A DNA stretch of 46,357 bases from positions 1 to 46,357 of the forward strand of contig JABITN010000071.1 of NCBI GenBank assembly GCA_018700525.1, written 5' to 3'. Under the pieces are notes generated by a model, which had not been told where the DNA came from, did not search any database, and worked only from the letters and a program-made list of their open reading frames with translations. Made by a program: the position numbers and the translations under genes. The DNA comes from Opitutales bacterium. GTDB taxonomy: Bacteria; Verrucomicrobiota; Verrucomicrobiia; Opitutales; Opitutaceae. Positions 1 to 46,357 of the stretch are shown one piece after another (the first letter of the stretch is position 1; every line of letters begins with the position of its first letter).

Positions 1-98
1 GCCCCGAGGTATTTCAAAGGTAGCGACGAACCCGTCGATAGGCTCCGGATAAGGGACCAGCTTCGAAGTATTCAACCAAAGAGAATGGATCCTAATCT
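1..98. repeat. Dispersed intergenic repeat, copy A
   Basis: This stretch, which runs off the left edge of the window, begins with a short run (GCCCCGAGGTATTTCAAAGG) found almost unchanged near 4055-4075 and 24916-24935. The likeness to the copy at 24894-25010 continues further, through an ACGAA, a TCGA-AGGCT and an AGCTT segment. It lies downstream of the TonB receptor stop codon. No reading frame in it looks coding. It is a dispersed non-coding repeat of unknown origin. Confidence 0.65.
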
Positions 99-145
99 AA
101 CGATAGACCCTATTTTCGCCTATCTAAACGAAATTCGAAACGACA

Positions 146-2269
146 CTAGAATTGATACGCAATCGTCGTGCCAATTTGCATTGGGTTAGCGAGCGCTTCG
201 TAGCGACGTTCCCCTTCTCCATTATCGAAGAAGAACACGCGGCTCGCGTATTTTTCGTCTAACAGGTTTTTCGACCATAGGGAAACGCGCCAGTTTTCGA
301 ATTGGTAGCCAGCGGATGCGTTTACGGTGGCGACCGCATCGCGCTTTTGGATGTGGCTATTCGATTCGAAGTACGAATCTCTTCCGGCCAAGGCGACGGA
401 CCCGAAGAGACGAGAATCCGCATTGTAATCGAGACGAAGATTGTAGTTGAAGCTAGGAGCATTCGATAGTTCGCGCTCAGGAACGAGACCTCCTGGATCA
501 GTATAGGAATGTCTATCTGTATCTATAAAACCTATACCTGCGTTTATCCCCCAGTTTTCGCTAAGCTTCCACTGCAGTTCTGCTTCGGCTCCCTTGTGCG
601 TCGCGCCATCGCCATTCACCGTTAAGTAACGAAAGAAACCTCCCGCACCTACTGAGTCGCGGAGCTGAGAATCATCGCGACTGAGGTGAAATGCGGTGAT
701 TTGTCCGGTCAATCGGCGATCCATCCAGCTTCCTTTTAAACCGGCTTCGACGTTCCATAGCCTTTCTTCGCTGTATACGCTTGGGTACTCGGGAGTAGTG
801 AACGTACCGCTATTGGCACCGCCAGCCTTGTAGCCACGAGCGATACTGGAAAAAACCATAGCGCCTGCATCAAGATCATGCTCCAGGGTAAGCTTGCCGC
901 CGAAGACGCTGTCGTCGTTACCGCTTTTCCCATCAAAGAGAAATCCTTGATAGTATCCGCGTTCGTTGGACTCGGAATCGAACGCAACGTCGTGGATTTC
1001 GTATCGCAAGCCTGCGATGAGTCGGGTCCCTTCAGCCAGTTGGAAAGCCATTTGACCGAATACAGCGATGGTCTCTGATTCGTAGACCGAATCCACATCT
1101 GCCTGACCAAAAAACCATTCACCCTGACTTGGGTCACCGTCGCGGTAGTGCACGTCGGAGTTCTCTTGAAGGTTTTGGTAGTACAATCCAGCTGTCCAGC
1201 GGTGGGCGCTATTACTATCGCTGTCAATTCGTAGTTCCTGGTTGTATACCTCTCGATCGCGCATCGTGGAAAGAAAACCAGCGTAGGATGCATCCGTCCA
1301 GTCGGCATCATAGCTATAAAATGAATCGGAATTCATTACAGACGTTTTCGAAGTGACCGTGTAGCCTTCCTCTGTATCGAACCGGCCTTTCAAGCTAAAA
1401 CCAAGCGACTCTTGCTCGTCTCGTCCCGGCTCGTTGGAGAAACTTTTGAAGGCGTCGTTACCCATAGAAAACAGGTCGTATCCATCATTTATATCCGCAT
1501 AAAACAGGGCCGCGTCCCATTGGTAGTTCGCTTCCTTCAAGCGGAGCTTGAGGCGTGCACTGGTTTCATTGCGCTCGTTGGTATCGTCGCGTTCGAGAAA
1601 CTCATTGTCGTAAAATCCATCGCTTTGCTGGTGTTTCAATGCAAAGCGCATGGTCAGTTTTTCAGGATCGTTTTCGGAAAGCGGACCGCCGATCGCGAAC
1701 TCACCGCCAAACAAAGAATCCTCACCGATGCTCGTTTTCGCGTATCCGGTCCTGTAGGGGGTTGGGTCCGTGCTCACGATGCGGATCAATCCTCCGGCCG
1801 CATTGGCTCCAAAAGCTCCGGCTTGGGGACCTCGAAGAACCTCGACCTGCTTCACGTCGAAAAGACTTCCAACGGAACCGAGCCCAGTGAAGTCCATATC
1901 GTCGATGAGAAATACCACTGCGGAATCAGGGGACTCGCCTTCGAACTGCGAGTTTTCGCCGATGCCTCGAATCTGAATGTAGCGAGAACGAGAAGTGCCA
2001 CCGGTTGCGGTGAGGTTTGGCAAGTAGGCTGAAATGTCGTCAAAGTGACTCAGTTCCGGGTTATCGAGCGTTTGCTGATCTAGCACGCTAACGCTCGCTG
2101 TCGTTTTGCTAAGCTCTGCCTGCCATAGATCGCCGGTCACTATCGTGGAGGGCAATTCGATGGAGTTGCCGGTCGCATTGGCGACTTCTTGTGCGTTCGT
2201 TAGCACTGGCGTTAGAAGCGAGAAAACGCCGCTCACTGCCAAGGTCTTCAATGTATTAATTTTCTTCAT
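146..2269 (-). CDS. TonB-dependent outer-membrane receptor, probable thiamine uptake
   Basis: This is an outer-membrane active transporter of 707 residues from the chosen start. The ATG at 2269 is preferred over the upstream in-frame ATG at 2350 because a clear signal peptide starts here (MKKINTLKTL, hydrophobic core, cleavage near NAQE) and because the upstream part overlaps leader RNA. A TonB-box-like TIVTG follows the leader. The plug domain covers roughly residues 50-165 and includes the typical IQIRGIG and VEVLRGPQ stretches. The rest is beta-barrel, ending in a terminal Phe as outer-membrane barrels do. A TPP riboswitch sits directly upstream, so the cargo is most likely thiamine or a related compound. 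In Bacteroidetes, THI-box-controlled TonB receptors paired with PnuT permeases are known, and a PnuC-family gene lies divergently here. The cargo is inferred from regulation, not from the protein itself. Confidence 0.88.
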   Translation of the reverse strand: MKKINTLKTLAVSGVFSLLTPVLTNAQEVANATGNSIELPSTIVTGDLWQAELSKTTASVSVLDQQTLDNPELSHFDDISAYLPNLTATGGTSRSRYIQIRGIGENSQFEGESPDSAVVFLIDDMDFTGLGSVGSLFDVKQVEVLRGPQAGAFGANAAGGLIRIVSTDPTPYRTGYAKTSIGEDSLFGGEFAIGGPLSENDPEKLTMRFALKHQQSDGFYDNEFLERDDTNERNETSARLKLRLKEANYQWDAALFYADINDGYDLFSMGNDAFKSFSNEPGRDEQESLGFSLKGRFDTEEGYTVTSKTSVMNSDSFYSYDADWTDASYAGFLSTMRDREVYNQELRIDSDSNSAHRWTAGLYYQNLQENSDVHYRDGDPSQGEWFFGQADVDSVYESETIAVFGQMAFQLAEGTRLIAGLRYEIHDVAFDSESNERGYYQGFLFDGKSGNDDSVFGGKLTLEHDLDAGAMVFSSIARGYKAGGANSGTFTTPEYPSVYSEERLWNVEAGLKGSWMDRRLTGQITAFHLSRDDSQLRDSVGAGGFFRYLTVNGDGATHKGAEAELQWKLSENWGINAGIGFIDTDRHSYTDPGGLVPERELSNAPSFNYNLRLDYNADSRLFGSVALAGRDSYFESNSHIQKRDAVATVNASAGYQFENWRVSLWSKNLLDEKYASRVFFFDNGEGERRYEALANPMQIGTTIAYQF

Positions 2270-2272
2270 GTA

Positions 2273-2299
2273 GGATCTCAATATTTGTTGTTGAGACCC
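2273..2299 (-). promoter_or_regulatory. Hairpin immediately 5' of the receptor start codon
   Basis: On the minus strand, GGGTCTCAA pairs with TTGAGATCC across a 9-base loop, giving nine pairs including one G-U. The 3' arm ends 3 bases before the ATG at 2269, so it covers the place where the ribosome would bind. No T-tract follows, so it is not a normal intrinsic terminator. It may be the translational expression platform of the TPP riboswitch just upstream. The pairing is seen; the role is inferred. Confidence 0.5.
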
Positions 2300-2350
2300 G
2301 GTAATTAGCGAAGAAAGGCGAATTCTCTCTGAAACCAGAATCGAACTCAT

Positions 2351-2466
2351 TCCTTTTCCTACGCCGGTATCAACCGGATCAGGTTCTAAGGGACCGTTTC
2401 TGTGCTGCTCGTCATTCCGATCAGCAAGAAAACTATCTCAGACCCATGCCAGGTCGCCCCTAAGGA
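2351..2466 (-). ncRNA. TPP riboswitch (THI box)
   Basis: Read on the minus strand, this contains the conserved TPP aptamer blocks in order. The CTGAGA block lies at 2441-2436. A variable arm (CTTGCTGATC / GACGAGCAG) follows. The pyrophosphate-sensor half has AACCTGATCCGG, TTGATACCGG and GCGTAGG at about 2386-2358. A P1-like closing helix can be drawn between TCCTT (2466-2462) and AAGGA (2355-2351), and this AAGGA directly abuts an ATG at 2350. When TPP is bound, expression of the downstream TonB receptor is expected to fall. The conserved bases make this a secure call; the mechanism (termination or translation) is not. Confidence 0.95.
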
Positions 2467-2475
2467 TTCGATCAG

Positions 2476-2503
2476 TGGGTAGATCAGTTTTCACATTTGT
2501 CAA
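2476..2503 (-). promoter_or_regulatory. Candidate sigma-70-type promoter for the TPP riboswitch transcript
   Basis: On the minus strand a perfect -35 TTGACA (2503-2498) is followed after 16 bases by TACCCA (2481-2476), a weak -10. Initiation would fall about 7 bases further on, near 2469, just before the first base of the riboswitch P1 helix. That agreement of position is the main support. Confidence 0.4.
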
Positions 2504-2546
2504 TAGCGAGTGCTCTGAACTTGTGGTTACGGGTGCGTATTAATTT

Positions 2547-2656
2547 GGTAGGGCCGCCTCATCGAAGATCCTGAGCGAAGTCGAAGGGCCCAGGCCACAG
2601 CGGAGCCTAAATCAAAAACTTGGGTTCTGCTGCGGCCTCGCCGATGCCGCCCTACC
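2547..2656. repeat. Palindromic intergenic element, GGTAGGGC ... GCCCTACC
   Basis: The ends of this 110-base stretch are inverted copies: GGTAGGGCCGCC at the left, and at the right GCCGCCCTACC, whose complement reads GGTAGGGCGGC. The interior is GC-rich with further short complementary runs (GGCC, GCGGAGCC, GCTGCGGCC). It lies between the riboswitch promoter and the pnuC-like gene and encodes nothing convincing. It shares its GGTAG/CTACC ends with two elements near 3964-4163. Confidence 0.6.
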
Positions 2657-2743
2657 ATTTCTAAAATCCACCCTGCGAACTGAGCATTTTATTTCGAGAG
2701 TGGACAGTTTTGAGAAATTCCCCTTTCGAAGGAGGTATCTTCT

Positions 2744-3361
2744 ATGGAAGCTATCATAACTCATATTCAACAAACCTCGATGGTAGAGTGGCTCGGAACC
2801 GCCGCCGGCCTGACTGGGGTCACGTTAAGTATCAAAGAGAAGGTCCTCGCCTGGCCGTTTTTCATAATCTGCTACGGGCTTTACGCCTACCTGAGCTTCG
2901 GCGCATCGCTCTACGCGGCGATGCTTCTAAATGCCTGCTTCATTCCGTTTGCACTTTATGGCTGGTGGAAATGGGGAATGGCTTCGCGAGTAAAAACCGA
3001 GGATGCTTCGTCCAGCGATTCGCTTCCGATTGCGTCGCTGAATCTCAGACAAATCGCAGCGATTGCAGCGATAGGCCTTTTGGCGACCATTGGAATCGCG
3101 ACTATTCTGCTGCGGTACACCGAAGGGGCTTTCCCCTACCTCGACGCCTTTGCCACCTCTCTATCGATTCTCGCCCAATGGATGCTTAGTCGTAAGTATA
3201 TCCAAAATTGGATCGCATGGATCGTTGCAGATACGGCTTTTATCATCCTTTGGGGAATTCAGGGCTACTGGGTATCAGTCGGGATGTTTACCATTTTCAC
3301 AGTCCTAGCAGCATTTGGATACATGAGCTGGAGAAAGGAATTGTCAAAAAATGCTCGCTGA
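2744..3361 (+). CDS. PnuC-family vitamin permease (PnuT-like candidate)
   Basis: This is a 205-residue inner-membrane protein with about seven hydrophobic segments. It carries hallmarks of the Pnu family: WLGTAAGLTGV near the N-terminus, YGWWKW near residues 72-77, and the long signature LDAFATSLSILAQWMLSRK followed by NWIAWIVAD. A strong ribosome-binding site (AAGGAGG, 2729-2735) sits 8 bases before the ATG. Pnu transporters are facilitators whose cargo is trapped inside by phosphorylation. PnuC carries nicotinamide riboside and PnuT carries thiamine. The divergent TPP-riboswitch receptor argues for thiamine, while the NadR-like kinase downstream would on its own argue for nicotinamide riboside. 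Its stop overlaps the start of that kinase, so the two are translationally coupled. No second THI box lies in front of this gene. Confidence 0.85.
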   Translation: MEAIITHIQQTSMVEWLGTAAGLTGVTLSIKEKVLAWPFFIICYGLYAYLSFGASLYAAMLLNACFIPFALYGWWKWGMASRVKTEDASSSDSLPIASLNLRQIAAIAAIGLLATIGIATILLRYTEGAFPYLDAFATSLSILAQWMLSRKYIQNWIAWIVADTAFIILWGIQGYWVSVGMFTIFTVLAAFGYMSWRKELSKNAR

Positions 3362-3875
3362 GTCTAACAAGGTTCGAAGTATTGTTTTTATCGGTGCGGA
3401 ATGCACCGGAAAAACCAACATCGCTCAAGCCATCGCAAAGCGTCTCGAGGAACCCTGTTCGAACGAATACGTGCGGCAGTATGTCGATCAACTCGATCGC
3501 CCACTCAACCAATCCGACCTAGAGCCCATTGCACGAGGACAAATCCGCATTGAAGATGAAGCCTATGCGAAGGCGTCTAAATACGCTTTTCACGATACTA
3601 ACTTGCTCTCATCGATTCTCTACGCGGAGCATTATTTCGATACGCATATTGCTTGGGTCGATGAATTGTTTCAAAGCCGGAACTATAATCACTATTTCTT
3701 CTGCCAGCCAGATATTCCCTGGAAAGCGGATCCAGGCCAGCGCGAAAGCCCGCAGGAGCGTGAGAAACTGCACGTGCAATTCGAATCGATCCTAACGCGA
3801 TTTCGGATTCGCTACACCACCCTCGAGGGATCACTAGAACAACGAATAAATGCAGTTCTAGAAACTTGTATCTGA
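3351..3875 (+). CDS. NadR-like P-loop kinase (AAA_28 type), vitamin trapping
   Basis: This 174-residue soluble protein resembles the C-terminal ribosylnicotinamide kinase domain of NadR without the adenylyltransferase half. A Walker A motif GAECTGKT lies at residues 15-22. It is followed by an EYVRQYVD stretch, an FHDTNLL segment where NadR has a DTD motif, and a PDIPWKADPGQR segment close to the NadR lid region. An SD-like GAAAGGA (3333-3339) precedes the ATG, which overlaps the end of the permease gene by 11 bases, so the pair should be co-translated. The likely job is ATP-dependent phosphorylation of the imported substrate. Because the locus is tied to thiamine by the riboswitch, thiamine kinase or pyrophosphokinase-like activity is possible. 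Nicotinamide riboside kinase is the conservative reading. Confidence 0.75.
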   Translation: MLAESNKVRSIVFIGAECTGKTNIAQAIAKRLEEPCSNEYVRQYVDQLDRPLNQSDLEPIARGQIRIEDEAYAKASKYAFHDTNLLSSILYAEHYFDTHIAWVDELFQSRNYNHYFFCQPDIPWKADPGQRESPQEREKLHVQFESILTRFRIRYTTLEGSLEQRINAVLETCI

Positions 3876-3963
3876 AAAATTGGCTGATCGTCGCGGGGAT
3901 CGACTGACAAGAAAAGACTCATCGATAGATTTCACACAACAAGGGTTCCTAAGTAACTACAAA

Positions 3964-4028
3964 GGTAGGCAGGACCGGGTCGGTTCTTTTGGCAACCAAA
4001 ACGGAGGATCGAGCCAATCCTCCCTACC
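3964..4028. repeat. Palindromic intergenic element, GGTAG/CTACC type
   Basis: The ends GGTAGGCAGGA (3964-3974) and TCCTCCCTACC (4018-4028) are inverted copies with one mismatch. Inside are TTTTGG/CCAAAA halves, so the whole could fold as one imperfect hairpin. It lies in the non-coding stretch between the kinase gene and the ThuA gene and is followed 47 bases later by a second element of the same kind. Confidence 0.6.
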
Positions 4029-4035
4029 AAAGCCG

Positions 4036-4075
4036 AAATAAAGCATCCCCGGGGCATGCTCCGAGGTATTTCAAA
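4036..4075. repeat. Dispersed intergenic repeat, copy B
   Basis: This AAATAAAGCATCCCCGGGGC...GAGGTATTTCAAA stretch is nearly identical to 24895-24932 and, in its second half, to the first bases of the window. Unlike those copies, the sequence after it switches into a GGTAG palindrome at 4076. The repeat may therefore be modular. Confidence 0.6.
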
Positions 4076-4163
4076 GGTAGCGACCGATCTCCGAGCGGTC
4101 ATTATGGTTGAAGTAGCTGAACGACTGCGTCGTTCAGTTGCCGCTTGGAGATCGGCCGCTACC
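4076..4163. repeat. Large nested palindrome, GGTAGCG ... CGCTACC type
   Basis: The outer arms of 23 bases (4076-4098 and 4141-4163) are complementary except for two positions. A perfect inner hairpin, CTGAACGAC / GTCGTTCAG with loop TGC, lies at 4117-4137. This nested form resembles REP or BIME-type elements more than a terminator, since no T-tract follows. A degraded cousin seems to lie at 31643-31700. The 366 bases between the kinase and ThuA genes hold nothing else recognised. Confidence 0.65.
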
Positions 4164-4241
4164 AAATTCAGCAACGAAGAACTTCTAGGAGTATCCAAAC
4201 CGACGTTACACGCATCTTCCTAACCCTTGGTTCCCCGAACA

Positions 4242-5216
4242 CTATTTCGAAACTGAGAACCGTCGCGTTGCGATTTTCTCCACGGTAGGAAAATCTTTTG
4301 GAATCGCTTGCGTAACCTTACCGCTAGCCGCCCATTCGGCACCACGCAGAAAGGTAGCAATAAAGCCAACACCTTCGAGTGCAGCGGTGTCGTGCCCGAG
4401 TGTTGTATGGAAAACTCGTCCCTTCCCGTAGTCGATGACCATAAGCATTGGCTCATGACGATCTGTCGGAGCATTCTCGCTTCGATCCTTTCCCGTAGCC
4501 AAGATGGTCATGTTCTCCGCTGGGCCGCGGAGCGTCGCATAGCATTCGTCCTCCGAAGTTAGCCATTTTTTCGGCAGGCCTCGCGTTATGGGGTGACCGG
4601 ATTCACGAAGCGTAATGTGAAATTCATGCCGCTTGCCATGCCCGCCAGATTTGCCGTTCGGTGCGTCGTCCCGTACCAATTTGCCAGCGTTGTCGTAGAA
4701 GATATGAGAACCATTATGGGGTTTACGCCCGCCCCAGCCGCCAATTCCGATTATCTTATTATATTCTTCCCACTGACCAAAGGAGTTATTGGCTGCGTGC
4801 ACCGAAACAAAACCGCCTCCATTCCGCACATAGACTTCAAACGCGCGTTGCGTCTCGACCGGCCAATCGGCAGCATTGTTACCGAAGTTGGAGATGACGA
4901 CATCGTAGTCTCCGAACGAAGGCTTGAAACTCGGATCCGGTTTGGAATCTGGCAGATCCTCCGTTGCGCCTACATTGGCAAGCGGAAGCCATTTCCCTTC
5001 ACGCTTTTCGCCATTCCAAGTGAAACGAGTACGGTCAACATCGACCTCAAAGAGACCGGTCGCTTCCAAATACTGCTTCATCATAATAGTCGACTTGGGC
5101 CAAACGGAGTGGTTGTTTTGGCCATCGATGATAAGCGCCTTGAGCTTTGCTTCAGCACTGGCTGCAAAAGCAAGAATGCCGAGTGCGAATAGAAGGGTTG
5201 TTTTTGTTCGTATCAT
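4242..5216 (-). CDS. ThuA-like protein, exported
   Basis: This 324-residue protein has a clear signal peptide (hydrophobic core TLLFALGILAFAASAEA, cleavage after AEA) and a ThuA-like fold related to class I glutamine amidotransferases. Supporting stretches are ALIIDGQNNH at the start of the domain, YDVVISNFGN and GGGFVSVHAANNSF in the middle, and HPITRGLP and GKGRVFHTTLGHD near the end. ThuA was named for trehalose utilisation. In Verrucomicrobiota and Planctomycetota such proteins are common beside PSD1 and DUF1501 genes, and their reaction is not settled. It is the last gene of a minus-strand run behind the DUF1501 gene, 223 bases away, so it could have its own promoter. A sugar-related periplasmic role is inferred from context only. 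Confidence 0.85.
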   Translation of the reverse strand: MIRTKTTLLFALGILAFAASAEAKLKALIIDGQNNHSVWPKSTIMMKQYLEATGLFEVDVDRTRFTWNGEKREGKWLPLANVGATEDLPDSKPDPSFKPSFGDYDVVISNFGNNAADWPVETQRAFEVYVRNGGGFVSVHAANNSFGQWEEYNKIIGIGGWGGRKPHNGSHIFYDNAGKLVRDDAPNGKSGGHGKRHEFHITLRESGHPITRGLPKKWLTSEDECYATLRGPAENMTILATGKDRSENAPTDRHEPMLMVIDYGKGRVFHTTLGHDTAALEGVGFIATFLRGAEWAASGKVTQAIPKDFPTVEKIATRRFSVSK

Positions 5217-5439
5217 GTTATCATTAGATTTTGGTTACGTCTAAATTTCATTTTATTCCAGAGAAAGCCGACCCTCCAACGGTCCCCACATTATAAACAG
5301 CTATAGCAGACAACCTAAGCACTAATATACGTTTTAAGGTAAATGGAGGCACCCAAAGTATCCTTTCGAAGATGGATCCGCCCATCAGCTTCCGCCATCA
5401 AATTAGGAATGTAAAACTTAAGAGGACACTTGCCATGGC

Positions 5440-6864
5440 TCATCCTATAAGCTCGCGCACGACACGTCCGTGTACATCGGTTAGTCGATAACGTCTGCCT
5501 TGAAATAGGTAAGTGAGGCGCTCATGATCAATCCCCAACTGGTGCAGAATGGTAGCGTGCAAATCGTGCACCGACACTTCGTCACGGACCGCTTGGTATG
5601 AAAAATCATCCGTCTCCCCATAGTTCAAACCGGCCTTGAATCCGCCACCTGCCACGATCTTAGTGAAACAATTAGCGTGGTGATCCCGTCCATAGGAATC
5701 CAGCACCTTGCCGTTCTGACTGAAAGCGGTACGCCCGAATTCCCCGCCCCAAACCACGATCGTGTCTTCAAGCAATCCACGCTGCTTCAAATCCCGAATC
5801 AAAGCCGCGCTTGCCTGATCAGTTTCCTGGCAACGCTTGGGCAGATGATCGGGCAAGTCGAAGTGATGGTCCCATCCGGAATGGTAGAGCTGGATGTAAC
5901 GCACATCCCGTTCGGCCAGTCGTCGGGCCATCAGACAGTTAAAGGCATAGGTACCAGGCTTGCGGGCATCTTCCCCATATAGCTTGAAGGTCGATTCCGG
6001 TTCGTCAGACAAATCGCTCATTTCGGGAATCGACGTCTGCATACGGAAGGCCATTTCATATTGATCGATACGCGTATCCACATCAGGATTACCGCTTCGC
6101 TCCAGCTCCTGACAGTTAAGCTCATTGATCGTATCCAGAATCTGACGCTGCTCGTGCAGTGTTTTGCCGGAGGGATCATTTAGATACAGCACCGGGTCGG
6201 TTCCGGATCGGAAGCGGACGCCTTGATGGCGTCCTGGCAGAAAACCGCTGCCCCAAAGTCGTCCATTCAACGGCTGCATATTCCCAAGGTCTCCGCTCGA
6301 GACCAGAACCACGAAATCCGGTAGATTGCGATTCATCGAGCCCAAGCCATAACTCAACCAAGACCCGATACTCGGACGTCCTGGCAAGCCGTGACCGGTC
6401 TGCATGAACGTCATCGCTGGATCGTGGTTCACTGGGGTTGTGCTGACGCTTCGAATCGTACAAACGTCGTCGACGATTCGACTCATATGCGGCAGGAGTT
6501 CGCTCCTCCACGATCCGCACTCGCCGTATTGTTTGAAGGAATACTGAGTATTGATTACCGGGTGGATTTTGTGATCGTCCGTAAACCCCGTTAATCGCCC
6601 CTTCTGCTGCACATACTGAAAGATATCCGTGCCGTGAAATTTGCCGAGGGCCGGTTTATAATCGAAAAGGTCCAGCTGCGAGGGGCCACCGGACTGGAAC
6701 AGGTAGATGACGCGGCGAGCTGTCGGCCTATGATGAGAAAGCATACTTGGAGCGGACTCTTGTGCCAACAAGTTGCCCAGAGCCATCGAGCCAAGCCCGC
6801 CAACAATCGTTTTCAGGGCCTGCCGACGATTCATGCGAGTTAGCGTAGATTCGATCTCGTTCAT
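5440..6864 (-). CDS. DUF1501 protein with twin-arginine leader (pair 1)
   Basis: This 474-residue protein starts with a twin-arginine leader (MNRRQALK, then a Gly/Ala/Leu-rich core), so it is probably exported folded. The leader could begin at the ATG at 6834 rather than 6864. Family hallmarks include RRVIYLFQSGGPSQLDLFDYKP near residue 50, HDPAMTFMQTGH, a GWDHH motif, WGGEFGRT, GRDHH, and the C-terminal HDLHATILHQLGIDHERL. I recall the family being grouped with alkaline-phosphatase-like folds, but its reaction is unknown. The start lies 3 bases after the stop of the PSD1 gene, so the two are co-translated and probably act together in the periplasm. The other two pairs here have the same order. 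Confidence 0.92.
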   Translation of the reverse strand: MNEIESTLTRMNRRQALKTIVGGLGSMALGNLLAQESAPSMLSHHRPTARRVIYLFQSGGPSQLDLFDYKPALGKFHGTDIFQYVQQKGRLTGFTDDHKIHPVINTQYSFKQYGECGSWRSELLPHMSRIVDDVCTIRSVSTTPVNHDPAMTFMQTGHGLPGRPSIGSWLSYGLGSMNRNLPDFVVLVSSGDLGNMQPLNGRLWGSGFLPGRHQGVRFRSGTDPVLYLNDPSGKTLHEQRQILDTINELNCQELERSGNPDVDTRIDQYEMAFRMQTSIPEMSDLSDEPESTFKLYGEDARKPGTYAFNCLMARRLAERDVRYIQLYHSGWDHHFDLPDHLPKRCQETDQASAALIRDLKQRGLLEDTIVVWGGEFGRTAFSQNGKVLDSYGRDHHANCFTKIVAGGGFKAGLNYGETDDFSYQAVRDEVSVHDLHATILHQLGIDHERLTYLFQGRRYRLTDVHGRVVRELIG

Positions 6865-6867
6865 AAT

Positions 6868-9300
6868 CTACTTTCGGATTATGGTTTCGCTTAAGTTCAA
6901 CAGGGCATGGCAAACATCTGCCAACGCAGCCACTTGAGCGACATCGAGAGTGGTGTCGGTCCGTGAATCGCCCACGCCCAGCAATTGAGAAGCGGCGTCC
7001 GGATTCTTAACGTAGCGGTCCAATCGGCTCGCATAAAGGTCCTCCAAGAGCAATCGCTCGCGGTCTTCAGGCGGTCGCGATAAGAGAACACGAAAAACGT
7101 GGTCAATGGGATCCGCTTCACCCACCCCGACTTCCGCCAAGCGCCGTGAGGCTTCGATATACGTCGGACCATGCAAGGTGACGAGCGCCTGCAACGGCGT
7201 ATTCGTAGACTCGCGCTCGACGCTACAGACGTCGCGATTAGGCGCATCGAATACAGCCATAGCCGGATGCAGGACACCCCGACGCCAGTACGTGTACATG
7301 CTCTTCCGGTAGAGCCCCGGTCCGGTTTCCTGCTCATAGATCTCGGCATGGCTTTCAGGCGCGTTCAGGTCCTCCCAAACCCCTTCCGGCTGATAAGGCA
7401 TGACACTGGGGCCGCCTACCTGTCGCTCAAGCAGACCGCCAATCAACAAAGCCTGATCCCGAATCATCTCAGCAGGTAAGCGAAATGTAGGACCACGGGC
7501 GAGGAGGCGATTTTCCGGATCCTCCAAATTAGGGCGAAAATTAGACGACTGCCGGTAGGTGGCCGACAATACGATAGAGCGAATCAAGTGATGAAGGTCC
7601 CAGTCGTTTCGACGAAATTCGACGGCCAGCCAATCCAACAACGAGGGATGACTGGGCTGCGCTCCCTGAACACCGAAATTGTCAGGCGTATCAACCAGAC
7701 CGATACCGAAAAACTGCTGCCACAAACGGTTGACCGCGACCCGAGCAAAGAGCGGGTTATCGCTGCTCGTCAGCCACTGAGCTAAGCCAAGGCGATCTTG
7801 GGAATACGCATCAAATGGGGGAAGGATTTCAGGCGTGCGGGCTTCGACAGGTTTTCCTGGCTGATCGAAAAGTCCCTGCTCCAAGATATAGCTTTGACGA
7901 GATACAGCCTCCATGACCATAACCTGGATCTTTTCAGCCTCCGGATTGTTCGATTCCTTTGGTTCGTATTCAATGAACGGAGGCGCCCCCTTTGCTTTAT
8001 GTTTGAAGCCTTTCTCCCCAGGTGCGCCCATCTCAGAGCTGGTGTTAAAGAATGCGAACAACGAGTAATAGTCCTTCATCGTTAAGGGATCGTACTTGTG
8101 ATCATGGCATCGCGTACACTCCATCGTCAGACCGAGAAAGAGCGTACCAGCAGTCGTCGTTTTGTCATTGGCATACATGACGCGATACTCTTCATCGATG
8201 ATACCACCCTCGATCGAATGAGGGTGGTTTCGATTGAATCCGGTGGCGATCATCTGCCGCTCGCTTGAATTATCCAGAAGATCGCCGGCCAATTGCTCAG
8301 TGATAAACTGATCATAGGGCATATTTCCGCGAAAGGCCTCGATCACCCAATCACGCCACGGCCACATGCTGCGGGAATTATCGAATTGAAACCCGTTGCT
8401 GTCGGCATAGCGGGCATTATCAAGCCATATAGTAGTCATGCGCTCAGCATAGTCCACACTGCCCAGCAGTCGATCGACGACACGTTCCTCCGCTCGCGGC
8501 GAACCATCAGCTACGAAGGCTTCGATCTCCGCAAGCGTCGGCGGCAAACCGGTCAGATCCTGAGTAACGCGACGCAACCAGGCGCTGCACGTAACTTTAA
8601 TCGCCGGTTCGATACCCTTCGCTTCAAGTCTGGCCAAAACAAACGAATCCACCTTAGTAATCGGCCACGATGTGTTCTCAACCGTGGGGAGCGACGGCGA
8701 TTTCGGAGTTTGAAATGCCCAGTGCCCGTCCCATTGCGCTCCTTCTGCGATCCAGCGTTTCAACAGATCCTTTTCGGAATTCGACAGCGACAAATGAGAA
8801 TCAAGCGGAGGCATGACCTCATCCTCATCCAAGCTCATTATTCGTTCGACCAGCGAGGACGATTCGGGCCTACCGGGCACAATGGCAAACCGTGACGCCT
8901 TCGGCGGTGACTTCGCTGGTAACCCATTCACAGCTCGCAGCATGCTCCCCTCCGCATATTTCACCGCAATCAGATCCGCCATAGCTCGAACCTCCGTATC
9001 CAAGCGCAAGCCACCCTCGCCATTCTCGCTCTCTTCACTGCCATCCGGCCCGTGACATTTGAAGCAACGATCAGACAGAAGCGGTCGGATGTCTGCATTG
9101 AACGAAACCTCCCCAACCGCCCCCCAGCACACAAACAAGAACGGGGCAAAACATGCCAATTTAGGGATAGAAACTCGAGTCTTCACAATAGCGATTGATA
9201 GACTCAGAAGAGAGATTGAACGCAGCGGAACTGCAACAAGAAACAAACGGATCGGCAGCTTACTCGAAGCAACTGCCCCCTTGCCGAGCAATCGTTTCAA
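6868..9300 (-). CDS. PSD1/DUF1549/DUF1553 cytochrome-c-type protein (pair 1)
   Basis: This large exported protein has a single N-terminal c-type haem site (CFKCH, residues 79-83 as drawn), then DUF1549 (about 205-415) and DUF1553 (about 500-760). A second CxxCH occurs inside the DUF1549 part as [11 protein letters not shown], a conserved feature of the family. The drawn start is a TTG at 9300. A GTG at 9186 gives a more usual secretion leader (KTRVSIPK then a hydrophobic core ending near GAVGE), so the true N-terminus is uncertain. The function is unknown; a redox step on carbohydrates is often supposed. It sits 56 bases behind the BNR_4 gene and 3 bases before DUF1501, probably in one operon with the upstream sulfatase. 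Confidence 0.9.
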
Positions 9301-9356
9301 TGAAGCGACTACACCCTTCTTCGCTCCCCCTAGCTAGATCAAGGCGGACATCAGCC

Positions 9357-10808
9357 TCATTCATCGTGCAGCAAAAACGCTTTCGCTTCCGGAGCATTTC
9401 CATCCTTCCAACCGTAGAAGAGAAGCATTCCGTCAACGATAGAACCGTCCGGTCTCTCAACGGATTGAATATTATTGTACTTCCACCCTGAATACTGGTT
9501 AACATCCTGAAAAAGTCTTCTTTCCTTTTTCCAAGTATTGCCCATGTCAGTCGAAGTCCATTCCTCGATAGCGCCACCGCCGTATCGATCCATATCGCCT
9601 GTTTCGTTCAAGTACCCCTCTCCCTTAAGAAGATAAGCATGCAAAACGCCGTCATCAGTCTCGGTGATATGTCCGCTATTCCAATGGTGATTGGAATTCG
9701 TGATGCGCGTACGTTTCCATTTTTCATTTACGCGCCTAACATAATGATAGCTAAGCGACTTCTCATGCTTTACATCCGAAATATTGTGGAGAAAACTCAC
9801 TTGATCATCTTCGTCTACTCGAATGGTAGGAATGATACCACCCCCTCGCCATTCAGTATCCCAGATCATGCATTGGCTATTCGCAGTTTCACGATCAATT
9901 GGCGTCTGCAAAACCTCTCCCTTATCGTTCACGGCTTCATGCGTTCTCAGATCAATCTTCACGTAGTAAAGATTGTATTTATAGTTACTCGGCACGCGAT
10001 TGCCATAAAGCGGATTCTGCATTCTTCTTATATCCAGCTCTCCGCTTGCAATCTCTTGAGGCGATACCGGCCTTTTATAATCATCGTAAGCAACAAAACC
10101 GAGATGCAAGTAGTTCCCGTCCTTGCTTACTTCCTTCGCTGTATAGGTCGACCAATCCGTATCCTTTCCTAGGTGTAGGTCCAAATCGAGTACATCATGC
10201 TCAGGTCTTTCCCAGGTTTTCCCGTTGTCACTCGTAATCCGATACGTCCACGAGCTGTAGTGCCCATCCGTACGAAAGAACACCAATTGCTTATCATCGT
10301 AAATACGGCTCATCCACTGATAAGACATTTTAGGAGAAGGTGCCGTACTTTCACTCCAATCATCCCTACTCGATCCGATGCTGCCGGCTTTATCGGAAAC
10401 CAAATGCGTGCCGAGATCATGATGCCATCCATAGAACACATGCAGTTTCTCTTCCAAGTCTGCCCAAATCACCGGGCCATCATGGTGATCGGCACTGAAC
10501 GTTTCAGCCAAGGCAACCGTCTCGGAAAATTCGCCGGAATCCGGATCATAGGTAACCGCCATCGGCCTAGCTTCCGCCTTTCGCTTTGAATTCTTATTCT
10601 CTTTCAACCTGCCCTCGCCATTAAAGACGATATGCAGTTTGTCATTCAGATAAACTGCCTGAGGCCTCTGCCTTGCATCGTAAATCATTTTGACGATTCC
10701 GCCCTCGCCAAAAGACACAACTTTAGGCTCCGCTTCGTTAGTCCCTCCCGCCATCGAGAGCGGCATGGCGATTGCGGTAAACAAGATCGATAAGAGGTAT
10801 TTTTTCAT
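9357..10808 (-). CDS. BNR_4-type beta-propeller protein, candidate polysaccharide lyase
   Basis: This secreted protein of 483 residues starts at the ATG at 10808. That start has an AAGGAAA ribosome-binding site 9 bases upstream and is followed by a signal peptide (KKYLLSILFTAIAMPLSMA); the frame extends further upstream but without these signs. The body has repeated beta-strand units with Asp-box-like pieces (TSDNGKTW, TSTDMGNTW), typical of six- or seven-bladed propellers. Two His pairs (H108/H109 in ADHHDG and H129/H130 in GWHHD) lie 21 residues apart. As I recall, ulvan lyases of PL24/PL25 have a BNR_4 propeller with two catalytic or neutralising His about this far apart. An ulvan-lyase-like or other lyase role beside an iduronate-type sulfatase is therefore plausible, not proven. 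A sialidase-like hydrolase is the alternative. Confidence 0.7.
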   Translation of the reverse strand: MKKYLLSILFTAIAMPLSMAGGTNEAEPKVVSFGEGGIVKMIYDARQRPQAVYLNDKLHIVFNGEGRLKENKNSKRKAEARPMAVTYDPDSGEFSETVALAETFSADHHDGPVIWADLEEKLHVFYGWHHDLGTHLVSDKAGSIGSSRDDWSESTAPSPKMSYQWMSRIYDDKQLVFFRTDGHYSSWTYRITSDNGKTWERPEHDVLDLDLHLGKDTDWSTYTAKEVSKDGNYLHLGFVAYDDYKRPVSPQEIASGELDIRRMQNPLYGNRVPSNYKYNLYYVKIDLRTHEAVNDKGEVLQTPIDRETANSQCMIWDTEWRGGGIIPTIRVDEDDQVSFLHNISDVKHEKSLSYHYVRRVNEKWKRTRITNSNHHWNSGHITETDDGVLHAYLLKGEGYLNETGDMDRYGGGAIEEWTSTDMGNTWKKERRLFQDVNQYSGWKYNNIQSVERPDGSIVDGMLLFYGWKDGNAPEAKAFLLHDE

Positions 10809-10876
10809 AATTGAAATTTCCTTATTCAATAAAATCGAGAATTCATCAAACCTATTAAATCGCCGCACCGGATCAT

Positions 10877-12469
10877 TCATTTCAACCATGAGGGAATCGA
10901 ATCATTCTCTAGCCAATTTTCCACACGCCTATCCAATTTATCAGGTTTCCAATCCGAAGTACCCGCAGGAAGCACTTCCGTCTGAGGTAGCGATTTTCGA
11001 TGATCCGCAATAACTCCAGCGTATTCAGGATTCTGAGCCAAATTGGTAAACTCGCCCGGGTCATTCCGATGATCGTAAAGCTCTTCACCTCCGTCCCGGT
11101 AACGTATGTATCGGTAGCGTTCGCTTCGCACAGCATGGTTTCCGTAATACCAAGTGCTGAGCACAGGCTTATCCCATTTCTTATTCGGGTTTCGAATGAG
11201 CGGCCCCAAACTTTGCCCTTCCAGCCTATCGGCCTCAGGGAGCCCACACAATTCGACTAGCGTCGGGTAGACGTCCAACAGGCTCACCACTCTTTTCGAA
11301 ACTTTCCCTTTGGTCTTCTGACCAGGAACACTAAAAAACAAAGGAACTTGAGTAGACTCTTCCCATAGGGATTGCTTCCGCCAATGCTTCTTTTCTCCCA
11401 TATGCTGACCGTGATCCGACCAAAGCACAACGACTGTATTGTCCGCGTATTCACTGTCGCTGAGAGCTGTCAATACCTTCCCCAATTGGTCGTCCACAAA
11501 GGAAACGCAAGCCAGGTAAGCCAAAACCATCTCCCGCCAATAGGTATCGCTCAAATTGACCACCGCGTAGTGATCGCCCGTCTTGATCGTGCCATAGGCA
11601 ATCGATTTGCCCATAACCGGAATATCCGACATTTCATCGTCGGGGACCTCTGGCATAACGATCTCATCCAAGTCATAAAGATCGAAATATTCCTTGGGGG
11701 CCGTATACGGAACATGGGGACGAACAAATCCGACTGCCATGAAAAACGGTTTCTCGTGATCTTCCTGCAGCTGATCGACCGCCCACTCCGCGATCAGCTC
11801 GTCGAACATCTTACCATTCGGCATATCATCCCGATCCAAAGCGCCCCAGCAAAGCGAATTGCCATCGTCGAAATCAGCCCCGTACCGATCGATGATCTGA
11901 CTGCCTTCTTTGGGAAAAGGATAGAATTTCGTTCCGCCATAGCCTTCGCCACGCGCTTTCAGCTTTTTCGACACTTTGTAATCGGGGGCCGTCTCATCCC
12001 AAAAGTCATCGGTTCGTTCCTTGTAGTCGCTCACTCCTCCATGGAAGACCTTTCCAACAGCCAGCGTTTTGTAACCGTTGTCCTTGAAATACTGCGGCAA
12101 CATCTTGTGGTCGCCCATCACATCGTCATAGGACCTTCGCATAGCAGAGGTCGATCCGTACCAGCCCGTAGTGACTGGATGGAGACCGCTCAATAGCGAA
12201 TTCCGAGAGGCCGTGCAAACCGCCTGCGAACAGTGGGCATTATCAAACTGCACGCCTTGACTAGCCAATCGATCCATATGCGGCGTGATCGCCTGCGGGT
12301 GTCCCCCTTGGGAGCCCGTCCAATCATTCAAGTCGTCGATCGAGATAAAAAGAACATTTGGCTTCAACGAACTCACTACCGATGATTTCTGAGCTAGTGC
12401 TGAAACAGCGAACATCAAATAGGCAATGATCGCGCAAAAGGAATTCAAAAACAGTAAATATCGCTTCAT
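10877..12469 (-). CDS. S1-family sulfatase, iduronate-2-sulfatase-like
   Basis: This exported sulfatase has 530 residues with an N-terminal hydrophobic leader (about 1-26). The metal-binding stretch is NVLFISIDDLNDW (D45, D46). The formylglycine site CTASR (C85-R89) matches the C-x-A/P-S-R rule, where Cys is converted to formylglycine. DHGQHMGEKKHW near residue 365 and a C-terminal ELYDHRNDPGEFTNLA are typical of the iduronate-2-sulfatase-like group (probably S1_7 in SulfAtlas terms). Members act on sulfated algal or animal polysaccharides in the periplasm. It heads a minus-strand run: the BNR_4 gene starts 68 bases downstream. No sulfatase-maturating enzyme is in the window. Confidence 0.92.
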   Translation of the reverse strand: MKRYLLFLNSFCAIIAYLMFAVSALAQKSSVVSSLKPNVLFISIDDLNDWTGSQGGHPQAITPHMDRLASQGVQFDNAHCSQAVCTASRNSLLSGLHPVTTGWYGSTSAMRRSYDDVMGDHKMLPQYFKDNGYKTLAVGKVFHGGVSDYKERTDDFWDETAPDYKVSKKLKARGEGYGGTKFYPFPKEGSQIIDRYGADFDDGNSLCWGALDRDDMPNGKMFDELIAEWAVDQLQEDHEKPFFMAVGFVRPHVPYTAPKEYFDLYDLDEIVMPEVPDDEMSDIPVMGKSIAYGTIKTGDHYAVVNLSDTYWREMVLAYLACVSFVDDQLGKVLTALSDSEYADNTVVVLWSDHGQHMGEKKHWRKQSLWEESTQVPLFFSVPGQKTKGKVSKRVVSLLDVYPTLVELCGLPEADRLEGQSLGPLIRNPNKKWDKPVLSTWYYGNHAVRSERYRYIRYRDGGEELYDHRNDPGEFTNLAQNPEYAGVIADHRKSLPQTEVLPAGTSDWKPDKLDRRVENWLENDSIPSWLK

Positions 12470-12598
12470 AGGGTGTACATTCGAGTAACTGCCAAATTTG
12501 AAATTTTGGACGAAACAATTGATTTTGACGAAAACTCGAAACGAAATTCAGTTTAAGCCACAACTTTCAGCCCATCGCAGTACAACGAACTTCTGCTG

Positions 12599-12935
12599 TT
12601 ACTCGATCCATATTGGCTGGGTGAACGCTCCGTTATTGGCAATGTCCCAGATTTCGAGACGAACCCAACTGCGATCGCTCAAATCGACTTTGAGATCGAG
12701 GTCGCGTTCGCCGAATTCTTGAGTATCGGTCATGTCGATATGGTCCCGGTAGATCGTTTTTCCATCGCCCAAAACGGTCACCATGCGAGACAGTGGATAG
12801 GTCCATTCGATGTCGGCTTTAAGACGGGCCTTTGCAAGCTTGGACGATTTCTTCAAAGACTGCCCGCTTTCTTTGCCATTGATCGAAAACTCAGGAATCA
12901 GAATTTCGCCGCCGTCGGCATCACCGCTTCCACCA
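12599..12935 (-). pseudogene. 3' remnant of a broken gene (beta-rich C-terminal domain)
   Basis: The open frame on the minus strand reads from a glycine-rich linker ([12 protein letters not shown]) through a beta-rich segment ending LEIWDIANNGAF and TQPIWIE, then a stop at about 12599. It has no plausible start: an in-frame TAA lies just 5' of the linker, in a run of seven T (12943-12949), and before it the same frame stays open past 13100, including the stretch [13 protein letters not shown]. The C-terminus resembles the tail of CehA/McbA-type metallohydrolases, which often end with an NPIWI-like strand, but this is a weak match. I read it as a decayed gene cut at the 5' side and overlapped by the furA promoter. 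A sequencing indel in the T-run is the alternative. Confidence 0.5.
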
Positions 12936-13114
12936 GCACCTTAAAAAAATCTATGATCTCTGCTATGGCGAAACGAACGATCGCCGCCGCGAGTTAGATT
13001 TCCCAAAACATGGGATTCGATCACCACTAAGTCAGCCCCCTTATCCTTTTCTGGCCAAAATGGCCGACGCGTTTCATAGCTCCCGCAAGGCAATACAGAC
13101 AAGCCGTCTATTAC

Positions 13115-13140
13115 TTGACAAAGTCCATAACTTTACAAAA
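13115..13140 (+). promoter_or_regulatory. Candidate furA promoter with overlapping palindrome
   Basis: A perfect -35 TTGACA lies at 13115-13120, with AT-rich candidate -10 hexamers after it (TACAAA at 13135-13140 with a short spacer, or AAATCT at 13138). Between them is an inverted repeat AAAGT-CCATA-ACTTT (13120-13134), which could be an operator for the Fur-type regulator itself. With the first -10, transcription would begin close to the GTG at 13150. Confidence 0.4.
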
Positions 13141-13149
13141 TCTAAAAAT

Positions 13150-15829
<2,680 letters not shown>

Positions 15830-15877
15830 GCATATACGCTTATCTGTTTTTCACTTACCTAACATCGAAGGACCTCA

Positions 15878-15903
15878 GCGGCTGCTTGTTCTCAAGCAGC
15901 CGC
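15878..15903 (+). terminator. Hairpin downstream of katG
   Basis: GCGGCTGCTT and AAGCAGCCGC form a perfect ten-pair stem with a six-base loop, 49 bases after the katG stop. The following bases (ATAAGTTGTATC) are only moderately T-rich, so it is a weak or hairpin-only terminator. It lies between two convergent genes and could serve either. Confidence 0.5.
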
Positions 15904-15982
15904 ATAAGTTGTATCAACCGATAGGGTTGATCGGGACGGACAAACCTAACGATTGCAGATGGGCAGACTAACCTAATCCACT

Positions 15983-17482
15983 TCAATTTCTCGCTCTTTC
16001 GTATTCAGGATTCACTGCCTGATCACCCCACTGCTCAAGCACACCCTTTAGGGCGACAACCGTTTCAGGGTACTGCCCTTTGTCATCCGTTTTCTTCATC
16101 CAACGCATTAATATCTTCCTATGTCTTTCAAGGTGCTTCGCGTACTTCGGGTCATCGGCTAAGTTGTTAATCTCGAATGGATCGTTTTTGAGATCGTAAA
16201 GCTCTTCCGCAACGCGCTTCGGAGCCCACGAAAAGCGCTGGGCCGCATTCATTTTCCCTTCATTGTAAGACTTGCGGGCATCGACCAAATAATCGCTTCC
16301 ATCACGATACTGAGCCTGCATAAACGGACGATCCGTCATAAAGTTCTTCAAATACTTGAAACGTTGAGTCGTCACCGCCCGAACGCGATCGATCGTGAAA
16401 TCGCAACGATCCCTAGCGGAAATCACATAGTTCCGCTTAAATCCTTCAGCGAACAGATCCTCACCTTCAACCCAGACCGGTTTTTCAATTCCGCCTAAAA
16501 CCAACGTTGTCGCCGAAATATCAATACCGCTCACAAGGTCCTTCCGTACCGCGCCTTTTTCTACGCCCGGACCGACTGCTATCATCGGTACACGAATACC
16601 GCCTTCATACAGCCATTGCTTGTCGCGATATAGCTTCATCCCATGATCGGTCCAAAAGAAAATGACTGTATTATCATAAACCCTCTCCCGTTTAAGCATA
16701 TCGACAATTTTTCCGACTTCCTCGTCCGTTTGGCGAATGGTATCATAGTGATGAGCGATCTCTCTGCGAATTGACGGAATATCGGGATAATAGGGCATCA
16801 CTTCAATCTTCGACTGATCCGTATGCGTTTTCCCACTACCTTTTTTTAATTTCTCAACGCCGGTGTAGTTGCCGTTATTTTTTCCACCAGCCAATTGAAA
16901 CTGAACGAAAAACGGCTTATCCTTAGGACGGTTTTTGAACACCGGTCCAGACGGAGCCCAAGTCTCTATGTTTACATCATAGAGAAGCTCGCTCTTGTCC
17001 TCTGTCAGGCGGGCACCCGTGCCATACCCAGTCTTGAAGCGTTTCATCTGCTTCGCGGCTCCATCAGTGCCCTTTTCAACTGCCCACGTGAAATTAAAAT
17101 CGTTCTTAGGACCATTGTTAACGACATAGTAGCCGCTGTCTCGCAATTGCTGATAAACGGTGCGGTACTTCTCGGGCAGATCAATCACCTCGCCCGGAAC
17201 TCGCTGACGCGAACTGCGATGATTATGAACGCCCAAACTCGTCTGCATGGCGCCATAAGCGATCGCCGACCGCGTTGCCGAACAAACGCCCGCTGGCATG
17301 TACGCTCGATCGAAACGCATACCTTCTGCCGCGAGCTGATCGATATTCGGAGTAGGTACTGTAGAGTCGCCATAGCAACCCATCCAATCGTTCATATCTT
17401 CCGTGAAGATCCAAACAATATTGGGACGTTGATCAGCAGCGCCAAGCGGCAAAGCTACGATTAAAAGAAGAAGGTATTTCAT
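15983..17482 (-). CDS. S1-family sulfatase with CSATR formylglycine site
   Basis: This exported sulfatase of about 499 residues starts at the ATG at 17482, directly before a signal peptide (KYLLLLIVALPLGAA). An ATG at 17497 and a longer frame also exist without signs of use. The first metal stretch reads IFTEDMNDW, with Glu-Asp in place of the common Asp-Asp. The modified Cys lies in CSATR (C67), where Thr replaces the usual Ser but C-x-A-x-R is kept. FFWTDHGMKLYRDKQWLYEGGIRVP is the second metal and active-site region. ELYDLKNDPFEINNLADDPKY ends the core. It resembles the heparan-N-sulfatase-like group. The divergent neighbour is another sulfatase, and the 168 bases between the two starts probably hold both promoters. 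Confidence 0.88.
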   Translation of the reverse strand: MKYLLLLIVALPLGAADQRPNIVWIFTEDMNDWMGCYGDSTVPTPNIDQLAAEGMRFDRAYMPAGVCSATRSAIAYGAMQTSLGVHNHRSSRQRVPGEVIDLPEKYRTVYQQLRDSGYYVVNNGPKNDFNFTWAVEKGTDGAAKQMKRFKTGYGTGARLTEDKSELLYDVNIETWAPSGPVFKNRPKDKPFFVQFQLAGGKNNGNYTGVEKLKKGSGKTHTDQSKIEVMPYYPDIPSIRREIAHHYDTIRQTDEEVGKIVDMLKRERVYDNTVIFFWTDHGMKLYRDKQWLYEGGIRVPMIAVGPGVEKGAVRKDLVSGIDISATTLVLGGIEKPVWVEGEDLFAEGFKRNYVISARDRCDFTIDRVRAVTTQRFKYLKNFMTDRPFMQAQYRDGSDYLVDARKSYNEGKMNAAQRFSWAPKRVAEELYDLKNDPFEINNLADDPKYAKHLERHRKILMRWMKKTDDKGQYPETVVALKGVLEQWGDQAVNPEYERARN

Positions 17483-17650
17483 TTTTTTGTGGTGCATGAG
17501 AAAATTTGGCTGCAACGTCACTCTTTCATCTAGCTCTATAAAATCAGAGTTGACCGATCCACACAGCGAAGGAACGAACTCCAATAAAAGGTTTTTTCTA
17601 GCCCAATAAGGTATCCAGCTCTAATGGTTAGTCCTAGACACTCTTTCCCC

Positions 17651-19132
17651 ATGACAATCAATCTAATCAGAAAATCGATCTTAATCTTAGGCCTTCTTGC
17701 AATCACACAGGTAGCCGCAGCCGCAAAGCAGCCAAACATACTTCTCATCGTTGCTGACGACCAAGGATACGTCGATTTCGGCTTTAGAGGACTTCGCGAC
17801 GACATCAAGACTCCCGTACTCGATCGTATTGCATCCGAAGGCACAACGCTTACGAACGCCTATGCTACCAGCGCAATTTGCAGCCCCTCCCGCATGGGAC
17901 TGACGAGCGGACTTCACCAAGCTCGTTTCGGCGCGTTTCACTACGGAGGTGGTCGTGGAATGAACGAGGTCGAGGTTACGAAAACCCTCCCTGCTCGACT
18001 CCAACAAGCAGGCTACCGAACCGCGCACATAGGAAAACACCATTTTGTCGGCAACCGCGGATCCAAACCGAGCCAGCACGATTTTCCCCTCGGCCTAGGA
18101 TACGATCGCTTCTTCGGTTCAATTGGAGGGCGCATCCACTATCTCTATCATTCCGAGTCAAAGCGTGCCGAACATAGCCAACGCATGGCGATGGAAACGA
18201 TGTGGGACAACGACCGAGCCCTCAAAGACTGGGAAGGTTTCACCACCGACGATTGGACCAACGAAGCAATCGACTTTATAGCTGAACCTTCAGATAAGCC
18301 ATTCTTCGTACAAATGGCATACAACGCCGTTCACAACTTCGCTTGGCAACTTCCACCCGAAGAATTGGAAAAACGCGGCCTGCCGGTATTGGAAGATCTC
18401 AAACACCCAGAGGGACTAAGCAAAGCTGAAGCCACCAAAATCTACAACGAATGGTACGATGGCGTCCATCGCCATACTCTACCGGAGGGTCGCGGTTGGT
18501 ACCTCGCTCAGCTCGAACTCATGGACGCTGCGATCGGAAGGATTCTCGACCACTTGAAACGCACTTCAATGGAAGACAACACCATCGTTATCTACACGGT
18601 CGATAACGGTGGCTGCACATCCGACTGGGCGGAAAACGGTCCGCTCGAAGGCAGTAAGTATCATCTATTCGAAGGCGGCACACGCACCATGACCCTCGTG
18701 CGCTACCCAAATCACGTGTCAGCCGGAAAGACCAACAACGATCTAATCTTCTCTCACCTCGACATCGCACCCACGGTGCTCGAATGGTGCGGCATTCCTT
18801 ACGAAAACGATGCCTTCGATGGAGTCACTCAAGTCGATGCCTTAAGTGGGAAACGAACCAAATCGAATAGCGATCGGATCCTTCATTGGGACCTCGGGTT
18901 CCAATGGTCGGTCAGGTCCGGAAATTGGAAACTCATGGTAACCGAGGATGAAGCCAAGGCTGCCAATCTGGCAAAAAAGGAAGCCCTCTATGTTGCCCAA
19001 GGGGTACATCTCTACAACTTAGTCGAAGACCCGGGCGAAACCAAAAACGTAGCGGCTCATTATCCAGAAATCGTCCAACAACTCCGACGCCTACACGATG
19101 GTTGGCGAACCGAAGTCGACTCTACCAATTAG
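17651..19132 (+). CDS. S1-family arylsulfatase-type sulfatase
   Basis: This exported sulfatase has 493 residues from the ATG at 17651 (an in-frame ATG lies at 17624) and a leader ending near TQVAAAA. It has the canonical sites: ADDQGYVDFG with both metal Asp residues, CSPSR (C77) for formylglycine, GKHHF, YTVDNGG, and an EGGTR loop. HLYNLVEDPGETKNVA is the typical C-terminal end. It is the only plus-strand gene between 15.9 and 29.4 kb and is divergent from the CSATR sulfatase, so the two may be switched on together. The substrate cannot be told from sequence. Sulfated galactan or fucan fragments are candidates by family habit. Confidence 0.9.
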   Translation: MTINLIRKSILILGLLAITQVAAAAKQPNILLIVADDQGYVDFGFRGLRDDIKTPVLDRIASEGTTLTNAYATSAICSPSRMGLTSGLHQARFGAFHYGGGRGMNEVEVTKTLPARLQQAGYRTAHIGKHHFVGNRGSKPSQHDFPLGLGYDRFFGSIGGRIHYLYHSESKRAEHSQRMAMETMWDNDRALKDWEGFTTDDWTNEAIDFIAEPSDKPFFVQMAYNAVHNFAWQLPPEELEKRGLPVLEDLKHPEGLSKAEATKIYNEWYDGVHRHTLPEGRGWYLAQLELMDAAIGRILDHLKRTSMEDNTIVIYTVDNGGCTSDWAENGPLEGSKYHLFEGGTRTMTLVRYPNHVSAGKTNNDLIFSHLDIAPTVLEWCGIPYENDAFDGVTQVDALSGKRTKSNSDRILHWDLGFQWSVRSGNWKLMVTEDEAKAANLAKKEALYVAQGVHLYNLVEDPGETKNVAAHYPEIVQQLRRLHDGWRTEVDSTN

Positions 19133-19148
19133 TCGCTTAACCTACTTG

Positions 19149-20672
19149 TCACGTAATCGGAGCCGGATTGAATACGACAAGATCGTTGGCCAAACCCAAT
19201 TTATCAGCAGCGGTTTGGATCCTTCCACTCGCGATGTCTAGGATCATTCGAAACAGCTCTTCGCCAACCGTCTCGATGTCAGCCTCGCCCGTCGCTATCC
19301 TTCCAGCGTCTAGATCGATTAAATCGAACCATCGTTTGCTCAAAGCTGTCCGACTCGAAACTTTCACTACTGGAGCCATCGCCAATCCGTACGGCGTGCC
19401 TCTGCCTGTCGTGAAAACCTGAAGCGCGATCCCAGAGGCTAACTGCTGCGTTCCGCATACGAAATCACTCGCTGGCGTTGCCGCGAAAACCAGTCCCTTC
19501 TTCTTCACTTGTTCTCCATGACCAAGCACATCCGAAATCGGACTCGTTCCCGATTTTATAATCGAGCCCAATGCTTTCTCGACGATATTCGAAAGACCGC
19601 CGAGCTTGTTGCCGGGAGTAGGGTTCGCCGTACGGTCAGAATTCCCCTCCTCCAAGTAGTTGTCGTACCATGACATCTCTTCGAGAAGCGTTTTCGCTAC
19701 CTCTACGTTCACCGCCCGAGGGGTCAGTAAATGAACCGCATCGCGTACTTCCGTTACTTCGGAAAACAAAACAGTCCCTCCCGAACGGACGATCATATCG
19801 GTAGCGAAACCTACAACCGGGTTTGCCGTAATACCCGAAAATGCATCACTCCCTCCGCACTGAACGCCGATCACAAGATCGCTAACCGGACAGGTCTCCC
19901 GACTACGTTTGTCTAAACGCGCAAGCCGAGTCTCAACCATTTCCATAATGCGGGCGATCATTCCTTCGAAGCCATCCTCATGGATATCCTGCAAGCAAAC
20001 CACGTTAGCCTCCACATCGCTCCCCTTGGGAACCAAGCGTCCGGGCTGAAGCTTTTCACACCCCAAACCCACCACCAATACCTCTCCACCGAGGTTCGGG
20101 TTTTTAGCCAAGTTCATCAACGTACGAATCGGTATCGCCGCATTGGGCGCCTGAATGGCGACCCCACACCCATACGAATGCGTAATCGCAATCACATCAT
20201 CAACATTCGGATATTTTTGAAGCAGTTCGGATTTAACCTTGCGAACCACATGATCCGCAACCCCGGTCACACACTGAACGCTCGTCATTATCCCGAGAAC
20301 GTTTCTCGTCCCGACAGAACCATCCGCGTTCCTGTATCCTTCAAATGTATACCCCTCAAGGGCAGGACGATTCTTCGCTTCTCTCGTCGCCAAAGGCAGG
20401 TCCTCCAAAGCAGGTGCTTCAGGGATACGAATATGACGATCATGCAGCCATGAGCCCGCAGAGAGACTTTCTATCGCTTGCCCAATCACCTCCCCATAAC
20501 GAACAACCCCTTCCCCCGCTTCGATATCCAAAAGCGTAACCTTGTGCCCCTGCGGAATAAAATCCTTCAGAACAACGCTTCCTAAAACTTCCGTCCCCGC
20601 TTGCAACCCACCATCATTGGCAATGATAGCTACATTGTCCGCAGGATCGATTTTAATAGCAATGGGGACCAT
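19149..20672 (-). CDS. Galactarate dehydratase
   Basis: This 507-residue cytoplasmic Fe(II) enzyme of the UxaA/GarD family dehydrates galactarate to 5-keto-4-deoxy-D-glucarate. The N-terminal SAF-like part is followed by a linker ([20 protein letters not shown]) and the large catalytic part. Long stretches agree with Escherichia coli GarD as I remember it: [49 protein letters not shown]-like, [19 protein letters not shown] and the C-terminal VFNPAP. This agreement is why garD is preferred over altronate dehydratase. Nearby TRAP transporter genes, a PL10-like lyase and an SMP-30 lactonase fit a uronate-to-aldarate route. Uronate dehydrogenase and the next aldolase or dehydratase are not in the window. 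It lies 165 bases behind the second DUF1501 gene on the same strand. Confidence 0.9.
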
Positions 20673-20837
20673 ATTTCAGAGGTAGGTTCGAATCAAAGAT
20701 ACAGAGCAACCAACTAGCAAGCAACAACACTATCGACACTCCAAGCAAAACGGAAAAGCGAAACACGACCGTCACTCCGACACGAATACAAGGGCTGCAT
20801 TTCAAGAAACGTTTTATTCAATTGTTCAAGACACTCG

Positions 20838-22238
20838 CTATGCCAAAATCGGCCTAATCACATTTGCGGCTTCCACCCCAGTGAGCTTCATATCCAAGCC
20901 CTGAAAGGGATAGGCGAATCGTTTGGCGTCGATCCCAAGTTGGTGCAGCATGGTTGCGTGCAAGTCGCGTACGTGCACAACATCCTCGATCGCACTATAT
21001 CCAAGTTCATCCGTCGAGCCGTAGCTGATTCCACCTTTGACTCCGCCGCCTGCCATCCACATGGAAAATCCTTTTATATGGTGATCGCGGCCCGCATCGC
21101 CTTTGCCCTGGAACATGGGTGTGCGTCCAAATTCGCCTCCCCAGACGACCAGCGTATCCTCGAGCATGCCGCGCCGTTTTAGGTCGGTCAGCAGAGCCCA
21201 AGTCGGCCTATCTGTCAGACCACAACAGATATCCATGTATTTCTTGAGGTCGCCGTGATGATCCCAACCGCGATGATAAAGTTGTATAAAGCGAACGCCT
21301 CGTTCGGCCAAGCGCCGTGCCAAAAGGCAATTGGACGCGTAGGAGCCATCGCCTGGGGTCGCTCCGTAGAGATCGAGGGCGCTCTGAGGTTCGTCCGACA
21401 CATCCATTAATCCAGGAACCGAGGTCTGCATGCGATAGGCCATTTCGTAGGCCGCAATACGGGTTTCGATCTCCGGGTTTCGAACCATTAGGTTGCGCTT
21501 GCGATCCAGCTGGCCGATCGCATCAACCAATGCAGCCTGCTGCTTCTGAGATACGCCTTTCGGATTGCTAACGTAGTGTACTGGGTCGCCCGAAGCATTA
21601 AACTCCACACCTTGAAAACGGCTTGGAAGAAATCCCGAAGACCACTGGCGCGAGGCGATCGGCTGAGGATTGCGGCCGCCGACGCTCGTCAGCACGACGA
21701 ACCCTGGCAAATCCTCCGACTCCGATCCTAGACCGTAATTGACCCAAGAACCCATCGATGGCCGACCGCTAATAGCGGTGCCTGTATTCATGAACGTATG
21801 AGCGGGATCGTGATTGATTTGCTCGGTCACCATGGAACGAATAATCGCGATATCATCCGCCATCTTAGCCGTCCAGGGAAGGTAGTCGCTGATCAACTGA
21901 CCGCTTTTTCCGTACCGATTAAACTCGGTCTGGTGCCCGAGCACCTTAAGCTCTTGCCCCTGAAGCTGGGCTATGGGCTGACCGCGGGTAAATGACTCCG
22001 GCATAGGTTTTCCATCGAGCTTGTTAAGGTCCGGCTTATAATCGAAAGTCTCGAGATGGGAGGGACCTCCCGCCATGCAGAGAAAGATAACCCGCTTGGC
22101 CTTGGCGGCAAACCGAGGTAGTTGGATGTTGGATGCGCTCGCGCCAAAAGACGTCGACCCCATGAGAGATCCGAGGGCCGCAGATCCGAGTCCTAGTCCG
22201 GTCTGACCGAGAAATGCGCGTCGCGTTAAAGGGTTCAT
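20838..22238 (-). CDS. DUF1501 protein with Tat-like leader (pair 2)
   Basis: This 466-residue protein starts MNPLTRRAFLGQTGLGLG, a twin-arginine leader. The same hallmarks as pair 1 are present: KRVIFLCMAGGPSHLETFDYKPDLNKLDG, HDPAHTFMNTG, RGWDHHGD, WGGEFGRTPMFQ, GRDHH, and HDLHATMLHQLGIDAKRF close to the end. It starts 10 bases after the stop of the PSD1 gene of the same pair, so the two are one transcript. Its place between that gene and garD suggests work on sugar acids or their precursors in the periplasm, but the activity is not known. Confidence 0.92.
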   Translation of the reverse strand: MNPLTRRAFLGQTGLGLGSAALGSLMGSTSFGASASNIQLPRFAAKAKRVIFLCMAGGPSHLETFDYKPDLNKLDGKPMPESFTRGQPIAQLQGQELKVLGHQTEFNRYGKSGQLISDYLPWTAKMADDIAIIRSMVTEQINHDPAHTFMNTGTAISGRPSMGSWVNYGLGSESEDLPGFVVLTSVGGRNPQPIASRQWSSGFLPSRFQGVEFNASGDPVHYVSNPKGVSQKQQAALVDAIGQLDRKRNLMVRNPEIETRIAAYEMAYRMQTSVPGLMDVSDEPQSALDLYGATPGDGSYASNCLLARRLAERGVRFIQLYHRGWDHHGDLKKYMDICCGLTDRPTWALLTDLKRRGMLEDTLVVWGGEFGRTPMFQGKGDAGRDHHIKGFSMWMAGGGVKGGISYGSTDELGYSAIEDVVHVRDLHATMLHQLGIDAKRFAYPFQGLDMKLTGVEAANVIRPILA

Positions 22239-22248
22239 AGCGATTCGT

Positions 22249-24744
22249 TCAGTTGCGCGTTATCGCTTCATTGAGATTGAGCAGGCCTCGAGCCACCGAC
22301 GTCCATGACGCGAGCTCGAGATTCGAAAGATTCATCGAGCGAGGCGCCCGACCCGTTTCAATCAGCGCAGCGGCCGCGGCCGGATCTGTCCGGTAAATCG
22401 CCTCCGTCGATTCCAACAAGGATCGGAAAACCGCTCGTTCGTCGGAATCAGGTCTACGCGTCAAGGCGAGTTTAAAGGCAAATTCCATACGCTCTTCTAT
22501 CGAAGCGCCGCCTTCCTCGAGAATCCGTTCGGCAAATACGCGTGCGGCCTCGACGAAGGTTGGATCATTGAGCAGAGCGAGCGCCGCATTGGGCGTATTC
22601 GAACGCGAGCGCTCGGCAACGCACTCTTCGCGGCTCGGCGCATCAAGCGTTTTCATGGTCGGGTGGAGAAACATACGCTGCCAATGAACATAGACCCCTC
22701 GGCGCCACTGCCGCGCATCTTCGTGCGACGTATAGCTACGTTCAGGAAAATTCAGATGCCGGTAGTATTCTTCCGGCTGATACGGCTTCACGCTGTCACC
22801 TCCGAGTTCGGTTACCAGCAAGCCGCTCACCGCTAGAGCATTGTCTCGCACCATTTCGGCGGGCAGCCGATACCGAGACTGCCGGGCCACGAGCTGATTA
22901 TAGGGATCGCGTTCGAGTAGTTCCTCCGAGGCAATCGAGGATTGCCGGTAGGCACGGCTCGTTGCCAGCAAACGAATAAAGCGTTTTAAATCCCAGTCAT
23001 TCTCGTAGAATGACACCGCCAAGTAGTCCAATAATTCAGGATTGGCTGGCGGCTGGCCCTGTCCGCCAAAATCAGCCAGGGAAGAAGAAATCCCGCTACC
23101 GAATAATAGGTACCAGAAACGATTCGCGAATACCCGAGCTGTCAACCCGCCAACGCCTCCTTCAGCATCGGTCAGCCAGTTAGCTAAATCGAGACGTGTC
23201 GCAAACTGATTCTCTGGTATATCGATGTTACCCAGAAACTCGGGGATGGCTGCCGAAACAATCTCGCCACTGTCGTCTTGCCAATTGCCACGCGGCAACA
23301 CCCGCATTGTTCTCGGCTCTTGGGCCTCCGTGATCATCGTCCAACGACCGTGCTTCAAATGCGTTTTTTCCCGTTCAACCAAAGCATTCCAATTGTCCCG
23401 CTTCGCTTTGGAAATGCATTCTGTCATTTCTTCCTCTAAAACCGCGATTGCTTCGAGAACCTCTTTTTTAGACTGCTTACCGATTTTGAGAGCTGCTTCT
23501 AGATCAGCTTTTTCAGCCTCCAAGCCCTCGATACGTCCCCATGTATCCTTCCCAGCCAGCAACTTCTTGGCGTCTCGAATTCGCTTGAGCTCGAGCTCTT
23601 GGGCATCCGAAAGGAACAACATCTCCGGGGGCCGATTCGTCGGCAGTGAATTGCCATTATAACCCGCATCGTGAATATCCGCAAAGAACGCGGCCATCGA
23701 ATAATGATCCTTCGTCGTGTAGGGATCGAACTTGTGGTCGTGGCATTGAGCGCAGCCCAAAGTCCCCCCCATCCATACCGCCGAAACATTGCGAACGCGA
23801 TCAGCAGCGTAAATCGCATTGTATTCCTTTTCTTGGATACCCCCTTCATGGGACGTTTGCAGCAGTCGATTGTAGCCCGAGGCAACATTCTGCCATTTCG
23901 TCGGCGCTTCGAGCAAATCTCCCGCCAGCTGCTCGCGAGTGAATTGGTCGAAAGGTAGATTCTCGTTGAACGAACGAATCACATAATCTCGATAGGGAGA
24001 GATGTTGTGGTCTTGGTCGCCATGATAGCCGACCGTATCCGCATAGCGCACCAGATCCAGCCAGTACATCGCCATGCGTTCGCCAAAATGCGGCGATTCC
24101 AATAGGTCATCGACCACCTGCTCCAAGGTCGCTTCGCCATTGACGAACGCAGCCGCCTTATCGGGCGTGGGCGGTAGCCCAGTTAAATCGAAATAGAGCC
24201 GACGGATCAACGTAACCGGTTCGGTTTCCGGGGAGGGAGCCAGTCCTTCGTTTTCCAATCGAGCCAAGACGAAGCGATCGACGGGATTGATTGGCCACGC
24301 CTCATCGGCAACCCGCGGCAGTTCGGTTTTAATCGGCCGTTCGTAGGTCCAGGGAGCCGAATATTCCGCTCCCTCTACGATCCATCGCTCGAGCAAATTC
24401 ACCTCCTCCAGGCTAAGCGCCTTGTGCGATTCCTCAGGAGGCATCGGATCCTCGATATCCTTGATCCGAGCTACGAGTTCGCTTTGCTCCAGATCTCCGG
24501 GGATCAAGGCCGCGAAACCGCCGAGGTCCATCCGAGAACCTTCCTCCGTATCCAGACGCAGTCCCCCGGAATCCCGAAGCCCCCCCTTACGCTCGCTCGG
24601 ATCGGGACCATGGCAATGGAAACACTTCTCAGACAGAATCGGCCTAATATCACGATTGAAATCAATCGTCTCAATCGCCCCAGCAAGCGCCCCTGGAAGC
24701 AGAGACACAATCAAGGCTATGGCTGATAAAGCGGGTCGTAACAT
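22249..24744 (-). CDS. PSD1/DUF1549/DUF1553 cytochrome-c-type protein (pair 2)
   Basis: This 831-residue secreted protein has a normal signal peptide (residues 1-22, ending ALAGA). The c-type haem motif CFHCH lies at residues 41-45, DUF1549 at about 150-360 with the second CxxCH (CAQCHDHKFDP), and DUF1553 at about 520-790. Between the two DUFs lies a charged, probably coiled-coil segment of about 80 residues (from KRIRDAKKLL to KAKRDNW) that is absent from pair 1 and present in pair 3. The ATG at 24744 is supported by the leader. Promoter and regulation are not obvious; a dispersed repeat occupies the upstream gap. Function is unknown; it is probably a periplasmic redox enzyme acting with the DUF1501 partner. 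Confidence 0.92.
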   Translation of the reverse strand: MLRPALSAIALIVSLLPGALAGAIETIDFNRDIRPILSEKCFHCHGPDPSERKGGLRDSGGLRLDTEEGSRMDLGGFAALIPGDLEQSELVARIKDIEDPMPPEESHKALSLEEVNLLERWIVEGAEYSAPWTYERPIKTELPRVADEAWPINPVDRFVLARLENEGLAPSPETEPVTLIRRLYFDLTGLPPTPDKAAAFVNGEATLEQVVDDLLESPHFGERMAMYWLDLVRYADTVGYHGDQDHNISPYRDYVIRSFNENLPFDQFTREQLAGDLLEAPTKWQNVASGYNRLLQTSHEGGIQEKEYNAIYAADRVRNVSAVWMGGTLGCAQCHDHKFDPYTTKDHYSMAAFFADIHDAGYNGNSLPTNRPPEMLFLSDAQELELKRIRDAKKLLAGKDTWGRIEGLEAEKADLEAALKIGKQSKKEVLEAIAVLEEEMTECISKAKRDNWNALVEREKTHLKHGRWTMITEAQEPRTMRVLPRGNWQDDSGEIVSAAIPEFLGNIDIPENQFATRLDLANWLTDAEGGVGGLTARVFANRFWYLLFGSGISSSLADFGGQGQPPANPELLDYLAVSFYENDWDLKRFIRLLATSRAYRQSSIASEELLERDPYNQLVARQSRYRLPAEMVRDNALAVSGLLVTELGGDSVKPYQPEEYYRHLNFPERSYTSHEDARQWRRGVYVHWQRMFLHPTMKTLDAPSREECVAERSRSNTPNAALALLNDPTFVEAARVFAERILEEGGASIEERMEFAFKLALTRRPDSDERAVFRSLLESTEAIYRTDPAAAAALIETGRAPRSMNLSNLELASWTSVARGLLNLNEAITRN

Positions 24745-24893
24745 GTGGACGAAGCGGGTAAGGGAGTGACTATCCTCCCTTCCATTACCCCATCACCATA
24801 AATCGAAGTCAATCGTTCATGGGGATGCTTTTCAGAAAGCGAACAAATACAGGCATGATTATTTTTAATTCACCCACGCTATTTGCGGTGGAA

Positions 24894-25010
24894 AAATAAA
24901 GCATCCCCGGGGCAAGCCCCAAGGTATTTCAAAGGTAGCAACGAAGCCCTTCGACAGGCTCAAGATCGGCGACAAGCTTAAAGGTATTTACCCGGAGGGA
25001 ATAAACCGGG
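24894..25010. repeat. Dispersed intergenic repeat, copy C
   Basis: This is the longest copy seen. Its first 40 bases match 4036-4075, and from GCCCC onward it aligns with the window start over about 90 bases with scattered changes. It contains a CCCCGGGGC palindrome and ends with CCCGG...CCGGG halves. It lies between the start of PSD1 pair 2 and the end of the PL10-like gene, in a 278-base gap with no other feature. Confidence 0.65.
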
Positions 25011-25022
25011 CGTATTAATCCG

Positions 25023-26399
25023 CTAGCGAGCGCTTAACTGCTCGCTCAGTTCAATGTACTCACATAGAACTGCAACGTTCCGATTGAAAACCGAACTGCT
25101 AATTCGGTCCATGATTTCGTATTGGCCGTTCCAGCGAACGCCTTCTGGCATCTTCTTTTTAAAACGATCGCCAAGCGTCATCCAGGCTCCTGAGGATTCC
25201 TGGCTCCCAAGTATCTTTTCCACGGATACTGAAAGAGAATTCAGGCGTTTTGCAATTTTCTTTTTTGATAGCTCCGGTCGTTCCTCCGCCATCAATTCCT
25301 TACGTCCAAGGTCCATCGCCTTCCGATAGCGTTTCTCCCCCATTTCTACTCGAGATGAAATATCCGTCTCGTATGCGTATCCATTGCGACGCTCAGGATG
25401 AAGCTCTGCCACACCATCCACTCGAATCCGATCGCGATCATAGTAAAGAGCCTTATTCGTTCCAATCTCGACGAAACGCGCCCAGTTTCCATTTTCCATC
25501 CGTATATCATGGAGCCATCTCAAGGAATCGGGAATAGGCTCCAAGTAATCGCTATTACCCAGAACCAAGTACAAATCGATCAATGTATCGATATTCTTGA
25601 TCGTAACCGACGGGCAAACCGAAGGCGGCTCGAATGTACGAGCCCAAGCGGGCTGAAGAAACTCATTATACTGCTGTGCCCACCCAGGCTGAGGCGGAGC
25701 AAGCTGGGAAATCATTAGAAAACGAGCCGCTTTGCGGAGACTTTTCTCAATCTCATCGTCATCGTAATATTGATACGCCTCAATCATAACGCGAATGCAG
25801 TCATTAATACCGCCATCATTGAAAGTCGCGTAATCATGATAATTTCCCTGTTCCGGATATTTATGAGGCCACCCTCCATTGTCCAACTGAGTCTCTACCA
25901 TCATTTCAACCGCTCGTTTTGTCCCTGCCGCTATGCGCCGATCGTTAACTTCCTGATTCAATGCGATCAAGAAGCTGACTGCCGATTGCGATTGGTTATC
26001 GTCAAAACTAACCGTCTCATCGCTTAGATCCGCAAAGTTGATCGTATGATTCCATCCGCCATACTGATTTTGCCCGCGAATTAAAGCATAGGCCGCGTCC
26101 TTAGCCGCAGCCAGAGCCCGATTATTCCCCGTTGTCTGATAAGCTCTCAAAAACGATTGCCCCACCGCCGGTGTTCCTGGCGGCTGCACTTCGACCGTAT
26201 CGGCACCGACTGGCCCCTCGCCCCAACGAAGAGAACGGTCCGGCGTCTCATGATAGACATAACCGCCATGAACATTGATCGAATAGAAAAACGCCACGCC
26301 CTTCAGCAAAGAAGCCTCTGCCTTATTCCTTAACGCTTCCCCATGAGACCAACTCGAAAAAACAACCGCAAACAGACCAAAAAAAGAATGAATTTTCAT
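25023..26399 (-). CDS. PL10-like pectate lyase, secreted
   Basis: This 458-residue protein has a leader (KIHSFFGLFAVVFSSWSHG) and the alpha/alpha-toroid pattern of family PL10. Repeated helical segments are followed by GGWPHKYPEQGNYHDYATFNDG at 175-196, close to the GGWPQ...ITFND signature, and LQPAWARTFEPPSVCPS, close to the LPAWARQYE region that carries the catalytic Arg. PL10 enzymes cut polygalacturonate by beta-elimination using Ca2+. The C-terminal 130 residues (from AELHPERRNGYAYETD) are consistent with the rest of the family. It is between the TRAP operon and PSD1 pair 2, all on the minus strand. A non-catalytic or other-substrate relative cannot be excluded. Confidence 0.7.
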   Translation of the reverse strand: MKIHSFFGLFAVVFSSWSHGEALRNKAEASLLKGVAFFYSINVHGGYVYHETPDRSLRWGEGPVGADTVEVQPPGTPAVGQSFLRAYQTTGNNRALAAAKDAAYALIRGQNQYGGWNHTINFADLSDETVSFDDNQSQSAVSFLIALNQEVNDRRIAAGTKRAVEMMVETQLDNGGWPHKYPEQGNYHDYATFNDGGINDCIRVMIEAYQYYDDDEIEKSLRKAARFLMISQLAPPQPGWAQQYNEFLQPAWARTFEPPSVCPSVTIKNIDTLIDLYLVLGNSDYLEPIPDSLRWLHDIRMENGNWARFVEIGTNKALYYDRDRIRVDGVAELHPERRNGYAYETDISSRVEMGEKRYRKAMDLGRKELMAEERPELSKKKIAKRLNSLSVSVEKILGSQESSGAWMTLGDRFKKKMPEGVRWNGQYEIMDRISSSVFNRNVAVLCEYIELSEQLSAR

Positions 26400-26557
26400 A
26401 TATCTAAATTACAGAAACCAAACTCACTATGGACACTTTGATGATACATAAAAAGTATCTAACTCTACCTCTTTCTAGCTCTCGCTAGCACTACTCCCAG
26501 GTCCAACCAACATTTCGCTATCTACTCATTAGAAACGATTGCCAGAGCTAAACATAA

Positions 26558-27847
26558 TCAAAGTCCGAATACGCGAGGCAGCCACATTGATAAAGCTGGA
26601 ACATACGAGATAAGCATCAGCCCGATAAACATTGCGATGAAGAACGGTATCATGAACGGCGTTACCCGAGCAATCGTCGTCTTCCCCACTCCGCAACCAA
26701 GGAACAAGCAAGTTCCCACCGGTGGCGTGCACAAACCGATACACAGATTCGCAATCAGAATAATCCCGAAATGAACCGGATCTATCCCGAGCACTTCCGC
26801 AATCGGCAGAAAAATAGGCGTAAAAATCAAGACAGCTGGGGTCATATCCATGAACGTACCGACGAACAACAAAAGCAAATTGATCATTAACATGATAACC
26901 AATGGATTGTCCGACAATCCAAGCAGGGTCGCAGAAACTGTTTGTGGAATATTCGTAATTGTCATGATCCACGACATTCCCGAACTCGCTCCTATCAGGA
27001 GCATAATCACCGCCGTAGTCACCCCTGTCTGCAACAATATTTCCGGAAGTTCCGTTAGCTTAACCTCCCGATAGAAAACAACCGAGAGCATGAACGCATA
27101 AGCCACGGCGATAGCCGAAGCCTCGGTCGCGGTGAATACGCCTTTCAATATACCGCCGATCACGATTACGAGCAGAAGCATACTAAAAAAGGCCCGTCGA
27201 AACGCTGTCCAGATTTCACCTATCGTCGAACGATCGCCCGCTTCGAGATGAGTACGCTTCGCAATGATAAAACAAACCGCCATCAACAGCAGGCCAATCA
27301 ATATTCCCGGCAAAACTCCCGCCATGAACATGGCCGCGATCGAAACGGACCCCGAAGCAACCGCGTAGACGATCATAATATTGCTCGGAGGAATAAGGAG
27401 TCCAGTAGTCGCTGCCGTAGTTGTGATCGCCACGCTAAACTCGTTGTTATAACCCTTGGCTTTCATTTCCGGCAGCATGAATCCGCCTATCGAGGTAACC
27501 GCAGCCGCAGCCGACCCCGAGATCGACCCAAAGAGCATGCAAGTAAGCGTATTTACATATCCCAGACCACCCGGAAAACGCCCTACCAAAGTCGCCGCGA
27601 GATCCATCAATCGTCGGGCCATCCCACCTCTTCCCATCAACACTCCCGACAGAATGAAAAACGGAATTGCCAGCAGAGCGAAACTATCGATCCCATTCGC
27701 CATTTTAGAAGCCACCATTAAGCTCGAATCATAACCTTCGAGTAGCATTGCCAACATCGAAGCCACGGCGATCGCAACAGCAATCGGAACATTCATGACT
27801 AGGAGAATCATGAAAACGACGACCAGTACGAATATTACTTCGATCAT
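26558..27847 (-). CDS. TRAP transporter large membrane subunit (DctM)
   Basis: This 429-residue, about 12-helix inner-membrane protein forms the Na+-driven translocation unit of a TRAP transporter. The start is the ATG at 27847, which has a strong AAGGAGGG site upstream inside the end of dctQ and overlaps its stop in an ATGA; a longer frame upstream is only dctQ sequence in another frame. Typical stretches are VMNVPIAVAIAVASM, a GSISGSAAAAVTSIGGFMLPEM segment, LLIPPSNIMIVYA, and GLCTPPVGTCLFLGCGV. It works with DctQ and DctP. The setting points to uronates or aldarates as cargo. It is the last gene of the three. Confidence 0.95.
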   Translation of the reverse strand: MIEVIFVLVVVFMILLVMNVPIAVAIAVASMLAMLLEGYDSSLMVASKMANGIDSFALLAIPFFILSGVLMGRGGMARRLMDLAATLVGRFPGGLGYVNTLTCMLFGSISGSAAAAVTSIGGFMLPEMKAKGYNNEFSVAITTTAATTGLLIPPSNIMIVYAVASGSVSIAAMFMAGVLPGILIGLLLMAVCFIIAKRTHLEAGDRSTIGEIWTAFRRAFFSMLLLVIVIGGILKGVFTATEASAIAVAYAFMLSVVFYREVKLTELPEILLQTGVTTAVIMLLIGASSGMSWIMTITNIPQTVSATLLGLSDNPLVIMLMINLLLLFVGTFMDMTPAVLIFTPIFLPIAEVLGIDPVHFGIILIANLCIGLCTPPVGTCLFLGCGVGKTTIARVTPFMIPFFIAMFIGLMLISYVPALSMWLPRVFGL

Positions 27848-28377
27848 TTCGTGCCCTCCTTTCCTGAATCGACCGGAATCATGACTACCTCGATTAATTG
27901 CTCGATCAAGAATACCACCATAAAACAACCGCTCACCGGCAAAGCCGCATACTCCCACCATTTTGCAATCGGCAGAGCCACCATCGTCTGGCCTGAATCA
28001 ATCGTATTCCGAACCAAGTTCAAACCGCCAATCAGAAAAACCACTACAGCGAATGCCAAGCAAATCACCGCGCCGATCACGCGATTCAATTTTCCGGCAT
28101 CCGGATGAAGCTTTTCCGCAAAATAATCCAAACCTAAATGCGCCTTCATTCCAAACGCGACACTCGCCCCGAAGAGCGACACCCATACGAGTAGCATCCT
28201 CGCTAGCTCCTCGCTCCACTTCGCCTGCTGCCCAAAAGCGTACCGAGAAATCACTCCCCACAGCACATCGACGACCAACAGAAACATCAGCGCGATAACC
28301 ACCCATTTCAAGAATGCGGTCAACCCATGCCGAAACGCTTTTGCTCGAGCCAATAGTGAATTATTTACTACAGTCAT
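27844..28377 (-). CDS. TRAP transporter small membrane subunit (DctQ)
   Basis: This 177-residue protein has four transmembrane segments and the family signature RYAFGQQAKWSEELARMLLVWVSLFGASVAF (residues about 66-96), in which the W-x-E-E-x-A-R core is diagnostic. Its start follows the dctP stop by 2 bases and its stop overlaps the dctM start by 4, so the three genes are tightly coupled. It docks to DctM in the inner membrane. Confidence 0.93.
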   Translation of the reverse strand: MTVVNNSLLARAKAFRHGLTAFLKWVVIALMFLLVVDVLWGVISRYAFGQQAKWSEELARMLLVWVSLFGASVAFGMKAHLGLDYFAEKLHPDAGKLNRVIGAVICLAFAVVVFLIGGLNLVRNTIDSGQTMVALPIAKWWEYAALPVSGCFMVVFLIEQLIEVVMIPVDSGKEGTK

Positions 28378-28379
28378 TC

Positions 28380-29390
28380 CTAATTGGCCGATTTAATTTT
28401 CTTAAACCATGGCTCGACAGGAGTCCCAACGAGCGTATCCGCAATTGAAGCGCAGGCTTCCTGAAAAGCGCTCGGATCGCAGTCCACGATTTCGACGCCC
28501 GCCGCAATCACCTTGGCAATCGATTCCTTCGTTTTCTCCGTCCACAGTTCCCGCTGATACGAGGACGATTCGTCCGCAGCCTCTTGAAGCCACTCACGCT
28601 CCTGAGCGCTGAGCGATTCCCATACCGGAGTACTTATCATCAGTAGATCCGGAACGCGCGTATGAGCATCGGGAGTAAAGTAACGGCATTCCTCATAGTG
28701 ACGGTTACTCTCGAAACTCGGCGGGTTATTCTCCGCACCATCAACGACTCCCTGCGCGAGTGCCGAGTAAAGTTCGCCCCAAGCGATCGGCGTAGGCGAG
28801 CCACCCAAGGCCTCGACCATGGCGATCGCCATGCGACTATTTTGCACCCGAATCTTCATACCCTTCAAATCAGCAGGGCTGCGTATCGGCTTATCCGTAC
28901 TATAGAAATTACGACTGCCAGCATCGTAAAAGCAAAGCCCGAACAGACCAGACTCTTTACCGATCGCCAGCAAATCACTGCCGATTTCACCATTGATGAC
29001 ATTCCAATAATGCCCCTCGTTATCAAAAAGATACGGAACGCCAAATACGCCAAGCGCCGGAATAAAGGTCTCCATCGCGGCGGTCGACGTCTTCGTCATA
29101 GCGAGCTCGCCGCTCTGCAACTGCTCAATGCACTGAACCTCCGACCCCAGCACGCCACTCGGGTAAATATCGATTTTCAGTCGCCCTCCAGACAAGTCGG
29201 CCACCCGCTCCTGCATTCGCTCCATTCCCAAATGCACTGGATGACCCGTGTCCAAACCATGCGCGAGTTTCAACACTTTAGCAGCGTCATCGCCCTCAAC
29301 TCTATCGGCAGCGAGATAAGAAAAAACAAACGTGGCCGAAAGCGCACCCACTAAAGCGCCAAGTGAAAAAAAGGATATGCTTCTATCCAT
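28380..29390 (-). CDS. TRAP transporter substrate-binding protein (DctP)
   Basis: This protein of 336 residues, from the ATG at 29390, opens with a signal peptide or anchor (SISFFSLGALVGALSATFVFSYLAA). The frame continues to a TTG at 29432, which is less likely. DctP hallmarks are LKLAHGLDTGHPVHLGMERM at the N-terminus, a GxLGSEVQCIEQLQSGELAM segment, LKGMKIRVQNSRM with the conserved carboxylate-binding Arg, and GVVDGAENNPPSFESNRHYE. Ligands of such proteins are usually acidic sugars or dicarboxylates. With garD and a PL10-like lyase in the same block, a uronate or aldarate is the best guess. Confidence 0.95.
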   Translation of the reverse strand: MDRSISFFSLGALVGALSATFVFSYLAADRVEGDDAAKVLKLAHGLDTGHPVHLGMERMQERVADLSGGRLKIDIYPSGVLGSEVQCIEQLQSGELAMTKTSTAAMETFIPALGVFGVPYLFDNEGHYWNVINGEIGSDLLAIGKESGLFGLCFYDAGSRNFYSTDKPIRSPADLKGMKIRVQNSRMAIAMVEALGGSPTPIAWGELYSALAQGVVDGAENNPPSFESNRHYEECRYFTPDAHTRVPDLLMISTPVWESLSAQEREWLQEAADESSSYQRELWTEKTKESIAKVIAAGVEIVDCDPSAFQEACASIADTLVGTPVEPWFKKIKSAN

Positions 29391-29810
29391 AGAAAAACAA
29401 GAATACGGGATTAAGAGGAAGAGAATCTTCAAAAAAACTTACACGTGTTTGTTTTTCACAAACCGGGTGTATTGGAAAGCTAAAACTCAGAAATCGCCAA
29501 CCCGCGTAACCAAAGCCAAACAATCTCATTCCCGATTAGGATCTGACTAATTTGTTCAGTCGCCACTTAGCAGGTAGCTGGCTTTTTCACTCGTATCCCA
29601 ACGGAATCAATCCCTTCGATCCCCAAATTCCCATTTTCTCAATCCGCATAGCTCGTAAAACCCCACGCAATTAAACCGACTACAGGTCAACTATTGACTC
29701 GAAAAGCCCTCGAAACTTCCCTAATTAACGGGAGTCTACTAAATCAGGTCGGCTTTTACAGGACGATAAACCCTTTCTAACTAATCGCCTCCAAAAACGG
29801 AAAGATCATC
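29391..29810. promoter_or_regulatory. Divergent promoter region between the TRAP operon and the FAD oxidoreductase gene
   Basis: This 420-base gap holds the promoters of two divergent units. Visible sites are an 8-base palindrome ACACGTGT (29441-29448), 51 bases in front of the dctP ATG, and an inverted repeat GTCAA-CTA-TTGAC (29686-29698), 112 bases in front of the plus-strand gene. No coding frame or RNA gene was recognised. Both palindromes are short enough to arise by chance. Confidence 0.35.
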
Positions 29811-31634
29811 ATGACACTACCACGCAGAAATTTCATCAGCCAACTCAGTCTAGCATCGGTTTCGCTACTGGCCACCCATCCTCTTTTCGGTAAGACTGCT
29901 AAGTCGAACGACCGCTCCTCGGTCCTCGTCGAGACCGCCCATTTTAAGAAACTCGGCGGCTGGATGCTCGACAACCAATTCGAAAACCACCTCGGATTCA
30001 GCTACCTCCTAGCTCACGGACTCGGCAATCCAGTCGAAAACGCCAGCGCTAATATAGTCTTCCCGAAAACAGGACGCTACCACGCTTGGGTTTTGACCAA
30101 AGACTGGTGCCCTGGCGAATGGGAATCGCCCGGGCAATTCAAAGTACTTCTCGGAGACAAGCCGCTTCCGGAAACCCTAGGAACCGAAACCGACTGGACT
30201 TGGCAATCAGGAGGAACCGTAGACGTTGGAAAAGACCAGCTCTCAACCTCGATCTCCCTGCAAGACCTAACCGGATTCGAAGGTCGCTGCTCGGCAATCT
30301 ATTTCAGCCTAGACTCCAACGACACTCCCCCGATCGACAGCAAGACGCTACCACGCTGGAGGAGAGAAAAAGTAGGCCTACCCTCAAGCGCAGTCGACCA
30401 AGGACACTTCGACCTCATCATCGTCGGCGGCGGAATTGCCGGCTGCGCGGCTGCCATCGCAGCAGATTCCCAAGGAACGAAAGTAGCCGTCATCCACAAC
30501 CGCCCGGTACTCGGCGGAAACGCCAGCAGCGAAATTCGCGTTCACACCGAAGGCATTCATGGTCAAGCCGGCGATATCCTCGAAAAGATCGATACGCCTC
30601 ACTACCCGAACTCCGACCCCCTAGCCCTAGACGCCGACATTAATCGAATGGGCAACATGGCCTCCTTGCGCAACGTCGACTACTTCCTCAGCCACACGAT
30701 GGTCTCCGTTGAAATGCAGGAGGGACGTATCCACGCGGTCAATGCAATTGAAACCGCGAATGGTACTCTTAAACGTTTCACCGCCGATCAATTCATCGAC
30801 AGCAGCGGTGACGGATGGGTTGGCTATATGGCCGGTGCCGAATTCCGTTACGGCCGCGAATCGAAACACGAATTTAACGAAGGATGGGATGAGCACGGCG
30901 AGCTTTGGTCTCCAGAAAAGCCCGATAATCGCGTCATGGGATCGAGCGTTATGTGGTACACCCGCAAAACCGATCGGCGCGTAGACTTCCCGACCGTGCC
31001 GTGGGCAAAGCCAGTGGCCAACAATCATGTCGCTACAGAAGGCGAATGGCAGTGGGAATATTCCCACAACGACCTCCACCAGATCCACGATGCCGAAACG
31101 ATTCGCGACCATATGTTTCGAGCGATTTACGGTTCCTATTCGAACGCCATCAAGCATCGCCAAAATGCCAATATGGAGCTAGACTGGATTTCTTTCCTCG
31201 TCGGTAAACGCGAATCACGACGAATCATAGGTGCCCACATTTTCACCGGTATAGATGCCCGCGACTCCATCGAGTTTCCTGATACCGTCGTTACCGAAAA
31301 ACGTAAAATCGACGTCCACTACCAAGAAAAATTACTTGGCCGTCCAGTGGACTTCCTTTCCGAAGCGATCTTTCAAAAAATCAAGAACACCTACTACTAC
31401 ATTCCCTATCGTTCTCTCTACTCCCGCGACGTGCCCAACCTACAAATGGCTGGACGTTGCTTCAGTTGCACGCATATCGGCCTGGGTGGTCCACGCGTAA
31501 TGAACACCTGCGGTCAAATGGGCGTAGCAACCGGCTTCGGAGCGGCGCTCTGCATTAAGCACAAGGCTGACCCCGCTAATATCGGAGAAAAGTACATAAC
31601 CGAGCTAAGAACCCTCTGCGGATACTCCACCTGA
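29811..31634 (+). CDS. Exported FAD-dependent oxidoreductase with N-terminal beta-sandwich
   Basis: This 607-residue protein has a twin-arginine leader (LPRRNFISQLSLASVSLLA). Residues about 38-175 look like a jelly-roll sugar-binding-type domain (VFPKTGRYHAWVLTKDW). An FAD-binding Rossmann core follows, with GGGIAG at 206-211 in DLIIVGGG and a second FAD contact in GGNASSEIRVHTEG. Near the C-terminus, AGRCFSCTHIGLGGPRVMNTCGQMGVATG is the conserved FAD/substrate lid. It belongs to the FAD_oxidored family found in polysaccharide-utilisation loci. The substrate is unknown but probably a sugar or glycoside. Tat export fits a cofactor loaded in the cytoplasm. It is followed by a membrane flavoprotein/ApbE pair that could take its electrons. 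Confidence 0.88.
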   Translation: MTLPRRNFISQLSLASVSLLATHPLFGKTAKSNDRSSVLVETAHFKKLGGWMLDNQFENHLGFSYLLAHGLGNPVENASANIVFPKTGRYHAWVLTKDWCPGEWESPGQFKVLLGDKPLPETLGTETDWTWQSGGTVDVGKDQLSTSISLQDLTGFEGRCSAIYFSLDSNDTPPIDSKTLPRWRREKVGLPSSAVDQGHFDLIIVGGGIAGCAAAIAADSQGTKVAVIHNRPVLGGNASSEIRVHTEGIHGQAGDILEKIDTPHYPNSDPLALDADINRMGNMASLRNVDYFLSHTMVSVEMQEGRIHAVNAIETANGTLKRFTADQFIDSSGDGWVGYMAGAEFRYGRESKHEFNEGWDEHGELWSPEKPDNRVMGSSVMWYTRKTDRRVDFPTVPWAKPVANNHVATEGEWQWEYSHNDLHQIHDAETIRDHMFRAIYGSYSNAIKHRQNANMELDWISFLVGKRESRRIIGAHIFTGIDARDSIEFPDTVVTEKRKIDVHYQEKLLGRPVDFLSEAIFQKIKNTYYYIPYRSLYSRDVPNLQMAGRCFSCTHIGLGGPRVMNTCGQMGVATGFGAALCIKHKADPANIGEKYITELRTLCGYST

Positions 31635-31642
31635 GAGGCTCT

Positions 31643-31700
31643 TCGAAGGTCGCGACAGATCTCCGATTGGCATTTTCCATCAAGACACCTGAACAATCGC
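31643..31700. repeat. Degraded copy of the GGTAGCG palindromic element
   Basis: This stretch aligns loosely with the left half of the nested palindrome at 4076-4137. It has AAGGT-GCGAC-GATCTCCGA, then a GAACAATCGCATCGCTCA run that parallels GAACGACTGCGTCGTTCAG. It sits just after the FAD oxidoreductase stop. The match is imperfect and the right half is missing. Confidence 0.35.
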
Positions 31701-31770
31701 ATCGCTCACCCCGATCGCCAGGAAAATTGTATTGATCAGTCCGATACGATAAGCTTCATTAATTTACAGA

Positions 31771-32820
31771 ATGAAGCACTTCGTCAATTTTGCATTGCTC
31801 ATTGCATTCCTCGTCTTGGCGACGAGCGCGGCGTTACGGTTTTTTCAACCGTTTAGTTTAGCAGTCACGCGAATACATATCGTTTTCGGTTCGCTCATTC
31901 TAATTCTCGTCGGACTACACCTTTCATCTCGATTGGGATACTTCGCAAAGATGCTCAAGCAGCGCCCGCGAAAACCATTTTCATCCCCCAACTCCATCCG
32001 ATTACTCCTCCTCCCTATCGTCGTTTGCGCCTACCTGCTTTCCGCCTGCCTATCAAACTGGTGGCCCGTACCTCAACTGCTCTCCATCGGTTACGAATCT
32101 AAAAACCGAGCTACCATTTTTCGTGCCGAAAGCGGCGCTTCTATCAGATCGATAGACAATCGAACCCAACTTAAACGCAATACCAGCCAAGATGCTTCCG
32201 TCCTCGTCGAAATCGATTGGGGATCCGCCTTCGATCCAGTAGCGGAGTTCCCTACTCCCTTTTCAGGCGCTCGTCCTCAGATCGCAATCTGGGCCGAATC
32301 ATCCGTCGGCGCCCTGATTGAAACCTTCTTCGTCTCGGAAGAAAGCGCCTTTTCAGAATCTTTCGAATGGGACGGAAATGAACGCCGACGCGTGGACATC
32401 CTTCCCGTCTGGCGCCATCAATTCACTCTTGCCTCCGGGATCGAACCAGACGGCGACATCGACACGTATTCAGGAGCCACCCCCGAACACAGTTTTTCTA
32501 TAGAAAACTACCTGCACGAAGACCCAAATGGCTTCTACCTGTCCGTCGAAATCAACGTTCCCAACGACTCCAACGAACATTATCACTCAGACCAGGATAC
32601 CAACGAAGGTGGCTACACCTTGCCGGGCATCGGCCAACCTTCCATTTACTACAGCGCATACATCGACCCCAATGCCGCCCAGCGATACTACCTGATGGAG
32701 TTCGTTGGCCATGGTGGAAGCAGTAGTCAGCAAAGCGGCGACATTTACTACGACTCGAGCGAACTGACAACTGCTCGCGACCTCATCGAAAAAATACTCG
32801 TACGTATCCAAAGGCCATAA
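31771..32820 (+). CDS. Membrane protein with haem-b-like helix and periplasmic flavinylation-motif domain (DUF2271-like)
   Basis: This 349-residue protein has three transmembrane segments (about 5-22, 33-52, 77-96) and a periplasmic tail. The second helix has two His 14 residues apart (H36, H50), as in DUF4405/cytochrome b561-type helices that bind haem b. The positively charged loop 54-76 puts the tail outside. The tail resembles DUF2271 (ARPQIAIWAESSVGALIETFFVS) and has DTYSGAT at 231-237, matching the D-x-x-S/T-G-A-T motif on whose Thr (here T237) ApbE places FMN. The apbE gene starts 1 base after its stop. I read it as a membrane electron carrier linking quinone, haem and covalent FMN. 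The family assignment is from memory. Confidence 0.65.
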   Translation: MKHFVNFALLIAFLVLATSAALRFFQPFSLAVTRIHIVFGSLILILVGLHLSSRLGYFAKMLKQRPRKPFSSPNSIRLLLLPIVVCAYLLSACLSNWWPVPQLLSIGYESKNRATIFRAESGASIRSIDNRTQLKRNTSQDASVLVEIDWGSAFDPVAEFPTPFSGARPQIAIWAESSVGALIETFFVSEESAFSESFEWDGNERRRVDILPVWRHQFTLASGIEPDGDIDTYSGATPEHSFSIENYLHEDPNGFYLSVEINVPNDSNEHYHSDQDTNEGGYTLPGIGQPSIYYSAYIDPNAAQRYYLMEFVGHGGSSSQQSGDIYYDSSELTTARDLIEKILVRIQRP

Positions 32821-32821
32821 A

Positions 32822-33817
32822 ATGCCATCGAAGCTTCGCTACCATACCTTCGCAACGCTTGCCGCCCTTTGGCCTAGTCTACCTTTATTCATCCTCACCT
32901 CCTGCTCGCGTCCACAGACTGACGATTACCTTAAGGGCAACGCGATGGGCACTTTTTACACCGCTCAATATTGGAGCAAGCAAAACGTCCGTCACCAAGA
33001 GCTAACTACCGAGATCGAGAGCCTCCTCGACCATTTCGAAAAGCAACTCTCCAATTGGCGACCGGATAGCTGGGTTAATCGATTCAACCAAGCGCCGGCC
33101 AACGAAGCAGTTCCCGTCCCCGTCTACGCCTTCGAAATCCTCGAACTCTGCCTCGAACTCGCCGAACGATCCGAAGGAGCCTTCGACCCGACAATTGCTC
33201 CTTTGATCGAACTATGGGGGTTCGGAACGCGCAGAGACAAAAAAGTCCCCGAGGAAAGCGAAATCCAAGCCGGTATTGATATGATCGGATACCGGAAATT
33301 GATACTCGATCGAAAAAATCGAACCCTTCGAAAAACCCAAGATGGAATACAGCTCAATTGCTCTGCCGTAGCCAAAGGATATGCAGCCGATCTTATCGCT
33401 CGTCTCTTCGAAGCAAACGGTATCCAAAACTTCCTCATAAACATCGGCGGAGAAGTCACTGCGAAAGGAACCTATATCGATGGCTCCGTTTGGCAAATCG
33501 GAATCGCTAGTCCACGCGGCGACAGACGCCAAGGAAAACCGGAAGTCATCTTTCCTCTGAAAAACCGTTCGCTAGCAACCAGCGGACATTCCCAGCGAGC
33601 ATTCGTTATCGACGGAATACGCTACTCGCATATCCTCGACCCAAGAACTGGCTACCCAACGCCAACCGAAACCGCCAGTGCCACCGTCCTTGCCCCCAAC
33701 TGCGCCCTTGCGGACGGCCTCGCCACCATCGCTCTCATCCTAAATGAAAAACGATTGACCCAGCTTCTCGAATACTACGACGCGGAAGTCTACAGGTCCA
33801 CCTGGAGCACCCTTTAG
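32822..33817 (+). CDS. FAD:protein FMN transferase (ApbE), lipoprotein
   Basis: This 331-residue ApbE enzyme transfers FMN from FAD to a Thr in partner proteins in the periplasm, using Mg2+. A lipobox (LTSC, C28) marks it as a lipoprotein. Hallmarks are AMGTFYTAQY at 41-50, a GAFDPTIAPLIELWGFG stretch, LNCSAVAKGYAADLIA, INIGGEV, SGHSQR, the metal/FAD site HILDPRTGYPTP, and ALADGLAT. All are present in the usual order and length. It directly follows the membrane protein carrying the S-G-A-T motif, its likely substrate. Confidence 0.95.
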   Translation: MPSKLRYHTFATLAALWPSLPLFILTSCSRPQTDDYLKGNAMGTFYTAQYWSKQNVRHQELTTEIESLLDHFEKQLSNWRPDSWVNRFNQAPANEAVPVPVYAFEILELCLELAERSEGAFDPTIAPLIELWGFGTRRDKKVPEESEIQAGIDMIGYRKLILDRKNRTLRKTQDGIQLNCSAVAKGYAADLIARLFEANGIQNFLINIGGEVTAKGTYIDGSVWQIGIASPRGDRRQGKPEVIFPLKNRSLATSGHSQRAFVIDGIRYSHILDPRTGYPTPTETASATVLAPNCALADGLATIALILNEKRLTQLLEYYDAEVYRSTWSTL

Positions 33818-34172
33818 CCTCGAATATTCCCATCATGAAACCGTCCGCCCCCTCGAACTGGTGAAATAATCGTCGAGCTAAGCATTATCAGTCTCATAAC
33901 AAGCGCAGCATATCACGGGTCCTAGCTGAAACCTTCAGAATTCCCGCACTACGGGCGTTTAAAACAGTCTCTTAGAAAGAGTCTAATAAGTCCGTTTTCA
34001 ATTGTTTGAGATTGCGAGGCAGATAATTGACCCGCCAACATGATGAATGTCGCCTCAGCGAGACGAGCGACAATATGTTAATCAGCAGAAACATGACTAT
34101 AAAGGGCGGCTCTTATTGGAGACTTTCCAAGAAAATGAAAGGTCTTCGGTGATTAAAGACTCATCCAATAGC
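33818..34172. other. Gap between convergent genes, no gene recognised
   Basis: This 355-base stretch separates apbE (plus) from the DgoD-like gene (minus). Only short inexact inverted repeats are visible, such as CAGTCTCTTAGAAAGAGTCT near 33968-33987, which might help end transcription. An open frame that begins at 34047 runs into the neighbouring gene on the other strand and looks non-coding. Confidence 0.4.
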
Positions 34173-35381
34173 TTACCAGTCAACAACCGACCCATCATCT
34201 TCATCGAACTGAGGGAGGTACGCGCGAGGTTCGCCAATCTCGTCATCGATTCGATTTTGGTCGATCGTTATTCCTAATCCAGGACCCGTCGGGATCGGGC
34301 GATACCCATCCTTAACTGCAGGCATCGGCTCAGCGAGAAGATCGTGCTCTCTATCTCCGCGCTCCTGAACCATAAAATTAGGGATACAGGCCGCCACCTG
34401 CAGACTCGCCGCAAGAGAACATGGCCCATTTGGATTGTGCGGAGCGATCGGCGCGTAGTAGGCCTCTGCCATACCCGCGATTACTTTCAATTCAGTGATG
34501 CCGCCAGCGTAGTTGACATCTGGTTGCAAAATCATCGCCGCACCTTTTTCAAGTATCTCTCTAAAACCCCATTTCAGAAATACGCGTTCGCCGGTAGCTA
34601 TAGGAATATGCGTTTTTTTCGCCAAATCAGCCATCACATCGACATTAAGAGCCTGAACAATTTCCTCATAAAACCAAGGTTTATAAGGTTCGAGCTCCTT
34701 GATGAGAACACTGGCAGTCGTGGGCTGAACCGCTCCATGAAAATCGATTCCGATATCCACATCATCACCCATCTTCTTACGCAAGGCCCCAAATCGCTCA
34801 ACCACCTCTCCAATAAACTTGCTACCTTCAGCATATTTAAACGCTTTCCGAGCAGCGCTAGGGCCGACTTTCATTGCCCTCACGCCGGTTTTCTTATCAG
34901 GAGTGCCATAAACGAAGGCTTTATCGCGTGTTGGGCCGCCGAGTAGCTTGTAAACCGGTACGCCGTAACACTTACCTGCGATATCCCAGAGAGCTTGGTC
35001 TATTCCCGAAGAAATTGCCGATTTGATAGGACCTCCGCGATAGAAAGCTCCACGGTGAATAGCCTGCCAGTGATGGACCACTGGACGCGGATCCTTGCCA
35101 ATCAAGTAATCCCCCACCTCCAATGCGCCCGCCGCGCAAGCCTTGGCATCGTCCTTGAGCATCTCTCCCCAGCCGGTTATCCCAGCATTCGTCGATATTT
35201 TAACGAAAACCCAAGAATTCTTTAGAACAAAGGTCTCGAGCTTCGTGACCTTGATGTTGTCTTTCGGACTAATTGGGGCTGCTTTAACGATCGGTTGCGA
35301 GACGTCCAATCCTACGAGTCCGCCTGCTCCTATCAGAGCTGTTTGAAGCCACGTGCGGCGATTTAATTTCGATTGGGGCAT
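34173..35381 (-). CDS. Exported galactonate-dehydratase-like enolase-superfamily enzyme
   Basis: This 402-residue protein has a twin-arginine leader (LNRRTWLQTALIGAGGLVG), which is unusual for a normally cytoplasmic family. The body is D-galactonate dehydratase-like: WGEML, GAFYRGGPIKSAISSGIDQALWDIAGK, IGIDFHG, FYEE, ATGER and PHNPNGP. The metal ligands and acid-base residues would be D213, H215, E239, E265 and H315. This is a constant +30 shift from E. coli DgoD as I recall it, while the N-terminal domain is shifted by about 42. That implies about 12 residues missing between them, where the first barrel helix should be (around 158-168). It may dehydrate a sugar acid in the periplasm or have changed function. 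It lies 102 bases behind the DUF1501 gene of the sigma-factor operon and may belong to it. Confidence 0.78.
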   Translation of the reverse strand: MPQSKLNRRTWLQTALIGAGGLVGLDVSQPIVKAAPISPKDNIKVTKLETFVLKNSWVFVKISTNAGITGWGEMLKDDAKACAAGALEVGDYLIGKDPRPVVHHWQAIHRGAFYRGGPIKSAISSGIDQALWDIAGKCYGVPVYKLLGGPTRDKAFVYGTPDKKTGVRAMKVGPSAARKAFKYAEGSKFIGEVVERFGALRKKMGDDVDIGIDFHGAVQPTTASVLIKELEPYKPWFYEEIVQALNVDVMADLAKKTHIPIATGERVFLKWGFREILEKGAAMILQPDVNYAGGITELKVIAGMAEAYYAPIAPHNPNGPCSLAASLQVAACIPNFMVQERGDREHDLLAEPMPAVKDGYRPIPTGPGLGITIDQNRIDDEIGEPRAYLPQFDEDDGSVVDW

Positions 35382-35483
35382 AATTGGGGTAGTTTAATAT
35401 CCTATGGTTTAAAAACTAGGATCATTCATGACAATATATTAATTAAATCCTGAATCGTTCACCTTAGTTGGCAACACATCCCC

Positions 35484-36950
35484 TCAAGCCAACAGTCCCT
35501 TAACCACTTTCCCGTGAACGTCGGTCAACCTAAAACGTCTACCTTGATAGCGGTATGTCAAACGTTCGTGATCGACTCCAAGTAGATGCATGATCGTAGC
35601 TTGAAAATCATGAACATGCACCGGGTCTTGCACGATATTCCACGCGAAATCATCCGTCTTGCCATAACGAATCCCCGGTTTCACCCCACCGCCAGCCATC
35701 CAGAGACTGAAGGCCCGACCATGATGATCTCGACCGTGCTTTGTCTCGTTTTCGATATTGCCCTGACCAAAAACCGTGCGTCCAAACTCCCCTGCCCATA
35801 TAACCAGCGTATCCTCAAGCAAACCCCGCTGCTTAAGATCTTTAACGAGGGCCGCCGAGGGCTGATCCGTATCGCGGCATTGAATCTCCAATTGCGTAGG
35901 CAAATTACCGTGCTGATCCCAACCCGCATGCATGAGCTGAATAAAACGAACGCCTTTCTCCGCGAGGCGACGGGCCAGCAAGCAATTGCGCGCATACGAC
36001 CCAGGACGGTGCACATCAGGTCCGTACATATCGAGAATATGCTGCGGCTCCGTGGTGATATCCGTCAATTCCGGTACCGAACTCTGCATGCGAAAAGCCA
36101 TTTCGTACTGGGCGATTCGCGTCGCCGTTTCAGGATCCCCATAATCCTCATACTTCTGTTGATTCAAAGTCTCCAAGTCTTTCAACAGACCTTTGCGCAA
36201 TTCCCTCGGCACACCTTTAGGATTAGACAAATAAAGCACAGGATCCCCTTCTCCGCGAAACCGTACACCCTGGTATTTAGAAGGAATGAAACCGCTTCCC
36301 CAATAGTAATCGAATAAGAGCTGCCCGCAGGAGTTCTCGCGATCCCGCGAAGTCATCGCCACGAACGTGGGCATATTCTCATTCTCACTTCCGAGACCAT
36401 ACGACACCCACGCTCCCATGCTTGGGCGACCAGGGATTTGCGAGCCCGTGAGGAAAAACGTACATGCAGGCGCATGATTGATGGCTTCCGTATGCATGGA
36501 ATTCACAACGCAAATATCGTCAGCAATACCACCCGTATAAGGAAGCAGCTCCGACAATTCCAAACCGCTATTTCCATAGCGACGGAAGGGCTTGATCGAG
36601 GGCAGAACGGGAAGTTCCAATTGCCCCGAAGTCATGGTTGTCAGGCGCTGACCCATGCGAACCGAATCTGGTAACTGCACGCCCCTATACTTCGACAGCC
36701 CGGGTTTCGGATCGAGTAGGTCAACATGAGATGGTCCACCTCCCTGCATTAAATAGATGACACGTTTGGCCTTGGCGAAATGGTGAGGCAAACCATCGAT
36801 CGGACCGCTGCCCGAGGCCTGCCCTGTAGCGCCGTTCAAACCCAAGCCTCCCGCCATGCTCGCAAGGGCCGCACCACCCAAGCCAGTTGCCGTTCTAGAA
36901 AAGAACTGTCGTCTTGTTATCGCTATATCTCGTTCGAAAAAGGGGTTCAT
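35484..36950 (-). CDS. DUF1501 protein with Tat-like leader (pair 3)
   Basis: This 488-residue protein opens with ITRRQFFSRTATGLGGAALASMAGGLG, a twin-arginine leader. Hallmarks match the other two copies: KRVIYLMQGGGPSHVDLLDPKPGLSKYRG, HAPACTFFLTG, HAGWDQHGN, WAGEFGRTVFGQG, GRDHH, and HDFQATIMHLLGVDHERL. In GWDQHG a Gln replaces the first of the two His seen in pairs 1 and 2, and AGEFGRT replaces GGEFGRT. It starts 12 bases after the stop of the PSD1 fusion, so it belongs to the sigma-factor operon. Confidence 0.92.
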   Translation of the reverse strand: MNPFFERDIAITRRQFFSRTATGLGGAALASMAGGLGLNGATGQASGSGPIDGLPHHFAKAKRVIYLMQGGGPSHVDLLDPKPGLSKYRGVQLPDSVRMGQRLTTMTSGQLELPVLPSIKPFRRYGNSGLELSELLPYTGGIADDICVVNSMHTEAINHAPACTFFLTGSQIPGRPSMGAWVSYGLGSENENMPTFVAMTSRDRENSCGQLLFDYYWGSGFIPSKYQGVRFRGEGDPVLYLSNPKGVPRELRKGLLKDLETLNQQKYEDYGDPETATRIAQYEMAFRMQSSVPELTDITTEPQHILDMYGPDVHRPGSYARNCLLARRLAEKGVRFIQLMHAGWDQHGNLPTQLEIQCRDTDQPSAALVKDLKQRGLLEDTLVIWAGEFGRTVFGQGNIENETKHGRDHHGRAFSLWMAGGGVKPGIRYGKTDDFAWNIVQDPVHVHDFQATIMHLLGVDHERLTYRYQGRRFRLTDVHGKVVKGLLA

Positions 36951-36962
36951 GGATACGTAAGG

Positions 36963-39920
36963 TTACTCTCGAGTGAGAAATTCATCAGTGTTGAAAATGA
37001 TTTGAGCCACGTTGGTGTAGGAAGCGTACTCTTCCATAGCGATCGCCTCCGGAGCATCGCTCTCGCCCACAGTGGCCAAAGCGGCAGCATCATCCGGACT
37101 ATCTCGGTAATACGAACGGGATCGTTCTAGGGCCGTATTCAACGCGCCGGCTTCCACGTCACTCGGATCGCGACCCAAAGCCTGTCGAAACGCATAACTT
37201 AATCGAGTTTCATCAGTCTCGCCGCCGTAAGTCAGTATTCTCTCGGCAAACACTCGTGCCGCTTCGACGAAAGTCGGATCGTTAAGCGTCGTTAGCGCAT
37301 GGAGCGGCGTATTGGTTGTGGCACCTTTAACCTGACAAACTTGGCGATTCGGACTATCGAACATATTTGGCGGACCGATAGTACGACGCCAGAACGTGTA
37401 CAAGCTCCTTCGATACAGATCCGTTCCCGACGAAGGAGTATAGCTGAATTGTTCAAAGCTAAACTCGTGCCATAGGCCTTCCGGCTGATAGGGATAAACG
37501 GGACGCCCTCCCACATCCGTTCTCAATAGCCCGCTGGCAAACAAAGCCGAATCCCGAATCAACATTGCCGGAAGGCGAAACCGAGCGCCACGGGCAAGTA
37601 GTCGATTCTCAGGATCGACATCCACCAACTCGGGCCGCGCTTTGGAGCTCTGACGATAAGTCGCGCTCGTTACCATCAGACGGTGCATGTGTTTCATATC
37701 CCAGCCTGTTTCTACGAATTCCGTCGCCAGCCAATCAAGCAAAGCCGGATGCGAAGGCTGCTCGCCCTGAACTCCAAAATCTTCCGCTGTTTTCACCAAG
37801 CCCGTTCCAAAATGATGCTGCCAGTAACGATTGACGATCACCCGAGCGGTAAGCGGGTTTTCAGGCGAAACGAGCCATTCGGCTAGCCCAAGTCTATTCG
37901 ACGGTGCATCCGTATCCAAGTCGAACAACGCCTCCGGCGTTCCCGGCAACACGCTTTCGCCAGGAGATTCGTAGTCGCCGCGATTCAGGACAAAGGTCTC
38001 CCTTCGCTCCTCGCGTTCTTCCATAATCATGACCGCGACAATGCCCGCCTGAACCTTCTCCAACTGATTATTCAGCTGATTGATCGTTTTCTGAATAGCC
38101 TTCCATTCCTCAGGCGCGTCATTTTCCAAGTAATACCTACGCAAGGACGGATTCGTGCCATCCGAACCCTCTGTCACAGTGTTTCTCAATAGTAGAAATC
38201 GATTCCGATCCAAGGACTTCGGCGGATTCTCGCGAGTAATAATTTCCCACTTCACCTGAGCCGCCGCTATCTCCAACTCGGCCGCTTCGAGTTTTTCTTT
38301 CTCTGTTTGAATACGGGCTTTAAAATCATCCCGTTCTTTAGCTTGATCCTCCGTTGGAAGTTCGAGCACTGGTTCAGCTAGCATAATTCGATTAGCCCGG
38401 TAATCCGCCCTTCCGCCTTCCGGCACGTTATTAAAATAGGCGGAGAAACGATAGTAATCCTTTTGCGTCAATGCGTCGTATTTGTGATCGTGACATTGGG
38501 CGCAAGCCATGGTCATTCCTAGCCATGTCGTCGCCGTAGTATCCACTCTATCGAATACATAGTTATTTCGCTGCTCCTCCGGAATCGCTCCACCTTCGTT
38601 ATTGAGCATGTGATTGCGATTAAAGCTGGTCGCGATGAGCTGATCGTTCGTCGGTTCACCAAGTAGATCGCCCGCGATTTGTTCGATAGTGAACTGATCG
38701 AATGGCTTATTCTCATTCATCGAATCAACCACCCAATCCCGCCAAGGCCAGGCATGCCGATCGCCATCCTGCTGGAAGCCATTCGAGTCCGCATACCGTG
38801 CCGCATCCAGCCAGGGCAACGCCATACGCTCGCCGAAATGCGGCGATGCCAGCAAACGCTCGACTTGCCTTTCATAAGCACCAGAAAAAGTATCGCTTAA
38901 AAATGAAGCAATCTCCTCAGGCGTCGGAGGCAGGCCAATCAAATCCAAAGAAAGACGTCGTAGCAAGGTTCTGCGATCAGCTTCAGAAGACGGAGCGATA
39001 CTCTCTTCTTCAAGCCGCGACAATATAAACGAATCTATTGGATTACGCGTCCAATCGTAATTTTCCGGCTTAGGAACTTCGGAGCGAAGCGGCGAAATAA
39101 AGGCCCAATGTCCCTCGTATTCGGCTCCTTGCTCAATCCAACGCTCAAGAATTCGACGCTGCTCGGCGGTCACAACGCGTCCCGAATCCGGCGGCGGCAT
39201 AACATCCTCCTCGCTCTCTTCGAGCAATCGAAGAATCAATTCGCTCTCGGCTGCGTTACCGGGAGCAATCACTTGATAGCCATCCCGATCGCGTATCGCG
39301 TCTTCGAAAGAGTCCAAACGCAATTCGCCTTCACGCTTATTGGCATCGGGACCATGACAAAAAAAGCAATTCTCAGATAGAATGGAGCGGACATGGGCAT
39401 TAAACGTAACCGTTTCCGGGATACTGCCCTTCGATACGACCACACCTCCCTTTACCCGACCGGTTTTGGCTGGATGCACTACAGTCGCCGAGCCGATGCC
39501 AGGCATCTCGCGAGGCACTCCTTGCTTCGATTCGGTTTCAGTCGAATGGGCTAACGTCGGCCGAGATTCAACGATTCCATTCTCCGCTTTCCGCAGCGAG
39601 AAAACAAACACCCCAACCACCAGGGCTGCAGCTATCGGCCACACCGCAATTCGAGCGAATCGAGCCGGAAAAGAAAGAACTGGCGACAATGGAGGCTGTA
39701 AAAGTTCGTTTGCCAACCCGCGCGATTCAATGACATCCGTATACGGCAACTCTGTAGCAATTCGAATCGTATCCAAATAAATACGGGCCGCTTCCCTATC
39801 CGAACGAATCAACTCGTCCAATTCGTCTACCGCTTCAGCGTTATCTTCGCCATCTTCCAAGCGACTCGCGAGAATGGCGATGCGCCTGACTAAATCTTGG
39901 TTTTTTCGATTCGAGTCCAT
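36963..39920 (-). CDS. Anti-sigma-like / transmembrane / PSD1-DUF1549-DUF1553 fusion (pair 3)
   Basis: This 985-residue protein is unlike the other two PSD1 proteins because it has no signal peptide. Residues 1-65 (ending ELIRSDREAARIYLDTIRIATELPY) look like the short cytoplasmic helical domain of verrucomicrobial/planctomycete anti-sigma or FecR-type proteins. A transmembrane helix follows at 91-109 (IAVWPIAAALVVGVFVFSL), then a 60-residue linker. The periplasmic part has the haem site CFFCH (185-189), DUF1549 with CAQCHDHKYDA, a charged coiled-coil-like segment, and DUF1553. The frame is unbroken. It starts 18 bases after the ECF sigma gene and ends 12 bases before DUF1501. The layout suggests a membrane enzyme or sensor that holds the sigma factor and releases it on a periplasmic signal. 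Confidence 0.88.
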   Translation of the reverse strand: MDSNRKNQDLVRRIAILASRLEDGEDNAEAVDELDELIRSDREAARIYLDTIRIATELPYTDVIESRGLANELLQPPLSPVLSFPARFARIAVWPIAAALVVGVFVFSLRKAENGIVESRPTLAHSTETESKQGVPREMPGIGSATVVHPAKTGRVKGGVVVSKGSIPETVTFNAHVRSILSENCFFCHGPDANKREGELRLDSFEDAIRDRDGYQVIAPGNAAESELILRLLEESEEDVMPPPDSGRVVTAEQRRILERWIEQGAEYEGHWAFISPLRSEVPKPENYDWTRNPIDSFILSRLEEESIAPSSEADRRTLLRRLSLDLIGLPPTPEEIASFLSDTFSGAYERQVERLLASPHFGERMALPWLDAARYADSNGFQQDGDRHAWPWRDWVVDSMNENKPFDQFTIEQIAGDLLGEPTNDQLIATSFNRNHMLNNEGGAIPEEQRNNYVFDRVDTTATTWLGMTMACAQCHDHKYDALTQKDYYRFSAYFNNVPEGGRADYRANRIMLAEPVLELPTEDQAKERDDFKARIQTEKEKLEAAELEIAAAQVKWEIITRENPPKSLDRNRFLLLRNTVTEGSDGTNPSLRRYYLENDAPEEWKAIQKTINQLNNQLEKVQAGIVAVMIMEEREERRETFVLNRGDYESPGESVLPGTPEALFDLDTDAPSNRLGLAEWLVSPENPLTARVIVNRYWQHHFGTGLVKTAEDFGVQGEQPSHPALLDWLATEFVETGWDMKHMHRLMVTSATYRQSSKARPELVDVDPENRLLARGARFRLPAMLIRDSALFASGLLRTDVGGRPVYPYQPEGLWHEFSFEQFSYTPSSGTDLYRRSLYTFWRRTIGPPNMFDSPNRQVCQVKGATTNTPLHALTTLNDPTFVEAARVFAERILTYGGETDETRLSYAFRQALGRDPSDVEAGALNTALERSRSYYRDSPDDAAALATVGESDAPEAIAMEEYASYTNVAQIIFNTDEFLTRE

Positions 39921-39938
39921 TTTCCTATGTTCCCCAAT

Positions 39939-40487
39939 CTAATTAATCGAATCTCCCTTAAGGCGCACGCAGTCTAGCAACCGCCGCGACAAACGAGCGT
40001 ACGTTTTGTAGAGGGCTTCACGACTCCCTCGAAACTCGCCGCTCTCCGCAATTTCCGTCACCGTCAGCCCATCCCCATAGCGGCGTCCTAGCAAACGCGT
40101 CTCTTTCGGAGTCAATTTAGCCATACACTCGTCCAACGCCACTTGCCGATCCGATTCGCGCCCATCCCACGATCGCGCATCCGATGCAGCGCAATCCGCT
40201 ATCTTTTCCAAAGACTCGTCGCTCAACCGGGCCGCCGTCCGCTTACGCCGTTCCAAATAGGCCAACGATTGAAACCGAGCAAACGTCAAAGCCCACGGAC
40301 CAAACGGACGGTGGGCATCATACTCATGGAATTTCTTCCACATGGCCACTGATGCATCCTGAATAATTTCATCAACGTCCCGACAACCAGGAATCATCGA
40401 ACGGACCAAAGTTCTCATTTGCCGTTCGTGGGTTATGAGCAAGCGAGCAAACAAAGCTCCATCAGGGGCTGGGGGGTGGGGATCCAT
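39939..40487 (-). CDS. ECF-type RNA polymerase sigma factor (planctomycete/verrucomicrobial group)
   Basis: This 182-residue sigma factor has region 2 at about 10-85 (ARLLITHERQMRTLVRSMI, VDEIIQDASVAMWKKFHEYD, FGPWALTFARFQSLAYLERRK) and region 4 at about 115-178 (LTPKETRLLGRRYGDGLTVTEIAE, then SREALYKTYARLSRRLLDCV). It resembles the group found in Rhodopirellula and Verrucomicrobia whose partner anti-sigma gene lies directly downstream. Here that partner is fused to a PSD1 enzyme. It is the first gene of the operon. No clear ribosome-binding site precedes the ATG at 40487. Confidence 0.92.
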   Translation of the reverse strand: MDPHPPAPDGALFARLLITHERQMRTLVRSMIPGCRDVDEIIQDASVAMWKKFHEYDAHRPFGPWALTFARFQSLAYLERRKRTAARLSDESLEKIADCAASDARSWDGRESDRQVALDECMAKLTPKETRLLGRRYGDGLTVTEIAESGEFRGSREALYKTYARLSRRLLDCVRLKGDSIN

Positions 40488-40901
40488 TAAATCAAGGGTG
40501 TCTGTAAAAAATAAGTACGATATGAAACGAGACCAGGCGATCTCAAAACCAATCTTTCTCTGCTTCCATTAGGACCAGCTTACTTCCATTGGACAAATAC
40601 TTTCGACGAAGCCGACAATAAGATATCCTCGGGGAGCGATCAGTTCCAAAAACCTTTTTCCGACTCGTCGGAAATCCTTATTGGCTCGCGCAGCTAGACT
40701 CCTAGGCCGATGACTAAATGCTTAAACGTCATCTCTTCGCTAGGATGACTTCGCTGCGCGAAGTCAAAGAAAGATAGCTCGTGCCTCGCCAAATAAGGTC
40801 CCTCTCTTGGAGTGAGAACGACAAATGCCTAATCCCTTTACTCTATCACCCCAAACAAAGCGATCTTGCGCTTTCGTTTCCGACGTTTCAAAAACAACTC
40901 A
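40488..40901. promoter_or_regulatory. Divergent region upstream of the sigma-factor operon and a sulfatase gene
   Basis: This 414-base gap carries a 16-base inverted repeat, TTCCGAC-TC-GTCGGAA (40658-40673), and a small hairpin GACTTCG-CTGCG-CGAAGTC (40747-40765). Two related direct repeats of CTTCCATT-GGAC lie near 40563-40600. No coding frame looks real. The first inverted repeat is perfect and lies 170 bases before the sigma gene and 228 before the sulfatase, so it could be an operator for either. Confidence 0.4.
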
Positions 40902-42323
40902 ATGAACCCAATACGTCTCGTTCCCCTATTGATTCTAATCGCTACGCTGCCCCTTTCGGCAGCCGCCAAGAAACCCAACATTCTCCTCATTTGCATTGAT
41001 GACCTTAGACCCGAGCTCAACTGCTTCGGAGTCGACTACATCAAATCGCCGAACATCGACAAGCTTGCCTCCCAAGGACGCGCTTTCTACAAGCACTACG
41101 TTCAAGCTCCCACTTGCGGTGCATCGCGCTTCGCGCTCTTGACCGGTACGTACGGCAGCTCCAGCAATGCCGCCCTCTTCCAACGTGCCGAAAAACTCGC
41201 CGAAAACCCCAAGGCGTTCCAGCCCAGCATGCCGGCTTGGTTCCGCCAAAATGGCTACCGTACCGTATCCGTTGGCAAGGTATCGCACCACCCCGGCGGC
41301 CGAGGCGGCCCTGACTGGAATGACGAAGCCATTCCCGAAATGCCCGACTCCTGGGATCGCCACTTACTCGACGCCGGTCTCTGGCAACACCCACGCGGAT
41401 GGATGCACGGTCAAGCTCAAGGCGAGATTCGCGGCGATGCAACCCAAATGGACCTTATCCAAGCCTTCAAAGGTCCCGACACGATCTACCCAGACGGCAT
41501 CAATACCGAGAACGCGATCACGCAGTTGGACCTGCTCGCCGGCAAAGAATCCGACAAACCCTTCTTCCTCGCTTTCGGCATCCTCCGCCCGCACTTACCT
41601 TTCGGCGCCCCCAAAAAATACCTAGATCTTTACGAGGACGCAGAACTGCCAATTGTCCCACACCCAAAAAAACCAAACGGGAGAACCACCTGGCACAAGT
41701 CCGGCGAATTCTACAAGTACAATCGGAACAACCTCGATCCGAATACGAACGCCGAATACTCCCTCATCGTCCGTAAGCACTACGCCGCCTGCGTCAGCTA
41801 CGCGGACGCCCAAGTCGGACGCATCCTCGATCGCCTTGACGAGCTCAAATTGCGCGACAACACCATCGTCGTCCTCTGGGGCGATCACGGATGGCACCTC
41901 GGCGAACACTCCATCTGGGGCAAACATGCCCTCTTCGAAGAATCGCTTCGCTCGCCGCTCATCATCAGCTATCCTGGTATCCAGAACCCAGGCAAGCTTT
42001 CTCATTCCATGGTAGAAACCATTGATATTTTCCCAACGCTCACCGAGCTCGCAGGTCTCCCAAAGCCCAAATATTCCGATGGTGTATCGATAATTCCAAT
42101 ACTAAATTCGCCTACTGCTCCGGGTCACCATGCATACGGCTATTTTAGCAAAGGTTACGGAAAAACAATTCGTACCGAAACCCACCGTATGATCGCTCAC
42201 GAGGACGGTTACATTGAGCTCTATGATCATCGGACTCTGCAAGGCGAAACCCGCAACGTCGCCGAAGAACAGCCTAAACTCGTAAAAGATCTGCTCGCGA
42301 AAATCGCCACGCGATTCGAGTAG
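40902..42323 (+). CDS. S1-family sulfatase, iduronate-2-sulfatase-like (CGASR)
   Basis: This exported sulfatase has 473 residues from the ATG at 40902, which fits the leader ([21 protein letters not shown]); the frame extends 36 bases upstream. [11 protein letters not shown] supplies the metal Asp pair (D33, D34), CGASR (C72) the formylglycine site, and [30 protein letters not shown] the second active-site region. [20 protein letters not shown] ends the core. By motif it belongs with the iduronate-2-sulfatase-like group, as does the sulfatase at 10877-12469, though the two differ widely. It is divergent from the sigma-factor operon and upstream of the lactonase gene. Confidence 0.92.
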
Positions 42324-42359
42324 TTTTTCATTCGTCCGTCGTCACTCAAACGTTTTTTT

Positions 42360-42431
42360 AACCGCAGAATACGCCGAGCACACAGAGAGCCTTCTAGCAC
42401 TGACTCAGCCATCTCGGCGTACTCTGCGGTT
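42360..42431. repeat. Palindromic repeat, ACCGCAGAATACGCCGAG type
   Basis: The two arms of about 19 bases (42360-42378 and 42413-42431) are complementary except for one position, with a 34-base interior. It follows the sulfatase stop by 36 bases. The AACCGCAGAGTACGCCGAG-like sequence is one I recall seeing as a recurring intergenic element in several verrucomicrobial and planctomycete genomes. It could also act as a bidirectional terminator: the bases before it are a run of T, and those after it are TTAAA. Confidence 0.65.
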
Positions 42432-42548
42432 TAAAGACATCTATATCTAAATTCATCGCTTTTTGTTTAGTTTGGGGATTCCCATATTACGAATACAACT
42501 TATTCACTTAGTATCTCTTTGAAATCCGTAAATCATTTTCTTTAAACT

Positions 42549-43517
42549 ATGAAGTCCAGCATGTTAGCCCAACCCAAAACCTTTCCAAACCACGAAGCGC
42601 TTCCCGCTGGGCATGACCGATCGGGATTCGAAATAATCGATCCTCGGTTCAAGGATTTCATTTTGGAGGGCTCGAAGGTAACGCACCACTGGCAAGGCGC
42701 CGAATGGTCGGAAGGCGCCGTCTACCTGCCTAAGACACAGGTAGTCGTTTGGTCCGATATTCCGAATAACCGAATGCTTCAATTCGATCCGCGAACCAAT
42801 GAAACGACTATTTTCAGAGAACCTTCAAACTTCACCAATGGAAATTGTACCGACAACGAAGGCCGTCTCATCACCGCAACTCACCTAACCCACTGCCTCT
42901 CCAGGACCGAACATGACGGCCAGGTCACTCTGCTCGTAGACAGGTACCAGGGCAATCGCCTAAACTCGCCCAACGACGTCGTCGTAAAATCCGACGATTC
43001 CATCTGGTTCACCGATCCTCCCTACGGCATACTATCCGACAGAGAAGGCGAAACGCGCGAATCGGAACAAAGCGGCAACCACGTCTACCGATTCTGCCCC
43101 GATTCCGCAGAACTTACAATCGTCGTCGACACGCTCGATCGCCCCAATGGACTCGCATTTTCACCAGACGAATCGGAACTTTATATTTCGGATACAGGAT
43201 CCCCCAGTCGAATGTACGCATTCGATGTCAATTCGGACGGTTCGACACTCACCAACAAGCGAGACTTCATCAAAGTCTCGCCTGGGGTCTCAGATGGATT
43301 CCGATGCGATACCGAGGGCAACATCTGGACTAGTGCAGCGGACGGAATTCAGTGTTTCTCCTCAAAGGGGGAATTACTCGGAAAGGTGCGCGTACCCGAA
43401 ACGCGCTGTGCAAACTGCTGCTTTGGTGGCCCCGAAGGCGATATTCTCTACATCGCCGGAGACACATCCCTCTACTCGGTCAAACTCGCCGCAAAAGGTG
43501 CTCAATACTCGAAGTAA
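42549..43517 (+). CDS. SMP-30/gluconolactonase-type lactonase
   Basis: This 322-residue cytoplasmic six-bladed propeller opens sugar-acid lactones with a divalent metal. The metal ligands can be placed at E55 (EWSEGAVY), N142 (LNSPNDVVV), N200 (RPNGLAFSPDE) and D249 (VSDGFRCD), all in their usual settings, and IWFTDPPYG is conserved. No leader is present. In the uronate dehydrogenase route such an enzyme would hydrolyse galactaro-lactone to galactarate, the substrate of GarD encoded 22 kb away. Alternatively it works on glucono- or galactonolactone, feeding a DgoD-type enzyme. It is preceded by a palindromic repeat and a gap with no clear promoter. Confidence 0.9.
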   Translation: MKSSMLAQPKTFPNHEALPAGHDRSGFEIIDPRFKDFILEGSKVTHHWQGAEWSEGAVYLPKTQVVVWSDIPNNRMLQFDPRTNETTIFREPSNFTNGNCTDNEGRLITATHLTHCLSRTEHDGQVTLLVDRYQGNRLNSPNDVVVKSDDSIWFTDPPYGILSDREGETRESEQSGNHVYRFCPDSAELTIVVDTLDRPNGLAFSPDESELYISDTGSPSRMYAFDVNSDGSTLTNKRDFIKVSPGVSDGFRCDTEGNIWTSAADGIQCFSSKGELLGKVRVPETRCANCCFGGPEGDILYIAGDTSLYSVKLAAKGAQYSK

Positions 43518-43609
43518 AGCCTCAGATCGTCGCAGTTGACCACGAAGATGTGCTGACGCCGAGCCTTGCAATCTCCACGAACGCGGCTATCAGCTTCCTA
43601 GGTATTAAA

Positions 43610-44797
43610 ATGAAATATCTTCCGCTTTCGATTATTGCGCTCTTCACAGGCCTCGCTCTCGCAGGTTGCAACACCACTTCTTCGCCAGCGAGTCCCTCGC
43701 CCACAACTCCACCCGTCTCCGAAGGAGAACCGAAACAAGCGACTTCCAATGAGGCCTACGTATTCGGTTGGGGCAACCTACCCGCCAACATTGCCGATCC
43801 CAGAGGCGGGACCACAACCGGGACACCTGTCACCTTCCCTAAGCCTCGAGAGCTTCCCTTGGCTTCAATCGTTAGCGCCACGAATTCCTTCAAAAAAGAC
43901 CGCGCCGCAATTCTGTCATTATCAGGCGACTACAAAGCGAGCTTCCACTTTCTGGAAACAATGGGGCTCTTCTCGGAGCACAAACCCGTTCGCCCCTACC
44001 ACTCCTGGACCACCGAGCAAGTCCGCATCCTCGAAGACTCCGGCAACTTCATCAGCCTACAGCACACACTCGTCATGTACTTCCATGAGGAGGACGGCTC
44101 AGTTATGGGGCCTATGGTGATGAAACACTGGAGACAGGACTGGACGTACGAAGACACCGACCTGCACACGTTTCGCGGTTCAGGAACCTGGGAACGCGAA
44201 ACGCGCCCTCCCGAATCGGTAAAAGGCGCCTGGTCGCAAGCAGTTTGGCAAGTAGACGACTCTCCCCGCTACGAAGCGATCGGTCGCTGGACCCACGAAG
44301 GCAATCGCTCCGTCTGGACCGGCGAAAATTCCTGGCGACCGCTCCCTCGTCGCGAGTACAGCGTTCGAGACGACTATAGCGTCATGGAAGGCTTTCATCG
44401 TATAGCCATCACCCCTACCGGTTGGGTTCACGAACAAAACAACTGGAAACGAGTCACCGGCGACGCGTCCAAAGCCAAAGACTACCGAGGACACGAACTC
44501 GGCATAGACCGCTACGAATTGATTACCAGCCCCAGCTTAGCGGCGGCTGACGTATACTGGAGCATGACAGGGCCCTATTGGGCCGCAGTACGAACCGCCT
44601 GGAATGCCGTTTACGCCAAACGCGATCGCTTTGCTCTCGAAACGAAATACGAAAACCGGAGCCAATTCGAGTACCACTTCGAATACGCCGGAAAACTGGA
44701 CGCCGGAGAATCGTGGAATCCCGAAGCAGGCGCCCAATTCGCCCGCGATACGATCGAGAGCTTTCTAAGCGATCAAACATCGAGCTCTCGCTACTAG
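43610..44797 (+). CDS. DUF6607-like lipoprotein
   Basis: This protein of 395 residues from the ATG at 43610 has a lipoprotein leader (KYLPLSIIALFTGLALAGC, with Cys 20 as the lipid site). The frame extends upstream into the lactonase gene but that part is out of phase with it. A Ser/Thr/Pro-rich linker follows, then a mature domain rich in Trp and Tyr with HTLVMYFHEE, MKHWRQDWTYE, GTWERE, YEAIGRWTHEGNRSVWTGENSWRPLPRREYSVRDDY and a C-terminal helix. This resembles the DUF6607 family, whose function I do not know. It follows the lactonase gene by 92 bases on the same strand. No catalytic motif was recognised. Confidence 0.7.
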   Translation: MKYLPLSIIALFTGLALAGCNTTSSPASPSPTTPPVSEGEPKQATSNEAYVFGWGNLPANIADPRGGTTTGTPVTFPKPRELPLASIVSATNSFKKDRAAILSLSGDYKASFHFLETMGLFSEHKPVRPYHSWTTEQVRILEDSGNFISLQHTLVMYFHEEDGSVMGPMVMKHWRQDWTYEDTDLHTFRGSGTWERETRPPESVKGAWSQAVWQVDDSPRYEAIGRWTHEGNRSVWTGENSWRPLPRREYSVRDDYSVMEGFHRIAITPTGWVHEQNNWKRVTGDASKAKDYRGHELGIDRYELITSPSLAAADVYWSMTGPYWAAVRTAWNAVYAKRDRFALETKYENRSQFEYHFEYAGKLDAGESWNPEAGAQFARDTIESFLSDQTSSSRY

Positions 44798-45015
44798 ACC
44801 GATCAAAGAGACGTACTTTATAGGAAAAGGGAAAAATGCACTCCAGGTGAAGCCCAATATTGGCTATGCAATCCTTTGGCACTTTTTTCCCGGAATCCTC
44901 CTCAAAAGCTTACCAAGATCGACTCGCGACAGTTTGCCTCTGGCAAGCCTGAGGCCCCCTCTGTTTTATCATTAGCACTTCCCTATCGATCCTGATTTTA
45001 GATTAACGCAATTCC

Positions 45016-46050
45016 TCAAACCTTAAGATCAGGAAGCGTCTCCCCTTCCTCCCAAACGCCATCCACTTGCGTTCCGGTTATGACATCGCTAGGACCTTTC
45101 ACGTTTCGGTGAAGCAGATTGTTCAACGCATCAACTGCCATCGCTCCAAGCACATCCCTTCGATGTTTTATACCTGTGGCATTTTCAATATCGTCATTCA
45201 CATTTAGACTGACGTATCCAATATCTCTTGGAGTTTCTAAACCCTCAGCTGCAAGAGCCTCATGAAAATGAGCGCTGCGATTGATAACCGCATCTGGTTT
45301 ATAGCGCTTAAGCCAATCGCGAATCATCGCCACTTCCTGATCACCCTCTATTTCCAGAATTGGGATCGGATCCTCATTATCCAGGTTGCGAGAACATCCA
45401 TACAAATGGGCAGCCTCCCACTGATGTTTCCAACGCAAAGCAAACTCGCGACCGACGATCAACCCAACTCGGCTATAGCCACGCTCTGATAAGATTTCCC
45501 AACAACGCGTCATATCCATGTAGTGATTTTGCACTACATGATGAAAATATGCATAATTAGAAGGTCGACTCACCGTGACCACCGAAAAATGATTCCAATC
45601 CATATCGAGGACTTCGTCATTATCCTCGAATGGCGCCAAAACCAAACCGCGAATGCCTCTCACTTTCAAAATCTGAGTAAACCGCTTCGGTGATGCTCCT
45701 TCTTCGCGAGCCCAGAAGATCTGCAAAGTATAACCCAACTCCATCGCTCGTTCCTTCGCTCCCCGAATCACTTCCTTCGATTGCTCACGCTGAGACCAAC
45801 TGTCTCGTTCGCTCCAATTGGTCACCAGCCCGATAACCGAAAAATCCGACCGCACTTTCAATCGAGTCCGATAGGCTGAAAGAGCCGACAACGCCGGATC
45901 AGGAGCATAACCCATGTCGCGAGCCACTCGCTTCACACGTTCCACCGTCTTAGCCGCGATGGTGCCATCATTCTTCAAGGCCATCGAAACTGCAGACACG
46001 CTAAGCCCTGCTTCTTTAGCAATGTCCTTCAGGCGTACTCGCTTTTCCAT
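45016..46050 (-). CDS. LacI-family transcriptional regulator
   Basis: This regulator has 344 residues from the ATG at 46050 (the frame extends to a TTG at 46068). The N-terminal helix-turn-helix is textbook: VRLKDIAKEAGLSVSAVSMALKNDGTIAAKTVERVKRVARDMGYAPDP. The hinge follows, then a periplasmic-binding-protein-like domain with VIGLVTNW, a GIRGLVLAPF segment, GYSRVGLIVG and PRDIGYVSLNVND. The effector is unknown; in this setting a sugar or sugar acid is expected. It is convergent with the lipoprotein gene and faces away from the catabolic genes. An inverted repeat TGAAAC...GTTTCA at 46126-46148 lies in front and may be its own operator. Confidence 0.93.
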   Translation of the reverse strand: MEKRVRLKDIAKEAGLSVSAVSMALKNDGTIAAKTVERVKRVARDMGYAPDPALSALSAYRTRLKVRSDFSVIGLVTNWSERDSWSQREQSKEVIRGAKERAMELGYTLQIFWAREEGASPKRFTQILKVRGIRGLVLAPFEDNDEVLDMDWNHFSVVTVSRPSNYAYFHHVVQNHYMDMTRCWEILSERGYSRVGLIVGREFALRWKHQWEAAHLYGCSRNLDNEDPIPILEIEGDQEVAMIRDWLKRYKPDAVINRSAHFHEALAAEGLETPRDIGYVSLNVNDDIENATGIKHRRDVLGAMAVDALNNLLHRNVKGPSDVITGTQVDGVWEEGETLPDLKV

Positions 46051-46357
46051 ATCGGCAACCGATTTCAATCAACAACTGCTTTTAGTCGCTCCACGGTCTT
46101 ACTCCATAGACAATCTGCAGAAAATTGAAACGAATTTGAACTGTTTCAGAAGATTTCTCAACTTAACCATTTCGGGCCACAAACAGATCTTGCACCCACA
46201 ACCTCCATCTATTCATGAACAACGAATTGGACCTTCCCCGAGAACGAAGCGCCTAGAGCGAAGAGTATAATGCTGTATATCCCAATTATCAAAATGAATT
46301 TGAATCCTGAGTGAAGGTAACAAACAGAGAAGGTAACACTCGTGTTCTCTACCACCC
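46051..46357. promoter_or_regulatory. Upstream region of the LacI gene with candidate operator
   Basis: This 307-base end of the window has no convincing gene. Two half-sites TGAAAC (46126-46131) and GTTTCA (46143-46148) are inverted and 11 bases apart, which is wider than usual LacI operators. They lie 76 bases before the ATG. The remainder is AT-rich and featureless to my eye. Confidence 0.3.

Follow-up and report, generated by a model that had tools for sequence, protein, structure and literature searches.

On balance, a membrane protein encoded in the stretch of Opitutales bacterium DNA analysed here (46,357 nucleotides, hereafter the window) is probably a one-chain flavocytochrome b, which would act as a homodimer and wire an exported FAD oxidoreductase, whose substrate may be a sugar, to the quinone pool. 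The case is built on the domain make-up of this fusion protein, the conservation of its candidate cofactor sites, its genomic linkage to the oxidoreductase, and the matching subtypes of the two partners. The features concerned are the following:

29811..31634, + strand, exported FAD oxidoreductase, proposed redox partner, 607 aa (PF12831, 224.8 bits against 27)
29913..30320, + strand, N-terminal CBM6/35/36-like domain of the oxidoreductase, about residues 35-170 (fold match)
30411..31607, + strand, FAD_oxidored domain of the oxidoreductase, residues 201-599 (PF12831 profile positions 1-412 of 416)
31771..32820, + strand, membrane protein, proposed flavocytochrome b, DUF4405-like/DUF2271-like fusion, 349 aa (stop codon 32818-32820)
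31774..31845, + strand, predicted helix 1, residues 2-25 (structure model)
31858..31929, + strand, predicted helix 2, residues 30-53, holding H36 and H50 (structure model)
31876..31878 and 31918..31920, + strand, codons of H36 and H50 (ORF translation)
31993..32055, + strand, predicted helix 3, residues 75-95 (structure model)
32461..32481, + strand, ApbE-type motif DTYSGAT, D231 to T237, with T237 as the proposed FMN site (ORF translation)
32822..33817, + strand, apbE, FAD:protein FMN transferase, 331 aa (PF02424, 270.8 bits against 25.6, E 1.7e-80)

Domain organization of the membrane protein

The first-pass annotation, made from the sequence alone, had described a 349-residue protein with DTYSGAT at residues 231-237, and both statements were exact when the sequence was rechecked. 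The neighbouring apbE was likewise correctly placed one base past the stop codon, its ATG being at 32822, and the two histidines assigned to a single helix both fall inside the predicted helix 30-53. The AlphaFold model from which the helix limits were taken, and for which it was used exclusively, is weak (mean pLDDT 63.5, and below 50 for the motif segment 227-240); past the last predicted helix, it gives a largely beta domain, in which the motif lies. The topology is also a prediction. The loop formed by residues 54-74 contains six Lys or Arg and no Asp or Glu, and according to the positive-inside rule such a basic loop would be cytoplasmic, which suggests that the DTYSGAT domain is periplasmic. 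By the same rule, H36 would lie toward the outside of the membrane and H50 toward the inside.

In terms of sequence families, the protein resembles a fusion between the haem b membrane part of DUF4405 and the ApbE-flavinylated part of DUF2271. The DUF4405 profile (PF14358) matches residues 4-51 with 23.7 bits (E 7e-5), below its cut-off of 26.7, and the DUF2271 profile (PF10029) faintly matches residues 165-239 with 13 bits (E 0.085), below its cut-off of 27.3. As both cut-offs are missed, the protein is called DUF4405-like and DUF2271-like, and not a member of either family. Among its relatives, the DUF4405 match is found in 35 of 40 and the DUF2271 match in 10 of 40 (E≤0.01). Run against the PDB sequences, the fusion profile had no match up to E 10; a fold search with the weak model gave none at E≤0.001, and a second one nothing above Z 7.7. 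A PepSY-like or MsrQ-like cytochrome was also considered and set aside, as the Pfam scan returned neither PF03929/PF16357 nor PF01794 at E≤1.

Conservation of the histidine pair and the ApbE motif

The relatives were gathered from 45 full-length matches, to which L073 was added and from which six duplicates were removed, giving 40; L113, a lipoprotein without helices, was then taken out and L122 brought in, so that the set again counts 40 non-redundant fusions, which are related and hence not independent. A further 31 matches were partial and were left out; most of them are DUF2271-like lipoproteins that lack helices, and the others are split or short copies. The first-pass annotation had proposed to follow T237, H36, and H50 across homologues, and this check bears it out: H36 and H50 are invariant in all 40 fusions, and residue 237 is Thr in 38 and Ser in the other two. 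Kept in 40 non-redundant relatives, residue 237 and the His pair are more than a chance occurrence.

The residues preceding position 237 are more variable. Positions 234-237 read SGAT in 21 fusions, AGAT in four, SAAT in four, SSPT in three, and SSAT in two, while SSDT, TAAT, TGTT, TGST, SGAS, and SSAS occur once each; a motif other than SGAT is thus found in 19 of the 40. In a review (PMC12052999, available in part), the motif recognized by ApbE is written D-x-x-[ST]-G-A-[ST], and one tested protein is reported in which replacing Thr by Ala abolishes flavinylation and replacing Gly by Ala lowers it. The window locus conforms to this pattern, with DTYSGAT in the fusion and apbE at 32822 in the same cluster. 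In 13 of the 40 cases, apbE lies within 3 kb of the fusion; eight of these members have SGAT, and five have SAAT, SSAT, TGST, or SSPT, an indication that ApbE may also accept looser motifs. Among the remaining fusions, at least two (L013 and L098) are at a contig end. ApbE was found in all 18 fusion-holding genomes tested (the window's own; G078, G120, G127, G128, and G145; and 12 of 12 more), so that members without a neighbouring apbE can still be modified. It is also present in G012, a genome with the lipoprotein form only. At the window locus apbE adjoins the fusion, as the first-pass annotation noted, but the recurrent partner across relatives is the FAD oxidoreductase (immediate neighbour in 32 of 40) rather than apbE.

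A DUF2271 protein has been reported to be flavinylated by its cognate ApbE, and its Thr-to-Ala change abolishes the modification (PMC8238504, available in part). Flavinylation of the fusion is, by our rough estimate, very likely. Alternatively, most members could be unflavinylated, with a structural Thr-Pro, an ApbE that serves other proteins such as those of the DUF3570 type, and a fusion that would simply be a cytochrome b with a docking domain. The frequency of motifs other than SGAT, the limited number of neighbouring apbE genes, and the two further ApbE in the window's genome, one of them beside a DUF3570 protein, fit this alternative. It is nevertheless highly improbable, as SGAT occurs in the window protein and 20 others, Thr or Ser is kept in 40 of 40, the odd motifs occur in five apbE-linked members, and the Gly-to-Ala change of the tested protein lowers flavinylation without abolishing it (PMC12052999).

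Several other loci carry related arrangements. L121 and L126 have the order apbE, oxidoreductase, cytochrome with the motif SSPT, and constitute a natural test of ApbE motif strictness. The fusion copies at L134:7193-8288 and L133:7471-8217 are split over two frames or shortened, and look broken. L019:6707-7402 and L020:6082-6780 encode helix-free lipoproteins related to the periplasmic domain, each behind a Gfo/Idh-type gene (identified by eye), and the L019 lipoprotein has TGPT where SGAT is expected. At L082-L106, mostly from Bacteroidales, lipoproteins match about residues 169-347, and in most of the loci the next gene encodes a protein of some 175 aa; the fetched flanks contain no gene labelled apbE. 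In the window's genome (G000), contig C116 (L021:7446-10151) has a gene for a DUF3570 protein, in which DAISGAT occurs close to the N-terminus, followed by apbE and by a gene for a thioredoxin-like protein (assigned by eye); this is the known type of DUF3570 flavinylation, and DUF3570 precedes ApbE in L139, L142, L143, and L145 as well. The ApbE encoded next to the fusion has a lipobox-like LTSC, also recognized by eye.

Candidate haem sites and proposed dimer

Binding of haem by the fusion is also very likely, again as an approximate judgement. The proposal that the helix with H36 and H50 carries haem b is strengthened by the conservation of both residues and by the DUF4405-like part, but it has to be amended in one respect, as the His pair must serve two haems. 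A single haem with H36 and H50 as its two axial ligands was rejected: 14 residues apart in one helix, their geometry would forbid it. With this spacing, each histidine needs a partner ligand from another helix. The other recurrent histidines in residues 1-100 are at position 3 (19 of 40) and position 53 (5 of 40 only); with no further conserved histidine in this region, a homodimer would be the simplest source of the remaining ligands, which may come from a second copy of the chain or from another protein. The H36/H50 spacing also resembles that in the two-haem helices of cytochrome bc1.

Among the closest known systems are the DUF4405 cytochromes and FezC. A purified DUF4405 protein contains haem b, FezC is likewise a haem b cytochrome, and its authors modelled it as a homodimer (PMC11334425, available in part). 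The conserved central histidines of these proteins have their counterpart in the invariant H36 and H50. Unlike the DUF4405 layout, with six helices and four central histidines per chain (PMC11334425), the window chain has three predicted helices and two histidines, to which the motif-bearing domain is added. The available portion of PMC11334425 makes no mention of a DUF4405-DUF2271 fusion.

Genomic linkage to an FAD oxidoreductase

The gene upstream of the fusion encodes the 607-aa oxidoreductase, whose twin-arginine start (RRNFIS) was recognized by eye. The first-pass annotation had pointed to an exported FAD oxidoreductase just upstream as electron donor or acceptor, and such a partnership now appears likely. 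A PF12831 oxidoreductase is the immediate same-strand neighbour (less than 300 bases away) of 32 of the 40 fusions, and lies within 3 kb of 34. These counts were made on all ORFs, the oxidoreductase spanning two of them in L076 and L120. None was found within 3 kb of the other six (L016, L080, L102, L130, L131, and L132), of which L130-L132 constitute a separate group. Five members were found later and are outside the 40: an oxidoreductase adjoins three of them (L179, L180, and L185), and none is adjacent at L181 or at L183, where the contig ends about 606 bases upstream.

Linkage is accompanied by matching subtypes. Scored against one seed pair per subtype, the oxidoreductase and the cytochrome agree in 32 of 34 pairs, the exceptions being L128, which in addition has the opposite gene order, and L129. 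Both subtypes coexist in eight genomes, where subtype 1 and subtype 2 cytochromes each lie beside their own kind of oxidoreductase; the exception L129 comes from one of these genomes, G439. The cultured relative Pelagicoccus mobilis has both subtypes (L081 and L108). The evolutionary distances of the two proteins correlate with r 0.915, which partly reflects shared descent, over the 33 pairs with an oxidoreductase ORF longer than 400 aa (34 pairs were used for the subtypes), and this value was reached by 0 of 2000 shuffles. In the window's genome, 22 PF12831 matches occur in 4.8 Mb, many of them short FAD-binding segments, so that chance adjacency should be rare, although the 40 fusions are not independent. 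The six genomes searched have between 15 and 44 matches each, with short FAD-binding segments and split pieces counted.

These data also bear on a different function, in which the fusion would serve iron uptake as a transmembrane ferric reductase, in the manner of the PepSY-like/DUF2271 clusters, and the oxidoreductase would be a mere neighbour in the same regulon. Such clusters have been linked to iron (PMC8238504), and the oxidoreductase is missing near 6 of the 40 fusions. Its presence within 3 kb of the 34 others with nearly always matching subtypes, together with the absence of any iron-uptake family among the subset of neighbours scanned with Pfam, makes a ferric reductase decidedly improbable.

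A scan of positions 29400-34200 returned no promoter-like and three terminator-like sites, both numbers being below their shuffle means (3.5 and 5.8). Elsewhere in the window's genome, on contig C122 (L117:3765-6093), a second pair of subtype 2 is found, with the motif SGAS, sulfatase genes on either side, and no apbE within 3 kb; with the window pair, this makes the window's genome one of the eight that hold both subtypes.

Possible carbohydrate substrate and direction of electron flow

For the flavin, haems, dimer, direction, quinone, and substrate, we infer the following scheme. A three-helix, half-size DUF4405-type cytochrome would be joined to a periplasmic domain of DUF2271 type, and ApbE, here encoded next door, would flavinylate Thr237 of this domain. 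In the homodimer, His36 and His50 of each copy would hold two stacked haems b, one outer and one inner. The substrate oxidised by the upstream exported FAD oxidoreductase may be a carbohydrate, possibly a uronate or some other sugar from pectin or sulfated glycans, and electrons would pass from the sugar to FAD, FMN-Thr237, the outer haem, the inner haem, and finally (mena)quinone. The sugar-oxidising direction is a roughly even call.

The first clue to a carbohydrate substrate lies in the oxidoreductase itself. Its AlphaFold model has a mean pLDDT of 58.6; the N-terminal beta domain is predicted fairly well, and much of the remainder is poor. This domain has the beta-sandwich fold of CBM6/35/36 chains (Z 11.1-12.4, rmsd 2.1-2.7, 112-132 residues aligned), among them 8j3x (Z 12.4, rmsd 2.2, 132 aligned), 5fui (Z 12.0, rmsd 2.1, 116 aligned), and 2w47 (Z 11.6, rmsd 2.6, 126 aligned). 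Cry toxin domains and a GH115 domain match at similar Z, so that the CBM-like fold is no proof of sugar binding. The domain was seen in one model, of subtype 1; in the subtype 2 protein P0002, the FAD domain starts at residue 45, which leaves no room for it.

Gene neighbourhoods provide the second clue. The window encodes a pectate lyase, DctP, MR_MLE, a galactarate/altronate dehydratase, SMP-30/gluconolactonase, a sulfatase, and LacI. Genes for MR_MLE, DHDPS-family proteins, sulfatase, aldo-keto reductase, alcohol dehydrogenase, and transporters are found at the subtype 1 loci L013, L014, and L015, a sulfatase gene at L017 (also subtype 1), and a carbohydrate esterase gene at L079. Among the seven subtype 2 loci with scanned neighbours, a sulfatase is near six (L018, L099, L117, L123, L124, and L125), and the seventh, L103, has a beta-lactamase-family protein. 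These neighbours were picked, not sampled, and sugar genes are common in such genomes.

Electrons might also flow the other way, from quinol through the haem and FMN-Thr237 to an FAD enzyme reducing a periplasmic substrate, as in flavinylated fumarate and urocanate reductases. Exported FMN-linked FAD reductases are indeed known (PMC8238504), and the weak PDB sequence matches of the oxidoreductase, limited to its FAD-binding segment, include flavocytochrome c fumarate reductases. The PF00890 profile of these reductases does score above its cut-off (38.5 bits against 20.4), but its best stretch covers residues 201-238 only and not the whole domain, and the neighbouring genes resemble sugar and sugar-acid breakdown more than anaerobic respiration. 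The reverse direction is accordingly considered unlikely.

Two further observations concern the window at large. A 733-aa protein with two PF00141 peroxidase stretches, of catalase-peroxidase type, is encoded at 13628-15826 in a sulfatase/sugar region, and three DUF1501 and DUF1553-type pairs are found at 5440-9300, 20841-24744, and 35487-39920 (the DUF1553-type member of the third by eye).

Relation to known systems and distribution

Flavinylated DUF2271 proteins, DUF4405 cytochromes, and flavin-wired FAD enzymes are already known. Membrane-linked FAD sugar dehydrogenases, in which an exported FAD enzyme and a redox subunit feed the respiratory chain, share this overall layout with the proposed system; they typically differ from it by their GMC-type enzymes and c-type cytochromes. 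The DUF2271 substrates of ApbE that work with PepSY-like cytochromes have in common with the fusion a small periplasmic [ST]GA[ST] domain, a nearby apbE, and a route through a membrane cytochrome (PMC8238504). In those clusters, however, the PepSY-like cytochrome is a separate protein and many are linked to iron, whereas here a DUF4405-like cytochrome shares one chain with the motif-bearing domain, and an exported FAD oxidoreductase recurs as the partner. The FMN-bind fumarate and urocanate reductases (PF00890) similarly have an exported FAD enzyme wired to the membrane through ApbE-attached FMN (PMC8238504); here, by contrast, the enzyme belongs to PF12831, and it is the membrane cytochrome, instead of the enzyme, that would bear the FMN site.

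The literature search, supplementary tables aside, turned up no DUF4405/DUF2271-like fusion in a single chain with a matching PF12831 enzyme. Tentatively, and at somewhat less than even chance, the two genes could constitute an undescribed respiratory module, made of an exported PF12831 sugar oxidoreductase and a matched, one-chain, covalently flavinylated, homodimeric cytochrome b. It would occur in the window's phylum and a few Blastopirellula relatives, with two or more copies in a genome that serve different sugars, and with an ApbE motif partly relaxed to S-x-x-T-P. PF12831 proteins are numerous in these genomes, yet the accession appears in a single paper of the literature searched, and a matched membrane carrier would place this subset outside the cytoplasm, tied to the respiratory chain. 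Such a two-gene system would allow flavinylation, haem transfer, and substrate to be tested jointly, while the odd motifs beside apbE would probe the strictness of ApbE recognition.

Profile and protein searches gave matches in 7 of 150 genomes of the window's taxonomic family, of which six, counting that of the window itself, are full length. At the level of its phylum, matches occur in 20 of 387 genomes, and several are weak or partial. In the phylum of Blastopirellula, 18 of 392 genomes have matches, of which only three are strong, and in that of Parabacteroides 65 of 247, all but four below 46 bits. From the latter phylum, L181:7201-8088 encodes a fusion-like protein with NNAT at the motif, which adjoins a sulfatase-like gene (by eye); no FAD oxidoreductase was found in the 16 kb of this locus. 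Pelagicoccus mobilis and Blastopirellula marina are among the named species that carry the fusion.
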